This document shows, piece by piece, positions 1 through 64,000 of a stretch of 64,000 nt of DNA. The notes under the pieces were generated by a model, which saw nothing but the letters and a program-made list of their open reading frames with translations, was not told the origin of the DNA and searched no databases. Position numbers and translations under genes: made by a program. Numbering within the stretch: position 1 is the first letter of the stretch; the number at the start of each line of letters is the position of its first letter. The stretch comes from an uncultured Luminiphilus sp. (GTDB lineage: Bacteria; Pseudomonadota; Gammaproteobacteria; Pseudomonadales; Halieaceae): the NCBI GenBank assembly GCA_938084055.1, contig CALKDK010000014.1, positions 1 through 64,000 on the forward strand. Reading direction: 5' to 3'.

Positions 1-382
1 TTGGTACGAGTGGCAGCGGCAGCCGGCAGGAAAAATACCCTGGTTCCACCATCTACAGGGTGAACTGCTTTATTTCGCCGGTATTTACAACGACACCAGT
101 GGCTGTGCCATTGTCACCCGGAGCGCACTGGAAGGCATTGCACATATCCATCATCGACAGCCCGTTTTGCTTGACCCCCGGGGTGTCAGCCACTGGCTCG
201 AGGGTCATGATCTGTTTGCCAGCGCCATCACCCATGACATCCAGTGTCATCCGGTGAGTCGTCGCGTTAATCGACCGGTCAATGATGACGAGGGTTTAAC
301 AAATGAGGTGACTCTGGAAGAACTCGAGGCAGGCAAGTCCGACCCGCAGGGACAGGACGGCGACCTGTTTGGCCAAGAGTGA
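1..382 (+). CDS. SRAP-family DNA-protein crosslink protein (YedK/HMCES-like), 3' fragment
   Basis: The gene enters from the left edge. Reading from base 2 gives an open frame of about 126 residues to the TGA at 380-382; the ORF track shows only the part after an internal TTG. Visible SRAP hallmarks are an early WYEW, then AIVTRSALEGIAHIHHRQPV and the HPVSRRVNRPVNDD segment holding the conserved His of the active site. The family forms a self-protecting thiazolidine crosslink with abasic sites in single-stranded DNA through an N-terminal Cys2, which lies outside the window. By eye, the place of the YedK catalytic Glu before the IVT strand seems to be Ser; this needs an alignment. The tail is acidic and polar. 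No neighbouring gene shares its job. Confidence 0.85.
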   Translation, partial: WYEWQRQPAGKIPWFHHLQGELLYFAGIYNDTSGCAIVTRSALEGIAHIHHRQPVLLDPRGVSHWLEGHDLFASAITHDIQCHPVSRRVNRPVNDDEGLTNEVTLEELEAGKSDPQGQDGDLFGQE

Positions 383-476
383 TCGCGTTCCCAACGTCGA
401 TGCACTGGGGTAAGTGTGAGAAGTTATTGAGTGTCTCTTCGAACATACGGCAGATTTGGCTACATGCGGGTGAGGC

Positions 477-989
477 TTAGAAATTCATCGGGGTCAACGA
501 GATTGCTGCACTACCCTCTTCGCCGTAGGCAATGTCTTGTGGAAAGAGGTCCTCGTCGAAAAGGAAAGTTGTTTCTTCCGGATACGTGTCTTCGATGATC
601 GCGGAGCCCCTGATGGTGGGATTGCTACGGTTGCCTGACACCAGGATTTGTGCGCTGACAACAGCGACCGCCTCGCGCTCGGCTGAGTCGCGTACTGTGA
701 ATCGAATGTTACCCGTGCAGAGGGCATTGATGCTGTAGCGGCCTTTGCCATAACCCTTGAATATGTATAAGGCGCCGCCGTTCAACTCTTCTATGGGCAC
801 GCGCAGCTGCTTCAGTTCTACCTTGCCGGCGCCGTCAAAAGCCAGCACAGCGGTTGCCATGTGATTGGCACTGTCGAGGGCGGTGGTGGTGAGGGTAAGG
901 GCAAAATCACCGTTGATATCAGATTCGGAGCAGTCCGCAGCCGCGTAAGCACTGGCCATCAATATCGGCAGTAAAAGTAGTCCTCGCAT
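477..989 (-). CDS. Secreted hypothetical protein, 170 aa
   Basis: I do not recognise a family. The protein opens with a clear Sec signal peptide (MRGLLLLPILMASAYAAADC), predicted to be cleaved near AYA-AD. The rest is a mostly beta-predicted soluble domain with repeated short hydrophobic strands, such as ATAVLAFDGAGKVELKQLRV and IRFTVRDSAEREAVAVVSA, and just two cysteines in the mature part that could pair. It is probably periplasmic or extracellular. The start is supported by a GGGAG ribosome site about six bases upstream. It is separated by about 90 bp from the RND pump gene on the same strand and could be read from the same transcript, but nothing shows a functional link. Confidence 0.7.
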   Translation of the reverse strand: MRGLLLLPILMASAYAAADCSESDINGDFALTLTTTALDSANHMATAVLAFDGAGKVELKQLRVPIEELNGGALYIFKGYGKGRYSINALCTGNIRFTVRDSAEREAVAVVSAQILVSGNRSNPTIRGSAIIEDTYPEETTFLFDEDLFPQDIAYGEEGSAAISLTPMNF

Positions 990-1080
990 TTTTCGCTCCC
1001 TGGGTATTCTTTGTGGTGACCAATTAAATTATGGGGCTTTAAGCCTGGGTGATGTCAAGTTACGGACAGGTACCACCTTG

Positions 1081-4000
1081 TCAGTGCTTCAGGTCGGCGA
1101 GTTCGGCCTCCAGGCGCTGCCGGGCTGTGGCCCTTGGTTTGGCCCAGCGGGCAATGCCCAGGTAGACGACCGGAGTGAGGTACAGCGTAAAGATGGCTGC
1201 CAGCCCCAGCCCTCCGAAGACCACCCAGCCCACCGCTTCCCGGGCCTCGGAACCCGGGCCCGACGCCAGAATCAATGGCAGCGCCCCGATAACTGTGGAT
1301 ACCAGTGTCATCGCGATAGGACGTATCCGGGTGTGGGCTGCTTCAACAATAGCCTCCCTGACGGCATAACCCTGATCACGAAGTTGATCGGCGAACTCCA
1401 CGAGTAAAATGCCGTTTTTGGCAATCAAACCGATGAGCATGACCAGGCCAACCTGGGAATAAATGTTCAGTGAAGTCCCCGTCATGTACAGGGAGAATAT
1501 CGCAGCCGCGAGGCCAAAGGGCACAATCATCATGATGACGATCGCCGACGTCACACTTTCAAACTGTGCGACCAGAACGAGGAAAACCACCAGCAGGGCA
1601 AAGCCATAGCTCATTAACGTATCGCGAGTTGCCTCATCAAGCGCTGCAGCTTCCCCGCGGGTGATCACCGAGATATCAGCCGGCAGCACTCTCTCTCCCA
1701 GCGCCATGAGGTCGTCAATGGCGGTCTGCAATGCCACGCCGGGTTGCACCTCAGCATCGATTTCAATGGCCCTGCGTTGCAGCCGCCGATCGAGTTGTCC
1801 GGCGACGCCACGCTCTTCAAGTGTCACAACACTCGACAACGGCACCACAGCATTACCGCTGGTACGCACGTAAAGGTTGACGAGGTCGCTGGGGTCATTG
1901 ATTTTGTTAGCGCCGGCCTCAAGGATGATTGGGACGGTTTGGTCATCGACATTGAGGTCAATTACGCGGTAGCCGTCCACCATGACTCGGAGAGCCTGTG
2001 CCACATCATCGAGTGGGATATTCAGGTCGGAGGCGCGCTCACGGTCAATCTGTACCGAGAGCTGGGGTTGAGAGGGGTCGTAGCTGATTCGAGGGCGGCT
2101 GACCGTGTCGAGCTGCTCGCGGATGGCCTCGCTGTAACGGCGTGCCGCCGCATAGAGTACATCGTAGTCGGTGCCCAGCAGCGCAAGACTGACACCGCCA
2201 TTGGAGGCCCCGCGGATGTTGAGTGAATTACCGCTGAAAATTCGCGTGGTCATACCGGGTAGGTCAGCAAATAACGGATTGAGCTCGGCGGCGATGGCCT
2301 GCTGGGTCCGATCGCGTTCCTGCCATGGAACCAGTCGAGCATTGATAAAGACAATATTGGGGTCCCAGCGGCCGACAACCGTGTACAGGCTTTCGATTTC
2401 ACCATTGTCGATCAGGGGTACCAGAATGTTTTCCAGTCTGTCCCCCTGCCGCTCGACGTAGGCGAGGCCAACGCCGTCAGGGCCGCGCGCAAAAATATTC
2501 AACATGCCACGGTCTTCGGGTGGCAGCAGCTCCCGATCGAGTTGCCAGTACAGTGTGCCGGCGGTCCCTGCAGCGCCAACACAGATCAGCAAAGCCACCA
2601 GAGGCCAGCGCAATACCAGATTCAAGCTGCGCACATAAAACCCGAGCAGGACCTGCCCGACCGCCTCGCTGCGGCGGGAGCGGGGGGTGTGGGTAGCCAG
2701 TTTGGCCATTGCCGCAGGTACCAGGCTGAGTGCGACGAATGAGGATACGGCCACAGCAATGGCGAGCATGAGGCCGAACTCTCGAAATAATCGGCCCGCT
2801 GTGCCGGGCAGAAAAGCAATGGGGATGAAGACTGCCACCAGGACCGCGGTGGTTGCCACAACGGCGAAGAATACCCGGCGGGTACCGACTATAGCCGCTA
2901 CGCTGGAGGGCTCGCCTGCGGCACGACGGCGCTGAACGCTCTCCAGAACTACGATGGCATCGTCCACGATAAGGCCGGTGGCAAGTACCAGAGCCAGGAG
3001 CGTAAGAATGTTGACTGAGAACCCCAGCAGCCAGCACGCAGCCATAGTGCCCAGCAGGGAAATGGGTATAGCGATAGCGGGTATGAGGGTCAGTCGCATC
3101 GACCCCGAAAACAGTCGAATGGTTCCTATCACGACCAGGATGGCAATACCGAGGGTAAACAGCACTTCCCGAACTGCGCCCCTGATGAATACGGCATTGT
3201 CCGAGATTACGACCAGCTTCAGGTCTTCGAACCGGGTGTTGACCTCTTCGATGGCTGATTGGACTCCTGACGATATTTCAATGGTATTGGAGCCAGCCTG
3301 TCGAACAATACCGATGCCCACCACCCGCTCACCATCGAGACGCACGATACTGGTGGCGTCCGCGGGGGAAAAGGTAACGGTGGCCACGTCGCCGATACGA
3401 ATGCCGTCGCGAATGACGAGGGACTCGATGTCGCGTTCCTTCGTGACGGCAGCGTCGGCGCGGACCAGAAGCTGTTGTTCTCCGGCTCGGAAGCTGCCAG
3501 CAGGTACATCCAGGGGAGCGCCACGCAGCACGTTGGCGACATCCGTAACCGTCAGGCTATAGCTGGTGAGACGCAGTGGGTCGAGTATCACGCGCAGGAC
3601 ACGCTCCCGGGCACCGAACAGAGGTACGTCGGCGACGCCGGGAAGCGATATAAAGCGTGGCACGATATCCTGTTCAATCCGCCGTGTGAGGGCTTCTTCG
3701 CTCAGACTTTCGCTTTTGACAGCAATTCGGACAATTTCATCGCCCTGTTGGTCAGCCTTGAAAACGGACAGTGCCTCGATTGCGTCCGGGAGGTCTCTCT
3801 CGATTCTGCTAACGGCTTCCCGGACATCAGATGCGGCTTTGTCCACGCTGGTGCCCGGACGGAACTCTACCCAGATGCGGGTATTATTTTCTTCGCTCGC
3901 GGAGTTGATTTCCTTGACGCCCGTGACGCGCGCCACAGCGCCCTCGAGAAGTCGTGTTACCTCGGTATCCATAGTTTCCGGAGAGGCACCCGGCAGCTGC

Positions 4001-4176
4001 GCACGAACGGTGACCAGAGGTCTATCGACGTCGGGCAGCTCGCGAACCTCAATGGCCATAACGGCGGCAATGCCCGCGATGGCTATCAACAGGTTGAGAA
4101 CCAATGTCAGCAGCGGGCGTTTGACCCCGAGTTCCGGTAAACCCCCCGTCCGCCCCAGCCCGGGTAATTCAGCCAT
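1081..4176 (-). CDS. RND efflux pump inner-membrane permease (AcrB/HAE1 type)
   Basis: Proton-driven tripartite efflux permease of about 1031 residues, the usual length for HAE1 pumps. Visible parts are the first transmembrane helix (about 20-45), the porter/docking region with the LPGASPETMDTEVT segment, and the mid TM bundle with the proton-relay pair in GLIVDDAIVVLE. A second periplasmic half follows, then the Lys of LIGLIAKNGILLVEF in the late TM bundle. The ORF track starts 20 codons earlier, but the ATG at 4176 overlaps the stop of the adaptor gene by 8 bp and begins MAELPGLGRTGG, a better start. It is co-transcribed with the adaptor at 4169-5320. No outer-membrane TolC-like gene is next to it, so a shared TolC is likely. 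The substrate cannot be told from sequence. Confidence 0.93.
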   Translation of the reverse strand: MAELPGLGRTGGLPELGVKRPLLTLVLNLLIAIAGIAAVMAIEVRELPDVDRPLVTVRAQLPGASPETMDTEVTRLLEGAVARVTGVKEINSASEENNTRIWVEFRPGTSVDKAASDVREAVSRIERDLPDAIEALSVFKADQQGDEIVRIAVKSESLSEEALTRRIEQDIVPRFISLPGVADVPLFGARERVLRVILDPLRLTSYSLTVTDVANVLRGAPLDVPAGSFRAGEQQLLVRADAAVTKERDIESLVIRDGIRIGDVATVTFSPADATSIVRLDGERVVGIGIVRQAGSNTIEISSGVQSAIEEVNTRFEDLKLVVISDNAVFIRGAVREVLFTLGIAILVVIGTIRLFSGSMRLTLIPAIAIPISLLGTMAACWLLGFSVNILTLLALVLATGLIVDDAIVVLESVQRRRAAGEPSSVAAIVGTRRVFFAVVATTAVLVAVFIPIAFLPGTAGRLFREFGLMLAIAVAVSSFVALSLVPAAMAKLATHTPRSRRSEAVGQVLLGFYVRSLNLVLRWPLVALLICVGAAGTAGTLYWQLDRELLPPEDRGMLNIFARGPDGVGLAYVERQGDRLENILVPLIDNGEIESLYTVVGRWDPNIVFINARLVPWQERDRTQQAIAAELNPLFADLPGMTTRIFSGNSLNIRGASNGGVSLALLGTDYDVLYAAARRYSEAIREQLDTVSRPRISYDPSQPQLSVQIDRERASDLNIPLDDVAQALRVMVDGYRVIDLNVDDQTVPIILEAGANKINDPSDLVNLYVRTSGNAVVPLSSVVTLEERGVAGQLDRRLQRRAIEIDAEVQPGVALQTAIDDLMALGERVLPADISVITRGEAAALDEATRDTLMSYGFALLVVFLVLVAQFESVTSAIVIMMIVPFGLAAAIFSLYMTGTSLNIYSQVGLVMLIGLIAKNGILLVEFADQLRDQGYAVREAIVEAAHTRIRPIAMTLVSTVIGALPLILASGPGSEAREAVGWVVFGGLGLAAIFTLYLTPVVYLGIARWAKPRATARQRLEAELADLKH

Positions 4177-5320
4177 TATCGTGGTCGTCCGGTACCGGTA
4201 GGGTTTCTGCTGCAGTTCGCGAAGCGTCACCATCACCCAGTACTGGATTTAGGTCACGAAGGTTGGCGCCGGCCCGCACGGCCTGTACACCCTCCGTAAT
4301 GACTCGTGTGCCCAGCGGAATATCGGCCTCAATCAGGATTTCGCCCGCCAGGCGTTTGACCAGCTGGACGTCCCGACGAGCGGCTTTGCCATCTTCTTCA
4401 ATCCAGATATAGGCACCATCAGCACCCCATTGCACAGCGACATCCGGAACGGCGCGAAACGTGCCCCGCTCAGCCCTCACGCTTATTTCAAAAGCCATGC
4501 CCGGGCGGTACTGGTCTGTTGCATTGTTGATGGCGGCTCTGGCCGTGTAGGCCCTGGATGTCGGGTCAATACGTGAATCCACGGCAATTATTTCACCGTT
4601 AAGTGGGCGATCTGCGCCGTCCCACAGTCTCACCTCGACCGGGGTACCCGTCTGGATTTTATTCACATAGACCTCAGGCACTGCGAAATTGACCAACAGT
4701 TGACTGCGGTCGTCCAGGGTGGTGACCTGTGTGGCGGTATCAATCCGATCTCCAGAGTCGATTTCAGTAATACCCACCACACCGGTAAAAGGAGCTCGGA
4801 TAAAACGCCTGTCCAGATCCACTCTGGCTTGGTCAAGAGTGATGCGCGCCGTATCCGCAGCAGCGATGGCGCCATCAATCTGACTCTGGGGAAGATTGGC
4901 GTTCTGCTGGTTAACCTGCCGGTAACGGCGCACCAGCCGCTCGGCATCCGCCAACTGCACCTCAGCCAGCTCCACGGCCAGCACTTCATCTCGGTTGTCG
5001 AGTTCCAAAAGAGTCTCGCCCGCGGTGACCCGGGCATTGGCGGTGAAATGGACAGCACGCACAATACCTGCGGCTTCGGGGTAAAGTACGACGCTGTGCA
5101 GGGCTCGGGCTGTGCCTACAGCCTGAATAGTTTCGATCAGGAGTTGCTCGTTAATGGCCTCGGTGACTACCGTGGTGGCACCTGAAGGGCGAAAACCCGG
5201 CCGTGGACTCTCTCCATTGTCACCGCACCCGGCAATAAAAATGAACGCGGCACAGCACACCGTGCCCAGAATCTTTCGGGGCTTTCTGGCTGTGTGCTCT
5301 CCACGGATGAACGCCAACAT
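4169..5320 (-). CDS. RND efflux periplasmic adaptor (membrane fusion lipoprotein)
   Basis: Adaptor of about 383 residues that links the RND permease to an outer-membrane channel. I start it at ATG 5320 (MLAFIRGEHTARKPRK) because this places a signal segment and lipobox (FIAGC) near residue 30; the longer frame in the track adds an unlikely leader. After the lipidated Cys come a lipoyl/barrel-sandwich half (VLYPEAAGIVRAVHF), a helical hairpin (about 110-150), the second lipoyl half (FIRAPFTGVVGITEIDSGD) and beta-barrel/MP domains. This is the standard HlyD_D23/AcrA layout. It precedes and overlaps the pump gene by 8 bp, so the two should be made in a coupled way. Confidence 0.92.
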   Translation of the reverse strand: MLAFIRGEHTARKPRKILGTVCCAAFIFIAGCGDNGESPRPGFRPSGATTVVTEAINEQLLIETIQAVGTARALHSVVLYPEAAGIVRAVHFTANARVTAGETLLELDNRDEVLAVELAEVQLADAERLVRRYRQVNQQNANLPQSQIDGAIAAADTARITLDQARVDLDRRFIRAPFTGVVGITEIDSGDRIDTATQVTTLDDRSQLLVNFAVPEVYVNKIQTGTPVEVRLWDGADRPLNGEIIAVDSRIDPTSRAYTARAAINNATDQYRPGMAFEISVRAERGTFRAVPDVAVQWGADGAYIWIEEDGKAARRDVQLVKRLAGEILIEADIPLGTRVITEGVQAVRAGANLRDLNPVLGDGDASRTAAETLPVPDDHDNG

Positions 5321-5485
5321 AGATGACCAATATCTGTTCGGTATCCTCAATACGCAGGGTGAGCGCCTGGGGATCGAAATTATCGAGACCCCCATGGTAC
5401 CTGACGCCAATATACCTGACCGCTTCCCTTTAAGTCGTTTTACGTGATTTGTACCGCACGGGCTGGCACATCGCCCGTGCGCCAA
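5321..5485. other. Intergenic gap upstream of the efflux operon
   Basis: About 165 bp between the adaptor start and the stop of the TPP-enzyme gene, both on the minus strand. The longer ORF-track frame for the adaptor runs through it, but that stretch has no protein-like character that I recognise. A promoter for the efflux pair would be expected here. I see no convincing -35/-10 pair, operator palindrome or adjacent TetR/LysR regulator gene. Confidence 0.5.
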
Positions 5486-7072
5486 CTAGGTCGGCGGAGC
5501 GTTTTCATACCCAGGCAAAATGACCTCGATCAAGCGCGGCCCCTTTTCCCCCATGGCATCGGCAAACTGGCTATTGAATTGGTCCACGGTTTCAGCGCGA
5601 CTCGCTGTCATACCCATGCCCTCGGCAATTTTGACCCAGTCAATTGTAGGATTACTCAGGTCAAGCAGGGATTTGGCTTTTTCTGTTGGGTGGGCAACAC
5701 CCACCCGCTCCATTTCGATGTTGAGTATGGCGTAGGAGCTGTTGTTGAGTAACACCACGGTGATATCAAGGTTTTCCCGAACCATGGTCCACAGTGACTG
5801 CACTGTGTACATGGCTGACCCGTCTGCCTGCAAAGCCAACACCTTACGATCCGGGCAGGCCACCGCCGCGCCTACGGCCAAAGGCAGGCCCTGTCCAATG
5901 GCGCCGCCGGTCAACATGAGCCAGTCGTGGGGCGCCGCATAGCCACTGAGCACAAAGGCGCCCATGCCGTTGGTCGCGCCTTCGTCAGAGACAATGGCCT
6001 GGTCGGGCAGGTGGTTTGCAATTACCTTGCCCAGCTCCAACATAGTCATTGGGCCGGGCTCAAGTTCCTGAGTTTTTTGGGCCTGCAGAACCCGTGGTTG
6101 CTCAGGCGCTGCCAGCGCGTCAGCCAGCCTGGTCAGCGCATCCAGTGCGTCGGTTCGAACGTCCGCCAGCGTGGACAGCTGGGTGTCACCGGCAGCGAGG
6201 TAACTGGGTTTTCCTGGATAGGCAAAAAACGACACTGGCGCTTTGGAGCCGACAACAATGAGGGTATCCAAATCTTTGATAAATTCCGCTGCCTGCTCGC
6301 CAAAATAGGGTAGCCGTTCAACGGGTACCCGGCCTGCACCGCGCTGCATTCGCGCGCAAAAAGTCTCGGAAATGAGTCGGGCACCGGTGGCCGCCGCGAT
6401 TCGGCCAGCCTGCCAGAGGGCGTCGGCACGAAGCGCCCTGCCGCCGAGTAATAAAGCCGTGACCGATCCCTGCCGCAGCGCCTCGGCTGCGTCCTGTATG
6501 GCACGATCAGGCGCTCTGGGGATATCGGGTAGTTGCGGCGACGTTGGCTCGATTGCTGCCCCACTCCAGGCGTGATCTGCGGGGGCGATAAAGCTCGCAA
6601 CCTGTCCGGGGTAAACGCTGGCTGCCTCCCAGCCCGCGATGCCTGTCCCTGCGAGCTGGTCACTACTCTCTGAGGTGGCGATCCAATCTGATACGGGGGC
6701 AGCAAAACCCAAAATGTCGGAGGTCAATGGCGCATCGTATTCAAGGTGGTAGGTAGCGTGGTCACCAATCATATTCAGCACCGGCGACTGGGCGCGACGG
6801 GCGTTGTGCAGATTCGCCGACCCATTGCCAAAGCCAGGCCCCAGATGGAGCAAGGTGAGGGCGGGTTTGTCCGCCATTCGGCCATAGCCATCGGCGGCTC
6901 CCGTGACGACACCTTCGAATAATCCAAGAATGGCACGCACTCGGGGTTCACCATCCAACGCGGCTACCAGCTGCATTTCGGAGGTGCCGGGATTGGCGAA
7001 ACAAACCTCCACACCCGCATCCGCCAGCGCCCTGATCAAAACATCTGCCCCTGTGCTCAACCCAGCCCCCAA
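5486..7072 (-). CDS. Thiamine-diphosphate-dependent enzyme, acetolactate-synthase/benzoylformate-decarboxylase-like
   Basis: A 528-residue three-domain TPP enzyme. The N-terminal PYR domain carries FANPGTSEMQLVAAL and the TPP-activating Glu in GLFEGVVTGAADGYGRM. A central domain follows, and the C-terminal PP domain has the cofactor motif in the form QADGSAMYTVQSLWTMVRE followed by NNSSYAIL. The usual GDG of the diphosphate-binding motif reads ADG here, which I associate with the acetolactate-synthase-like subfamily outside the ilvBN branch. No small regulatory subunit is nearby, so branched-chain amino acid synthesis is not the likely role; a catabolic 2-keto-acid decarboxylase or carboligase is more plausible. 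The substrate is unknown. It is divergent from the acyl-CoA dehydrogenase gene across a 360-bp gap. Confidence 0.85.
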   Translation of the reverse strand: MGAGLSTGADVLIRALADAGVEVCFANPGTSEMQLVAALDGEPRVRAILGLFEGVVTGAADGYGRMADKPALTLLHLGPGFGNGSANLHNARRAQSPVLNMIGDHATYHLEYDAPLTSDILGFAAPVSDWIATSESSDQLAGTGIAGWEAASVYPGQVASFIAPADHAWSGAAIEPTSPQLPDIPRAPDRAIQDAAEALRQGSVTALLLGGRALRADALWQAGRIAAATGARLISETFCARMQRGAGRVPVERLPYFGEQAAEFIKDLDTLIVVGSKAPVSFFAYPGKPSYLAAGDTQLSTLADVRTDALDALTRLADALAAPEQPRVLQAQKTQELEPGPMTMLELGKVIANHLPDQAIVSDEGATNGMGAFVLSGYAAPHDWLMLTGGAIGQGLPLAVGAAVACPDRKVLALQADGSAMYTVQSLWTMVRENLDITVVLLNNSSYAILNIEMERVGVAHPTEKAKSLLDLSNPTIDWVKIAEGMGMTASRAETVDQFNSQFADAMGEKGPRLIEVILPGYENAPPT

Positions 7073-7433
7073 AGTGTGATGTAAATGGATAGATTAGCAT
7101 TTGCAGGGCGGCTCGGGGTGGACTGCCCAGCTTGAATTTGAACTTCGCGTATGTTTTTCTACTCGACCGTCGTGCGCAGGAGCCCTCCAGATTCCTTATA
7201 ATCCACAGGGCCAGACGGCACGGATGTGCCTGACGTTTGCCTTTACACTACGTTGCACCGGGCCGGGCTCGATGGGCCTCCGTGTGCCAGGCACCCAAAA
7301 CATTCCCCCTCGCGGCCACCGTGCCTCACTGGTCAGCGTGGGCCCGGCGGCGATCGTTCCGGGAGCTCCCCGTCCCTGCTTTGGCAGGAGTCGACGTAGC
7401 GCCCGAGATTAAACACTGATTGAGAGATTCCAG
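7073..7433. other. Divergent intergenic region between TPP enzyme and acyl-CoA dehydrogenase
   Basis: About 360 bp holding the promoters of two divergent genes. The only clear element I see is a perfect TATAAT at 7197-7202 on the plus strand, about 230 bp before the acyl-CoA dehydrogenase, without a good -35 box at the right distance. The short ORFs in the track here are not protein-like. No known riboswitch or tRNA is visible. Confidence 0.45.
7197..7202 (+). promoter_or_regulatory. Possible -10 element (TATAAT)
   Basis: Perfect sigma70 -10 hexamer reading toward the acyl-CoA dehydrogenase gene. No recognisable -35 hexamer lies 16-18 bp upstream, so this is a weak prediction and may be chance. 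Confidence 0.25.
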
Positions 7434-8585
7434 ATGATTCCAAGAACCTTATTTGACAACGAGCACGAACAATTTCGCGAATCATTCCGTCGATTTCTTG
7501 AAGCAGAAGCAGTCCCTTACTACGAGCAATGGGAAAAAGACGGTGAAATCGACCGCGCGCTTTGGACCAAGGCGGGTGCCCAGGGCTACCTGTGTCCAAC
7601 AGTATCAGAGGCCTACGGTGGTGCCGGGGCAGACTATCGCTACAACGTCATCGTAGGAGAGGAGCTGTCTGACCTGGGGATGGCGGGGGTTGGTTTCATT
7701 CTTCACTCCGATATTGTCGTGCCCTACATAGCAAACGTGGGTAACGAGGCCCAGAGACAAAAATTCCTGCCAAAATGTATCAGCGGCGAAATAGTGACCG
7801 CGATTGCAATGACCGAACCGGGAACCGGATCGGATCTTCAGGGAATACGCACCTCGGCGGTGGATTGTGGTGATCATTATTTGCTCAACGGAGCCAAGAC
7901 CTTCATCAGCTGCGGTCAGCAGGCAGATGTGGTCATAGTGGTTTGTCGTACCAACAGTGACCCCGAGGCGGGTGCACGGGCTTTCAGCTTGCTGATGGTG
8001 GAGAGGGGTATGGCCGGCTTTGAACGGGGTCGTAATCTCGACAAGGTAGGTCAGAAGGCGGCTGATACGTCCGAACTCTTTTTCAACGACGTCAGGGTGC
8101 CCAAGGAGAACCTGCTCGGAGAGGAGGGGATGGGATTCATGTACCTGATGCAGGAACTTCCCCAGGAGCGACTGAGTATTGCCACCTCCGCGGTTTCGGC
8201 CACGGAGGCTGCGCTGGCGATGACCGTGGACTACGTCAAGGGCCGCACTGCATTCGGTAAGCGCGTTGCCGACTTTCAGCACACACAGTTTACCCTCGCC
8301 CAGCTCGACGCCGAGGTTACGGCTATGCGGACGTTCATTGATCGCTGTGCCGAGTTGCATTTGACCAGGCAGCTCACCGCCGTCGATGCCTCCAAGGCCA
8401 AACTGCTGGCCACCGAGCTGCAGTGCAAAGTGGTTGATGAATGCGTGCAACTGCACGGTGGTTATGGGTATATGACCGAGTATCCAATTGCCCGTGCTTA
8501 TGCCGATGCACGGGTTCAGCGTATCTACGGTGGTACCAGTGAAATAATGAAGTTGATTATTGGGCGTGACCTGCTTGCGGCTTGA
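7434..8585 (+). CDS. Acyl-CoA dehydrogenase, LCAD/IVD-type
   Basis: A 383-residue FAD-dependent acyl-CoA dehydrogenase that would introduce the trans-2 double bond in beta-oxidation and pass electrons to ETF. Family signatures are AMTEPGTGSDLQGIRT (about residues 121-137) and the C-terminal QLHGGYGYMTEYPIARAYAD. The C-terminal signature reads RIYGGTSEIMK, with Gly where short/medium-chain enzymes have the catalytic Glu. As in LCAD and isovaleryl-CoA dehydrogenase, the base is therefore probably the Glu in ELPQERLSIA (about residue 243). Chain length cannot be set from sequence; long or branched substrates are favoured. It lies 54 bp before the CaiB-family gene, so a shared transcript is likely. 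Confidence 0.92.
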   Translation: MIPRTLFDNEHEQFRESFRRFLEAEAVPYYEQWEKDGEIDRALWTKAGAQGYLCPTVSEAYGGAGADYRYNVIVGEELSDLGMAGVGFILHSDIVVPYIANVGNEAQRQKFLPKCISGEIVTAIAMTEPGTGSDLQGIRTSAVDCGDHYLLNGAKTFISCGQQADVVIVVCRTNSDPEAGARAFSLLMVERGMAGFERGRNLDKVGQKAADTSELFFNDVRVPKENLLGEEGMGFMYLMQELPQERLSIATSAVSATEAALAMTVDYVKGRTAFGKRVADFQHTQFTLAQLDAEVTAMRTFIDRCAELHLTRQLTAVDASKAKLLATELQCKVVDECVQLHGGYGYMTEYPIARAYADARVQRIYGGTSEIMKLIIGRDLLAA

Positions 8586-8639
8586 GGGTAGGGCCTTCCA
8601 TCCGTATCGGGCAATGTAATTAAAATCGAGGAGTAAGCC

Positions 8640-9785
8640 ATGTCCAAGGGTCCACTGGCGGGCGTTAAGGTAGTTGAACTGGCGGGAATTGGTCCGGGTC
8701 CCTGCGCAGGGATGATGCTCGCTGATATGGGAGCTAATGTGACGGTCATCGAGCGTCGCTCGCCGAACACCAACGCGGCCCCCACCAGCGAACAGATGGC
8801 GGCCCAGACGTTCTACAACAGGGGCAAGCGCTCGATAGCGGTCGATTTGAAAAAGCCTGAGGCCACTGAGCTGGTACTCAAGTTGGTTGAGGACAGTGAT
8901 CTGCTGATTGAAGGCTTCCGACCCGGGGTAATGGAGCGTCTTGGGCTGGGTCCGGATACCTGCCTTGCTCGTAATCCACGTCTGGTATTCGGACGCATGA
9001 CGGGGTGGGGCCAGAGTGGCCCGCTGGCCCACGCAGCCGGGCATGACCCCAATTATATTGCGTTGAGCGGTGCCCTGTGGCCCGGTGGCAGTGCTGATCG
9101 CGCGCCCACCGCCCCGCTGACCCTGGTAGGGGATGTTGGCGGTGGCACCATGATCCTGATCTTTGGCTTATTGAGTGGGCTCATTCACGCGAGGCAGACG
9201 GGTGAAGGCCAGGTTGTGGATACGGCGATTACCGACGGCTCTGCTTATATCGCCTCACTGCTACGCATGATGCATAACACGGGGCAGATCAGCGATGACC
9301 CCGGATCGGGCTGGGCTGATTTCGGTGCGCCTTGGAACGACACCTATGCCTGTGCCGACGGTGGGTTCATTACCGTTTGTCCCCTCGAGCCCCAGTTCTA
9401 CGCAGAGCTGGTAACGCGTCTTGGTCTGGATGGGGATCCACTGTTCGCCGATCAGTGGGATAAAAGCCAGTGGCCGGCAGCAAAAGCTCGGATGGTTGAA
9501 ATGTTCGGGGGCAAGACGAGAGATGAGTGGTGCGCACTGCTGGAAGGCACCGATGTCTGTTTCGCGCCGGTCCTGAACATGAGTGAATCGGTGACCCATC
9601 CCCACAATGTCGCGCGGGAAACGTTCCTGACCCTTGACGGCGTGGTGCAGCCGGCGCCGGCGCCGAGATTCAGCCGCACGCCCCCCGAGGTGGGCGCCTG
9701 CCCGGTTCCCGGCCAGCATACCGATGAGATTGTTGCTGCGCTGGGTCTTGATCGCAGTGCATTGCGGGAGAGTGGGGCGATTTAG
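8640..9785 (+). CDS. CaiB/BaiF-family CoA transferase or alpha-methylacyl-CoA racemase
   Basis: A 381-residue class III CoA-transferase fold protein. It opens with the CoA-binding GIGPGPCAGMMLADMGANV segment. Its residues match those used for proton exchange in alpha-methylacyl-CoA racemase: His in AGHDPNY, Asp in the VVDTAITDGSAY strand and Glu in CPLEPQFYAEL. This makes racemase activity, needed to process 2-methyl-branched acyl-CoA before dehydrogenation, more likely than CoA transfer. A GAGG ribosome site lies about 10 bases upstream. Its place right after an LCAD/IVD-type dehydrogenase supports branched fatty acid or isoprenoid/sterol side-chain catabolism. That is inference from context. 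Confidence 0.88.
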   Translation: MSKGPLAGVKVVELAGIGPGPCAGMMLADMGANVTVIERRSPNTNAAPTSEQMAAQTFYNRGKRSIAVDLKKPEATELVLKLVEDSDLLIEGFRPGVMERLGLGPDTCLARNPRLVFGRMTGWGQSGPLAHAAGHDPNYIALSGALWPGGSADRAPTAPLTLVGDVGGGTMILIFGLLSGLIHARQTGEGQVVDTAITDGSAYIASLLRMMHNTGQISDDPGSGWADFGAPWNDTYACADGGFITVCPLEPQFYAELVTRLGLDGDPLFADQWDKSQWPAAKARMVEMFGGKTRDEWCALLEGTDVCFAPVLNMSESVTHPHNVARETFLTLDGVVQPAPAPRFSRTPPEVGACPVPGQHTDEIVAALGLDRSALRESGAI

Positions 9786-9883
9786 CCAGTGGGTTAGTGG
9801 GACTGGTGCTACCTCACCACGCGCGGCCCGGGAGAGAGCCCCGACAAACTGCAGTCCTGTATTGGTTGCCTGTCAGGTGGCGA

Positions 9884-10405
9884 TTACAGCGTGGTGCGCA
9901 TATCACCCAGATAGTCGAGTTTGCCAAGGGGTACGCCGAGTTGGCGCAATATGGCGTAGGTGGTGGCGGCATGGAAATAAACGTTGGGCAGGGAGAAGCT
10001 GAGCAGAAAACTATCGGTGGTGAAAGGTATTTGGAGCTTGCCGGCACGAAACAGCATATCGCGGCCCCCGAGGGCGTCGATGGCCTCACGATCCTGACTG
10101 GCCAGGTAGGCATGGGCCTCTGCCAGCAGTTCAGTGAGCTTTTCCCAGGTAATATCCTGGATCGAGGGCGGGGGTTCGAACAGGCCAGCTTTCATACCCT
10201 CGAGAGCGCCCATCGAGTGGTGCCATACCGAAATGATTTGGAAGCTTAGGGGCAGCATGTCCTCTCTCAGCCGAAAATTGAGCGCCTCCTCGAGATTGAG
10301 AATACCCTCTGAGGCAGACTGCTCAGCCTGCGCAAGTAGGCCGCTGACCGCTTTTACAGTTTGTAGATATGACCCGACGCTGGCGTCGTATAGGCTTAGG
10401 GACAT
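9884..10405 (-). CDS. DUF1993 family protein
   Basis: A 173-residue protein matching the DUF1993 family, which has a DinB-like four-helix arrangement. It starts with MSLSLYDASVGSYLQTVKAV and ends with the typical PNVYFHAATTYAILRQLGVPLGKLDYLGD. Conserved histidines in WHHSMGALEG and in the FHAAT segment could bind metal as in DinB-like folds. The function of the family is unknown. It is a single gene on the minus strand between two plus-strand acyl-CoA genes, about 60 bp from the divergent fadH-like start, so the two may share a promoter region. A weak AAGG lies upstream. Confidence 0.85.
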   Translation of the reverse strand: MSLSLYDASVGSYLQTVKAVSGLLAQAEQSASEGILNLEEALNFRLREDMLPLSFQIISVWHHSMGALEGMKAGLFEPPPSIQDITWEKLTELLAEAHAYLASQDREAIDALGGRDMLFRAGKLQIPFTTDSFLLSFSLPNVYFHAATTYAILRQLGVPLGKLDYLGDMRTTL

Positions 10406-10431
10406 GACACAACCTTTGCTATGGATTTTAG

Positions 10432-12555
<2,124 letters not shown>

Positions 12556-12684
12556 CCCTGTCATCCCATTTGCATCAGAGTCGGTGCCTGTTGGTGGCCG
12601 ACAGGGTTGCTGATTCTGTGAGGGCACTTTGGCGTGGGGCCTCGGGTCGCCCGGCGGCCTGCTCCTGTCGTAAGCCCGTGCCGC

Positions 12685-14763
12685 TCAGTCGCTCCCAGAG
12701 CGGATGAAATAGCGGCTCTCCACGAGGGGTTCGCGGTCCAGGTCTGAAAACAGTGCAGCGTGCAGGATTTCGTTGGCGAAGTCCTCGGCCTGGTCTAGGT
12801 AGTGCGGGTGGTCCGGATTGTCAAAGTGATTTCCGTACTGGTGCGTCCCGAGGATGCTCTGATCCCCATTGCTATCCCAGCGCACCAGGTAGTAGAGCCC
12901 GTCTCCGCCCGTAACCCTATGAAAAGTCTTGTCGTCGCCGGGCCCGGCGTAGGCCGCCCGCAGGGTGTCGGGACCGCCCGCCATTGGGTAAAGCACATCG
13001 CCCCGCCCGTGGCGGTTGAATTCGCCCCAGGTTGGTCGGAGCTGTCCGGTCATCGAAGTGACGCGTTTGGCGCAGGTCTCCAAAGTTTCCAGGGGCTCCG
13101 GGGTTGGGGTTCCGTTACTCTCGCTCAACCACTCGGCAGCAAGGATACAGACCGCCAATGGGGCGTCCCGGTTTGCCTTGTCGGTGGCTCGGTTCCATTG
13201 CTTCAAGACACGCTGTGCTTCCTGAAGTTTGGGGTCGGTGAGTTGCAGGGCGACCACTGTGCCTAAAAAATCCATACCGCGGTAGTGTTCCGAATAGACG
13301 TTGTCATGTTTGATGGCCAGCAACTGGCGAGCCGACACGGTGTCAAGCTGGGCGAATAACTCCAGACCGCGCACGGCGCGGTTGGTCATGCGCGTTTGCC
13401 AGCCGCCGTGGGGAGGGGCAGTCCCTGGATCGGGATTGCTGCCTGCCTCAGAAATTGCGAAGGGCGTTTGGTTGGTACTCAGGACAAACCCTGATGGTGG
13501 ATTGGTGACCTGCGGTAGTCGGTGCGTGGGATAGAAGTCATGCCATATCAGGTCCGAGCGATCACCCGGCAGATACAGGGTCCAGTCCCAGCCGGAAGCA
13601 CGCCGTGGCAGCTGTGCATTGTGCATGAACTGGATGTCTCCTGAGGCGGCCGCAAACACAAAATTGAAGCTTTGAATTCGGTTCATGGCCATTGCGTCGA
13701 TCCATGCGGGAAGGCTTCTTGCCCGGTTCATGGCGAGCCACTGCTCAACCTGGCGAAGCTCTCCCATGCCGGCATATCTGACCGCGTAGGTGCCGTGGCC
13801 TGTCTTGAGTACCGGACCGTGCACAGAGCGGTAGACCGTTTCAGTAACAGACCAGGGTATAAAGCCCCAAATCAGAACGTCAATCTTTACGTCCTTTGTT
13901 TCAAGATCCAGCCATTGACCGTCCAGTTGGTAGCGGTTGGGGTTATCTGGATCGACATCGAGAACATAGACATCCACCAGATCGGGCTTGTTCACCGTGG
14001 CCGCCCAGGCGGTTTCAGGGGTGAACCCAACGGCGATCGCTGGCGCACCTGGGAATAGCCCTCCCATGACGTTTAATCCCTGGGCTGACTGCAAATGGGC
14101 CTCGTACCAGGCGACGGGCCCCGTCAGTGGCTGGTGGGAGTTAATGACCAGCATTGTTGAGCCGTCCGAGCTGCGGGTGGGCCCGACGGCTATGGCATTG
14201 GAGCCAACGGGTTGTTTATCCAGCGTAACGCTGCCCGCCGTGCTGAGAGCCCTTGCGCGCTGGTCTGCCAACAGCTCTGTGACCGTGCTTTCGAAGCCGT
14301 AAAATAGGATATGTCGCAGCATATGACCGGCAATGACATCTTTGCCGGTGAGGGGAAGAATATCGAGATCCACAACGTTGGGATGCTCTCGGGCGTACTG
14401 TGTGATACCGGCGGCGTATGCCTCCACGTAATCCCGCGTGGCGGGTTGCAGATCGGCTTCATAGCGGCGATCGAGGTCCTCCCACAAACCCAGCCAGTGC
14501 ACGAGGTAATCCTGCTTTGCGGCATCCGGGCCGAAAAAGCGGCCGGCAATCCCGCGGTAGTAAGGGATCGTATTTTGGATGACCTGCCAGGTATCCTCCG
14601 CCATGGCATAACCCAGTCCAAATGCGGTATCGGCATCGGTTTCTCCCATTATGTGGGGAACACCCCATACGTCCCGCTCAATCTCTGCCTGCCAGGCTGC
14701 AACAGATCCCGATGCCAGGGTCAGTAGGCAGGCGAGGTTGAGGGTTAAAAACAGCTTGAACAT
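12685..14763 (-). CDS. Periplasmic penicillin-acylase-family Ntn hydrolase (AHL acylase-like)
   Basis: A 692-residue exported N-terminal-nucleophile hydrolase. A Sec signal peptide (about 1-23) is followed by the alpha segment starting AEIERDVWGVPHIMGETD. After a spacer comes the self-cleavage site before Ser in PVGSNAIAVGP, which becomes the beta-chain N terminus and nucleophile. The catalytic Asn is visible in LSTNQTPFA and a conserved Arg in GWQTRMTNRAVR. Relatives include PvdQ/QuiP acyl-homoserine-lactone acylases and penicillin G acylases; it cleaves amides of acyl side chains, and quorum quenching or recycling of N-acyl compounds is possible. The start has GGAGAC six bases upstream. It is monocistronic and convergent with fadH. 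Confidence 0.9.
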   Translation of the reverse strand: MFKLFLTLNLACLLTLASGSVAAWQAEIERDVWGVPHIMGETDADTAFGLGYAMAEDTWQVIQNTIPYYRGIAGRFFGPDAAKQDYLVHWLGLWEDLDRRYEADLQPATRDYVEAYAAGITQYAREHPNVVDLDILPLTGKDVIAGHMLRHILFYGFESTVTELLADQRARALSTAGSVTLDKQPVGSNAIAVGPTRSSDGSTMLVINSHQPLTGPVAWYEAHLQSAQGLNVMGGLFPGAPAIAVGFTPETAWAATVNKPDLVDVYVLDVDPDNPNRYQLDGQWLDLETKDVKIDVLIWGFIPWSVTETVYRSVHGPVLKTGHGTYAVRYAGMGELRQVEQWLAMNRARSLPAWIDAMAMNRIQSFNFVFAAASGDIQFMHNAQLPRRASGWDWTLYLPGDRSDLIWHDFYPTHRLPQVTNPPSGFVLSTNQTPFAISEAGSNPDPGTAPPHGGWQTRMTNRAVRGLELFAQLDTVSARQLLAIKHDNVYSEHYRGMDFLGTVVALQLTDPKLQEAQRVLKQWNRATDKANRDAPLAVCILAAEWLSESNGTPTPEPLETLETCAKRVTSMTGQLRPTWGEFNRHGRGDVLYPMAGGPDTLRAAYAGPGDDKTFHRVTGGDGLYYLVRWDSNGDQSILGTHQYGNHFDNPDHPHYLDQAEDFANEILHAALFSDLDREPLVESRYFIRSGSD

Positions 14764-15041
14764 GGTCTGTCTCCGAAAATCGATGCCATGTCGGGGTGGA
14801 TGGATGACCCGGTCGGGAGTAGTGACATGGCGGTTGTCATCCTGACCACAGAACCCGGGATGCAGCGCTTACATGGGATGCTCGGGAGTGTTTTTGCAGA
14901 AGCCGGCCGGGAGCTTGGTGTTGTCAAAATGATTTAATTTGTGAATCCTCTGCTGATGAGGCGGGCTGCGTTCGCTTATAGTTGGACCCGGGTGGGCACC
15001 GGGTCTGCCCGTGGATACTAATATACTGGAATACTTTGGCT

Positions 15042-16268
15042 GTGGACTTCATTCAACTGGCGGTACCGTTTTTTATTCTGGCGATGGTGTTGGAGCTCAT
15101 TTATGGCATCGTTCGCCGACGCAATACCTACAGGTTGAATGATGCGTTTAGCAGCCTGATGCTCGGTATACTCAGCCAGGCGCGCAAATTTATTGTGTTG
15201 GGTGTCGGAGGTTGGATATTTGCCTGGGCCGCCACTGCGACCGCGATACCCCAGTGGCCTGTCGATACGCCGTTGACCTGGGTTAGCGCATTTGTGCTCT
15301 ACGATCTCTGTTACTACTGGCAACATCGTTTAGGGCACGAGCGCCAAATTCTCTGGGCCGCACACGTCGCGCACCACCAAAGTGAGGATTACAACCTCTC
15401 GACCGCACTGCGCCAAACCAGCACGGGGTTTTTACTGGGTTGGGTATTTTACCTCCCACTCTTCGTCCTCGGAGTGCCGGCTGAGGTCGTCGTCACTGTG
15501 GGTGCACTTAACCTGATCTACCAGTTCTGGGTACATACCCAACACATCCCAGAATTGGGTTGGCTTGAATGGGTTTTTGTCACCCCCTCCAACCATCGTG
15601 TTCATCACGCCCAGAATGATTGCTACCTGGATCGCAATTATGGCGGGGTCTTCATCATCTGGGACCGGATTTTTGGTAGCTACCAGAGGGAGCTTGCCGA
15701 TACGCCCTGTATCTACGGTATCCGGGGGCCAATCAAAAGCTGGGATCCTGTTGTTGCGTTGACCCATATTTACAGGGATATGTTTAACGATATGGTTCGC
15801 ACCCGGAGTGGCTGGGATCGGTTGCGGGTGCTGTGGGCGCGCACCGGCTGGCAACCCCCAGATGTTCGCCTGCGCTGGCCGCGGGAAAAATCAGACCTGT
15901 CCCAGTTTTCGAGGTTTGATCCTGAGATCAGTCTGGCAAGGCAATGGCTCGGGGGCATTCAGTTACTGGGAGCGACCGTCTTTCTGGTCTGGGGGCAGCT
16001 GACTCCGCTGCCCGATTCCGCCTACTGGGTGTGGTGGCTTGTGTTGCTGTGGACGGGGGTTGCGACAGCCGGCTGGCTGCAGGGAAAATCCTACAGGACG
16101 ATGCTCCTCCTCGATGGTCCCCGGCTGGTGGTCATTGCTGTGGTAGCGGCGCTTGTGCCCTTGAACCCGGCAGCGTTCACCTTCGCCTGGCTATGGTTGG
16201 GAATGTCCTTTCTGATACTGGCCTGGGAGCACAGGGCGGCGGTTCGGGATGAGCCCGTAAGCGCCTGA
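15042..16268 (+). CDS. Sterol desaturase / fatty acid hydroxylase superfamily membrane protein
   Basis: An integral-membrane di-iron oxygenase of the FA_hydroxylase superfamily, about 408 residues. All three histidine boxes are present: HRLGHE, HVAHHQ and NHRVHHAQN, plus an upstream His in HTQH. The first helices span roughly residues 5-25 and 45-75, and a C-terminal extension of about 120 residues with several more helices is added, as in bacterial sterol-desaturase-like proteins. The start is unclear: the track uses a TTG at 14982, but a GTG at 15042 (VDFIQLAVPFF) better fits the family N terminus; neither has a strong ribosome site. It would hydroxylate or desaturate a lipid. No biosynthetic partner is next to it. 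Confidence 0.85.
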   Translation: MDFIQLAVPFFILAMVLELIYGIVRRRNTYRLNDAFSSLMLGILSQARKFIVLGVGGWIFAWAATATAIPQWPVDTPLTWVSAFVLYDLCYYWQHRLGHERQILWAAHVAHHQSEDYNLSTALRQTSTGFLLGWVFYLPLFVLGVPAEVVVTVGALNLIYQFWVHTQHIPELGWLEWVFVTPSNHRVHHAQNDCYLDRNYGGVFIIWDRIFGSYQRELADTPCIYGIRGPIKSWDPVVALTHIYRDMFNDMVRTRSGWDRLRVLWARTGWQPPDVRLRWPREKSDLSQFSRFDPEISLARQWLGGIQLLGATVFLVWGQLTPLPDSAYWVWWLVLLWTGVATAGWLQGKSYRTMLLLDGPRLVVIAVVAALVPLNPAAFTFAWLWLGMSFLILAWEHRAAVRDEPVSA

Positions 16269-16388
16269 CCCAACCTGTTGTTCCCTGATATTGCTGCCCC
16301 CTGCCTACGCCCTACGGGTTTCAATGCGCATCGAAGGTCGGTCGGGGGAGTCAGGAGGTTGGCTGGGCAATAGCAGTAGCGGATGGCC

Positions 16389-16826
16389 TCACAGTGATGA
16401 GATGTAGGCCGCTATATTATCGATGTCGGCATCAGCCATGGACTTTGCCACCGGCCACATCATGGCAGACTGGGCACCGCGGGCCTCGCCATTGCGGTAC
16501 GCCGTGAGTTTCGCGGCGATATCGCTACCGGCCTGTCCCTGAAGTTTGGGACCAATACCACCTTCACCATTGCCGCCGTGACAGGCTATGCACTGGCCAT
16601 AGTATTTCTCGCCCAGGGCTTCCGGCGATGCGGCGGCGAGAGCTTCCTGTTTGCTGCGCTCAATGGCAGCAATGCTGCCACCATTCTCGGCCTTCCAGGT
16701 GTCGTAGCATTCCCCGACACAGCGGTTGGTGTTGCCAGTCCAACTCGGGTCGTTGCTTTGGGTGCCCGCCCAGATCAGGCCTGAGATCACGAGCAGGAAA
16801 AGTACAATGGCCGCGTTGGTATTCAT
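16389..16826 (-). CDS. Membrane-anchored or secreted class I cytochrome c
   Basis: A 145-residue monohaem cytochrome c. An N-terminal hydrophobic segment (about residues 5-21) acts as signal or anchor, then an extra region with two cysteines (CVGEC), then the haem site CIACH and a late Met in AMMWPVAKSM as likely axial ligand. The end, DADIDNIAAYISSL, is typical of cytochrome c551/c555-like domains. The repeated GEGGIGPKLQGQ segment after the haem motif is also typical. It is probably a periplasmic electron carrier, perhaps for the caa3-type oxidase encoded further right. It lies on the same strand as, and 94 bp downstream of, the protease gene. Confidence 0.88.
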   Translation of the reverse strand: MNTNAAIVLFLLVISGLIWAGTQSNDPSWTGNTNRCVGECYDTWKAENGGSIAAIERSKQEALAAASPEALGEKYYGQCIACHGGNGEGGIGPKLQGQAGSDIAAKLTAYRNGEARGAQSAMMWPVAKSMADADIDNIAAYISSL

Positions 16827-16920
16827 GGTGAAGCAGGCTCCAGGTCAGTAGGTTTTGGGTATGCTGTGCGCCGCGAATGGTAATGGGTTTTGCCGTGAAG
16901 GAGAAGTCGAGCGCTGTGCA

Positions 16921-17460
16921 CTATTGCCGAAGCGTGAGTGTCTCACCCCGTTGGATCATTTCCAGGTTTTTCAGGAACGACATGCCCAGCAAAACTTCAT
17001 CTATGGCGAGGCCGGGAGCTACGCTGGCGCGCACATTGTTTTGCTCAATGGCCCCCAGTTGCACAGAGCGCAGCCGCGTCAAATAGCCTTCCACGTTACC
17101 GTTCGCGGTTCGGGTCATGACGGCTTGTCCTCGCGGGGCGCCTACCTGTTGCGCCAGGCCCGGCGACATGGCGACCCCCGTGGCTCCAGTGTCCAGGAGG
17201 AAGGTCACCGCGACACCATTAATGGAGCCGTCAGCGACATAGTGACCCATCCGGTTGCGCTGCAGGACTACTTCGACGCGTCCGTCTTCAGCTCTTGTGG
17301 AATAGACGTCTCGGTTGGGGTTTTGCTGGTCCGCCAGTTTGCCCTGAAAAAATACGGTGAGCATGCCCAGGAGGACGAGCCAGGCAACCACTGCCATACC
17401 GCGCCCCATGCCCCGGGTCGATCCTGCATCAGAAGCCTGCCTGTTGTCATTCTGGCCCAA
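16921..17460 (-). CDS. Membrane-anchored retropepsin-like aspartic protease (clan AA, TIGR02281 type)
   Basis: A 179-residue protein with one N-terminal transmembrane helix (about 22-40) and a single retroviral-type aspartic protease domain. The active-site motif is FLLDTGATGVAMS, and the second signature (LLGMSFLKNLEMIQR) ends the domain. Such proteins work as homodimers; the bacterial family is membrane anchored with the domain outside the cytoplasm. The TTG start at 17460 is backed by AGGA five bases upstream; an ATG at 17409 would also keep the anchor. The substrate is unknown. Confidence 0.87.
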   Translation of the reverse strand: MGQNDNRQASDAGSTRGMGRGMAVVAWLVLLGMLTVFFQGKLADQQNPNRDVYSTRAEDGRVEVVLQRNRMGHYVADGSINGVAVTFLLDTGATGVAMSPGLAQQVGAPRGQAVMTRTANGNVEGYLTRLRSVQLGAIEQNNVRASVAPGLAIDEVLLGMSFLKNLEMIQRGETLTLRQ

Positions 17461-17874
17461 TGTTTTCCTATCCTTCTACCTGACGCGATGGGCCGGCGAT
17501 CGGCCTCTGGACCCAATGCAGTTGAGTCATTCTAGCGGACCCTGCGGCGTAGCCGGTCCCATTTTGTTGATTTGACTGCCGGGCGGGGCAATCGGGCTCC
17601 TTTGTGCCAGCCGATATTCGTCAGTCTGCGCTCCGCAGGGTGATGATTTGCACTGATTTGATCGGTCTCCCCGTGTAATCCGTATGAGCAGGTAGTCCAA
17701 AATGCAAGCGAAAACCCTGGCCCAGTTGCCCGTACAGGAGCCCGCAGCGCCTAAAGCGCGGGCGGGGCCACGGTTGTAAATGCGGGCGCAGTTTGTACAC
17801 AGACGGCCCCAGGATCCGTTACCCTTGCCAACCGCTAACCGAGATAACCCAGCGCAAGTTCCCAGAGGTTTGAT
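17461..17874. other. Divergent intergenic region
   Basis: About 414 bp between the protease and thioesterase starts. Track ORFs here are shadows. I see a short inverted repeat (GGCCG...CGGCC near 17490) and a 25-codon ATG frame at 17702, but no convincing promoter, operator or RNA gene. Confidence 0.45.
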
Positions 17875-18297
17875 ATGTCCTACCCTTACACCGGTGCCCA
17901 GAAGATCCGGTTCGCAGATACCGATGCCAATGGCCACACATATTTTGCTACCTATCTCATTCTTGCAGACGAGGTATCCGCCGATTACTGGGCGGAGTTG
18001 GGCTGGGACTTCAATGAGATTCATCAACAACCTACCCTGACGTTTACGGTCAACGCCAACATAGACTTCGTCAGCGAGTGCCTCGGTGGCGACTGGGTAG
18101 ATGTGGGCGTACGGTTTTCCCGGTTGGGCAAGAGCAGTTTGACGCTGGAGTGGGAGATGACCAATAAGCGTACGGGCGAAACCGCGGCTCGGGGCAGCTT
18201 TGTCAGCGTTTTTGTCGATAAGGGCGATCGCAAGAGTTGTCCAATTCCCCCGACACTACGGGAAGCCATTCTCCAGCGTCAGCCTGAGTTGGCGTGA
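17875..18297 (+). CDS. Acyl-CoA thioesterase, 4-hydroxybenzoyl-CoA thioesterase (hotdog) family
   Basis: A 140-residue single-hotdog protein. The catalytic segment RFADTDANGHTYFATYL has the conserved Asp and the GH step of the 4HBT/YbgC group, and VNANIDFVSECLGGDWVDVGVRF is the second strand pair. It would hydrolyse acyl-CoA thioesters; the chain type is unknown. GAGG lies a few bases before the ATG. Its stop overlaps the start of the DUF2452 gene (TGATG), so the pair is translationally coupled. Confidence 0.88.
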   Translation: MSYPYTGAQKIRFADTDANGHTYFATYLILADEVSADYWAELGWDFNEIHQQPTLTFTVNANIDFVSECLGGDWVDVGVRFSRLGKSSLTLEWEMTNKRTGETAARGSFVSVFVDKGDRKSCPIPPTLREAILQRQPELA

Positions 18298-18884
18298 TGA
18301 TGAGCAAGGGGACATCATCGGGCAACCCCCAGGGCAAGGGCCTGGTACCCGTACTGGATGCCTTGAATGCCATGCAGCCATGGCAGTCTGAGCAGAAGTC
18401 TGGAGAGGCAATTCTCCGGGATTTTTGTCTCTCCACACTGGTGCTCTCTGCACATTTTGATTTCCGCGTGGTGCCCGGGAAGACCTACTACCTGTACCGA
18501 AGGAATTCGGGATGGCAATTATCCCTAATCTCCCCCGATGAGTGGGGGGATCGCCGCCCCGGAGCTTGGGTAGCAAATTGTGATCTTCGCACCGACATGA
18601 CCTGGAGTGTGGTGCTGGCAGCTCATATCGGTGAAGACCCTGACCTGGTCAGCGCTCTGGAAGTCCATCTCCGTGGCTTCCTGGCCCGGATTGATGGTGC
18701 TGAGAATCTCGAGTCCGCTTTGCCTGTCTATGAGCAGCAGTTGCCCTACCAGCAACGGATGATGGCGACCGCCCTGTCCTCTTCCCTGCAAACGTCATTG
18801 TTGCTCTCAGGATTATCGGGACAGTCGGGCCAGGCCCTGCTGGGTGGCAACATACTCCGGGCATTACTTATTGAGCCCGGCTGA
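18297..18884 (+). CDS. DUF2452 protein (bacterial homologue of human C1orf50)
   Basis: A 195-residue soluble protein. It begins NPQGKGLVPVLDALNAMQPW and has a central VVPGKTYYLYRRNSGWQLSL followed by ISPDEWGDR, which closely resembles the KPGNIYYLYKRESGQ / ISPKEWG core of human C1orf50, the eukaryotic member of DUF2452. After that core the C-terminal part is helical and unfamiliar. The biochemical function of the family is unknown. The start is the ATG sharing a base with the thioesterase stop (GTG at 18294 or a second ATG at 18300 are alternatives). A hairpin with a T-run overlaps its stop codon, so the two-gene operon seems to end here. Confidence 0.8.
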   Translation: MMSKGTSSGNPQGKGLVPVLDALNAMQPWQSEQKSGEAILRDFCLSTLVLSAHFDFRVVPGKTYYLYRRNSGWQLSLISPDEWGDRRPGAWVANCDLRTDMTWSVVLAAHIGEDPDLVSALEVHLRGFLARIDGAENLESALPVYEQQLPYQQRMMATALSSSLQTSLLLSGLSGQSGQALLGGNILRALLIEPG

Positions 18885-18919
18885 ACATGCAGCCGGTATC
18901 GCTTCGCCGGGTCTTTTTT
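18876..18919 (+). terminator. Rho-independent terminator after the thioesterase-DUF2452 pair
   Basis: CCCGGC at 18876-18881 pairs with GCCGGG at 18906-18911; GAA/TTC extends the stem inward past one bulged base, and TCTTTTTT follows directly. The stop codon of the DUF2452 gene lies inside the structure. The loop of about 17 bases is longer than usual. Confidence 0.6.
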
Positions 18920-19052
18920 GTCGTTGTTGGCAGCGCTGCTGTGCAGCGGGTCATGCTGCACACACGGATTGCCCGTGCCGTGCGCCGAAGCCCGGGTTTT
19001 ACTACCCTGACGTAGCCTGTACCCCGCGCCATTGACCGGTTCCACCGTGACC

Positions 19053-19742
19053 ATGAATTCGAAACACCGATTGGCCGAACTGCGCAAGGCCCTGGCGGAC
19101 GTTATTCCTGAAGCCAAGCTGGAGACCGCCACGCTTCCGGGCGGCGGGGGCCTGGTACTGACACTCCTGCAGGAGAGTTACCCCCAGCATCTGCTCGATA
19201 GTGACGCCCTGCTCAGAATAATGAATGAACCCCTGTACTGGGCGTTTTGCTGGGCCGCGGGGCAGACCCTGGCACAGTTTCTGCTGGAGCATCCCGACTA
19301 TGTCGAAGGTCGTCGAGTTCTGGATTTTGGTGCGGGTTCAGGTGTTGTTGCCATGGCGGCTGCCCGAGCGGGTGCCGGGTCAGTGGTCGTCTGCGACAGC
19401 GATACCCTGGCCCAGAAGGCCTGCCTGTTGAACGCCGACCTAAATTCGGTAGATATCGAAGTCATAGGACAGCTGAGCGAACTGAGTGGGGCGGTAGACA
19501 TCGTTCTTGCGGCGGATGTTCTCTACGACAGAAGTAACCTGCACTGGCTGGCGCATTTCTTCCAGTTGGCACCGCTGGTACTGCTCGCAGATTCTCGAAT
19601 GAAGGACTTCGCTTGCGAGGGTTACCGTTTGCTCGAGCGCAGAATCAGTCATACCCTGCCGGATCTTGATGAATCCGAGGAATTCAGAGCCGTAAGCGTG
19701 TATCTTGGTCAGCGTTCAGCCGATCAGCAGGGAACTGTTTAA
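19053..19742 (+). CDS. SAM-dependent protein lysine methyltransferase, ETF-beta-KMT (METTL20)-like
   Basis: A class I methyltransferase of about 229 residues. The pre-domain IMNEPLYWAFCWAAGQTLAQ, then RRVLDFGAGSGVVAMAAARAGA (SAM motif I), VVVCDSD (acidic loop) and DIVLAADVLYDRS (DxxY-like post-motif) give the layout of METTL20/ETFB-KMT, which methylates lysines of the electron transfer flavoprotein beta subunit near the dehydrogenase-docking loop; bacterial members are known. ETF takes electrons from acyl-CoA and dimethylglycine dehydrogenases, both of which have homologues in this window, so the role fits, but the ETF genes are not here. I start at ATG 19053; the track uses a TTG 21 bases earlier. 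It is followed after 1 bp by the sulfurtransferase. Confidence 0.82.
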   Translation: MNSKHRLAELRKALADVIPEAKLETATLPGGGGLVLTLLQESYPQHLLDSDALLRIMNEPLYWAFCWAAGQTLAQFLLEHPDYVEGRRVLDFGAGSGVVAMAAARAGAGSVVVCDSDTLAQKACLLNADLNSVDIEVIGQLSELSGAVDIVLAADVLYDRSNLHWLAHFFQLAPLVLLADSRMKDFACEGYRLLERRISHTLPDLDESEEFRAVSVYLGQRSADQQGTV

Positions 19743-19743
19743 C

Positions 19744-20595
19744 ATGCCCGACCCGGCAGTAGTCAGTGTCACGTGGCTTCGCGCCAACCTGGATGCGCCG
19801 GGAATTCGTGTGCTGGATGGTTCCTGGCATATGCCGGCTTCGGAGCGAAACGCAGCTGAAGAATTTGTCCAAAAGTCGATACCGGGTGCGGCATTTTTCG
19901 ACATTGAACGAGTTGCGGCCACAGAAAGCGACTTGCCGCACACCTACCCCAGCGCGGATCAATTTGCGACCGCCATGCAAAGCCTGGGCATCAGGAACTC
20001 CGATTTCGTGGTGGTTTACGACAGTGTCGGGTTGTTCAGTGCGCCCCGGGTCTGGTGGCTGCTGCGCCTGTTTGGGCACCGGCGGGTCGCAGTGCTGCAT
20101 GGGGGTTTACCTGCCTGGGAAGATAGCGGCCTGGCGACGTCACCCGGCAACCCACCACCCCCCGGTGATGAACGGTTTACCACGCATTTTAATCCCGATC
20201 TGTTGGCCACCTTCGACCAAACCCTGCGCGCTGTCCGTGACAGCCAGACCACGCTACTGGATGCCCGTTCTCCGGGACGCTTTGCCGGGTCGGAGCCGGA
20301 ACCAAGGATCGGACTGCCCAGTGGCCACATGCCCGGTGCCCGCAACCTACCATTTAACAACTTGTTGGATCCCGGTACCGGCGCTTTGCGGCCGTCGGAG
20401 GAGCTCAGGAAGGTCTTCGGCGAACAGTTACTGGAGTCAGAAGGTGAGATCATTACCAGCTGCGGCAGCGGGGTCACGGCCTGCGTGCTCGCCCTCGGCC
20501 TTCACACCCTGGGTAGGACTGCGCGGGTTTATGATGGGTCGTGGTGTGAGTGGGCCACCCGAGCGCCCGGGGACATTCAGATAAGTGCGTCCTGA
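19744..20595 (+). CDS. sseA: Two-domain rhodanese, 3-mercaptopyruvate/thiosulfate sulfurtransferase
   Basis: A sulfurtransferase of about 283 residues with tandem rhodanese domains. The first, inactive domain has VRVLDGSWHMP-like strand residues and PHTYPSADQFATAMQSLGI. The second has LLDARSPGRFAGSEPEPRIG and the active-site loop with the catalytic Cys in ITSCGSGVTACVLAL. The CGSGVTA loop matches mercaptopyruvate sulfurtransferases better than thiosulfate rhodaneses, whose loop is CRKGVTA. The ATG at 19744 with AGGGA upstream gives the family N terminus; the track frame starts 13 codons earlier. It nearly abuts the methyltransferase stop, so it is an operon pair. It may handle sulfane sulfur, perhaps also sulfide from methanethiol oxidation (inference). 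Confidence 0.9.
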   Translation: MPDPAVVSVTWLRANLDAPGIRVLDGSWHMPASERNAAEEFVQKSIPGAAFFDIERVAATESDLPHTYPSADQFATAMQSLGIRNSDFVVVYDSVGLFSAPRVWWLLRLFGHRRVAVLHGGLPAWEDSGLATSPGNPPPPGDERFTTHFNPDLLATFDQTLRAVRDSQTTLLDARSPGRFAGSEPEPRIGLPSGHMPGARNLPFNNLLDPGTGALRPSEELRKVFGEQLLESEGEIITSCGSGVTACVLALGLHTLGRTARVYDGSWCEWATRAPGDIQISAS

Positions 20596-20727
20596 TCCCG
20601 GATGCAGCGGTTGATTGAAGTATGATCAGTCCGGGCTTGACAGCCTGAACACCGCTTTTGGTGTGTGATAAACTAATGTTTAATAAATAGAAATTCCTAT
20701 GAAGCCAGAATTTAAAGATCAGTAGCT
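20596..20727. other. Gap upstream of molybdopterin oxidoreductase
   Basis: 132 bp, more AT-rich than its surroundings from about 20660. TTGACA is present at 20637-20642 but no matching -10 sits at 16-18 bp; GTGATAAACT lies a few bases too far. A 9-codon ATG frame at 20700 ends in TAG ten bases before the TTG start of the next gene. Confidence 0.35.
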
Positions 20728-22908
20728 TTGAAAAAGCAAACGTTTTGTCGTATCTGTGAGGCAAGCTGCGCCCTGGAGGTTTCGGTGGAGGCGGGTGCAG
20801 TTTCAGAGATAGCACCTCGAAAAAGTCACCGGGGCACCCTTGGGTTTGCCTGTATGAAGGGTCTCGTGCAGGGAGAGATGTACAGCTCGCCGGATCGGCT
20901 GCAAACGCCGCTCAAACGTATCGGTGATAAATATCATGCCATCACTTGGGATACGGCGCTTAGGGAGATCGGCGCAGCCGTCAGGGCTGAACGTAAAATA
21001 AGCCCGCATCGCATTGGTATGTATGTTGGAACGGCGGCCGGATTCAGCCTGTTGCACCCGATCTTTGCCCAGGGTTTTATGGACGGGATTGGATCCAGGA
21101 ATGTTTACAGTTCAGCGACACAGGACTGTGCCCATCGCTTTGCTTCTTCCCAAGCCATTTACGGGTTTCCCTTTACCCAGCCCTTTCCGGATCTGGACAA
21201 GCTGGAGTTTTTGTTGATCCTGGGCACCAACCCCGTGGTCTCCAAATGGACGTTCCTGCAGGTGGCCCATCCGGTGCAGCGCCTCAAAGACATCCGTAAG
21301 CGCGGTGGTCGCATCGTCGTTGTGGATCCCAGGGAGACGGAAACCGCCAAGGTTGCGGGTGAACATCAGCCCATCACGCCGGGGTCCGACGTCTATTTCC
21401 TGCTGAGTTTTCTCCACGAACTCATCAAGTTCAGGCCGCCTTCAGATGTGTTGGATGCCAACCATTACGATGGTATTGACGCGTTGTCCGGTATCGCTGA
21501 TGAATGGCCTCCTGAACGCACCGAGGCAATTACTGGTGTGGCGCCATCTGATTTGAGGGAGCTGGTGACGGCGTTTTGCGCCGCGCAGGGTGCGGCCATA
21601 GCAACGGGCACCGGCCTTGGCATGGGAGGTCAGGGGACGTTGGCCCAGTGGTTGGTGGAGATCATAATCGCCCTGAGTGGCAATCTCGATAGCAGCGGCG
21701 GCCATTTGGTGGGGCGGGGTATTTTTGATTTTGCCGCGGTCGCCAAGCGCAGGGGACTGTTCTCCCGCGACGTGCGTTCCCGTGTCGGCGGGTTTCGCCA
21801 ACTGAACGGTGCAATGCCCGGCGGCATCCTGGCTGATGAAATTCTCACCCCTGGAGATGAGCAGTTGACTACGCTCTTTGTCACCGGCGGCAATCCACTC
21901 CTGACGATGCCCAACGCCAAGCGGTTGCGCTCAGCACTGGGGGCCCTGAAGCTTCTTGTCGTTACCGATATCTACCTCAATGAAACCGCCAGCGAGGCCG
22001 ACTATGTGTTGCCCGCCACTTCGCCGCTTGAGCGACCTGATTTACCGTTTGTATTTCCTCTTTTCCTGGGCCTGCAGTCCATCCCCTACCTCGCAGCCAC
22101 CGACGCCGTACTGACACCTTTGGGTGAGAGTCGGGATGAGGCGACCATCTACACGCAGCTGGCATCTGCTTCGGGAGTGGGACTGTTTGGCTCGAGAGCC
22201 CTGCAGTGGTTGCTTGGCGCTGTCACCCGTTTTAATCAATGGCGCGGTAAGGGCTTGCCACAACGGTGGTTATTGGACCGAATTCTCCGGCACAATGGTG
22301 CTCCTGGCTTTGCCAAGCTGCTTGAGTACCCAGATGGCTACCCCATTGAAGGCGCAAAGTCCGGTAGTTTTTTGGGTAAACGTGTTACCACTGAAAACGG
22401 TAAAGTACAGCTTGCTCCGCGCGAATTTGTTGCGAGTGCGGCAGCATTGCCGGCAGAGACCCGGGATGAGGGACGGGCGTTCAGACTCATTTCCAAGCGC
22501 CGGCATAATACACATAACAGTTGGACCCAGAATGTGGCCTCATTGACCCAAAGCGGTAGTGAAAAAACGAATGTCGCTTACATGCATCCCGATGATCTTG
22601 CGGACCTCGACATTGGTGTCGGTTGCGCTGTGGATATAACTTCCGAGGTCGGCGCAATCCGATTGCCCGTGGCGCCCCTTGCGACCTTGTCGCGGGGGTT
22701 GGTTTCCGTGCCACACGGATGGGGTCATCAGCATGCCCTGGGGCTCAGGATCGCCAGTCAACTCCAGGGCGCCAATGTCAATATACTGGCGTCCGATGGC
22801 CCCGCCGCCCTCGAGCCACTCTCAGGTATGGCCCATCTGACCGGTATCCCAGTGTCTGTTTCCAGTTCGAGTGACGTCGTAAACAAAGACAGCTGGTCAG
22901 GAATCTGA
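20728..22908 (+). CDS. Molybdopterin-dependent oxidoreductase (DMSO reductase family)
   Basis: A 726-residue catalytic subunit with Mo-bis-MGD. The N terminus FCRICEASCAL plus a later Cys in GFACMKG gives a C-x2-C-x3-C-x(n)-C [4Fe-4S] site. The MopB body includes TAAGFSLLHPIFAQGFMD, LILGTNPVVSKWTFLQ and VVDPRETETAKVAGEH, and a C-terminal dinucleotide-binding domain begins near residue 590 (NVAYMHPDDLADLDIG). There is no Tat signal, so it is cytoplasmic. The start is TTG; no upstream in-frame start exists, and the MKKQTFCRICE sequence fits the family. The substrate is unknown: no iron-sulfur or membrane subunit follows, which points to a soluble reductase or formate-dehydrogenase-H-like enzyme. 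Five bp separate it from the glycosyltransferase gene. Confidence 0.88.
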   Translation: MKKQTFCRICEASCALEVSVEAGAVSEIAPRKSHRGTLGFACMKGLVQGEMYSSPDRLQTPLKRIGDKYHAITWDTALREIGAAVRAERKISPHRIGMYVGTAAGFSLLHPIFAQGFMDGIGSRNVYSSATQDCAHRFASSQAIYGFPFTQPFPDLDKLEFLLILGTNPVVSKWTFLQVAHPVQRLKDIRKRGGRIVVVDPRETETAKVAGEHQPITPGSDVYFLLSFLHELIKFRPPSDVLDANHYDGIDALSGIADEWPPERTEAITGVAPSDLRELVTAFCAAQGAAIATGTGLGMGGQGTLAQWLVEIIIALSGNLDSSGGHLVGRGIFDFAAVAKRRGLFSRDVRSRVGGFRQLNGAMPGGILADEILTPGDEQLTTLFVTGGNPLLTMPNAKRLRSALGALKLLVVTDIYLNETASEADYVLPATSPLERPDLPFVFPLFLGLQSIPYLAATDAVLTPLGESRDEATIYTQLASASGVGLFGSRALQWLLGAVTRFNQWRGKGLPQRWLLDRILRHNGAPGFAKLLEYPDGYPIEGAKSGSFLGKRVTTENGKVQLAPREFVASAAALPAETRDEGRAFRLISKRRHNTHNSWTQNVASLTQSGSEKTNVAYMHPDDLADLDIGVGCAVDITSEVGAIRLPVAPLATLSRGLVSVPHGWGHQHALGLRIASQLQGANVNILASDGPAALEPLSGMAHLTGIPVSVSSSSDVVNKDSWSGI

Positions 22909-22913
22909 TTGAT

Positions 22914-24074
22914 ATGGTCATAGCGATGGTCGTCGATGCCTGGGACCAGCCTTTTAATGGCACGGTAGTCTCATCCCGCCGGTTTGCGGAAGCGCTGGTA
23001 GCGATGGGCGTCACTGTTCGGGTTCTGGCGCTTGAGGGACAGGAACGGCCCATAGCTGGGGTTGATCTGTATGAATTCCCCAAATTATCAGTCCCGGGTG
23101 TCAATGGCATCATGGAGGCGATGCGCGTTCAGCTAGCCAAGCCTGAGCGCGCTCTGGTGCGCAGGGCGCTCGCAGGAGCAGACCTTTTACACGTCCAGTT
23201 CCCGCTGTTCCTGGGCGGCATGGCCATTACTGAAGCGCGGCGCATGCAACTTCCGGTCATAGCGTCATTCCACCTTCAGGCCGAGAATATACTGCGCAAC
23301 CTCAAGTTGCCCACGCCGCTGCTTTCCGCGGGCGTCTATGCGCTTATGCGTCATTTTGTCTTCCAGCGGTGTGATCTTGTCCTGGCGCCATCGGAATTTG
23401 CCCGTAAGCTCATGCGCGAGGTGGGCATCACTGTGCCCCTTGAAGTGCTGTCAAATGGCATCCCGACGCAGCAACTGCGCGCCTTCAGGCAGAGACATCA
23501 TTTGCCCGAGCGGGTGGAGGTACTCTGTGTGGGGCGACAGGCTCCCGAGAAACGTTACGACATTATTCTCAGGGCCCTCGCAAACGTGGCTGAGCCCCGT
23601 CGATTTCATGTCACCTTTGCGGGGATGGGCCCAGAGCGAGCGCATCTTGAGAACCTGAGTGCTCAGTTGGGTGTTGATGCGACATTTGTTGCACCATCTG
23701 ATAGCGAGCTTGATAGGCTCTTCCAGGGGGCGGATCTGTTTCTCCATTCGGGAGAGAGTGAACTGGAGGGTATGTCTGTCATGCAGGCCATGGCGGCCGG
23801 TGTTCCCGCCATCGTCTCCGACTCCAAGGCTTCGGCCGCTGGAGCACTGACGGGCATTAGTGAGAGTCGTTTTAATTATCCTGACGCCGGGCATCTTGCT
23901 CGCAGGATTGATCAGTTTGCAGCAGACCCCGAATTGGTTCGTCGCATCAGTCATGATAACCATGAGGCGATGTTGAAACTCGATCACAAGCAGTCTGTGT
24001 TGGCTCTGTTGGGTATTTATCGCCGTCTGCATCCCGTTTCCTGGTTACGGGAAGGAATCAATGAGGCAGCTTGA
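22914..24074 (+). CDS. Glycosyltransferase family 4 (GT-B fold)
   Basis: A 386-residue GT-B enzyme. The N-terminal half has the acceptor-side loop (DAWDQPFNGTVVSSRRFAEAL) and the C-terminal half the nucleotide-sugar site (VLCVGRQAPEKRYDIILRAL, then GESELEGMSVMQAMAAGVP). The usual E-x7-E donor motif reads E-x7-Q here (ELEGMSVMQ), a substitution that may still work. The sugar and acceptor are unknown; a lipid acceptor is possible given the adjacent RND lipid-type transporter. It overlaps that gene by 14 bp. Confidence 0.87.
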   Translation: MVIAMVVDAWDQPFNGTVVSSRRFAEALVAMGVTVRVLALEGQERPIAGVDLYEFPKLSVPGVNGIMEAMRVQLAKPERALVRRALAGADLLHVQFPLFLGGMAITEARRMQLPVIASFHLQAENILRNLKLPTPLLSAGVYALMRHFVFQRCDLVLAPSEFARKLMREVGITVPLEVLSNGIPTQQLRAFRQRHHLPERVEVLCVGRQAPEKRYDIILRALANVAEPRRFHVTFAGMGPERAHLENLSAQLGVDATFVAPSDSELDRLFQGADLFLHSGESELEGMSVMQAMAAGVPAIVSDSKASAAGALTGISESRFNYPDAGHLARRIDQFAADPELVRRISHDNHEAMLKLDHKQSVLALLGIYRRLHPVSWLREGINEAA

Positions 24075-26556
24075 AGCCTGGGTAACCCGTTGCTTCGATC
24101 ACCCCCTTAACACCCTCCTTGGCTTGCTGGGCATCACTGTTGTGGCTGGTCTTTTTGGAGCCGGCAATTTCCAGCTCAACTCCTCAATGGATGACGTCAT
24201 AGCACCCCGCTCGTCAGATCAGTGGTTCAGCGACGATGAGGCACTGAAGGCCGCCTTTCCCCAGCTCCGTGATCTGGCTATCGTGGTGGTCTCGGGAACC
24301 TCGGCACCAGAGGTTTCCCGAGCGACGGACCAGCTACTCGCCGCCAGGCCAGCGAATATTGCTCGTGATCAGTTGGCAACACCCATGCGCGAGTCAGCCA
24401 TTCGGGAAGCCATCGCGTTCTATCTGAACAGTGACGATTTCAGTAACCTGATCGATTCGGTGGCGCTCCTGACCACGCTGAGCACCACCCTCCACGATGT
24501 CGGGGCATTGACAGGTGCGCTGGGTATACTCGCCAGAGAGCTCCCTGAGACCGCGCCGCCACTGCTTCTGGATCTATTGCAAGGGCAGGAGACCTCGCTG
24601 GATGACCTGGCCGCCCTGTCAGACTCGCCATCCGCTGTTGAAGGTTCCGATGGTCTGTTTTATGAGCTGGTGTTGGTCAACATCCTGCCCGATTACGCTG
24701 AGCAATTCCCGACGGCCGATATCGTGTCGAGACTTGAGGCTTGGATCCTGCCTATCGCTGAGATTCATACGGGTCTCTCGATCGATATAACAGGTGATGT
24801 TGTCCTCGCTAACGAGGAAATTTCCGATGCCCTGGGCGGTGTCAAGCTCGCGGCTGCATTGTCGACGGTTTTTCTGGTTCTGGTGGTAGCCCTGGGCGTC
24901 CGCTCATGGGTCCTGACGTTGGGAATGGTCTCACTGGTGGCCATCGGCAGTCTATGGACACATGCCCTCGCGATGATCACGGTTGGTCAATACAACACCC
25001 TGTCCCTCGCATTTTTGGTGATGTTTTTTGGCCTGGGTGTAGATTTCGGACTTCATTACGGCCTTGCGGTTCGGGAGGCCAGCCCGCACAGCAATGCAGT
25101 GGGGCAGGCGGTTCGTAATACAGGTGTGGCCCTGTTGCTCTCTGCCATGACGACCGCGCTGGCGTTTCTGTCCTTTACACCCACCGAGTACCGTGGTCTT
25201 GGTGAATTGGGGGTGATTTCAGCCGGGGGCATGCTGGTGGCAATTTTTCTCACCGTCACCCTGCTGCCCGCTTTATTTGGCTGGCTGGGCCTGCCTGACC
25301 AGGGCACCGCAGGCAGCTCGGAATGGAAAATTAAGTGGCCATCGGTTCGTGTGGCGCTGGTGTTGTGGGTCATTCTTGGGATCGCGGGTGCCCTGAAAGC
25401 CAGGGATGCAAGTTTTGATTATTCTGTTGCGGGTCTGCGTGATCTGGACACGCCGGCCATGACGCTCCTGGAACAGCTGCAGCGGGCTGGGTTCAGCACG
25501 GATTACAGTATTTCAACACTTGTAGAACCCAGTATCATCCCTGATCTCAAGCCAGCGTTGCTGGCCCTCGATGCAGTAGGCTACGTTGCTTCCATCGAGG
25601 ACTTTCTTCCCGACATCGGTGCCCTCAATCGGGAGGAGCGGCTGTCGGAGCTCCGGCTGGCCCTTGATCGCCTGGCAGACTTTCCGCCCCTCGAGCCGGC
25701 GATGGTCAGGGCGCAATTGGCGGGTCTGGACCGGCAGCCTTCATTGGCCGCTGACGTCAGGGAGCTGGTAACAGAGCTCGCGACGTACGACGACCAGAAA
25801 CTGTTGGATCTGGACCAGAATATGCGCCAGGCACTGTCAGGGTGGCGCGGGGAGCTAGCGCCATTATTGAGCAGCACTGCGCCGCAGTTGGCTGATTTAT
25901 CCCCTGAGTTGCGCGGTCGCTGGATCATGCCGGATGGCCGATATCGCCTTGAAATAGGACCCGCTTTGCCCACCCATAACAGGGAGGGCCTTGATTATTT
26001 TGTCAATGAGGTCCGCAGGGTGGTCGATAATGGCGGGGGTAGGGCAGTCATCGAGCACGGTGTGGGAGGTGTTGTTGTCAGGGCCTTTACCGAGGCCTCA
26101 CTCCTCGCACTGGTCGGTATTGCGGCGTTACTTGCACTCTACTACCGCGGCTTCGTAATGCCAGTCGTCGTCATTATCCCGCTGGGACTGACGACGGTGC
26201 TGACTTTCGCGGTGATGGAAATCATCGGCCTGTCACTCAACATGGCTAATGTGCTCGTGGTACCGCTTATTTTTGGTTTGGGTATCGACTCGGCGATACA
26301 TGTGGCGCACCGTTATCAGACGCTGGGTTCAATGGAGCGGTTGATGCGGTCCAGTACGCCACGGGCGGTGCTGCTGTCCGCCGTTACCACGGTGGCTACC
26401 TTCGCTTCACTGATGACCAGTGCCCATCGCGGTGCCGCATCGCTGGGACAGCTGCTGACCATAGCCATACCCATCATGGTGCTGGTGACATTTTCACTGG
26501 TCCCTGTTTTGATGGAATATCTCAAGCACTTCTTGCCGCGCCCGACAAACAGCTGA
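24061..26556 (+). CDS. RND superfamily transporter, HAE3/MMPL-type (SSD-containing)
   Basis: An 831-residue protein with two repeats of one TM helix, a large periplasmic domain and a five-helix bundle, the layout of HAE3/HpnN-like exporters. The first repeat has a TM at about 15-35, a domain to about 255 and a bundle to about 425, including FLVMFFGLGVDFGLHYGL. The second repeat starts near 430 and ends with VPLIFGLGIDSAIHVAHRYQ. Both GLGxDxxxH motifs carry the Asp expected for proton coupling. The family moves hydrophobic molecules such as hopanoids, mycolates or carotenoid-like lipids to the outer membrane; no adaptor is needed. It is translationally coupled to the glycosyltransferase and followed after 8 bp by the DUF1295 gene. 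Confidence 0.9.
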   Translation: MRQLEAWVTRCFDHPLNTLLGLLGITVVAGLFGAGNFQLNSSMDDVIAPRSSDQWFSDDEALKAAFPQLRDLAIVVVSGTSAPEVSRATDQLLAARPANIARDQLATPMRESAIREAIAFYLNSDDFSNLIDSVALLTTLSTTLHDVGALTGALGILARELPETAPPLLLDLLQGQETSLDDLAALSDSPSAVEGSDGLFYELVLVNILPDYAEQFPTADIVSRLEAWILPIAEIHTGLSIDITGDVVLANEEISDALGGVKLAAALSTVFLVLVVALGVRSWVLTLGMVSLVAIGSLWTHALAMITVGQYNTLSLAFLVMFFGLGVDFGLHYGLAVREASPHSNAVGQAVRNTGVALLLSAMTTALAFLSFTPTEYRGLGELGVISAGGMLVAIFLTVTLLPALFGWLGLPDQGTAGSSEWKIKWPSVRVALVLWVILGIAGALKARDASFDYSVAGLRDLDTPAMTLLEQLQRAGFSTDYSISTLVEPSIIPDLKPALLALDAVGYVASIEDFLPDIGALNREERLSELRLALDRLADFPPLEPAMVRAQLAGLDRQPSLAADVRELVTELATYDDQKLLDLDQNMRQALSGWRGELAPLLSSTAPQLADLSPELRGRWIMPDGRYRLEIGPALPTHNREGLDYFVNEVRRVVDNGGGRAVIEHGVGGVVVRAFTEASLLALVGIAALLALYYRGFVMPVVVIIPLGLTTVLTFAVMEIIGLSLNMANVLVVPLIFGLGIDSAIHVAHRYQTLGSMERLMRSSTPRAVLLSAVTTVATFASLMTSAHRGAASLGQLLTIAIPIMVLVTFSLVPVLMEYLKHFLPRPTNS

Positions 26557-26564
26557 CAGGAACC

Positions 26565-27479
26565 ATGACTATGCAGGCAATATGGCAGAGGCCGGACTCC
26601 AATATCCCCAAAGCAGAAGCGCTGGTTCGAGTGACGGTGGTATACGTTGCAGCCTTGTTCGCGGCTGGATTGGTGCTGGCGTACTGCGAGGCACACCCAC
26701 TGTGGCGCGCACTGATTGCCGATCTGGTGGCAACGATGGTTGTCTTTGCCGCGAGTCGCTGGCATCGAAACAGCAGTTTCTATGACCCCTTCTGGTCAGT
26801 TATCCCACCGCTGCTCATGTTGTGGTGGATGACGCAGGGGAGCAGCGCGTCACTCACCCGCGAGTTTATTGTGTTGGCACTGCTCCTGTACTGGGCCACA
26901 CGGCTTACCAGTCACTGGGCTTACTATTGGCCCGGTCTGCATCATGAAGACTGGCGTTATCCGATGCTGCGTGCCCGGTCGGGTCGCGGTGAATTTTTTA
27001 TGGACCTGATGGGTATTCATCTGTTCCCAACGCTGCAGGTGTTCATGGGCATGCTGCCGGTTTACGCGCTTACTGTACTGGGTGAAAATCCGCTCAACAT
27101 GTGGGATCTATTCGCTGCTGCGGTTACTTTCTCAGCAATCACACTGCAGATGGCTGCTGATTTTCAGCTGCACGCATTCGCCGACAGTGCAAAACCGGGG
27201 GATAGCCTCGATACCGGACTCTGGGCTCGCTGTCGCCATCCAAATTATCTGGGTGAAATAGGGCTGTGGGTGGGTCTGGCACTGTTCGGGTTCGCCGCTT
27301 ATCCGGTAGGCCTGCTCTGGGTCAGCCTGGGTGCTCTCGCCATGATCCTGATGTTTCGCTTCGCGAGTATTCCTATGATGGAAGAGCGCTCGCGCCAGCG
27401 CCGACCGGAATACGGTGCGGTGATGGCCCGTATACCCATGCTACTCCCCCGTATTGGCGGTAAGCCCCTTGATCGTTGA
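26565..27479 (+). CDS. DUF1295 / steroid 5-alpha-reductase-like membrane protein
   Basis: A 304-residue polytopic membrane protein. After two N-terminal helices the conserved core begins (FYDPFWSVIPPLLMLWW) and ends with the ICMT/5-alpha-reductase cofactor motif RCRHPNYLGEIGLWVGLALF. Members are NAD(P)H-dependent membrane reductases or methyltransferase-like proteins; the exact reaction is unknown. AGGA precedes the ATG. Its 3' end overlaps the GNAT frame by 26 bp. Confidence 0.87.
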   Translation: MTMQAIWQRPDSNIPKAEALVRVTVVYVAALFAAGLVLAYCEAHPLWRALIADLVATMVVFAASRWHRNSSFYDPFWSVIPPLLMLWWMTQGSSASLTREFIVLALLLYWATRLTSHWAYYWPGLHHEDWRYPMLRARSGRGEFFMDLMGIHLFPTLQVFMGMLPVYALTVLGENPLNMWDLFAAAVTFSAITLQMAADFQLHAFADSAKPGDSLDTGLWARCRHPNYLGEIGLWVGLALFGFAAYPVGLLWVSLGALAMILMFRFASIPMMEERSRQRRPEYGAVMARIPMLLPRIGGKPLDR

Positions 27480-27984
27480 AACATCGCGGCTGCTAATGCG
27501 ACCACCGGTTGCTGAGGACTGGCCCGGAGCACAAAAGTTTCTCACCTGCGCAGAGACCATGCGCTACCTTGGCGGTGCCCAGCACGAAGCGGATGCCTGG
27601 CGAACTTTCGCCGGCTGGCTGGGTATGTGGCAACTCACCCCTGCGGCAATGTTCGCTGTAATCGAAAAGGCTTCAGGGGAGTGGATTGGTCGCGTGGGTC
27701 CCTGGTATCCCTTGCAATGGCCGGCGCGTGAAGTTGGCTGGGGTTTGCGCAGGGCGTGGTGGGGCAAGGGCCTCGCTTTTGAGGCTGCCCGAGCTTCGAT
27801 CCAACATGCCTACGAGACCCTCGGTTGGGAGACCGTCAGCCACATGATCGATGACCGCAATGTAGCATCCCAGCGGTTAGCGGAAAAACTGGGGTCAAAG
27901 CCCACGGGTCGGGTCGAGCTGCCCGGCAGTTTGGGCGGCTTTGAGGTAACTGTTTGGCAGCAGTGTTGCCGCGCCAGCGCCTGA
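27454..27984 (+). CDS. GNAT N-acetyltransferase (RimJ/RimL-like)
   Basis: An acetyltransferase of about 170 residues. It starts IVETSRLLMRPPVAEDWP, with IGRVGPWYPLQWPAREVGWGLRRAWWGKGLAFEA as the strand and acetyl-CoA pyrophosphate loop (R-R-x-W-x-G-K-G) and ends with DDRNVASQRLAEKLG. This RimL-type domain acetylates small amines or protein N termini; the target is unknown. No ATG is available at the N terminus: TTG at 27454 or TTG at 27469 must start it, inside the end of the DUF1295 gene, suggesting coupled translation. Confidence 0.83.
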   Translation: MAVSPLIVETSRLLMRPPVAEDWPGAQKFLTCAETMRYLGGAQHEADAWRTFAGWLGMWQLTPAAMFAVIEKASGEWIGRVGPWYPLQWPAREVGWGLRRAWWGKGLAFEAARASIQHAYETLGWETVSHMIDDRNVASQRLAEKLGSKPTGRVELPGSLGGFEVTVWQQCCRASA

Positions 27985-28140
27985 AGCGTGTCGCCCATTG
28001 AGGCTTCATCGAGCCCCAAGGTCGTCGAAATCGGAAATTTTCTGCCCAGACGGGGAATGCACGGCTGTACTAACATCGTGCGACGGGAATTGCCGGCCCG
28101 TGCGTAACAGGATGTCACCAGCGGAAAAGGGGAGGGCAGG

Positions 28141-30039
28141 ATGCTAGGCCAAAAGACTACATGGGGCTTCGCGCAGGTTGCACGGCGAAGGCTAGTCGCT
28201 GCCCTCGCCGTGACCCTGTCGGTCGTTGGCCTGAGCGGCGTGTCGGGTGTTCAGGCCGCGTCGGGAACCTTCAGTTCTCTATTGAACTCGGTGCAGCAGG
28301 TACGTGGCGGCGCCTTCGAAGATCCTGATGACCCCGACGGACTCGATGCGGCGCCGTTTGCCACTCGAGCGAGTACCGTTCGTTTCCTGTCCCAGGCTAC
28401 ATTTGGAGCGACACCCGACGATATTGAGTCCCTGGTTGGCACGTCGGTGTCGAGTTGGCTACGGCAGCAATTTTCAGCAGCGCCGTCGGACTACCTGGCA
28501 ACGGTCGAGGATTACCAGGCACAGCTACCTTTCTTGCAGTTGAACCCCTGGAATTCCCAGGCAACAACCTTTGCTTTTTGGCGGCACAGCATTGGTGGCA
28601 CAGATCAGCTAAGGCAGCGCATGGCCTACGCCCTGTCACAGATCTTGGTGATCTCAAATGCCAATAACGATGCGTTGGAATATTTCCCGGGAGCCGTGGC
28701 CTATCACCACGCTCTGTTGACGGAGCACAGCTTTGGTAATTACCGGGAGCTACTCGAGGACATCACCTATTCCCCCGGTATGGGCTACTACCTGACGTAC
28801 ATGTTCAATCAAAAGGCTGACCCCGAGACCGGACGTCAGCCGGACGAGAATTATGCGCGGGAGCTGATGCAGCTGTTCACTATCGGGTTAATAGACCTCA
28901 ATGACGATGGCACGCCAAACTACAACGCCGACGCGGGTAGCGAGCCGATCGAACTGTATACCAACGCCGACATTACCGGGCTCGCCAAGGTATTTACGGG
29001 GCTCCGTCTATCGGTGAGTCCTGATGAGGTCCGCGCATACCCCGAGGCACCCCAAGTACTGGCGAGTTGGCGGGAGCCCATGGTGATCGACCCCGATACG
29101 CATTCAACCACCGCCAAGACATTTCTCGGGCTCAGCATTCCCGAAAACACCAGCGCTGAAGACAGTATTGATCTGGCGCTTGATCACCTGATGGGTATCA
29201 GCAGCATGGGTCCTTTCCTGTCGCGGCAGTTAATCCAGCGCTTTACCACGTCCAATCCGAGCCCCGCGTATGTCGCAAGAGTTACCTCGGTCTTTAATTC
29301 GGGACGCTATACCCTTCCAGATGGTACTCCCCTGGGCACAGGACAGCGGGGTGACCTTGCCGCGACCCTGGCGGCGATTCTGCTGGACTCCGAGAACCTG
29401 GCACCCGAAGATGCCAGCACTTACGGCAAGGTACGTGAGCCGATATTGCGGTTCACTCAGTGGGCGCGGGCTTTCAGCGTCGGAACGCTGACGCCGGAGT
29501 ACACCCTTGAGCTTTATGACCTGTCCTCCCAGTCCGGGATAGGGCAGGGGCTGCTGCAGCATCCGTATCGTGCATCTTCGGTATTCAACTTCTACCGGCC
29601 CGGTTATGTAGCCCCCGGCACCGAAAGCGGGGCCGCGGGAATGACGGTGCCGGAGTTTCAGATTTCCAATTCAGCAACAATTCCTGCGTACTTAAACTTC
29701 ATCACTTACTTTGCCATGGGAGAGACCCAGCGCGCTGATCTGTCGACTTACCGGGAAATTAGCGGTCTTACTGGCGTGTCTTTTGAGCCGGAGTTGGCGC
29801 GCAGCAGTTTTGTTCCGGATTATGCCGTCGAAGAAGCGCTGGCGGATGACGTCCCTGCACTGGTCGCCCATCTCAATCTTTTGCTGGCAAGCAACGCCTT
29901 GACGGCAGCTTCCCGTGCGGAAGTCATCGAACTGGTAGCGGGAGTGCCTGTGGATAGTGGCAATACCTGGCGCACGATACGGGCGGGCCTGGCGGTAACC
30001 CTGGTGATGATTTCCGCTGATTACCTGATTCAACGCTGA
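28141..30039 (+). CDS. DUF1800 family exported protein
   Basis: A 632-residue exported protein. A long signal peptide (about 1-40, with ARRRLVAALAVTLSVVGLSG and ending VQAAS) precedes the DUF1800 domain. The domain shows its usual features: FLSQATFGATPDDI, FWRHSIGGTDQLRQRMAYALSQILVIS and the ENYARELMQLFTIGL motif. The biochemical role is unknown. It almost always pairs with a DUF1501 gene, as here, where the second ATG follows 11 bp later behind a GAGGAGG site that touches this stop codon. A GGGAGG site precedes its own ATG. Confidence 0.92.
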   Translation: MLGQKTTWGFAQVARRRLVAALAVTLSVVGLSGVSGVQAASGTFSSLLNSVQQVRGGAFEDPDDPDGLDAAPFATRASTVRFLSQATFGATPDDIESLVGTSVSSWLRQQFSAAPSDYLATVEDYQAQLPFLQLNPWNSQATTFAFWRHSIGGTDQLRQRMAYALSQILVISNANNDALEYFPGAVAYHHALLTEHSFGNYRELLEDITYSPGMGYYLTYMFNQKADPETGRQPDENYARELMQLFTIGLIDLNDDGTPNYNADAGSEPIELYTNADITGLAKVFTGLRLSVSPDEVRAYPEAPQVLASWREPMVIDPDTHSTTAKTFLGLSIPENTSAEDSIDLALDHLMGISSMGPFLSRQLIQRFTTSNPSPAYVARVTSVFNSGRYTLPDGTPLGTGQRGDLAATLAAILLDSENLAPEDASTYGKVREPILRFTQWARAFSVGTLTPEYTLELYDLSSQSGIGQGLLQHPYRASSVFNFYRPGYVAPGTESGAAGMTVPEFQISNSATIPAYLNFITYFAMGETQRADLSTYREISGLTGVSFEPELARSSFVPDYAVEEALADDVPALVAHLNLLLASNALTAASRAEVIELVAGVPVDSGNTWRTIRAGLAVTLVMISADYLIQR

Positions 30040-30049
30040 GGAGGTTGTC

Positions 30050-31423
30050 ATGGTAAGCCACTACAAGCGCAGACAGATACTCTCTACCGGTGCGAGTCTG
30101 CTCGGATTACTCGCGACCGCGCCCTACTCAAAAGTACTGCAGGCGCAGACTGCCCAGGATGATTATCGCGCGCTTGTTCTCGTGTTCCAGTTTGGCGGCG
30201 TGGACTGCCATGACGTGATCATTCCCTACGACAACGGTGCCTATAGCGCCTACGCCGAGATCCGCCGTGACGTATTGGCCGCGCATGGGAATGGCCGTGC
30301 CCGGGATGCCTTGTTACCGCTGGGCTCCTCAAGTTCTGCTGCCCATGCCGTTCCCCCTGAACTGTCAGCCTTCCACGGCTTGTTCGAGGAGGGATCGGCG
30401 GCAGTGATTGGTAATGTTGGGCCCCTGGTGGAACCCGTTGATCGTAGTGCCCTTGACGCGGGTAGTGTGCTGCTGCCGCCGCGCCTGTTCTCCCACAATG
30501 ACCAACAGTCGGTTTGGCAGGCGACGGCGCCGGAGGGAGCCCAGGTCGGCTGGGGGGGCTTGTTCGCCGATATGATCACTGAGCGGGGTATCAGTCCGGA
30601 TTCCACGTTCACGGCGCTGACGACGGCTCGGGACAGCCTGTTTGTCACGGGTTATGACACCCTGCCCTATGTGGCGGGTTCAGGCCGTATCAGTCTGGAT
30701 CTGGGTAGGGTAGTCAGCAACAGCTCAGGGGGTGATCTCAGCGCCCTGTACGCGGCTACGATTAAACAGGGTCAGTCGGCCGAGCATATTCTTACCCGTG
30801 ATCTTGCCAATACAACGGTTGATGGTTTTGCGGCCAATGAGGAATATCTATCAATCATTGAGCAGGCGCCAGACCTGGGCGTGATTTTCCCGGGCACGAG
30901 ATTGGGCGACCAGTTCGATCGGGTGGCGCGCATCATAGCCACCCGTGAGGAATTTGGCGTAAATCGCCAGGTCTTCCTGGTGGGCGCCTATGGCTATGAC
31001 ACCCACAGTGCCCAGGCCGACATACTCCCGGGCCTGCACGGCGACCTTAACAGCGGGGTTGCTGCTTTTACTGAAGCGCTGAAGAACATGGGCGTCTTCG
31101 ATCAGGTGACCCTGGCCACGGCGTCAGATTTTGGCCGCACGCTGAGGGCCAACGGCGATGGCACGGACCACGGTTGGGGTGGTCATCATTTTGTCGTGGG
31201 CGGCGCGGTCAACGGCGGACAGCTTTATGGGTCGATTCCGGACCCCATATTTGAACACGTCCAGGATGCCGGCAGTGGGCGACTTATCCCGACAATTGCA
31301 GTGGATCAATATGCAGCCAGCCTCGGACGTTGGTTGGGCCTCAACGATTCCGATCTGGAGTATGTCCTGCCTAACTGGCGAAATTTCAGTGCTGATCCCC
31401 TGGCGGAGCTGATGCTGGGATAA
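30050..31423 (+). CDS. DUF1501 family exported protein (sulfatase-like fold)
   Basis: A 457-residue partner of the DUF1800 protein. The N terminus KRRQILSTGASLLGLLATAP looks like a Tat-type signal, with KRR in place of the full twin-arginine motif. The body begins ALVLVFQFGGVDCHDVIIPY, passes LFSHNDQQSVWQ and ends with TASDFGRTLRANGDGTDHGWGGHHFVVG, the conserved alkaline-phosphatase-like DUF1501 motifs holding Asp and His candidates for metal binding. The catalytic reaction is unknown. The pair is common in marine and soil bacteria. Confidence 0.92.
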   Translation: MVSHYKRRQILSTGASLLGLLATAPYSKVLQAQTAQDDYRALVLVFQFGGVDCHDVIIPYDNGAYSAYAEIRRDVLAAHGNGRARDALLPLGSSSSAAHAVPPELSAFHGLFEEGSAAVIGNVGPLVEPVDRSALDAGSVLLPPRLFSHNDQQSVWQATAPEGAQVGWGGLFADMITERGISPDSTFTALTTARDSLFVTGYDTLPYVAGSGRISLDLGRVVSNSSGGDLSALYAATIKQGQSAEHILTRDLANTTVDGFAANEEYLSIIEQAPDLGVIFPGTRLGDQFDRVARIIATREEFGVNRQVFLVGAYGYDTHSAQADILPGLHGDLNSGVAAFTEALKNMGVFDQVTLATASDFGRTLRANGDGTDHGWGGHHFVVGGAVNGGQLYGSIPDPIFEHVQDAGSGRLIPTIAVDQYAASLGRWLGLNDSDLEYVLPNWRNFSADPLAELMLG

Positions 31424-31636
31424 GGTAAATGCCGGGGTTGTGGAGGCCGCGCTGCAGTTATGTTGGGCGCTGTCCCGCGGCGCGGGCGTTTGTTCGAAGG
31501 GTCTCGTTTGTCCGTTGTATGGGCAATGCCTGGCCGGGTCCCCTGTGCCCCGGGGGTTCTACGGTGGCAGCCCATGGACTGGTCCGCTACGGGCTCAAGC
31601 AGATATGCTAGGGCTTTGTAGCCAGCAAGGATCGCC
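31424..31636. other. Short gap
   Basis: 213 bp, GC-rich, between the DUF1501 stop and the oxygenase start. Two track ORFs here are not protein-like. I see no terminator with a T-run. Confidence 0.4.
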
Positions 31637-32224
31637 ATGTCGCCCCCCAGTTTCATAGAGACATATCGCGTAGAGCACGGCGTCTGCGATCGCATCGTGG
31701 CATTCTTCCGGGATAACGAGAATCTAGCGCAACCCGGTCGCCTGGGGGAGGTGCCGCGGGTGGATAAGCGCATGAAGGATTCCCTTGACCTCAGCGTTCC
31801 CATTCGCCTCTACGGCCAACTCGATCCGTTCTTTGAACAATTGGGTGGTTTTGTGAAGGCTTATGTCGACAAGTATTACTACGCGTCAGGCGCCAATGGG
31901 CTGGGCCCTTTGGGCTTTTCTGAATACGCAAATATCCAGTGGTACCCCATCGGCGGTGGTTACCCTGCCATCCACTGTGAGCGCGATCGGCTTGAATACT
32001 GTCACCGGGCATTAGTCTGGATGCTGTACCTGACTGACACGCCGGCCGGTGGCACTGAATTTCCGCATCAGCAAACAGTCACCGAATGCGTCAAGGGTGA
32101 CGTCATACTCTGGCCCAGTGATATGACACATATGCACCGGGGAGTTGTTTCCCAGAGCCACGAGAAGATGATTTTTACCGGCTGGATTGACTTCATTACC
32201 GCTGAGCGAAGCCAGCGAAGCTGA
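31637..32224 (+). CDS. 2-oxoglutarate/Fe(II)-dependent oxygenase (prolyl-4-hydroxylase-like)
   Basis: A 195-residue jelly-roll dioxygenase. Iron ligands are suggested by IHCERDRLEY (HxE in place of the more common HxD) and the distal His in HMHRGVVS, with Lys in SHEKMIFTGW as the 2-oxoglutarate anchor. The ALVWMLYLTDTPAGGTEF strand is the classic P4H-type core. It may hydroxylate a protein or small molecule; the target is unknown. AAGGA lies upstream of the ATG. It is a single gene. Confidence 0.83.
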   Translation: MSPPSFIETYRVEHGVCDRIVAFFRDNENLAQPGRLGEVPRVDKRMKDSLDLSVPIRLYGQLDPFFEQLGGFVKAYVDKYYYASGANGLGPLGFSEYANIQWYPIGGGYPAIHCERDRLEYCHRALVWMLYLTDTPAGGTEFPHQQTVTECVKGDVILWPSDMTHMHRGVVSQSHEKMIFTGWIDFITAERSQRS

Positions 32225-32434
32225 AACGTTCCGATTCCTGCCGGGTCGGCCAAGATTGCGGGCTGGCTTAGCTCCTCCGTAGCTCCCCCCAGCATGTGAA
32301 CGCATCGAGGTGACTATTGACGGTTGATCTGCCTTATATGACGCTATGGCCGTAGGCGGGTACGGGTTAAATGTTGCGGTATCTACCGATACCCTGGTGA
32401 TTGCAGACTGATAGATCCATCGAGAGGCGCAGAT
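32225..32434. other. Short gap
   Basis: 210 bp before the acyl-CoA ligase gene. I see no clear promoter or RNA element; GAGG sits just before the ligase ATG. Confidence 0.35.
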
Positions 32435-34087
32435 ATGGTGAAGCCAGCATTTCCTGGTCTCATGCAGGATGTCCCACTGACGATCCCCACGCTGTTGGAG
32501 CATGCCGCAGTCAATCATGCGGGGACCGAGGTTGTGGCACGTATGCTCGATGGGTCGGTCTACCGCTACACCTACGGTGATATGGCCTGCCGGGTCCGTC
32601 AGGCGGCCCACGCCTGGCAGCGCCTGGGTATTCGCCAGGGCGAGGTGGTGGGAACGCTGGCATGGAATCACCACTGGCACATGGAGTGTTTCTATTCCCT
32701 GCCCGGCATAGGCGCGATTTGTCACACGGTCAATCCCAGGCTCTTCAGCGAACAGATTGTTTACATCATCAATCATGCCCGGGACCGCTTCCTGCTGATC
32801 GACCAGGATTTTGTCGACACGGTCGCCCAGCTGGTTGATCAACTCACCAGCGTCGAACAATTTATTATTCTGGGGAGTGCGGGGTGCGTACAGGTGCCCC
32901 CGGAGTTGGGAGAGGTGCTCTTCTACGATGACCTGATTGCATCCGAGTCTACGAGCATTGACTGGCCCGAACTGGATGAGCGGGCCGCCTCAGGCCTCTG
33001 TTATACGTCAGGTACGACGGGTCATCCAAAGGGCGTGCTCTATTCGCATCGATCAACCGTGTTGCATTCAATGGCTATTGCCCAGCCCGACAACCTCTCG
33101 CTGTCGGCGCTCGATACGGTGATGCCGGCAGCGCCGCTATACCATGCCCAAAGCTGGGGGTTGCCCTATGGCGCCTGCATGGTGGGTAGCAAGTTTGTTT
33201 TGCCCGGTCGACATCTTGACGGTCAGCACCTGCTGGAGCTTATCTGCGATGAAGGGGTAACGACCGGTTGTGGTGTACCAACAGTGTGGAGCTTGGTCCT
33301 CGAATATGCCGAGCAGAACGATCTTAACTTGGGTCAACTGGAGCGTTTGCTGATCGGCGGCACGGCCCTGCCTACCAACATCCGAGACCGATTGAAGGTG
33401 AGGGGGGTTGCCGCGGTCCAAATTTGGGGTATGACCGAGACGAGCCCCATGGGCACTATTGGGCGGGTCAACCGCTTGAGCAGTGCAATGCTCCCTGATG
33501 AGAAAGAGCAGCTGCTTCTCAAGCAGGGTCGATTGCCCTACGGCGTGCAGATGAGGGTCAAGCTACCCGATGGTAGTGAAGCGCCCCGTGACGGACAAAG
33601 CGCGGGGGATCTCTGGGTCAAGGGCCCCTGGATCGCGTCGGGTTACCTGCACGGCGATGGCGGTGCAATGCTTGATGCGGACGGTTTCTTCCCAACCGGT
33701 GATGTCGGGCATATCGATGCACTGGGCTTCATGAAAATTACCGATCGCTCCAAGGACGTGATCAAATCAGGGGGAGAGTGGATAAGCTCAATAGACATTG
33801 AGGATATTGCGGCTAATCACCCGGCTGTGGCGCTGGCCGCCGTGGTGGCTGCCTACCATCCTCGCTGGGATGAGCGCCCGCTTCTGTTTATCACGCTCAA
33901 TGCGGGTGCCAGCATAAGTGAGTCAGACATGCTGGCATTTCTGGAGGGAAAGATAGCGAAATGGTGGACCCCCAACGCCGTACTTATTATTGATGAAATG
34001 CCCATGACAGCGACAGGTAAAATTCGCAAGCTCACGCTGAGAGAACGATACTGGCGCCATCTCGCAGCGGATGAACAAAGCCATTGA
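32435..34087 (+). CDS. Fatty acyl-CoA synthetase, AlkK-like
   Basis: A 550-residue ANL-superfamily ligase that activates a carboxylic acid to its CoA ester through an acyl-AMP. Motifs in order: P-loop [20 protein letters not shown] (about 187-206), [30 protein letters not shown] and the C-terminal catalytic Lys in [14 protein letters not shown]. The N-terminal [13 protein letters not shown] and the [19 protein letters not shown] segment match medium/long-chain AlkK-type ligases. It overlaps the following ligase gene by 17 bp. Confidence 0.9.
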
Positions 34088-36101
34088 AAACCCAGCCATG
34101 CCCCTGACCATTGCAACTCCAGGCCCCGAGCGGGACCGCGCCGACATACTCTGGCAGCCAAGCGCAGCTCAAATCAAGGGCACAGCGGTCTTTGGCTTTA
34201 TGGAAGTTCTCGAGCAAAAGGGATGGGGTGATTTCTCAGATTATGCGAATCTGCATCGCTTTTCGGTTGAGCACCGGGAGGCATTCTGGAATGCGGTATG
34301 GGATTACACGGGTGTCGTGGCAGAGCACAGGGGCGATTGCATTGCTGAGCATCCAGATGAGTTTCCCTGCCAACCCCGACCCAGGGTACGTTGGTACCCC
34401 CAGGCGCGGCTGAATTTTGCTGAAAATTTGCTGCGCTATCGTGATGATCGAATTGCGTTGGTATCCCATCTCGAGAACGGTCGGCGTCGCACCATAACGT
34501 ATGCACAGCTGTACCGGGACGTTGCTCGGGTGGCAGCGGGTTTGCGCAGGGCAGGTGTCACCGCTGGTGACCGTGTGGTGGGCTTCATGCCCAATATTAT
34601 TGAAACAGTTCAGGCCATGCTGGCTACAGCGAGTCTGGGTGCAATCTGGTCTTCATGCTCTCCTGATTTTGGTATCAATGGGGTACTGGACCGGTTCGGT
34701 CAGATCAAACCCAAGGTGCTGTTCAGTGCTGATGGTTACTTTTATAACGGCAAGGCCTGCGATTCGCTCGACCGGCTGGCGGCGGTCACCGCGGCGATAG
34801 ACAGCTTGGAAGCCGTGGTGGTGGTACCCCTGCTGTCGGAGCACCCCCAGCTGGCGAATCTCACCGGCGCATGCTTGTGGCGTGATTTCCAGGTGGGCGA
34901 TGTGGATGAGCTGGAGTTTGCACAACTGCCCTTCGATCACCCCCTCTATATCATGTATTCCTCTGGGACTACCGGCATGCCCAAATGCATTGTTCACGGT
35001 GCCGGAGGTACGTTGCTTCAGCACCTGAAAGAGCATCGCTTGCATGTGAATCTGGCCAGGGATGACGTGTTCTTTTATTTTACGACCTGTGGCTGGATGA
35101 TGTGGAACTGGCTGGTTTCAGGATTGGCCACCGGTGCCACACTGCTGCTCTACGATGGCTCCCCGTTTGCGGATAACGGCCAGGTGTTGTTAAAAGCGAT
35201 TGAAACGGAAAAGATTTCTGTTTTCGGTGTCAGTGCCAAGTACATCGCCGCCTTGGAGAAAGCCGGTATCGTTGCCCGGGAGAGCGCAGATCTGGGCAGT
35301 CTGAACACGGTGTTGTCGACGGGCTCCCCGTTGTCCCACGAGGGCTTCGACTATGTCTACAAGACCTTCAAAGCCAATCTCTGCCTGTCGTCGATAAGCG
35401 GTGGCACCGATATTCTGTCGTGCTTTGTTGGCGGGTGTCCCATTTTGCCGGTGCGAGCCGGAGAAATTCAGGCGCCTGGGTTGGGCATGGCCGTGGCAAT
35501 ATGGAATGAGAATGGCGAGCCCGTTGCGGGTGAAAAAGGCGAACTGGTTTGTACACGGCCATTTCCAAGTATGCCCATTGGTTTCTGGAACGATCCTGAC
35601 GGTGCCTTGTATCGCAGCGCCTATTTTGCCCGGTGGCCCAATATATGGGCGCACGGTGATTACGGGGAGCTTACCGCTGCCGGAGGTTATGTGATTCACG
35701 GTCGATCCGATGCGGTGCTCAATCCAGGGGGCGTTCGAATTGGCACTGCTGAGATATACCGTCAGGTTGAACGGCTGCCAGAAATAGTTGAGAGCATTGT
35801 TGTGGGGCAGGACTGGGCTGATGATGTTCGTGTCGTGCTCTTTGTCGTGCCAGCGGCGGACGTAAAGCTTGACGACGCGCTCCGCGAGAGAATCCGAGGG
35901 GTAATCCGAGACAATGCAACCCCCCGACACGTTCCGGCAATCATACTTCAGGTCAATGATATTCCCAGAACGTTAAGTGGCAAGATCGTAGAACTTGCGG
36001 TGCGTCAGGTGATTCACAACAAGCCTGTAAAAAATACCGATGCACTTGCGAATCCTGACGCGCTGGAGCAATTCAGGAACCGCCCCGAGCTGCTCGTATA
36101 A
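34071..36101 (+). CDS. Acetoacetate-CoA ligase (acetoacetyl-CoA synthetase)
   Basis: A 676-residue ANL ligase of the usual AACS length. It begins with the ACS-type N-terminal domain ([20 protein letters not shown]) and has the P-loop [20 protein letters not shown], then [32 protein letters not shown] and the C-terminal Lys in [14 protein letters not shown]. It activates acetoacetate for polyhydroxybutyrate, sterol-like or carbon-recovery pathways. Its ATG lies inside the end of the AlkK-like gene, so translation is coupled; together they could rescue free fatty acid and ketone-body carbon for beta-oxidation. Confidence 0.92.
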
Positions 36102-36166
36102 GCCCATCTGGGTAACGCCGGATTGAATGACAGTGTTGTGCTGCGCTGTGCTAAACCCGCCAGCTG

Positions 36167-38035
36167 TCAGGCGGCGCGCAGTGCCCGCCCCAGGGTTTGC
36201 TGCCCCAATGCCTTCTGAGGCTCGCCATTGGCCCAGGCGAGCACGCCGTTAATAAATACCGAACCGACAATGCCCTCGGGACGATTGACCATTTGGTGGT
36301 GATCAAATATTTCCCGGTATTCCAGCCTGCGTGTCTGGTCTGGCTCCCATCCGTCCAGGGCATGTGGGTTGATCAGCACCATATCGGCGCGTGCACCCAG
36401 GGCAAGGGAACCTGCGTCAAGGCCAAACAGCCTTGCCGGTTCCTGAGTCAATCTCTGAACCATGCGCGAAACGGTGGCCTCATCCCGCCCTTTGGCCAAC
36501 TTCAGCGACATCAGGTTGCTGTCAAAGAAAGCCATGTTGGTGATGTGTGCGCCAGAGTCGTTGAAGCCGGGCAGCGCGTGTTCGTCCAGCAAGTAATCCA
36601 GGGTGGCCCTGTTGCCCTCGTTGGCAATGTCGGCATAGAACCGAAAGGTTTTGTCGTAGCGCCGCATCATATGCAGCATGAAATCAGCATCGTCGCGAAG
36701 AGTGGCCGGAAACTCCTCGAAGGCCGATTGTTCAGCTCGAGAACGCGCGGCGGATTCGTCGCCCGCCTTGAACCGCTGGACACGCTTCATCACGTCAGCC
36801 ATTGACTCGCCATCCCAATTATTAACGGGTGCGCCGTCAAAGATGAGTCGTTCCGCATCCCTGACCACAAGGCTGTCGGGAAACCCCTTACTGGCTTTCC
36901 AGCTGGCAAAGTCGCCCCCCGTTCTGCCGTGCATCCACTCCTTGCGGAACAGCTCAATCCAGTCGGGATCATGGAGCAGAGCACGACGTCCCTCGATATC
37001 ATCGTATTCCTTGGCGATCAGTTGCGAGGTCGAAGACATTTCCTCAAAAAGCGGGCTGACGATCCCGTCCGACCACACCCTGAAGTTTGTTCCCAGTGCC
37101 TGGAAGTGGAGCTTGCCCTTAAACAGCCAGGTATTGAAAAGACTGGCCACTTTGAGAAACAGTCGGCCTGCGCGGGGCGCTGCCGTCATCTCCATCGCCG
37201 ACAGCGCTGATGTTTTCAGTGGTTTGCCGAACAGGCGACCACTGGTCAGTGAAAAGTAGACAATGGCCATCAGTCGATTTTCGATGATAGGTGTGGTCTG
37301 CCAAACCCGATCATACTTGCGGACAATTTTCAGGAGCCTGCGCAGCTCACGGAAGCTGGCAAACTGTGTGGGAATCCGCTTGGTTGTATTGGGGTCGTTG
37401 GAGAGATAGTGAAAGGGCAGGCCATCGGTACTCAGCCCCAGATAGCCCTGCTGCATGGCTGTTTCCAGCAGGTCTTCCATTTTCTTGAGTTCTTTTTCCG
37501 TGGGGGCCCTGCTAACGCTGGCGTCCAGACCCATAACCTCGACCCGCAGCATGGAATGGGGAACAAAAGTAGCGATATTGGGTCCGAGGGGTAAGCTGGC
37601 GAAATGATCGATGTAGTCCCCGGTATTGTCCCAGGTAATCTTCTCGGTGACCTTGCGAAGCACCGCCTTGGGTATATTTTCTACCCGCGTAAAACAGTCG
37701 ACGATCGGTTCCTGCGTGCCGGATTTCTGACTGCCAAAGCTGGTGCCGAGGCTGCAGTTTCCGACCAGCACCGTCGTCGTGCCGTGCCGCACCACCTCGG
37801 GAAGCGCCGGTTCCACATCGACTTCTAGGTCAAGGTGGGTGTGGATGTCGAGCATCCCCGGGAGCAACCATTGTCCCGAGGCCTCAATCACCGACTCCGC
37901 GTGACCCGCCGGCAAATTCTCTCCCCGCGCGACAACCCGTCCCTCTCGTACGGCAAGATCCTGAACGCTTGGCAGGGCACCGCTACCGTCAAATAACTTG
38001 GCGCCTTTAATAAGCAGGTCCCACGTTGCTTTCAT
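36167..38035 (-). CDS. D-aminoacylase / N-acyl-D-amino-acid deacylase family amidohydrolase
   Basis: A 622-residue metallo-amidohydrolase. After a small beta domain, the metal site appears in LPGMLDIHTHLDLEVD (HxH) followed by VRHGTTTVLVGNCSLG, in which the Cys matches the zinc-ligand Cys of D-aminoacylases. Later come FVPHSMLRVEVMG and the late Asp in LPGFNDSGAH, and the C-terminal beta part has LALGARADMVLINPHALD. It probably removes acyl groups from N-acyl-D-amino acids or a related amide; the insert-rich middle makes the substrate uncertain. GGGGAGAAG lies just before the ATG. It is convergent with the ligase genes and single. Confidence 0.88.
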   Translation of the reverse strand: MKATWDLLIKGAKLFDGSGALPSVQDLAVREGRVVARGENLPAGHAESVIEASGQWLLPGMLDIHTHLDLEVDVEPALPEVVRHGTTTVLVGNCSLGTSFGSQKSGTQEPIVDCFTRVENIPKAVLRKVTEKITWDNTGDYIDHFASLPLGPNIATFVPHSMLRVEVMGLDASVSRAPTEKELKKMEDLLETAMQQGYLGLSTDGLPFHYLSNDPNTTKRIPTQFASFRELRRLLKIVRKYDRVWQTTPIIENRLMAIVYFSLTSGRLFGKPLKTSALSAMEMTAAPRAGRLFLKVASLFNTWLFKGKLHFQALGTNFRVWSDGIVSPLFEEMSSTSQLIAKEYDDIEGRRALLHDPDWIELFRKEWMHGRTGGDFASWKASKGFPDSLVVRDAERLIFDGAPVNNWDGESMADVMKRVQRFKAGDESAARSRAEQSAFEEFPATLRDDADFMLHMMRRYDKTFRFYADIANEGNRATLDYLLDEHALPGFNDSGAHITNMAFFDSNLMSLKLAKGRDEATVSRMVQRLTQEPARLFGLDAGSLALGARADMVLINPHALDGWEPDQTRRLEYREIFDHHQMVNRPEGIVGSVFINGVLAWANGEPQKALGQQTLGRALRAA

Positions 38036-38735
38036 CTTCTCCCCCCATGCAGCGAAGCCAGGGCTCCGCTCTGAACCGAGCGGCGAAGTTTAGCTCAGTT
38101 AGCGACGGGGTGCTCACTTCAAAGTTGAGTCCCCCCTTGCCTGAGTTGGGCTGGCGGGATCAGGGGGGGGAATGGCCTGTGGCCCAACCTGTTACAGCGT
38201 CGACTGCGCTGAGCATAAAGGGTTCGAAAAACCAGTTTTAAATGGACTTTTTGGACGCATCTGAGCGACATAAATGGATCAGAAAACGACGTCGAGAAAG
38301 AGGGATTATGCACAGTTGGAGACGCCGTAAACTGGCCCTTGTGCGACCGTGGTTTGATCTCGACTTCCGTTCGAACTGGTTTTTTCGGTATTTACCGGGC
38401 ATGGGCGCGCGCAGTCGCCCTCGGGGCCGCCTGACTGAGGCGCCAAAGTTTCTCTGCAACCGGCTCCATTTGGCCGCTGGCGGGTGATGGGGGTGATTGC
38501 CATGCTGGTTAATGTTTCCAATAATGCAGGGTCGCCAGTCGTAATGGGGTTCCCTTCGGGGTTGGCCTGAGGGTTGCGACGGTGTGGTTTCGGTTCAGTT
38601 TAGGGGGGCTGACTGGGGTGATGTCAGCGGCCAGCCTTGACTGTCTGAACCCAAGTGCAGGCGAACCCGCTAACTAAGCGGATGCCACAAAGTCAATTGC
38701 CCACTCGCTTACCAGTATTCAAGGAACGTTGAATC
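38036..38735. other. 700-bp non-coding gap before the C1 operon
   Basis: This is the longest gap in the window. The first 200 bp should hold the promoter of the amidohydrolase gene. A plus-strand 81-codon frame (38242-38487) is arginine-rich, matches nothing I recognise and is probably not a gene, although an AGAGGG sits just before its internal ATG at 38308. The last 200 bp form the structured leader described separately. Confidence 0.55.
38531..38681 (+). promoter_or_regulatory. Predicted structured 5' leader upstream of fhs
   Basis: Several complementary segments lie in order. GTCGC (38531-38535) pairs with GCGAC (38576-38580), enclosing CAG/CTG and a CCC-TTCG-GGG tetraloop hairpin (38552-38561). 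GGTTCAG (38592-38598) pairs with CTGAACC (38645-38651), enclosing GCTGAC/GTCAGC (38608-38613 with 38623-38628). CCGCT/AGCGG (38667-38681) closes the set. GGCTG (38607-38611) could instead pair with CAGCC (38632-38636), a mutually exclusive alternative. The region ends about 54 bases before the fhs ATG. I cannot match it to a known riboswitch; it may be a cis-regulatory RNA or chance folding of GC-rich DNA. Confidence 0.4.
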
Positions 38736-40421
38736 ATGCCCACCGATATTGAAATTGCACAGGCAGCAATACCCAAGCCCATTGCAGACATCGCAGCGGG
38801 TCTCTCGATTCCCGATGAGGCTCTTGAGCCTTACGGCCGAACCAAAGCCAAAATCAATCTCAACTGGTTGTTGGAGCAGCCGGTTCGCCAGTCAGCTCGA
38901 ATGGTTTTGGTAACTGCAGTCAGTCCAACGCCGTCGGGTGAGGGCAAAACCACCACAACTGTGGGTCTGGGTGATGCCCTTCGTCACATCGGTAAAGATG
39001 CCATGATTTGCCTGAGGGAACCCTCTCTGGGTCCCGTATTTGGTATGAAGGGTGGAGCGGCCGGTGGTGGCTATGCCCAGGTCATCCCTATGGAGGACAT
39101 CAACCTGCACTTTAACGGCGACCTCCACGCCATCAGCGTGGCAAACAATCTGCTCGCCGCACTCATTGACAATCACATTCACCATGGCAATACCTTGGGT
39201 ATCGATGTGCGGCGTGTCACCTGGAAACGCGTGCTGGATATGAACGATCGAGCGCTGCGGGACATCACCGTTGGCATGGGCGGCGTGGGAAATGGTTACC
39301 CGAGACAGGATGGCTTCGATATTGTCGTCGCCTCGGAAATCATGGCCATTTTTTGCCTGGCTACAGACCTTGCCGACCTCAAGGCGCGTATCGGGCGGAT
39401 TGTGGTGGGGTATACCCGGGAGAAGCAACCGGTCCGAGCGAGCGATCTCAAGGCTGAAGGCGCACTCACTGCCGTGCTCAAGGACGCACTGTCGCCCAAT
39501 CTGGTGCAGACGCTGGAAGGGACACCAGCGTTTGTTCACGGCGGACCCTTCGCAAATATTGCTCATGGTTGTAATAGCGTTATCGCAACAACCGGTGCTC
39601 TGCGACTCACTGACTATGTTGTTACAGAGGCGGGATTCGGTGCAGATTTGGGCGCCGAAAAATTCATCGATATAAAATGTCGGTCTTCGAATCTCAGGCC
39701 GTCGGTGGCAGTTCTGGTAGCAACGATCCGTGCCCTGAAATTTCATGGGGGTGTTGCCAAGGAGGATTTGAATACTGAGGACCTCGACGCCCTCGCTGCG
39801 GGCATGGTCAACCTGGAGCGTCATGTTACGAATATTCGTGATCACTACGGCGTCACGCCCATCGTTTCGATCAACCAGTTCGTGTCGGACACCGATGCTG
39901 AACTTGCTTTACTGGTTGAGCGGGTAGAGGCTATGGGAATCCGGATCGCTGTTGCCAGCCATTGGGCCAATGGCGGCGCAGGGGCTACAGAACTCGCGCA
40001 CATGGTGGCCGAGGCCTGTGATGCCGATGAGCGGTCGGCGAGCAGCGGGCATGACACATTTGTCTATCCGGACTCGGCATCACTGCTTGCCAAGATCGAC
40101 GCTGTAGCGACCAAGATTTATGGGGCCAGTGAGGTGACTGCCAGCAGTAAGGTCCGCAACCGGCTTCACGAGCTTGAGAATGAAGGTTACGGCGCCATGC
40201 CCGTGTGTATCGCAAAGACGCCCTATTCCTTCTCTACTGATGCCCAACTCCGGGGAGCACCCTCTGGTCATGTCATGGATATCCGTGAGGTGAGACTCTC
40301 AGTGGGTGCTGGGTTTGTAGTCGCAGTGTGCGGCGATGTCATGACCATGCCGGGACTACCCAAAGTGCCCGCGAGTGAGAATATCGATGTTGTTAATGGT
40401 CAGGTAACAGGCCTTTTTTGA
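38736..40421 (+). CDS. fhs: Formate-tetrahydrofolate ligase
   Basis: A 561-residue FTHFS, full family length, joining formate, THF and ATP to 10-formyl-THF (reversible in cells). The ATP loop is [18 protein letters not shown] at about residues 67-84, followed by [20 protein letters not shown] and the substrate loop around [12 protein letters not shown]. An AAGGA site precedes the ATG. It heads an operon with fdhD and formate dehydrogenase genes; its TGA shares a base with the fdhD ATG (TGATG). In this setting it links the THF C1 pool with formate, either releasing formate for oxidation or capturing it. Confidence 0.96.
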
Positions 40422-41260
40422 TGCCGGTCCATGCCACCGATCCCCGGCCAATGTTGCGCATCAATAACGTGACCGCAACCGGTTCGTCCCCTATCGATCA
40501 ATTTGATCGCGTTGTGGTCGAGGCTCCACTTGCCATCTCAGTTGATCAGCAGACTTTACTCACCACCATGCGTACCCCAGGTCACGATGAAGAACTGGCG
40601 GCCGGGTGGTTGCTGAGTGAGGCGAACGTAGGGGCGCCGGCCGACATCGTCAGTATCGAGCGCGTCGGGGCATCGGAACTGCAGCAGTGGGGCGTTGATG
40701 ATGCCGTGGACACCATCCTGGCAGAGCTGGCACCCGGTATTGAGCCGCCCAAGCCCAGGGCCTACCTGACGTCCACCTCCTGTGGGATTTGCAGTAGTGA
40801 TGTGCTCAACACGACACCCAGTCCCAAGGTGCCGTTGCACAGTGATGACTGGTCAGTTACACCCCAGGCAGCCCATGATTTAATAAGTGGCATGCGACAA
40901 CAGCAGAAAATGTTCGACCTGACCGGTTCACTCCATGCCGCAGCCCTCGCGAGCCCGTACCACCAAATACAAGTCGTTCGCGAGGATGTCGGGCGGCACA
41001 ATGCGGTAGATAAGGTCTTCGGGACAGCCCTTCTGGAGGGTAATTTCCCGCTATCTGATCACCTCCTTGTGGTCAGCGGTCGCGTTTCCTACGAAATTGT
41101 GGCAAAAGCACTCAGCGCATGCGTGGCAGGGATTATAGCGGTATCGGGTCCGACGACCCTCGCCGTAGATCTGGCGAGGGCACACGGCATGGTCTTGATT
41201 GGTTTCACCCGGGATGATCGAATGAACGTTTACTCGGGCAAGGAGCGGGTGGAACTGTGA
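40421..41260 (+). CDS. fdhD: Formate dehydrogenase accessory sulfurtransferase FdhD
   Basis: A 279-residue FdhD protein that moves sulfur from the IscS cysteine desulfurase to the molybdenum cofactor, needed for formate dehydrogenase activity. Visible features are GHDEELAAGWLLSE near the N terminus, the Cys motif in TSTSCGICSSDVL, and the C-terminal VREDVGRHNAVDKVFG and VSGRVSYEIVAKAL. The CGIC loop is at about residue 122. The start is the ATG overlapping the fhs stop; the track's TTG three bases earlier is less likely. It lies upstream of its client genes. Confidence 0.95.
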   Translation: MPVHATDPRPMLRINNVTATGSSPIDQFDRVVVEAPLAISVDQQTLLTTMRTPGHDEELAAGWLLSEANVGAPADIVSIERVGASELQQWGVDDAVDTILAELAPGIEPPKPRAYLTSTSCGICSSDVLNTTPSPKVPLHSDDWSVTPQAAHDLISGMRQQQKMFDLTGSLHAAALASPYHQIQVVREDVGRHNAVDKVFGTALLEGNFPLSDHLLVVSGRVSYEIVAKALSACVAGIIAVSGPTTLAVDLARAHGMVLIGFTRDDRMNVYSGKERVEL

Positions 41261-41748
41261 CACACCCCGATAGTGACAGCCCAGGGCTGAGACAAACCAT
41301 TCTCTCGCTGGCCGAGCCCATAGTGGCGACTGAAGCAGGCCCAGTATTACTGTGTCTTCAAAAAGTGCAGGCGCACTACGGGTATGTCCCCGAGGGATCG
41401 GTGTCCGTTATTGCTGAGGTCTGTAATTTGACCCGAGCTGATGTGCACGGCGTTTTGTCCTATTACAGCGATTTAAGGAAAACACCGCCCCCGAGGGTTC
41501 CCGTGCGCCTGTGTGCTGCGGAGGCATGTCAGGCCGTTGGTGGCAGGGCACTTGCTAAAGCCTGGCGACAGGCCTGCGAGAGTGATCCAGAGCTTGCCGA
41601 GGATACTGGGATAGATGAACCGGTTTTCTGCCTTGGTAACTGTGCCCTGGGTCCAGCGGCCCTGGTTAACGACGAACTCCTGGGATGCGCGGATGTTGAC
41701 CGGCTCAAAGCTGCCGTTGTCATTGCCCGGAGTAAGGTGGCGCTATGA
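41257..41748 (+). CDS. fdsG: NAD-dependent formate dehydrogenase gamma subunit (NuoE-like)
   Basis: A 163-residue [2Fe-2S] subunit of the FdsABG-type soluble formate dehydrogenase, homologous to NuoE. Four cysteines appear in the pattern RLCAAEACQAVGG and CLGNCALGP. The helical N terminus carries VQAHYGYVPEGSVSVIAEVC. It starts at GTG within GTGA, overlapping the fdhD stop by four bases. It passes electrons between the beta subunit's FMN/Fe-S site and the cluster chain. Confidence 0.94.
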   Translation: MTHPDSDSPGLRQTILSLAEPIVATEAGPVLLCLQKVQAHYGYVPEGSVSVIAEVCNLTRADVHGVLSYYSDLRKTPPPRVPVRLCAAEACQAVGGRALAKAWRQACESDPELAEDTGIDEPVFCLGNCALGPAALVNDELLGCADVDRLKAAVVIARSKVAL

Positions 41749-43334
41749 GTATCTGGTTCGTACCGCGTGACGCAGCCGCCCGATCCGTTGGCGCAGACCA
41801 GATCGCCGAGGCATTGGAAGCCCAGGGGTTGGAAGTGGTGCGAACCGGGAGCAGGGGCCTGCTCTGGTTGGAACCTTTGGTGGAGCGGGCTGACTCCAGA
41901 GATGGTGTTCGTGTGGGCTGGGGCAACGTCAGGGCGAGCGATGTGACGGCATGCCTCCCTGAAGAGTCTGATGAGTCCTACCTCGGGGAAGTTGAGCAAT
42001 TAGACTACCTGGCCTGTCAGGATCGCTGGATCTACCAGCGTGTCGGTGTGATCGACCCTGTCGATCCTGCGGATTTTATTGCCCATGGTGGTTTGTCCGG
42101 ATTGAGACGCGCCCTCGATATGAGCCCTGATGCCGTTGTGGATGAGGTCTTTGAGTCGGGCCTGCGCGGTCGTGGTGGCGCCGGATTTCCAACCGGCATT
42201 AAATGGCGCACGGTTGCACAACAAAATCCTGCAGTCCATGCCGGTGATCCTGCCGATGCGCCGCGCCATAAATACATCTGTGTTAATGCCGACGAGGGAG
42301 ACAGCGGTACCTTTGCCGACCGTATGCTTATGGAAGGCGACCCTTTTTGCCTGCTTGAGGGCATGGCCATTGCGGCCCATGCCGTGGGTGCTGACCTTGG
42401 CATCGTTTACCTGCGTTCCGAGTATCCTGCGGCTATCGCAGTGCTTACAGAGGCCATCATCAAGGCTCGGGAGTTGGGTTGGCTGGGTCAGGGTATACTG
42501 GGTTCGGACTGTAATTTTGACGTCACGATCCGTGTGGGTGCGGGCTCCTACGTCTGCGGTGAAGAAACAGCCATGCTGGAGAGTTTGGAAGGCCGTAGGG
42601 GCATGGTCCGCGCGAAGCCTCCCCTGCCAGCTATAGAGGGGTTGTTTGGTACCCCTACGGTTATCAACAACGTCCTTACCATAGCCAGCGTACCCTCCAT
42701 ACTCGCGCGTGGTGCAGAGGCATACGCGGCACTGGGTGAAGAGCGCTCCCGGGGGACACAGGTATTCCAGCTTGCGGGCAATATCGCCCGGGGCGGTATT
42801 GTAGAAGTGGCTTTTGGTATTTCTGCGCGGGAGTTGGTGCTGGAACTTGGGCAGGGCACGCGTTCGGGTCGTCCACTGAGGGCGGTGCAGATCGGTGGTC
42901 CACTGGGTGCTTATTTGCCGGCCGATGCATTGAATATACCGATGGCCTACGAGTCTCTGGCCGCGGCGGGTGCCATGTTGGGCCACGGTGGTCTGGTAGT
43001 ATTCGATGATACGGTTGATATGGCGGAACAGGCGCGCTTTGCCATGGAGTTCTGTGTCGAAGAGTCCTGTGGCAAATGTACACCCTGCAGGATTGGGGCA
43101 GTACGCGGTGTTGAAGTTATTGACGATCTGCTGGCGTCCGATGACCCTGCAGCGTCAGAGCGGCTGTTGCGGGATCTCTGTGATGTGATGACTCAGGGAT
43201 CACTCTGTGCGATGGGGGGGCTGACCCCGCAGCCGGTCTTGAGTGCTCTGGATCAGTTTCCGGAAGATTTTAGGGTTGGGGGCGGTGTGCAATCTCCTGC
43301 AACCCGGGGAGTGAGTCATGAACAAGCCAATTGA
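41745..43334 (+). CDS. fdsB: NAD-dependent formate dehydrogenase beta subunit (NuoF-like)
   Basis: A 529-residue NADH/FMN subunit. An N-terminal thioredoxin-like extension (about 1-100) precedes the NuoF core: GRGGAGFPTGIKW for NAD/FMN, NADEGDSGTFADRMLMEGDP, and SYVCGEETAMLESLEGRRG. The [4Fe-4S] ligands are in SCGKCTPCRIG and the late Cys of GSLCAMGG. It reduces NAD+ with electrons from formate. An ATGA overlap with fdsG at the start and a 17-bp overlap with fdsA at the end show coupled translation. Confidence 0.95.
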   Translation: MSIWFVPRDAAARSVGADQIAEALEAQGLEVVRTGSRGLLWLEPLVERADSRDGVRVGWGNVRASDVTACLPEESDESYLGEVEQLDYLACQDRWIYQRVGVIDPVDPADFIAHGGLSGLRRALDMSPDAVVDEVFESGLRGRGGAGFPTGIKWRTVAQQNPAVHAGDPADAPRHKYICVNADEGDSGTFADRMLMEGDPFCLLEGMAIAAHAVGADLGIVYLRSEYPAAIAVLTEAIIKARELGWLGQGILGSDCNFDVTIRVGAGSYVCGEETAMLESLEGRRGMVRAKPPLPAIEGLFGTPTVINNVLTIASVPSILARGAEAYAALGEERSRGTQVFQLAGNIARGGIVEVAFGISARELVLELGQGTRSGRPLRAVQIGGPLGAYLPADALNIPMAYESLAAAGAMLGHGGLVVFDDTVDMAEQARFAMEFCVEESCGKCTPCRIGAVRGVEVIDDLLASDDPAASERLLRDLCDVMTQGSLCAMGGLTPQPVLSALDQFPEDFRVGGGVQSPATRGVSHEQAN

Positions 43335-46116
43335 AGTTGACATAGCAGACCTCGATCTGGGTACGCCTCTCAGGCTGTCGGACAGCACGGTCACCGTTCT
43401 CATTGATGGGACGCCCATAGCGGTGCCAGCCGGGACCTCCGTAATGCGCGCGGCCAGCCTGGCGGGCACGCAAATTCCCAAACTGTGCGCAACTGACAGT
43501 CTTGATGCCTTTGGTTCCTGTCGTATGTGTCTGGTTGAGATCGAGGGCCGCAAGGGCACGCCCGCGTCCTGTACGACACCCTGCGAGGACGGTATGTCTG
43601 TCAAAACCCAGACTCCGCGACTGGACAAGTTGCGCAAGGGGGTGATGGAACTCTATATCTCAGACCATCCGCTGGACTGTCTCACTTGCTCAGCCAATGG
43701 TGACTGCGAACTTCAGGATACAGCCGGAGCCGTTGGGTTGCGTTCAGTACGCTATTCCCCGGCTGGAGCGAATCACCTTGATGCGGGCACGGATAGCTCC
43801 AACCCTTATTTCAGTTTTGACGCCAGCAAATGCATTGTCTGCAGCCGCTGCGTCAGGGCCTGTTCGGAAGTGCAGGGAACGTTCGCTTTGACCATCGCGG
43901 GACGCGGCTTTGATTCAAAAGTGTCGCCAAGTGAGGAAAATGCTTTTCTGGACAGTGAATGCGTATCCTGCGGTGCCTGTGTCCAGGCCTGTCCCACGGC
44001 TACCCTGCAAGAGACCCGCGTCATTGACCTGGGTGTCCCGACAAGGAAGGTTAAGACGACCTGCGCTTATTGCGGTGTCGGGTGTTCCTTTGTTGCTGAA
44101 CTGCGGGGTGATGAACTGGTCCGTATGGTGCCGGACAAGCAGGGTGGGGCCAACGAGGGCCACTCCTGCGTGAAGGGCCGCTTTGCCTGGGGGTATGCCA
44201 CGCATGCCGATCGGATCACCCAGCCCATGATCAGGGACAGCATTGACAGCGAATGGCGGCCGGTTGAATGGTCGGAGGCCATCGCCTTCGCTGCCGATCG
44301 GTTCAGGGCTATCCAGAAGCAATACGGGATTGACGCTCTGGGCGGCATCACGTCGTCCCGCTGTACCAACGAAGAGGTCTACGTCGTACAGAAAATGGTC
44401 CGTGCCGCACTGGGTACCAACAATGTCGATACCTGCGCCCGTGTCTGTCACTCGCCCACCGGGTATGGTTTGAAGCAAACTTTTGGCACGAGCGCCGGTA
44501 CTCAGGATTTTGCATCGGTACAAAAATCAGATGTGATTATGGTGATTGGTGCCAATCCCACCGATGCCCATCCCGTGTTTGGCTCACGAATGAAGAGACG
44601 GCTTCGACAGGGTGCAAAGCTGCTCGTCATCGATCCGCGTTCCATCGACCTGGTCCGCTCGCCCCACGTCAAGGCTACCGAGCACCTGCAACTGCAGCCC
44701 GGAACAAATGTCGCTGTGCTCAATGCCCTGGCGCATGTGATCGCTACCGAGGGCTGGGTTGATGAAGCCTTTGTTGCGGAACGCTGCGATACGGCCTCAT
44801 TTGCCGCCTGGCGTCGCTTCATTGAGTTGCCGGAAAACAGCCCTGAGTCCCTTGCAGAAGTGACTGGCGTGTCTGCAGAGACCCTTCGCTCAGCAGCCGC
44901 TATCTACGCCCAGGCTGGCAACAGTGCCATCTATTACGGCCTCGGTGTTACGGAGCATTCACAGGGCTCCACCATGGTGATGGCGATGGCTAATTTGGCT
45001 ATGGCGACAGGTAACATCGGTCGTGATGGTGTGGGGGTCAACCCCCTTCGAGGCCAGAACAACGTGCAGGGCGCCTGTGATATGGGCTCCTTCCCCCACG
45101 AATTCAGTGGTTATCGCCATGTTTCTGATGATGCGGCCCGGGAGCTGTTCTCAGCGTTGTGGGGCGTCGGCTTACGTAAGGATCCTGGCTTACGGATACC
45201 GAATATGCTCGATGCGGCGGTTTCGGGTCAGTTTCGGGGCATTTACATCCAGGGCGAGGACATCGCCCAGTCTGACCCCAATTCCCAGCATGTTGAGGCT
45301 GCACTTAAAGCCATGGACTGTGTGGTAGTGCAGGACCTGTTCCTCAACGAAACATCAAAGTATGCCCATGTATTTTTGCCGGGTACTTCATTCCTCGAAA
45401 AAGATGGAACCTTTACCAACGCGGAGCGGCGAATAAACCGGGTCCGGCCTGTAGTGCCTCCGGCGTCAGGCTTATCGGAATGGCAGGTCACCTGCGCGCT
45501 TAGTGCGGCCATGGGCTATCCCATGGATTATGCCAGTGCCTCGGAGATCATGGACGAAATTGCCGCGCTGACGCCCACCTTTAAAGGGGTCTCCTTCGAA
45601 CTTCTTGACGCGCTTGGCAGCGTGCAATGGCCCTGTAACGAACAGGCGCCTGAGGGGACCCCCATAATGCATGCCCAGCGTTTTGTGCGCGGGCAGGGAC
45701 AATTCGTTACAACCCCCTATGTGCCTACCGATGAGCGGTCCACGCGCAAATTCCCATTGCTATTGACGACTGGAAGAATCCTCAGCCAGTACAACGTGGG
45801 AGCGCAAACCCGTCGCACGGCTAACTCTGTCTGGCATGCCGAGGACATCCTGGAGATTCATGAATCTGATGCCGAATTGCGGGGTGTTGCCCAGGGTGAC
45901 TGGGTTGAGGTCTCCAGTCGCGCAGGCAGTACCCGTATGCGAGCGCACATCAGCGACGACATCCCGGCCGGTGTTGTGTACACCACCTTCCACCATCCGG
46001 TGAGTGGCACCAACGTGATCACCACAGATAACTCTGATTGGGCGACCAACTGTCCCGAATACAAGGTCACTGCAGTACAGATAAGGCCGTCTGCAAGTGC
46101 GGCAGCGCCAGCATGA
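43318..46116 (+). CDS. fdsA: NAD-dependent formate dehydrogenase alpha subunit (Mo-bis-MGD)
   Basis: A 932-residue catalytic subunit. In order: a [2Fe-2S] ferredoxin domain (CATDSLDAFGSCRMCLVEIE), a NuoG-type His/Cys region (HPLDCLTCSANGDCELQ), two [4Fe-4S] sites (CIVCSRCVRACSEVQG, CVSCGACVQACP), then the molybdopterin domain with its own cluster (CAYCGVGCSF ... CVKGRF) at about residue 245. The Mo ligand Cys is in DTCARVCHSPTGYGL, with the adjacent His conserved. A C-terminal MopB domain begins near 810. It oxidises formate to CO2. All cofactor residues expected of the R. capsulatus/C. necator FdsA type are visible, so the enzyme looks complete. Confidence 0.95.
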   Translation: MNKPIEVDIADLDLGTPLRLSDSTVTVLIDGTPIAVPAGTSVMRAASLAGTQIPKLCATDSLDAFGSCRMCLVEIEGRKGTPASCTTPCEDGMSVKTQTPRLDKLRKGVMELYISDHPLDCLTCSANGDCELQDTAGAVGLRSVRYSPAGANHLDAGTDSSNPYFSFDASKCIVCSRCVRACSEVQGTFALTIAGRGFDSKVSPSEENAFLDSECVSCGACVQACPTATLQETRVIDLGVPTRKVKTTCAYCGVGCSFVAELRGDELVRMVPDKQGGANEGHSCVKGRFAWGYATHADRITQPMIRDSIDSEWRPVEWSEAIAFAADRFRAIQKQYGIDALGGITSSRCTNEEVYVVQKMVRAALGTNNVDTCARVCHSPTGYGLKQTFGTSAGTQDFASVQKSDVIMVIGANPTDAHPVFGSRMKRRLRQGAKLLVIDPRSIDLVRSPHVKATEHLQLQPGTNVAVLNALAHVIATEGWVDEAFVAERCDTASFAAWRRFIELPENSPESLAEVTGVSAETLRSAAAIYAQAGNSAIYYGLGVTEHSQGSTMVMAMANLAMATGNIGRDGVGVNPLRGQNNVQGACDMGSFPHEFSGYRHVSDDAARELFSALWGVGLRKDPGLRIPNMLDAAVSGQFRGIYIQGEDIAQSDPNSQHVEAALKAMDCVVVQDLFLNETSKYAHVFLPGTSFLEKDGTFTNAERRINRVRPVVPPASGLSEWQVTCALSAAMGYPMDYASASEIMDEIAALTPTFKGVSFELLDALGSVQWPCNEQAPEGTPIMHAQRFVRGQGQFVTTPYVPTDERSTRKFPLLLTTGRILSQYNVGAQTRRTANSVWHAEDILEIHESDAELRGVAQGDWVEVSSRAGSTRMRAHISDDIPAGVVYTTFHHPVSGTNVITTDNSDWATNCPEYKVTAVQIRPSASAAAPA

Positions 46117-46343
46117 TGCTGGATTATACGCAGCAGCATTTGGTAAAAATGGTCAACCAGATCGCGAGTAATGTCCCGTTGCGGGAGGATGTTGCGGGTC
46201 AGATTGTCGACCACGTAACCCGATTTTGGACGCCAACCATGTGTGCTGACTTAACTCAGATTGGTCGCGATCAGCCCGAGATCCTCGCTGCTGAGGTGCA
46301 TGCTGCTCTGGCACTTCTCGAGACATCAACAGCCGGGGCCTGA
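46113..46343 (+). CDS. fdsD: Formate dehydrogenase delta subunit
   Basis: A 76-residue small subunit. It begins MMLDYTQQHLVKMVNQIASN and continues VPLREDVAGQIVDHVTRFWTPTM, matching FdsD, which stabilises the FDH complex. The track shows a longer frame from 46038, but the ATG overlapping the fdsA stop (ATGA) gives the family length. It completes the operon fhs-fdhD-fdsG-fdsB-fdsA-fdsD. Confidence 0.9.
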   Translation: MMLDYTQQHLVKMVNQIASNVPLREDVAGQIVDHVTRFWTPTMCADLTQIGRDQPEILAAEVHAALALLETSTAGA

Positions 46344-46523
46344 GGGTTGGGCGGCTGCGGGTGGTTGGCTGATTTGGCCGTGGCATGTTGGGATTTTGAA
46401 GATCGGGCCATGACGCTTTTAGGCGATTAAATGTCGCTAACAAAACAGCGCTCTGCAGTGAAAAGGCGCCAAATTTCACCCGATAAAAGTGACCTGAATT
46501 GAGAGATTTCTGAGGAACCACCC
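46344..46523. other. Intergenic region
   Basis: 180 bp between fdsD and the flavoprotein gene. GAGGA precedes the next ATG. No terminator with a T-run and no promoter I trust is visible; the AT-richer stretch from 46410 could hold one. Confidence 0.35.
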
Positions 46524-49094
46524 ATGGCACAGCTACCCGAACATGCGCGCGTCATCATCGTTGGTCAGGGAGGCATCGTTGGTGCCTCGGTGGCCCATCA
46601 TCTTGTCGCTGCGGGCTGGGACAATATTGTCGGTCTCGAGAAATCAGCAATACCCACGGATATCGGCTCCACGTCCCACGCCTCCGATTTTTGTTACATG
46701 ACCTCCCACGACAAACTCAATGTTTTTACCAGTACGTACAGCCGGGAGTTCTACAAGTCCAGGGGGAATTTCATCGAGATAGGTGGCATGGAGGTGGCGC
46801 GTAAGGGTGACCATGCCCAAATGCAGGAGTTGCTGAGAAAGGTGGCCTCGGGCAAGGCTTTCGGTACCAATGCGCGCATGATTTCTGCTGCGGAGGCCAA
46901 AGAGCGGTTCCCGCTTCTCGAGGAAGACCTGATTGAAGGTGCCATGTGGGATCCTGATGCCGGCCTTGTCACCCCGCGCTCACAGAAGGTGGCGGGTGAT
47001 CTGGTCGACGAGGCCGTGGCGGCAGGCAAGCTCAAAGCATTTCCCTATACCCCTGCCCAGCGCATCCTTGTCGAAGACGGTCGCGCAGTCGGGGTGGAGA
47101 CGGCCAAAGGGACCATCATGGCAGACTACGTGGTTTTGTGTGCCGGCATTTGGGGCTCACTGGTTTCTCACACCGCGAACGTAAAGCTGCCTCTGATGCC
47201 CGTAGAGCATCCGCTGCTATTCTTTGGACCCTGGGATGCCCTGGAAGGCACAGGGAAGGATATTGTTTATCCACTGTTTCGTGATCAGGGCAACTCGGCT
47301 TATGTCAGGGATACCGGTGATCCGACCACGCCGGAGGGCGGTCTGTTGGAGTGGGGCTACTATGAGCCCTTCGAACCGCGCATTGTTGAGGCCACGGCCA
47401 TCATGGAACCCGAGGATGCGCGCATGTCGCCCTCAATGAATGACTTGGCGCTGGACCAGGTGCTTGATGCTTATGAGCGTTCGGTGGAGCTGACACCTGT
47501 TTTGGCAGAACTGCCCTGGGAGGAACGCCGCTCCTTTAATGGTTTGCTCTCTGTGACCACCGATGGCGGTTCAGTGATTGGTGAATCCCCTGCAGTCAAA
47601 GGCCTTTGGCTTTGCGAGGCCGTTTGGGTTAAGGACGGTCCGGGAGCTGGCAAGCTTCTCGCAGACTGGATGACCGACGGACGCACCAGTATGGATCCGC
47701 ACGGTGTCGACCCTGCGCGTCATTACCCGATTCAATTGACGGATGAATTCATTCGTAACCGCAGCTATGAGATTGCCCAGAAGATTTACACCCCAGCGGT
47801 TCACCCCCGGGAACCCTATGCCTCCTCCCGGGTTCTGCGCACCAGCCCGTTCTATGAGCGCGAGGTGGCGTTGGGAGGGTACTTCATGGAAGTCGCAGGT
47901 TGGGAGCGCGCCCATGGCTACGCGGCCAATGAGGCGACGCTACTTGCGCAGTACCGGGACCGCGTGCCAGTGCGTGAAGCTGAATGGGACAACCGGCATT
48001 TCTGGGAGGTCTCCAACGCGGAGCATCTTGCATTGAGCGACAGTGTGGGCATGATCAATCTGTCGCATTTTGCCATCTTCGATGTGGTCGGCCCTGATGC
48101 CGAAGCCCTCATGGAGTACTTGTCGGTGGCCAAGGTGGGTGGCAATACCGCCGTGGGCAAAGGGGTGTATACCCACTTCCTAGACCATGTCGGTGGGATC
48201 CATTCGGATCTCACTATCGTGCGTCTTGCGGAGGACGCCTACCGAGTAATTTGTGGTGGCGATACCGGCCACCGAGATTACGTCTGGATGCAGCGTATGC
48301 GCGATAAGCTGGGTTTGGTTCATGCCGAGTTCATCGATCAAAGCGAGCAACTGGCGACTCTGGGTCTCTGGGGCCCGGAGGCCCGGGCGACCCTCCAGAG
48401 GTTGATGGATGACCCTGAGAGTGTCTCAACTGAGACCTTCCCCTATGCGACGACCAAGGAGATCGATGTCTGCGGTGTCAAGGTGTGGGCGTTTCGCATC
48501 TCCTATGTCGGGGAACAGGGATGGGAACTTTATTTTCCCTTTGCCGACGGGCTCAAGCTTTGGGATGCCCTCGCGGACTTGGGTGTGAACCCCGTGGGCA
48601 TTGAAACCTATGCCAACAGTCGTCGCCTGGAGAAAAGCTTACGATTACAAAATGCCGATCTTGAAATCGACTATAACCTGTACGAAGCAGGCCTTGCCCG
48701 ACCCAAAGTGAAGGCCAATGACTTCCACGGCAAGGAAGCGTACGTCGCCCAGCGGGCTTTACCCGAGCAGGCAGCCTACCTTTGCACTTTGGTTCTCGAG
48801 GACACCACGGATGATGCGGGCACGGTGCGCTATCCCGTGGGTCAATGGCCGCTGCTGGATGCTGATACCCTTGAGGTGGTCATCGACGCCCACGGTCGCC
48901 GCTCCTACACCACCAGCGTTGCTTACGGACCCTCACTCGGGCAGAACATCGCCATGGGCTACCTGCCGGCAGCCCGTGCCAAAGAGGGAGATGCGGTTGT
49001 GATGGAGTATTTCGGCAACTTCTTCCCTGCAAGAATTGTTGCGGTGGGTTATGGTGCGCTGCTCGACCCTGATAATGAGCGGGTCAAGAGCTGA
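46524..49094 (+). CDS. Dimethylglycine/sarcosine dehydrogenase-like flavoprotein with C-terminal GcvT domain
   Basis: An 856-residue two-part enzyme. The N-terminal DAO-type FAD domain has VIIVGQGGIVGASVAHHLVA and a conserved His in GSTSHASDFCYM, the place where DMGDH links FAD covalently; the usual WHAAG reads SHASD here. A linker domain leads to the C-terminal aminomethyltransferase (GcvT) half with YLSVAKVGGNTAVGKGVYTH and GIETYANSRRLEKSLR. Such enzymes oxidatively demethylate N-methyl amines and hand the C1 unit to THF, with electrons going to ETF. Next to fhs and formate dehydrogenase the product methylene-THF would go to formyl-THF, formate and CO2. The true substrate is not fixed by sequence. 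Confidence 0.85.
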   Translation: MAQLPEHARVIIVGQGGIVGASVAHHLVAAGWDNIVGLEKSAIPTDIGSTSHASDFCYMTSHDKLNVFTSTYSREFYKSRGNFIEIGGMEVARKGDHAQMQELLRKVASGKAFGTNARMISAAEAKERFPLLEEDLIEGAMWDPDAGLVTPRSQKVAGDLVDEAVAAGKLKAFPYTPAQRILVEDGRAVGVETAKGTIMADYVVLCAGIWGSLVSHTANVKLPLMPVEHPLLFFGPWDALEGTGKDIVYPLFRDQGNSAYVRDTGDPTTPEGGLLEWGYYEPFEPRIVEATAIMEPEDARMSPSMNDLALDQVLDAYERSVELTPVLAELPWEERRSFNGLLSVTTDGGSVIGESPAVKGLWLCEAVWVKDGPGAGKLLADWMTDGRTSMDPHGVDPARHYPIQLTDEFIRNRSYEIAQKIYTPAVHPREPYASSRVLRTSPFYEREVALGGYFMEVAGWERAHGYAANEATLLAQYRDRVPVREAEWDNRHFWEVSNAEHLALSDSVGMINLSHFAIFDVVGPDAEALMEYLSVAKVGGNTAVGKGVYTHFLDHVGGIHSDLTIVRLAEDAYRVICGGDTGHRDYVWMQRMRDKLGLVHAEFIDQSEQLATLGLWGPEARATLQRLMDDPESVSTETFPYATTKEIDVCGVKVWAFRISYVGEQGWELYFPFADGLKLWDALADLGVNPVGIETYANSRRLEKSLRLQNADLEIDYNLYEAGLARPKVKANDFHGKEAYVAQRALPEQAAYLCTLVLEDTTDDAGTVRYPVGQWPLLDADTLEVVIDAHGRRSYTTSVAYGPSLGQNIAMGYLPAARAKEGDAVVMEYFGNFFPARIVAVGYGALLDPDNERVKS

Positions 49095-49180
49095 TCAGCG
49101 GTTGGTGGCGGTCTGACTAGGAGGCGTCTTATTTCGCCGCATAGCCTGCCGCTTCCAACCTTGACGTTACCGTTGGCCGG

Positions 49181-49912
49181 TTGACACAATGGCACGAGAA
49201 GTTCCCACCGGATGTCAGCGACGCTGTGAAGGTCAGTAGAAACCAGATTACATTTACCGTACTCGTCATCGCGGCGACCGTCGGGGTGACGCTCGCGGTG
49301 TCCGGATACTGGATGCAGTGGCAGGCCCGCAGCGGTGGTTACGGGGGTTTCAGTGAGGCCCCGGCATTGATTGCACTACCAGAGCCTCGACCCCTCGCTA
49401 AATTTACCCTTGTGGACGACGCCAAGAATATTTTTGATTTTCAGGCCCTGGAGGCACGTTGGTCATTTGTCTTTTTCGGGTTCATGTACTGTCCGGATAT
49501 TTGTCCCACCACGCTTCAGGATCTTAGCCAGGTCAAACGGGAAATCCTGGCCATGGGCATTCCCGACGAGGCTGTACAGTTTGTTTTCATATCCGTCGAT
49601 CCCGCACGGGATAAAGGTGAGCAGATCAGCAAATACGTGGCGTATTTTGACGCCGGCTTTTTGGGCGCAACGGGTTCAATTGGCCAGCTAAACAACCTGA
49701 CGCGCCAGCTGGGAGCGCCCTTTATGGCGGGTGAGAATGCCGGGGATGACATCTATGAAGTCGTTCATTCAAGCGCGGTGTACCTGATTGATCCAAGGCA
49801 GCGCTATGCCGGCCTGATCAGTTCACCTTTTGTTGCCTCGGATGTTGCGGAGGAATTTGCGGAGCTGTATCGGGCCGCCAAGGATGGCAGCCCGGAAGAT
49901 CAATCAGGCTGA
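49181..49912 (+). CDS. SCO1/SenC/PrrC-family copper chaperone (cytochrome oxidase assembly)
   Basis: A 243-residue inner-membrane thioredoxin-like protein with one TM helix (about 25-45). The metal site is intact: CPDICP (CxxxC) in FGFMYCPDICPTTLQDL and the distal His in YEVVHSSAVYLID. It inserts or reduces the CuA centre of oxidase subunit II. The start is uncertain: TTG at 49181 or GTG at 49229, neither with a good ribosome site. It converges with the cox operon, with 4 bp between its stop and that of the 52-residue protein, so it serves that oxidase without sharing its transcript. Confidence 0.9.
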   Translation: MTQWHEKFPPDVSDAVKVSRNQITFTVLVIAATVGVTLAVSGYWMQWQARSGGYGGFSEAPALIALPEPRPLAKFTLVDDAKNIFDFQALEARWSFVFFGFMYCPDICPTTLQDLSQVKREILAMGIPDEAVQFVFISVDPARDKGEQISKYVAYFDAGFLGATGSIGQLNNLTRQLGAPFMAGENAGDDIYEVVHSSAVYLIDPRQRYAGLISSPFVASDVAEEFAELYRAAKDGSPEDQSG

Positions 49913-49916
49913 CCGC

Positions 49917-50075
49917 TCAGCCGTTCTTTTCCGCATGCACACCATCAACCCGCTCAGGTACGGTTTTGTTGTGGTCAACCAGCACAAATGCAAACACGTA
50001 CATCAGGACTGTTAACAGCAACAGGATGGTGGCGTGGGGAATATAGTTAGTGCTCGAGTCTTTCTGACCGCCCAT
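49917..50075 (-). CDS. 52-residue single-pass membrane protein at the end of the cox operon
   Basis: This gene is too short for the ORF track. Frame 50075 to 49917 encodes MGGQKDSSTNYIPHATILLL, a hydrophobic stretch (residues about 15-33) with one Tyr and one Met, and a polar tail ending HAEKNG. AGGA sits six bases before the ATG. It follows the subunit IV gene by 47 bp on the same strand. It is most likely a small accessory subunit or assembly factor of the oxidase, like CcoQ/CtaF-type small subunits in role; I do not recognise a named family. Confidence 0.75.
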   Translation of the reverse strand: MGGQKDSSTNYIPHATILLLLTVLMYVFAFVLVDHNKTVPERVDGVHAEKNG

Positions 50076-50122
50076 TGTTTCCTACCTACTTTTCCAGTGA
50101 CAAATAATGGTTCCAACCCGCA

Positions 50123-50512
50123 TCAATGTGCTGGCGGGGGCGCTGGGCCTGTTTGCACCAGTTCCTGCAGGAAGTAGATGGCCCGGTTAAAGAACGTCCA
50201 GTCTGCCTCCAGGGATCCGATGGCGACGAACGTGAGCAAGAGCAGCGGCGGCAGCAGTATGAAATACACCATGGCCAACCGTTCCCAAACCATATGCATG
50301 AACACTGCAATGATCAAGCCAGCCTTCAGAACCATGAACAGGAGAATCAGGAACCAGCGCATATAACCCTGGATCTGGTAATAGTCCACGGCGTAGGACA
50401 TGGCACTCAGTACGAACAGCAAAATCCATATCTTGAAGTACACCCCAAGCGGATGCTGGATGGCCTCTTCTTCCTTTACAACAGGCTCGTGCCCATCAGC
50501 TACGTGTTCCAT
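50123..50512 (-). CDS. Cytochrome c oxidase subunit IV family protein
   Basis: A 129-residue membrane protein with three predicted helices (about 27-46, 50-75, 80-100). The segments YFKIWILLFVLSAMSYAVDY and FMVLKAGLIIAVFMHMVWER are typical of the bacterial COX4/CyoD-like subunit; the internal H-M-V-W-E motif after the second helix is conserved. It is the small stabilising subunit of the haem-copper oxidase. Its ATG lies 9 bp after the subunit III stop. Confidence 0.88.
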   Translation of the reverse strand: MEHVADGHEPVVKEEEAIQHPLGVYFKIWILLFVLSAMSYAVDYYQIQGYMRWFLILLFMVLKAGLIIAVFMHMVWERLAMVYFILLPPLLLLTFVAIGSLEADWTFFNRAIYFLQELVQTGPAPPPAH

Positions 50513-50521
50513 GACTACTCC

Positions 50522-51241
50522 CTACCAAAGATAGAAAAATGCAAAGATAAAGACCCAGACGAGATCAACGAAGTGCCAGTACAGGCCCATAATCTCAATC
50601 TCCTCGTAATTTCCGCCCCGTTTCGTAAACCACCCGGGTTGCCGGTCGTCGAGATGCCCTTTGGACACCTTGTAGGCCATGATGAACAAGAAGATCACCC
50701 CAATGGTGACGTGGGTACCGTGGAACCCGGTCACCATGAAGAATACCGATCCAAACTGGGCCGCTCCCATGGGATTGGCCCATGGTCGAACGCCTTCATC
50801 AATGATCAGTTTGCTCCACTCGAATACCTGCATGCCAACGAACGTGGCACCCAGTACGGCGGTGGCAATCAGCAGCCAGAAGGTCTTTCTTTTATCCTTG
50901 CGGTAGCCGAAATTTACCGCCAGGGCCATCGTGCCACTGCTGGTAATGAGGACGAAGGTCATAATGGCGATGAGAATAAGTGGAATCGGGGCGCCGCCAA
51001 AACTCAGCGCAAATACCTCACTGGAATTGGGCCAGGGGTCCAGGGTGGACATCCTGACGGTCATATACGACGCGAGGAAACAACCAAAGATGAAGGTGTC
51101 ACTTACGAGAAAGATCCACATCATGGCCTTTCCCCAGGGTACGCCTTTGAAGGCGCGCTGGTCAGACGACCAGTCTTCAATGACACCCTCCAGACCAGGT
51201 TTCAGTTCCAGTGAATCGGACGCTACATTCTGTGCAGACAT
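50522..51241 (-). CDS. Cytochrome c oxidase subunit III
   Basis: A 239-residue polytopic subunit III. Conserved marks are MVTGFHGTHVTIGVIFLFIM and the C-terminal YWHFVDLVWVFIFAFFYLW, plus the Glu in FVGMQVFEWSKLI. It is the second of two subunit-III-like genes in the operon; this one is the longer, classical form. It lies 15 bp after the first. Confidence 0.92.
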   Translation of the reverse strand: MSAQNVASDSLELKPGLEGVIEDWSSDQRAFKGVPWGKAMMWIFLVSDTFIFGCFLASYMTVRMSTLDPWPNSSEVFALSFGGAPIPLILIAIMTFVLITSSGTMALAVNFGYRKDKRKTFWLLIATAVLGATFVGMQVFEWSKLIIDEGVRPWANPMGAAQFGSVFFMVTGFHGTHVTIGVIFLFIMAYKVSKGHLDDRQPGWFTKRGGNYEEIEIMGLYWHFVDLVWVFIFAFFYLW

Positions 51242-51256
51242 GACTGGTCTCCCTTA

Positions 51257-51916
51257 CTAAATTACACCGCAGATCCGCAGGAGGATCTCAAAATTATTAC
51301 CGCTGAATAGCAGGCCGAATACCAGCAGCCAGACGCCGAGCAAGTAGTGCCAGTACAGGGCGCAGTTGGAAATATTGGCCTCCATTTTATGGGTATCCCC
51401 GGGCTGGAACGCTCTTTTGGTAGCGCGAACCAGAGCCAGCATGCCACCGGCCATATGCAGGCCGTGGACACCTGTGATCATGAAAAAGAAACCGACGGAT
51501 GGGTTGCTGAAATCTCCCAGCACCAGGGTCGTCAATTGCTGCCAGGCGGTCCACTGACCCACCAGAAAGAGGACGGTCAGGATACCGGCAGCAACAAGCC
51601 CATTTCTCACCCAAAGTATCCGCCCCGCACGGGCGCCCATCAATGCAAACTGCAGACAGAGGCTGCTCAGCAGTAACACGCCCGTATTTGCCCAAAGCAG
51701 ATTAATTTGTGGGGTAGGGCGCCAGTCCTGGTACAACATCCGACCGCCGTAAGCGACGATCATCAACAGGAAAAACACGCTGACCACGCTCAGTAACATT
51801 TTTAACGCGGAGCGTCGGGATTTCAGTGCAATTTCTGCCCCGGAGAGGGCCGGTGCTACCGGGCCGGTATCCGCAATCCAGGGGGTTTCGGAAAAAATTC
51901 CTGTGCCAGTGCTCAT
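51257..51916 (-). CDS. Cytochrome c oxidase subunit III-like protein (second copy)
   Basis: A 219-residue subunit III homologue. It has FFFMITGVHGLHMAGGMLAL and ends with CALYWHYLLGVWLLVFGLLF, but its N terminus is divergent and it has fewer conserved acidic residues. Two adjacent subunit III genes recall the coxMNOP-type alternative oxidases of alphaproteobacteria. It begins 10 bp after the subunit I stop. Confidence 0.9.
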   Translation of the reverse strand: MSTGTGIFSETPWIADTGPVAPALSGAEIALKSRRSALKMLLSVVSVFFLLMIVAYGGRMLYQDWRPTPQINLLWANTGVLLLSSLCLQFALMGARAGRILWVRNGLVAAGILTVLFLVGQWTAWQQLTTLVLGDFSNPSVGFFFMITGVHGLHMAGGMLALVRATKRAFQPGDTHKMEANISNCALYWHYLLGVWLLVFGLLFSGNNFEILLRICGVI

Positions 51917-51926
51917 ATCTCTCTCC

Positions 51927-53687
51927 TCAGGCCGTTACAGAGCGCGGTGGGACGTTCTGAGGAATGAAATCCTCCTCGTGCCCGGGCACGCTGTAGTCAT
52001 AGGCCCATCGATACACGCAGGGCAGTTCCTTGCCAAAGTTGCCATGCTCCGGTGGCGTGTGCTCGGTCTGCCACTCCAGCGTCGTGGCATTCCATGGGTT
52101 CCCCGGAGCTTTCTCGCCCTTGAAAGCACTCCAGATCAGATTCCAGAGAAACACCAGTTGGGCAAAGCCAACGACGAGGGCCGCAATCGTGATGCTGGCA
52201 TTCACCGCATGGGCCGATTCTGGCAGGAAGGTGGTACCGGTAATTTCAAAATACCGTCGTGGAACGCCCATGATTCCCAGGTAGTGCATGGGCAGGAATA
52301 CGAGGTAGGACCCGACGAAAGTGGTCCAGAAATGGAACTTGGCCATACCTTCGTGATACCAGCGACCGGAGATCTTGGGGTACCAGTGATAAATCGCGCC
52401 GCAGACCACCATGACCGGCGCAACAGCCATAACCATGTGGAAGTGGGCGACGACAAAGAGCGTATCGGACAGGGGCATGCTGACCGTTGAGTTGCCAAGG
52501 AACAATCCTGTCATGCCACCATTGACGAAGAACAGTAAAAAAGCGATCGAGAAAAGCATCGGTGTTGTCAGGTGGATGTTGCCCTGCCACAGCGTCAGTA
52601 CCCAGTTGTACACCTTAAGGGCTGTGGGAATTGCAATGATCAGCGTTGTTGTTGCGAAGAAGAAGCCAAAGTAAGGGTTCATTCCGCTGACATACATATG
52701 GTGAGCCCAGACCACAAAGCTCAGCGCGCCGATAATCACAATAGCCCAGACCATCATTCGATAGCCGAAAATGTTCTTTCGGGCATGCACGCTGATCAGA
52801 TCGGATACGATACCGAAGGCGGGCAGCGCCACGATGTACACCTCAGGATGTCCAAAGAACCAAAACAAATGTTGGAACAGCAGAGGGTTACCACCCACAT
52901 GCTCAGCCTCACTACCCATCGATACGATGGCAGGCATGAAAAAGCTGGTACCCAGCAGGACATCCAGCGCCATCATAATGGCGCTGACAAACAGGGCCGG
53001 GAAGGCAAAAAGGGCGAGTACGGTGGCCGTAAAGATACCCCATATGGTGAGGGGCATTCTCATCAGGGTCATACCCCGCGTGCGTGCCTGCAGGATTGTC
53101 ACTACGTAGTTCAATCCGCCCATGGTGAAGCCGATAATGAAGACAGCCAGAGACGCCAGCATAAGCAGGATGCCGGCCTCTGATCCGGGTGTTCCCGGCA
53201 GGATGGCCTGGGGCGGATACAAGGTCCAACCGGCGCCTGTGGAGCCGCCACCGACAAAAAAGCTGGCCGCTAACAGCAGCACCGCTGTGAAATAGACCCA
53301 GAAGCTGATCATGTTCAGCCAGGGAAAGACCATATCCCGGGCGCCCACCATGAGTGGTATGAGATAGTTACCAAAGCCACCCAGAAACAGCGCCGTGAGC
53401 AGGTAAACCACCATGATCATGCCGTGCATGGTGACGGCCTGCAGGTAGTAGGCGGGATCTATGAAGGTAAAGGTATTGGGCCATGCGAGTTGCAGGCGCA
53501 TGAACCAGGACAGCACGAGCGCAACAAGCCCAATGGCCAGTGCAGTTGCCGCGTACTGAATTGCAATAACCTTTGCATCCTGGCAGAAAACGTATTTACC
53601 CAGCCAGGTTTTGGGATGGTAAAGCTCCATCTCCCCAACCTCGGCTGGCCGTACAAAAATGCTCTCATCGTGTGCAGTGTATTCCAT
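51927..53687 (-). CDS. Cytochrome c oxidase subunit I (haem-copper oxidase)
   Basis: A 586-residue, 12-helix catalytic subunit. All ligands are visible: haem a His in VTMHGMIMVVYL, CuB His with the crosslinked Tyr and proton-channel Glu in FWFFGHPEVYIV, CuB pair in WAHHMYVSG and the haem a/a3 pair in VAHFHMVMAV. The HPEVY form marks an A1-type, high-proton-pumping enzyme. It follows subunit II by 43 bp. It reduces O2 with electrons from cytochrome c. Confidence 0.95.
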   Translation of the reverse strand: MEYTAHDESIFVRPAEVGEMELYHPKTWLGKYVFCQDAKVIAIQYAATALAIGLVALVLSWFMRLQLAWPNTFTFIDPAYYLQAVTMHGMIMVVYLLTALFLGGFGNYLIPLMVGARDMVFPWLNMISFWVYFTAVLLLAASFFVGGGSTGAGWTLYPPQAILPGTPGSEAGILLMLASLAVFIIGFTMGGLNYVVTILQARTRGMTLMRMPLTIWGIFTATVLALFAFPALFVSAIMMALDVLLGTSFFMPAIVSMGSEAEHVGGNPLLFQHLFWFFGHPEVYIVALPAFGIVSDLISVHARKNIFGYRMMVWAIVIIGALSFVVWAHHMYVSGMNPYFGFFFATTTLIIAIPTALKVYNWVLTLWQGNIHLTTPMLFSIAFLLFFVNGGMTGLFLGNSTVSMPLSDTLFVVAHFHMVMAVAPVMVVCGAIYHWYPKISGRWYHEGMAKFHFWTTFVGSYLVFLPMHYLGIMGVPRRYFEITGTTFLPESAHAVNASITIAALVVGFAQLVFLWNLIWSAFKGEKAPGNPWNATTLEWQTEHTPPEHGNFGKELPCVYRWAYDYSVPGHEEDFIPQNVPPRSVTA

Positions 53688-53730
53688 GATTATCTCTCGG
53701 TTTTGTCTGCTGTGTTGGCTGTGCCGTGGG

Positions 53731-55098
53731 TTACAGGGTATTGATGTAGGCGACCATGTCGGTCACGGCTTCATCGTCTACCAGGGTATTTGAAAGAAGC
53801 CCCATCTGTAGCCCGTAAAGGTCGTCACTGTGCCGGCCGCGGATGCCCGCCCGGAACTTCTGTAACTGTTCAGCCATGTACCAATCATCCAGATCAGTCA
53901 GTGCCGGCGCATTGACCGTCCAGACACCGCGACCATCACCACCGTGGCATTGAGCGCAGGTGGACTGGTAGAGGGCGGCGGAGTTGGCCGGATCTCCAGC
54001 GATGGTGTCGGTCAGTTCGGCGCCGGGCAGGGTATTGATGTAGGCGACTACGTTTTCAATGGCGCTGGCATCAGCCAACGTCATGGCCATGGGTGCCATG
54101 GTCTGGCCCCACACATCGTCTTCATGGGTACCCCTGACACCCCGTTTAAAGTGGCGCAGCTGGCGCTTCATGTACTCGGAATCCATCCCGGCAAGGCGGG
54201 GTGCGTGCATTGCCGCATTACCCTCGGCATTCGCGCCGTGACACGAGCCGCATACTGCATAGGCAGCCTGACCGGCAACCAGATCCGACGATAATGCGGT
54301 CTGGGTTTCGGCAAATGTGGGTTGATCTGCCACCCAACGGGTGTAGGTTTCGGTATCTTCAACGACGACTCGGCCGCGCATGGCGTAGTGACCCACACCG
54401 CAGAGCTCCTCGCACAACAGGTCATAACTTCCAACTTTATTGGGCTCAGCCCAGATGTAGGAAACCTGCCCGGGAACAAAGTCCATTTTCACCCTGAATT
54501 GGGGCACAGTGAAGTTGTGAAGGACATCGGTAGATCGCAACAGGAACGTCACCGGTTGATCCACTTCCAGGTGCAGTACCGGGTCGTACACGATGACATC
54601 GTCTTTTCCAAACGGGTCTGTGGGATCGATTCCCAGGGGATTGTCTGCGCTGGTATGGCTGACATCCACCGCACCCAGCTTGCCATCGTCGCCTGGAAGC
54701 CGGTAGGACCAATTCCATTGCCGCGCCAGAACTTCAACTTCCAGCGCATCGTCGGGTGGCGTGACAACGTCTGCCCATATAAAGAGGCCGGGTGCCAGCA
54801 TGGCAGCCACGCCGACCGTGGTCAGGCCCGTCAGCCAACTCTCCATTTTTACACTCTCGGGTTCGTACTCGGCCCGGCGCCCTTCCTTGTTCCGAAATTT
54901 GATCACGCAGTAGGCGATAAACCCGTTGACCGCGACGAAACCAATGCCGGTAACGATAAAAGTGAGTGTCACCGTATCATCCATTGCGCTCCAATTGGAT
55001 GCGATGGGTGTGAAATACCAGGGACTCAAAAAGTGAAACAGGACCGTCCCGAAAACCAGGACGAGCAGAACAATTGCAAATACCATAAACAACCTCAT
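53731..55098 (-). CDS. Cytochrome c oxidase subunit II fused to two cytochrome c domains
   Basis: A caa3-type subunit II with an extra haem domain, about 455 residues. Two N-terminal TM helices (about 3-25 and 40-60) come first. The cupredoxin CuA domain follows, with His in VLHNFTVPQFRV and CEELCGVGHYAMRG. Two c-type domains end it: CGSCHGANAEG near 285 and CAQCHGGDGRG near 390. I start at ATG 55098 (MRLFMVFAIVLLVLVFG); the track's extra 21 codons have no support. The tethered di-haem tail lets the oxidase take electrons without a free cytochrome c, or from several donors. Confidence 0.93.
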   Translation of the reverse strand: MRLFMVFAIVLLVLVFGTVLFHFLSPWYFTPIASNWSAMDDTVTLTFIVTGIGFVAVNGFIAYCVIKFRNKEGRRAEYEPESVKMESWLTGLTTVGVAAMLAPGLFIWADVVTPPDDALEVEVLARQWNWSYRLPGDDGKLGAVDVSHTSADNPLGIDPTDPFGKDDVIVYDPVLHLEVDQPVTFLLRSTDVLHNFTVPQFRVKMDFVPGQVSYIWAEPNKVGSYDLLCEELCGVGHYAMRGRVVVEDTETYTRWVADQPTFAETQTALSSDLVAGQAAYAVCGSCHGANAEGNAAMHAPRLAGMDSEYMKRQLRHFKRGVRGTHEDDVWGQTMAPMAMTLADASAIENVVAYINTLPGAELTDTIAGDPANSAALYQSTCAQCHGGDGRGVWTVNAPALTDLDDWYMAEQLQKFRAGIRGRHSDDLYGLQMGLLSNTLVDDEAVTDMVAYINTL

Positions 55099-55160
55099 GT
55101 ACGCTGTGTACAAGGTACACCAGCGTCCCCCAATGCGCGGTCGCCCGTGACAGGACCCCA

Positions 55161-55188
55161 ATTACAACACTGTCCGTAGCTTAGGTAA
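55161..55188 (-). promoter_or_regulatory. Possible promoter of the cox operon
   Basis: On the minus strand TTACCT (-35-like, 55188-55183) and TGTAAT (-10-like, 55166-55161) are 16 bp apart, about 63 bp before the subunit II ATG. The -10 matches five of six consensus bases, the -35 only three. Confidence 0.3.
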
Positions 55189-55305
55189 CCGCTTCCCCCA
55201 TATAAGACATCCGTTACTCTGGACGTCGTTTTGCGTTTTTACTGCATTTATCGTTTACGACAACGATCTCGTTATCGGGCGGCTACTGCCGACCGCATTT
55301 ATCTG

Positions 55306-55857
55306 TCAGGCCCACTTCCTGAATTTATCCCAGTTTCGCAGCAGCATCATGAGTGGTCCCGTGTGGGTCACCTCGGTACCAGCGCGTTCGAGCGAGGGAT
55401 GCTTCTTCATTACTGACTTCAAACATTTCTCGTCCTGGGGCGTCGTCTCGACGAAAAGTACGTGCTTGCCTGCCGCGAGTGCTTTCTCAAAGCGGCGGAA
55501 ATGACTGTTGGGTGCCTGCATGCCAATAAAGCCGGCCTCCCAGGTAGTAAAACCGAAGGCTACGATGGCGAGGAAAATAAAGGGCGCCCAACCGACCTGC
55601 GCGGCAATACCGGAAAGATGGGATACGGTCAGTACAATAGCGGCGGCGATCGCGCCCAGGACAGCGCCGATCTCGCCGGCATGGATGACGTCCGTTTTCA
55701 GGAAACTGCCGACCGGGTTCACGTCGCGCGCATTAACGGCCACGTCGTCATTACTGAGTAAATAAATCTGGGGCCTCGCGATGCCGCTGGCCTCAAGATC
55801 ATGTTCGACCTGTTCCAAGTTGTCCAGGTCGCTACTCATATAGTAGAAGCGCTTCAT
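55306..55857 (-). CDS. DUF1269-like membrane protein
   Basis: A 183-residue protein with an N-terminal ferredoxin-like soluble part (MKRFYYMSSDLDNLEQVEHD), two TM helices (about 63-85 and 91-108) and a soluble tail with the family-like signature GFIGMQAPNSHFRRFEKALAAG. This resembles DUF1269/magnesium-transporter-like proteins of unknown role. A strong AAGGAGGG site precedes the ATG. It lies upstream of the cox operon on the same strand but about 200 bp away, so it may be separate. Confidence 0.72.
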   Translation of the reverse strand: MKRFYYMSSDLDNLEQVEHDLEASGIARPQIYLLSNDDVAVNARDVNPVGSFLKTDVIHAGEIGAVLGAIAAAIVLTVSHLSGIAAQVGWAPFIFLAIVAFGFTTWEAGFIGMQAPNSHFRRFEKALAAGKHVLFVETTPQDEKCLKSVMKKHPSLERAGTEVTHTGPLMMLLRNWDKFRKWA

Positions 55858-56457
55858 GAGCCCTCCTTATTTTTTATTATCGTTTGGACCGCTGGTAAGA
55901 CCCGAAGTCAGTGTCGTACTGACGGTCCCTCTGGTACCACCTCCGCGCTTCTCTGAGCCCGTGAGTCATCTGAAGACAGCGCTTCATTGGCAGTGAGTAT
56001 AGTGCGCCAATTACGAGAATGAAAGTCAGTTTCTCAATCCCGTTCCGAGCTCGCCTGCCAGGCCAGGAATTGTGAAAACCCAACCTATTTTGCAATTGAC
56101 ACCGACGGGGTGGGTCGCAGTCCGGTGGGCGTGCAGCTTGCGACGATAGTCTTTGCCAGTGAGCTGGGCGGCCGGTTGATTCAGGCCCCTCTCCAGTAAA
56201 TCGGGCCAGGTGCGCAAGGGTGCTCGGGGAGAGCTTAACGGGGGCAAGATTTTTCACCCCGCTGTATGGTTTTCTGTTCGGGATTGGACCACACTAGCGC
56301 CTGAATTGGACTTGTGGGGCGGCCAGGGAGGGCGATGAACCACTGATAACGATTGACCGCCGGGAATGTACAGTGCATCCAAGCGGGGAGTCGTTATCCA
56401 AGGTGTTCGGTTTTCAGCGAACAGCGTCCTGCAGCCACTGCCGACCAAGGGGAGGGT
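55858..56457. other. 600-bp intergenic region with a doubtful small ORF
   Basis: Divergent control region for the DUF1269-like gene and the GlxA-type regulator. The minus-strand 126-codon frame (55877-56257) is not protein-like in its first part. Its last 50 codons encode a short hydrophobic stretch (LTFILVIGALYSLP) and a very basic tail, which could be a 36-residue peptide from ATG 55987, but without a ribosome site. TTGACA occurs at 56095-56100 without a good -10. Ribosome site GGGGAGGG lies directly before the regulator ATG. Confidence 0.4.
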
Positions 56458-57480
56458 ATGCCGATGCGTGACAACATGCGTCCGAGTGACGGGGCCACCC
56501 CTTATCACGTCGGATTTTTGCTGGTTGAAAATTTCACCCTGATCTCACTCTCCAGTGCGCTGGAACCCCTCCGTATTGCGAATTTGCAGTCGGGCCGTTC
56601 CCTCTACCGTTGGGGATTGGTCGGGGGTGGCCCCACGCACCAGGTCTGCAGTGACGGCATTCCGGTAACACTTGATTACACCCTCGAGAGTGCACCCACA
56701 TTTGACCTGGTTATCGTCGTGGGGGGCATCGGTATCGAGCAGAGCCTGCCCCGTCCCCTCATCAGCTGGTTACGCAAACAGGCCCAGCGTGGTGTGGTGA
56801 TGGGTTCGGTCTGCACGGGTGCCTATGCACTGGCGGCTGCCGGGTTATTGGATGGTTATCAGTGCAGCGCTCATTGGGACTGCCTGACCGTCCTTACAGA
56901 CCGTTTTCCCCGAATTGCCTGTAACAACCAGCTGTATACGCTGGACAGGGATCGAATGACCTGTACGGGCGGGACCATTCCCATGCACATGATGTTGGCA
57001 CTGCTTTCATCCCGGCACCCACAGGCCCTGGTTGATGCGGTGGCCGATATGTTGGTCTGCGAACGGTACCGTGCGGATGTTGAAATGCAGCTGGTGCCCA
57101 TGTGGTCCCGCAAAGTGGAGATGCAGCCCAAGCTTAAAGAGGTACTGCAACTCATGGAAGCAAACCTCGAGGAGCCGATTCCGCTGCAGGAGCTGGCAGA
57201 TTTTGTCGCCTTGTCCCGGCGCCAGCTGGAAAGGCTGTTTCTCAAGTACTTGCACTGTACCCCTTCGAGGTACTACCTCAAGCTGCGTTTGGACCGCGCT
57301 CGACGACTCGTCAAGCAAAGCTCGCGCTCTATTGTGGAAATTACCTCCATGTGTGGTTTCGTCTCTACGACCCACTTCAGCCGCTGCTATCGAAAATACA
57401 TCGGGGTTTCGCCGCGGGTTGACCGACTCAACTGTCAGCCGGAATTGCAGCCCGCGGCCAACGAAGCCCTCAGTGCATGA
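56458..57480 (+). CDS. GlxA-family transcriptional regulator (DJ-1/PfpI domain + AraC HTH)
   Basis: A regulator of about 340 residues. The N-terminal amidase-like DJ-1/PfpI domain has the nucleophile-elbow Cys in VVMGSVCTGAYALAAAGLL, which in these regulators usually binds rather than hydrolyses ligands. The C-terminal AraC domain (about 230-320) contains the two helix-turn-helix units (IPLQELADFVALSRRQLERL and IVEITSMCGFVSTTHFSRCY). Relatives include GbdR and CdhR, which sense betaine-derived methylamines or carnitine. The ATG at 56458 follows GGGGAGGG. It lies upstream of the methanethiol locus and is a candidate for its control or that of the flavoprotein/epimerase genes (inference). Confidence 0.9.
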   Translation: MPMRDNMRPSDGATPYHVGFLLVENFTLISLSSALEPLRIANLQSGRSLYRWGLVGGGPTHQVCSDGIPVTLDYTLESAPTFDLVIVVGGIGIEQSLPRPLISWLRKQAQRGVVMGSVCTGAYALAAAGLLDGYQCSAHWDCLTVLTDRFPRIACNNQLYTLDRDRMTCTGGTIPMHMMLALLSSRHPQALVDAVADMLVCERYRADVEMQLVPMWSRKVEMQPKLKEVLQLMEANLEEPIPLQELADFVALSRRQLERLFLKYLHCTPSRYYLKLRLDRARRLVKQSSRSIVEITSMCGFVSTTHFSRCYRKYIGVSPRVDRLNCQPELQPAANEALSA

Positions 57481-57640
57481 AGCGCCAGAACCTTCGGTCC
57501 CTGGAGCGCAGGCATCTTGGGGTGGCAGCTCGCCCTGAGCACTGGCCTCCCGGAGGCTCTGGTTACTCGATGGGTGTGCGGGCCACTTCTTACTAAAGTC
57601 GTTGCTGACGCAACCGCCCGGGGGCTGGCTGGCGGGTCTC

Positions 57641-58972
57641 TTATCTTGCGGACCCGGCGCCCGGGGCCACGTAATCGTGACGCAGGGTATCCCCGATCGC
57701 TGCACTGCGGGCGTCAGCCACCAGGGCGTCGACATTGCTGCCGGTCAGCGATTGGAGAAATAGCACCAGGGCGGCCTGGTCCTCCCGGGGAATGTGCAGA
57801 GGGCGGATACGGGAATCCTGCGCGGGGTCGCCGCCGCCGCCTTCTGCGTAAAATTGCACGACGGCCTCCAAGGTGGCGAGGGAGCCATCGTGCATGTAGG
57901 GTGCTGTGAGTCCCACGTTACGCAGGCTGGGGGTCCTGTAGCGCCACCGATCTTCAGCCGCGCCACTGACTTCCACCCGTCCATCATCGGTAAATTTTTC
58001 TGTTTCCACGTCGACCTGCGGGGTGACGTAGACACCAGGTGCTACTTGCAAGCGCTGCGGTCTGGATCCCCGTTGCGCCCGCAAAAATCCGGTCCCCGTA
58101 TTGTGGAACATACCATCGGTGAACAGAGCTGTTTGTTCACCGATGCTGTGGCAGGACTGGCAGCCCTGGGTCAGGAATACCTCAAAGCCACGGATTTCCG
58201 GTGCCTTGAATCCGGCAACGCCATCGGTGGGTCTCGTGGTTTGGAAATACCAGCGGTCAAAGGGGGAGTCACCGCTGACCAGTGCGCGCTGGTAGGAAGC
58301 AAGGGCGCGGCCCAGATTTTTTTCGGTGAGACCATCTGCAAAGATGGTGTTAAAAGCAGTCGAGTACGCAGGGATATCCTCCAGTCGGCGGATCACGGCT
58401 TGCCTCGAGGGGTTTGCCATCTCATTTCTCGCCAGCAGCGGCGACCAAACCTGCGCCACCAGCGAGGACTCCCGACCATCCCAAAAGAGCTGGCTCAGGA
58501 AGGCCACGTTATATAGGGAGGGTGCATTGCGGCGTCCGCCCCGACCTTCGTCACCCACGGGTGTCGCCAGTTCGTTTTGCGTAAAACCCTGCTCAGGCAC
58601 ATGGCACATGCCGCAAGACAGGTTGGAATTGGTGGACAATCTTCGGTCAAAAAACAGGGTGCGCCCGAGGTCAACCTCCGCCGCCCGCAGTGTCATGTTG
58701 GTTCCCGGTAGCCCCTTTTGTATCGCATTTGCGATGTCCGCCAGGGGGAGTCGTTCACCAAAAGTTTCCAGAATGGCTTCTGAGTTGGTGGCGTAATGGG
58801 GCGATTCATAGCCCTCCCGGTTGTCTGCCATTCCCACTCTGTATTCCGATTGCGCCCAGACGTCTCCTCCTGCATTGACAGTGAGAAGGGCCAAGCCGGT
58901 CGCAACCATCTGAACTGTTGCAAATACAGCGGTGAAAGGGTGCTGTTTCTTTTTCGAAAGTGCTAGGCTCAT
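57641..58972 (-). CDS. MauG/cytochrome c peroxidase-family di-haem protein
   Basis: A periplasmic di-haem protein of about 443 residues. A signal peptide (about 12-40) is followed by two haem sites, CGMCHVPEQG and CQSCHSIGEQ, and by MauG/CcpA segments such as DLGRTLFFDRRLSTNSNLSC and TPSLRNVGLTAPYMHDGSL. In bacteria with mtoX, a mauG homologue beside it is thought to modify MtoX residues into its active form. Here it is divergent from mtoX with a gap of only 31 bp (or 13 bp if ATG 58990 is used), which supports that pairing. It could also be a peroxidase for H2O2 made by MtoX. Confidence 0.88.
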   Translation of the reverse strand: MSLALSKKKQHPFTAVFATVQMVATGLALLTVNAGGDVWAQSEYRVGMADNREGYESPHYATNSEAILETFGERLPLADIANAIQKGLPGTNMTLRAAEVDLGRTLFFDRRLSTNSNLSCGMCHVPEQGFTQNELATPVGDEGRGGRRNAPSLYNVAFLSQLFWDGRESSLVAQVWSPLLARNEMANPSRQAVIRRLEDIPAYSTAFNTIFADGLTEKNLGRALASYQRALVSGDSPFDRWYFQTTRPTDGVAGFKAPEIRGFEVFLTQGCQSCHSIGEQTALFTDGMFHNTGTGFLRAQRGSRPQRLQVAPGVYVTPQVDVETEKFTDDGRVEVSGAAEDRWRYRTPSLRNVGLTAPYMHDGSLATLEAVVQFYAEGGGGDPAQDSRIRPLHIPREDQAALVLFLQSLTGSNVDALVADARSAAIGDTLRHDYVAPGAGSAR

Positions 58973-59003
58973 GGCGTAAGGATAATGCATTGGAGAGAAG
59001 ACC
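58973..59003 (+). promoter_or_regulatory. Very short mauG-mtoX divergent control region
   Basis: The 31 bp between the two start codons contain GATAAT at 58981-58986, a good -10 toward mtoX, and GGAG at 58992-58995, its ribosome site. No -35 match lies at the proper distance; any promoter must extend into mauG-like coding DNA. Confidence 0.3.
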
Positions 59004-60359
59004 ATGATTCGAAAGTTAATCGGCATAGTGACAGCCCTCATTGCGGTGGCCGCACCCTTAGCCTGGGCAGATGAGACGTGCATGTCGCCCTACATGGCAA
59101 AGATTGTGGGGCAGGAGGACTATGTCTATATCTGGACGCTGGGTATGGAGGGCGTGGGCGATGGCGAGGACAAACTCGTAACGGTCGATGTCAATCCTGA
59201 ATCGGAGAGTTTTGGCGAGGTTGTACACAGCCTGTCCGTCGGTGGCCGTAATGAGGCCCATCACTCGGGTCTCACAGATGATCGCCGTTATCTTTGGGCT
59301 TCGGGCCTCGATACCAGCAAGATCTTTATTTTCGACATTCATACAGATCCTGCGCAGCCCAGAATACATCGCGAGATTGATGACTTCGTTGCCAAAACAG
59401 GCGGCATTGTGGGGCCGCACACCAACTATGCGCTGCCGGGCCGGATGCTTATCACTGGATTGTCCAACAACCGTGATCATGGCGGTCGTACCGGCATGGC
59501 CGAATACACCAATGATGGTGACTTCATCACCAGCGTCTGGATGCCCACCGATGACAACCTGCAGGGGGCGGTGAAATCCGGAAATTACGCTGACGGGTAC
59601 GGCTATGATGCCCGAGCGCTGCCGCGCCGTAATGTTTTGGTCACGTCATCTTTTACCGGCTGGAACAATTACATGATGAACCTCGGGAAAATGATGGCTG
59701 ACCCCGAGGCGATGAAGCGATTTGGCAATACGGTTGTTATCTGGGATCTGCACGCCCGCACGCCCAAAAAAGTGCTCGACGTGCCCGGTGCGCCCCTGGA
59801 ACTGCGATGCGCCTGGGGTTCCCGCTCTAACTACTGTTTTACTACGACGGCGCTCACGTCCAAAATCTGGCTTATTCATGAGGATGAAGCGGGGGAATGG
59901 CATGCGACGGCGGTGGCTGATATCGGAGACGCCAGCAAGATACCCCTGCCCGTGGATATTTCCATTTCCGCAGATGACAACCATCTCTGGGTCAACACCT
60001 GGAACGATGGCAAGGTACGACTTTTCGATATTTCGAACCCCCATGCCCCGGAGCAGGTTTTCGAGAAGCGCATCGGCGAACAAATCAATATGGTGTCCCA
60101 AAGCTGGGACGGCGAGCGCGTCTACTTCACCTCCTCACTGCTGGCGAATTGGGACAAGACCGGTTCGGGGGCGGGGGATGACGGCGATGTGCAGTACTTC
60201 AAGCTGTTCCATTGGGACGGTGAGTCTCTGACCCCGGAGTTCAGTCTTGATTTTGTTGAAATGGGATTGGGGTCGCCACACCAGATGCGTTTTGGTGCCC
60301 ACGCGTTGTACGGCCAGCCAGCGACCAAAATGGACCACGATGGCATGGCAGCGCGCTGA
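59004..60359 (+). CDS. mtoX: Methanethiol oxidase (SBP56 family), periplasmic
   Basis: A 451-residue protein of the selenium-binding-protein-56 family with an N-terminal signal peptide (about 1-23), as in bacterial MtoX. The beta-propeller repeats are visible, with GGRNEAHHSGLTDDRRYLWA, LSNNRDHGGRTGMAEYTNDG and SFTGWNNYMMNLGKMMADPE as conserved family blocks. MtoX oxidises methanethiol with O2 and water to formaldehyde, sulfide and hydrogen peroxide, and is a copper enzyme. The neighbours fit the known mtoX locus: a SCO1/SenC gene overlapping its end and a divergent mauG homologue. The formaldehyde would feed the C1 genes to the left. Methanethiol comes mostly from DMSP or methionine breakdown. 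Confidence 0.9.
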   Translation: MIRKLIGIVTALIAVAAPLAWADETCMSPYMAKIVGQEDYVYIWTLGMEGVGDGEDKLVTVDVNPESESFGEVVHSLSVGGRNEAHHSGLTDDRRYLWASGLDTSKIFIFDIHTDPAQPRIHREIDDFVAKTGGIVGPHTNYALPGRMLITGLSNNRDHGGRTGMAEYTNDGDFITSVWMPTDDNLQGAVKSGNYADGYGYDARALPRRNVLVTSSFTGWNNYMMNLGKMMADPEAMKRFGNTVVIWDLHARTPKKVLDVPGAPLELRCAWGSRSNYCFTTTALTSKIWLIHEDEAGEWHATAVADIGDASKIPLPVDISISADDNHLWVNTWNDGKVRLFDISNPHAPEQVFEKRIGEQINMVSQSWDGERVYFTSSLLANWDKTGSGAGDDGDVQYFKLFHWDGESLTPEFSLDFVEMGLGSPHQMRFGAHALYGQPATKMDHDGMAAR

Positions 60360-61038
60360 GGCAGTGCGTCGTGTCCTGACTGGGCTGTTGGTCTGCTGTT
60401 GGACAGCCACCATGGCGGCTGCCCCCCATGAGCACACGCCGCCCGTGGTGCTGGCGCCCGGCTACGAGGAGCTTGAATTTGTGCCGCCTGTTGCCGGGAC
60501 TTACCAGCTTCCCCCTATGGGTGACGCTGCGGATGGTCCTGTGCTGGATACGCTGGGTAAGGCCGGACGATTGCATGATTACCTGGGTGAAAAAGCGACG
60601 GTCCTGAGCTTCATTTTCACCACATGCAATGACGTAAATGGCTGCCCACTGGCAACCTATGTCATGAGTGGCGTGCAGGCGGCGGTGCTCGAAGAGGCGA
60701 GCCTCGCGGACAGTGTCCGACTGGTCAGCTTCAGTTTCGATCCGGAGAAGGACACGCCGGAGGCGTTGGGCCGTTACGGAGACCAGTTCAGATCCCAGGG
60801 CTTTGACTGGCAGTTTTTAACGACAGCTTCCGAGGATGACCTGCGCCCCATACTGGACGCCTATGACCAATGGGTTATTCGGGATTACGACCGGGAGGGC
60901 AACTATCTGGGTACCATGTCCCACGTGCTGCGTGTGTACCTGATTGATGCAGACCGACAAATCCGGAACATCTACAGCACCTCTTTCCTGCACGCCGACA
61001 CGGTGATCAACGATCTTAGGAGCCTGCTGCTGCAGTAG
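60340..61038 (+). CDS. SCO1/SenC-domain copper protein of the mtoX locus
   Basis: A thioredoxin-fold SCO protein of about 232 residues with a signal peptide (LTGLLVCCWTATMAAAP). The metal site reads TTCNDVNGCPLATYVM, so the two cysteines are spaced CX5C instead of the usual CX3C; the distal His candidates are in GTMSHVLRVYLI. SCO homologues adjacent to mtoX are thought to deliver copper to MtoX. I start at ATG 60340, overlapping the mtoX stop by 20 bp; GTG at 60364 is an equally good alternative. A perfect hairpin overlaps its stop codon. Confidence 0.87.
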   Translation: MAWQRAEAVRRVLTGLLVCCWTATMAAAPHEHTPPVVLAPGYEELEFVPPVAGTYQLPPMGDAADGPVLDTLGKAGRLHDYLGEKATVLSFIFTTCNDVNGCPLATYVMSGVQAAVLEEASLADSVRLVSFSFDPEKDTPEALGRYGDQFRSQGFDWQFLTTASEDDLRPILDAYDQWVIRDYDREGNYLGTMSHVLRVYLIDADRQIRNIYSTSFLHADTVINDLRSLLLQ

Positions 61039-61049
61039 CAGCAGGCTCC
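61019..61049 (+). terminator. Perfect 13-bp hairpin spanning the SCO stop codon
   Basis: Thirteen bases at 61019-61031 (GGAGCCTGCTGCT) and 61037-61049 pair perfectly around a 5-base loop GCAGT; the TAG stop is at the loop and 3' edge. No T-run follows, so intrinsic termination is doubtful; an end-protecting mRNA structure is more likely. Confidence 0.45.
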
Positions 61050-61249
61050 GCAGCGTCACCAGTACGGGCTTTCCCAAGGAGCCGATAAATAACCATGTCG
61101 ATGGGACTTGCCCTACACTATTTGGTTAGCCCGCGGCGCGGGTATGGGCGCATCACTATCGGCTTTGCAGTGGTCTGCCAGTGTCGGTCAGGCGGTGTCC
61201 AACCCATCTTCGTCGCTGCACAGAACGACGTTTAGAACGCAAGGAATCC

Positions 61250-62674
61250 ATGATGTACATAGACGGTCAGTGGCTCACCGAGGGTCCGAACTTTGAGGTG
61301 GTCAATCCTGCCACGGGGGCCAAACTTGGGTCAGTTCTGGATGCCAGTACTGATCAGGTTCAGGCAGCCATCACAGCAGCAGAGGGGGCGCTGCCTGGCT
61401 GGTCCGGTGCGACCGCCTACGACCGCGCAACGATTCTCTATCGTGCCCATACGCTGATGATGGAGAGGCAGCGCAGCCTGGCTGAACTCATGACCGCGGA
61501 GCAGGGCAAGCCACTCAAGGCCGCAATGAACGAGGTGAAATACGCGGCGGACTTTTTACTGTGGTTCGCGGAGGAGGCCAAGCGAATTTATGGGGAAACG
61601 ATCCCCTCCGCGCGCCCAGACCAGCGTTTTCTTGTGCACAAACAGGCGGTCGGCGTGGTGGCTGCCATCACACCCTGGAATTACCCGATTTCAATGTTGA
61701 CCCGAAAACTGGGGCCAGCGCTCGCGGCGGGCTGCACGGCGGTCTTGAAGCCTGCGGAGTCCACGCCACTGTGTGCCATTGCTGTATTTGAAATCCTCGA
61801 TGACGCGGGACTGCCGCCTGGCGTAGCCAACCTGGTGACCGTCAGCGATCCCAGACCCGTGGGCGACTTGTTTTGTACCCATCCCGCGATCCGCAAATTG
61901 ACCTTCACCGGCTCTACCGCGGTGGGCAGGCATCTGGCGCAATTAGCAGCTCCCCAGTTGAAGCGTGTGTCCATGGAATTGGGTGGCCACGCTCCGTTTA
62001 TCGTATTTGATGATGCGGATCCCGTGCATGCAGCCAAGGGTGTTTCACTGGTGAAGTTTTTGAATACCGGGCAAGCCTGTATCAGTCCAAACCGCATTTT
62101 TGTACAGCGCGCAATTCTTGAGCCCTTCCTCAAGACGCTTGAGGCGCGCGTGGCAAGACTGCGCGCCGGGGATGGCACGGACCCGGCAACCAGCATCGGC
62201 CCCTTGATCAATGAGGCGGCTGTCGCAAAAGTTGATCTACAGGTCCAGGACGCGATAGCCAAGGGTGCAACCTTACACACCGGTGGGTATCGCCTGGTCG
62301 ACGGGGGGCTGGAGCGGGGATGTTTTTATGCCGCCACCCTGCTAAGCGCGGTCAGCCCTGACATGCTCATTTATCGTGAAGAAACATTTGGTCCAGTAGC
62401 GGCTGTCATTCCCTTTGATGAAGAAGATGACGTGGTCGCAATGGCCAACGATACCGAGTACGGGTTGGCGGCCTATATTTACACCCAGAATCTCTCACGG
62501 GCGCTGCGAACCTTTGAACAGCTCAATTTCGGCATCATTGGTATCAACGACATCAATCCCACCAGCGCAGCCGCACCCTTTGGTGGTATGAAGGCAAGCG
62601 GCCTGGGTCGTGAGGGTGCCCGGGAGGGTATTGATGAGTATCTCGAGACGAAACTCGGGGGGCTGAGTATCTGA
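61250..62674 (+). CDS. NAD(P)-dependent aldehyde dehydrogenase, succinate-semialdehyde-dehydrogenase-like
   Basis: An ALDH of about 474 residues. Catalytic Cys is in NTGQACISPNRIFVQ and the general base Glu in VSMELGGHAPFIVFDDA; the cofactor-binding segment is AAITPWNYPISMLTRKLGPA. The sequence is closest in style to GabD-type semialdehyde dehydrogenases. I start at ATG 61250 with AAGGA upstream; the track frame adds 23 unsupported codons. It lies 200 bp after the SCO gene, and the hairpin between may separate transcripts. Formaldehyde as substrate is possible but unproven; aldehyde from betaine or proline breakdown is another option. Confidence 0.9.
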   Translation: MMYIDGQWLTEGPNFEVVNPATGAKLGSVLDASTDQVQAAITAAEGALPGWSGATAYDRATILYRAHTLMMERQRSLAELMTAEQGKPLKAAMNEVKYAADFLLWFAEEAKRIYGETIPSARPDQRFLVHKQAVGVVAAITPWNYPISMLTRKLGPALAAGCTAVLKPAESTPLCAIAVFEILDDAGLPPGVANLVTVSDPRPVGDLFCTHPAIRKLTFTGSTAVGRHLAQLAAPQLKRVSMELGGHAPFIVFDDADPVHAAKGVSLVKFLNTGQACISPNRIFVQRAILEPFLKTLEARVARLRAGDGTDPATSIGPLINEAAVAKVDLQVQDAIAKGATLHTGGYRLVDGGLERGCFYAATLLSAVSPDMLIYREETFGPVAAVIPFDEEDDVVAMANDTEYGLAAYIYTQNLSRALRTFEQLNFGIIGINDINPTSAAAPFGGMKASGLGREGAREGIDEYLETKLGGLSI

Positions 62675-62739
62675 GCGACTGGGTCGATTGGCGGCGCGCA
62701 AACGCGCTACCCGCGCAGGTCGCTGGTTTGGCGCTGAAG

Positions 62740-63846
62740 CTAGGAGAAGTGCGCCACCTCGTCGTGGAATAGCGTTTCGTCGGGCACAATTCCCAGGCCC
62801 GGTCTGGTGGGAAGGGCGATATGGCCACCCAAAATTTTAATGCCGCCGTGCACGTCGTAGTGACCCTCGATATAGGGTTCGGCAAGCCAGGTGCCCTCAA
62901 ACAAGCGGGGCGTTACGGTCGCGCCGGCCTGGGCACAGGCCGCTGCGATGATATCGCCCCCCCAGGCGTCGTCCACGGTGTGGGGAATGTGGCACGCTTC
63001 ACACATGTCCCGGAACTTTGCCAGTTGCGTCAGGCCACCTATCCGGGTGACTTTCATCCCAAATCCGTCGACGAGACCCCGACCCACGGCCCGGACGGCT
63101 GTGGCCAGGCTGGTTGCACTCTCGTCTATGTAGACGGGATGGTGCAGTCGGCTGCGGATACTGGCAATTTCGTCGAGGGAATCGCAGGGCTGTTCAAAGA
63201 CAAATGGAATATGGCTGCAGCTTCGGCTGAGAAGTAAGGCGTCACGGGTCGTCAATCCGCGGTTGCCGTCAATCGCAAGGCGCATGCGCCCGCCAATGCG
63301 CTCCCAGACCTTGATGACGCACTCAATATCAATTTCTACGGGCCTACCGCTGATTTTGACCTGCATACGGGGGTAGCCCTCCCGTGCTTTTTCCTCCGCG
63401 ATTCGCGCCGTTTCATCAGGGCTGCCAACCGGGCTGGCATAGTAGGAGGGGATGCGCTCGGTCACAGCTCCCCCCAGCAGGTGCGCGACGGAGCATTTCA
63501 TCTTCTGGCCGAGCAGGTCATAGATGGCGATATCGATGGCAGCCTTGGCATAGTTGTGTCCGTTGAGTAAACCATCCATGTGGCGTTGCAGGATGTTGGG
63601 TTTATCCACTTCTTTATTGATCAGCGCGGGGGCCATTGTGGCCAGCGCGGCCTGGGCACCGCGGGCATGGCTGGGGGCGTAGGTGGGACCCACCGGGCAG
63701 GTCTCTCCCCATCCGACATGGCCGCAGTCGCTTTCTAGTCGGACCAGGGTGCTTTCCAGTGACTCAACACAGGCATTCGCCATGCGATAGGCGCCGCCCT
63801 TTACGGGCAATAGATGGCGATAAACGGTGAGTTTACGTAGCTTCAT
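62740..63846 (-). CDS. Enolase-superfamily epimerase/dehydratase, hydroxyproline-betaine 2-epimerase (HpbD)-like
   Basis: A 368-residue muconate-lactonising-enzyme-type TIM-barrel protein. Catalytic lysines are in [14 protein letters not shown] and [11 protein letters not shown]; metal ligands are in [18 protein letters not shown] and YIDESATS. The segments [29 protein letters not shown] and [16 protein letters not shown] strongly resemble HpbD from Pelagibaca, which epimerises trans-4-hydroxy-L-proline betaine in osmolyte breakdown; cis-3-hydroxyproline dehydratases are close relatives. A preceding SDR gene (9 bp gap) forms an operon with it. The N-methyl groups released in this pathway would suit the C1 genes nearby. 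Confidence 0.85.
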
Positions 63847-63855
63847 GGCGGTATC

Positions 63856-64000
63856 TCAGCAAGCGGTATAACCCCCATCAACGGCCAGTATTGTTCCGGT
63901 AACGTGTCTTTCCTGTGCAAGGAACAAAATAGCTCTGGCTACCTCTTGAGGTTGGGCAATAGCTCCGAGGGGAATACTGGTTTCGTTGCGTGCAACCACA
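63856..64000 (-). CDS. Short-chain dehydrogenase/reductase, C-terminal fragment
   Basis: The gene is cut by the right edge; 47 codons are left. The translation ETSIPLGAIAQPQEVARAIL then VTGTILAVDGGYTAC is the standard C-terminal end of classical SDR enzymes. It stops 9 bp before the HpbD-like gene, so both are read from one transcript. The Rossmann and catalytic parts lie outside the window, so the substrate is unknown. Confidence 0.85.
   Translation of the reverse strand, partial: VVARNETSIPLGAIAQPQEVARAILFLAQERHVTGTILAVDGGYTAC

Follow-up and report, generated by a model that had tools for sequence, protein, structure and literature searches.

Genes for the copper-containing methanethiol oxidase MtoX are found together with genes for a SCO protein and a MauG-like protein in many bacteria, including marine gammaproteobacteria, and strain HTCC2080 is represented in the published MtoX tree (Eyice et al., PMC5739008). 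In R. pomeroyi, knock-out of mtoX abolishes the use of methanethiol (PMC5739008). The copper and cofactor residues and the reactive cysteine of the enzyme have been named in the literature (PMC5739008; PMC10936201), and the equivalents of Trp220 and Trp383 of the protein described below had been proposed as cofactor tryptophans on structural grounds (Eyice et al., PMC5739008). R. pomeroyi MtoX yielded sulfane sulfur when it was produced in E. coli with neither MauG nor the SCO protein present (PMC10936201).

The mtoX locus of Luminiphilus

The DNA analyzed here is a stretch of 64,000 nucleotides, called the window, from a draft assembly of 2.92 Mb with a completeness of 82.75%. The original prediction, made from the sequence alone, had spoken of an apparent gammaproteobacterium, and rightly so: the source genome is Luminiphilus (Halieaceae), most closely related to Luminiphilus and other Halieaceae. 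The predicted mauG-like gene, mtoX and SCO gene are all present between positions 57641 and 61038 (Table 1), with mauG divergent and an overlap of 20 bases between mtoX and the SCO gene, and the family assignments bear out that this is the known mtoX-SCO-mauG gene set. The longest open reading frame of the mauG-like gene covers positions 57641-59083 on the reverse strand, and its likely start is at 58972, where the encoded protein begins with a signal peptide (MSLALSKKK...). A consensus scan for a sigma-70-like promoter between the divergent start codons gave nothing above chance.

Table 1. Positions of the genes discussed, as numbered in the window.
Feature	Position	Strand	Evidence or remark
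fhs, fdhD and NAD-type formate dehydrogenase subunits	38736..46116	+	
N,N-dimethylglycine oxidase-like FAD/folate enzyme	46524..49094	+	PDB 1pj5, 375 bits; Pfam DAO and GCV_T
Second SCO gene and cytochrome c oxidase genes	49181..55161	+ (SCO, 49181-49912); - (cytochrome c oxidase)	
DJ-1/PfpI-AraC regulator, GbdR-like	56353..57480	+	467 bits, cut-off 480
MauG/MbnH-like diheme cytochrome c peroxidase-family gene	57641..58972	-	Pfam CCP_MauG, 3e-51
Intergenic gap between divergent mauG and mtoX start codons	58973..59003		31 bases
mtoX, methanethiol oxidase of the SBP56 family, predicted copper-dependent and periplasmic	59004..60359	+	NCBIfam NF052453; 451 amino acids
SCO1/SenC-family copper chaperone	60340..61038	+	Pfam SCO1-SenC, 5.7e-18; Cx5CP motif (CNDVNGCP)
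Aldehyde dehydrogenase, SSADH-like	61181..62674	+	Below cut-off

The mtoX-sco pair is retained in nearly every related locus. The mauG gene adjoins it either divergently, as in the window, or downstream on the same strand; around Luminiphilus in the tree, the divergent arrangement is common, and elsewhere the order is mtoX-sco-mauG on one strand. Since both the pair and an adjoining mauG are retained among relatives, the arrangement is not due to chance.

MtoX and its genomic surroundings

With 730.6 bits, the SBP56 protein exceeds the cut-off of 650 set for the curated NCBIfam equivalog NF052453. Its identity to R. pomeroyi MtoX is 64%, as against 25-29% to other SBP56 proteins, and it is 90-93% identical to its counterparts in HTCC2080 and Luminiphilus metagenome-assembled genomes. 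Phylogenetic placement had been proposed as a check, a grouping with non-MtoX SBP56 members being the refuting outcome, and the prediction stood up to it. In a tree that took in R. pomeroyi MtoX and five non-MtoX SBP56 proteins, the MtoX clade is split from the latter with a support of 100, and the Luminiphilus protein falls inside it, together with proven MtoX. The reactive cysteine, Cys26 (C28 in R. pomeroyi), lies in a TCMSPYM segment, and the copper ligands His86, His87, His139 and His426 and both proposed cofactor residues, Trp220 and Trp383, are present; all of these are found in 99-100% of 112 MtoX sequences. A Sec-type signal peptide, judged by eye, ends in ...AWA directly before DETC. 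The AlphaFold model (pLDDT 85) has its best PDB fold match in 2ece, the structure of Sulfolobus SBP56. Judged from its sequence, the protein is a true MtoX, and the function of the locus is very probably that of a methanethiol oxidase. A second, MtoX-like copy found in one other genome (G1163, locus L229) does not reach the cut-off and has neither Cys26 nor His87, and SCO and mauG genes are absent beside it; it may be a diverged paralogue and was left out of the comparisons.

MtoX was found in 33 of the 120 genomes sampled from the family. Within the genus, DmdA was detected above its cut-off in 14 of the 17 genomes with MtoX versus 2 of the 20 without it (Fisher p 1e-5, uncorrected for kinship); outside the genus, the association was not significant (p 0.18). 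The genome studied here carries DmdA on contig C4 (453 bits, cut-off 410). Because DmdA co-occurs with MtoX within the genus, a source of methanethiol is likely encoded in the Luminiphilus genome, and Luminiphilus is probably able to consume methanethiol of its own making from DMSP. An acyl-CoA ligase gene at positions 32435-34087 of the window has 3-(methylthio)propionyl-CoA ligase as its best NCBIfam match, with 682 bits at a cut-off of 822, and its product is possibly DmdB.

The original prediction had placed the formate/THF operon and the intervening cox genes correctly. It had further suggested that the operon and the mtoX locus point to a dedicated methyl-sulfur catabolic island, and this part of the claim stood only partially. 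The co-occurrence of DmdA and MtoX in the genus agrees with it. However, the fhs/fdh genes are followed by the dimethylglycine oxidase-like gene, and the GbdR-like regulator gene adjoins mauG, a combination that points to betaine C1 metabolism. In the closest relatives (loci L032, L033 and L034, the last from HTCC2080), gbdR and mauG/mtoX come immediately after the dimethylglycine oxidase gene. The cox block, which is missing there, is therefore incidental and was rejected as a functional part of the locus. Moreover, DmdA is encoded on contig C4 and the glutathione formaldehyde dehydrogenase (638 bits at a cut-off of 544) on contig C54, and thus a methanethiol source and the product-handling genes do not lie together in one self-contained cluster.

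The link between mtoX and fdh is confined to a small clade of closest relatives, whereas the aldehyde dehydrogenase gene is linked to mtoX-sco in most Luminiphilus loci and, downstream in the other mtoX loci of the genus, is the sole retained neighbor. In one of these Luminiphilus loci (L041), the order mtoX-sco-aldehyde dehydrogenase is followed at 11669-12979 by a gene for O-acetylhomoserine aminocarboxypropyltransferase (751 bits, above the cut-off), whose product might, by inferred role, recycle sulfide or methanethiol. HTCC2080 has genes for RACo and a pterin-binding methyltransferase downstream of its mtoX locus (L034, 11912-14847), a pair that resembles corrinoid betaine demethylation systems. 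This pair and the presence of GbdR-like, dimethylglycine oxidase-like and formate dehydrogenase genes next to mtoX in the closest relatives would fit a locus that belongs to a betaine/C1 operon group and whose MtoX mainly detoxifies methanethiol rather than sustaining growth on DMSP sulfur. This explanation appears somewhat improbable, as MtoX co-occurs with DmdA and the betaine genes are absent near most mtoX loci of the genus.

The diheme partner, the SCO protein and Trp220

MauG uses Tyr294 and Trp93. The best NCBIfam match of the MauG-like protein is the MbnH family (TIGR04039), with 207 bits at a cut-off of 363, and it reaches 175 bits against the MauG TTQ maturase family (TIGR03791), at a cut-off of 444. 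The best PDB match of its profile is 6e1c, which we take to be MbnH, with 220 bits versus 172 for MauG. The protein has two CxxCH heme motifs and Tyr375 at the MauG/MbnH-type position; the tyrosine of the FYxxGG segment aligns with a tyrosine in 6e1c, and 87 of the 91 family members have it. The tryptophan of the FWDGR segment, which the Luminiphilus protein has, is not conserved in the mtoX-linked family, where His (48/91), Leu (19/91) and Trp (15/91) occur at this position.

The MauG-like protein might act as a periplasmic peroxidase or as an electron acceptor for MtoX, removing H2O2 or electrons without modifying the enzyme. It is a member of the diheme cytochrome c peroxidase superfamily, H2O2 was reported as a product in older work on homologues, and recombinant MtoX is active without the MauG-like protein (PMC10936201). 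Such a role is nevertheless unlikely, considering that the closest PDB match is a MauG-like diheme protein and not a classical peroxidase, that a tyrosine is present where MauG and MbnH have one, that no H2O2 was seen by Cao et al. (PMC10936201), and that loss of mauG coincides with loss of one specific tryptophan of MtoX, as described below.

The mtoX-linked SCO protein belongs to the SCO1/SenC family (Pfam PF02630, 65.6 bits). Its cysteine pair, C96 and C102, and the distal H195 are conserved in 99-100% of 108 sequences. The pair is arranged as Cx5C (CNDVNGCP), as in nearly all mtoX-linked SCO proteins, whereas the second SCO protein encoded in the window has the canonical CxxxC (CPDICP).

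Six MtoX loci have no adjoining mauG: two on Skermanella plasmids, two on Microvirga plasmids, and those of the genomes G601 and G567. A genome-wide search of the latter two with the MauG profile gave no match at all; the four Skermanella and Microvirga loci were judged from the plasmid sequences. Two other candidates (L009 and L012) were rejected as mauG-less, since a mtoX-type mauG was found elsewhere in both genomes, and four loci at contig edges (L021, L052, L075 and L108) were not counted. The six mauG-less MtoX form one alphaproteobacterial clade inside MtoX, with a support of 100. They retain Cys26 and all copper histidines, and the five that were scanned all pass the MtoX cut-off. In two of these loci (L136, 4615-5814, and L146, 3955-5031), a DJ-1/PfpI-AraC regulator gene, whose architecture matches that of the GbdR-like gene in the window, adjoins mtoX and is divergent from it.

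In all six proteins, Trp220 is replaced (K, K, F, L, F and L). Only 4 of the 124 columns that are at least 97% conserved elsewhere are changed in all six, i.e., T140G, W220, I321L and W329F, and W220 alone drifts to three different residues. In contrast, Trp220 is kept in all mauG-linked MtoX examined, in two sets of 114 and 29 loci that share some contigs; one genome (G864, locus L100) retains it with only a 150-bit MauG relative. Since Trp220 is lost in the mauG-less clade and kept wherever mauG is linked, it may be the residue that the MauG/MbnH-like enzyme modifies, a reading that, with one clade and one evolutionary event behind it, is about as likely as not. Its cross-link partner may be other than Trp383, since this second proposed cofactor residue is kept in the clade and Trp329 is changed.

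Alternatively, Trp220 and mauG may have been lost together by chance or through a change of substrate in this alphaproteobacterial clade, Trp220 not being the target at all. The clade is a single one, T140, I321 and W329 are changed in it as well, and position 220 is also Trp in SBP56 proteins without mauG nearby. Yet, Trp220 is one of the two tryptophans proposed beforehand on structural grounds (PMC5739008; PMC10936201), it is the only one of the changed positions that drifts to three residues, and clades of similar depth retain it, so that coincidental loss, while worth considering, seems somewhat improbable.

The SCO proteins of the mauG-less clade differ as well, having CxxxCP instead of Cx5CP. 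In the SCO tree, these proteins belong to the same lineage as the Cx5C proteins and are not a replacement. A wider version of the idea that Trp220 is the target can tentatively be entertained, with slightly less confidence than the idea itself: the MauG/MbnH-like enzyme would oxidize Trp220, alone or with Trp329 but not Trp383, the Cx5C loop of the SCO protein would be adapted to the matured site, and one alphaproteobacterial lineage would have lost the maturase, Trp220 and the SCO loop jointly but retained Cys26 and the copper histidines.

A mechanism can be proposed from family membership, residues, gene linkage, the DmdA in the genome and the loss of Trp220 without mauG, with activity, copper and products carried over from what has been published on homologous enzymes. 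Methanethiol produced by DMSP demethylation or by the breakdown of methionine would enter the periplasm, where MtoX, a copper β-propeller, would bind it at Cys26 and cleave the C-S bond with O2, releasing formaldehyde and reduced sulfur, either sulfane sulfur or H2S. We infer two further steps: the SCO protein would supply copper to the His86/His87/His139/His426 site, and the diheme enzyme would oxidize Trp220, alone or cross-linked to a second tryptophan, to form a protein-derived cofactor. As R. pomeroyi MtoX expressed on its own in E. coli is active, this cofactor may be dispensable for some activity. The handling of sulfide and peroxide as products, as originally predicted, is contested, since an MtoX with the same reactive-cysteine motif formed sulfane sulfur and no H2O2 (Cao et al., PMC10936201).

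Comparison with known systems

The Luminiphilus mtoX locus is an ordinary one, given that a 90% identical orthologue from HTCC2080 was already included in the mtoX paper of 2017, when gammaproteobacterial mtoX was put on record (PMC5739008). For an abundant coastal clade, it thus bears out what was already known. What is new is the loss of Trp220 together with the CxxxC motif of SCO in the mauG-less clade, which suggests a modest lead on maturation. The role of the mtoX-linked MauG-like protein has long been assumed, and the mauG-less clade offers a natural experiment, be it of one residue and one lineage.

The MauG-like protein shares the diheme fold, two CxxCH motifs and a tyrosine at the ligand position with MauG and with MbnH (6e1c), a protein of copper homeostasis, but it scores under both NCBIfam cut-offs, and the FWDGR tryptophan is variable in the mtoX-linked family. 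The same three gene families make up the loci of R. pomeroyi DSS-3 (SPOA0269-0271) and Hyphomicrobium sp. VS (mtoX-SCO1-mauG) (PMC5739008), and R. pomeroyi MtoX has the same copper histidines, reactive cysteine and proposed cofactor tryptophans, Trp220 corresponding to its Trp223. In contrast to these two loci, where mauG lies downstream, that of Luminiphilus has a divergent mauG, has neither an IclR regulator nor an adjoining glutathione formaldehyde dehydrogenase gene, and continues with an aldehyde dehydrogenase gene instead. The likeness to HTCC2080 is closer. Although no cox genes separate the dimethylglycine oxidase gene from gbdR in its locus, that locus shares with the window the divergent mauG, the SCO and aldehyde dehydrogenase genes, an MtoX of 90% identity, and the same order of fdh, dimethylglycine oxidase and gbdR genes.
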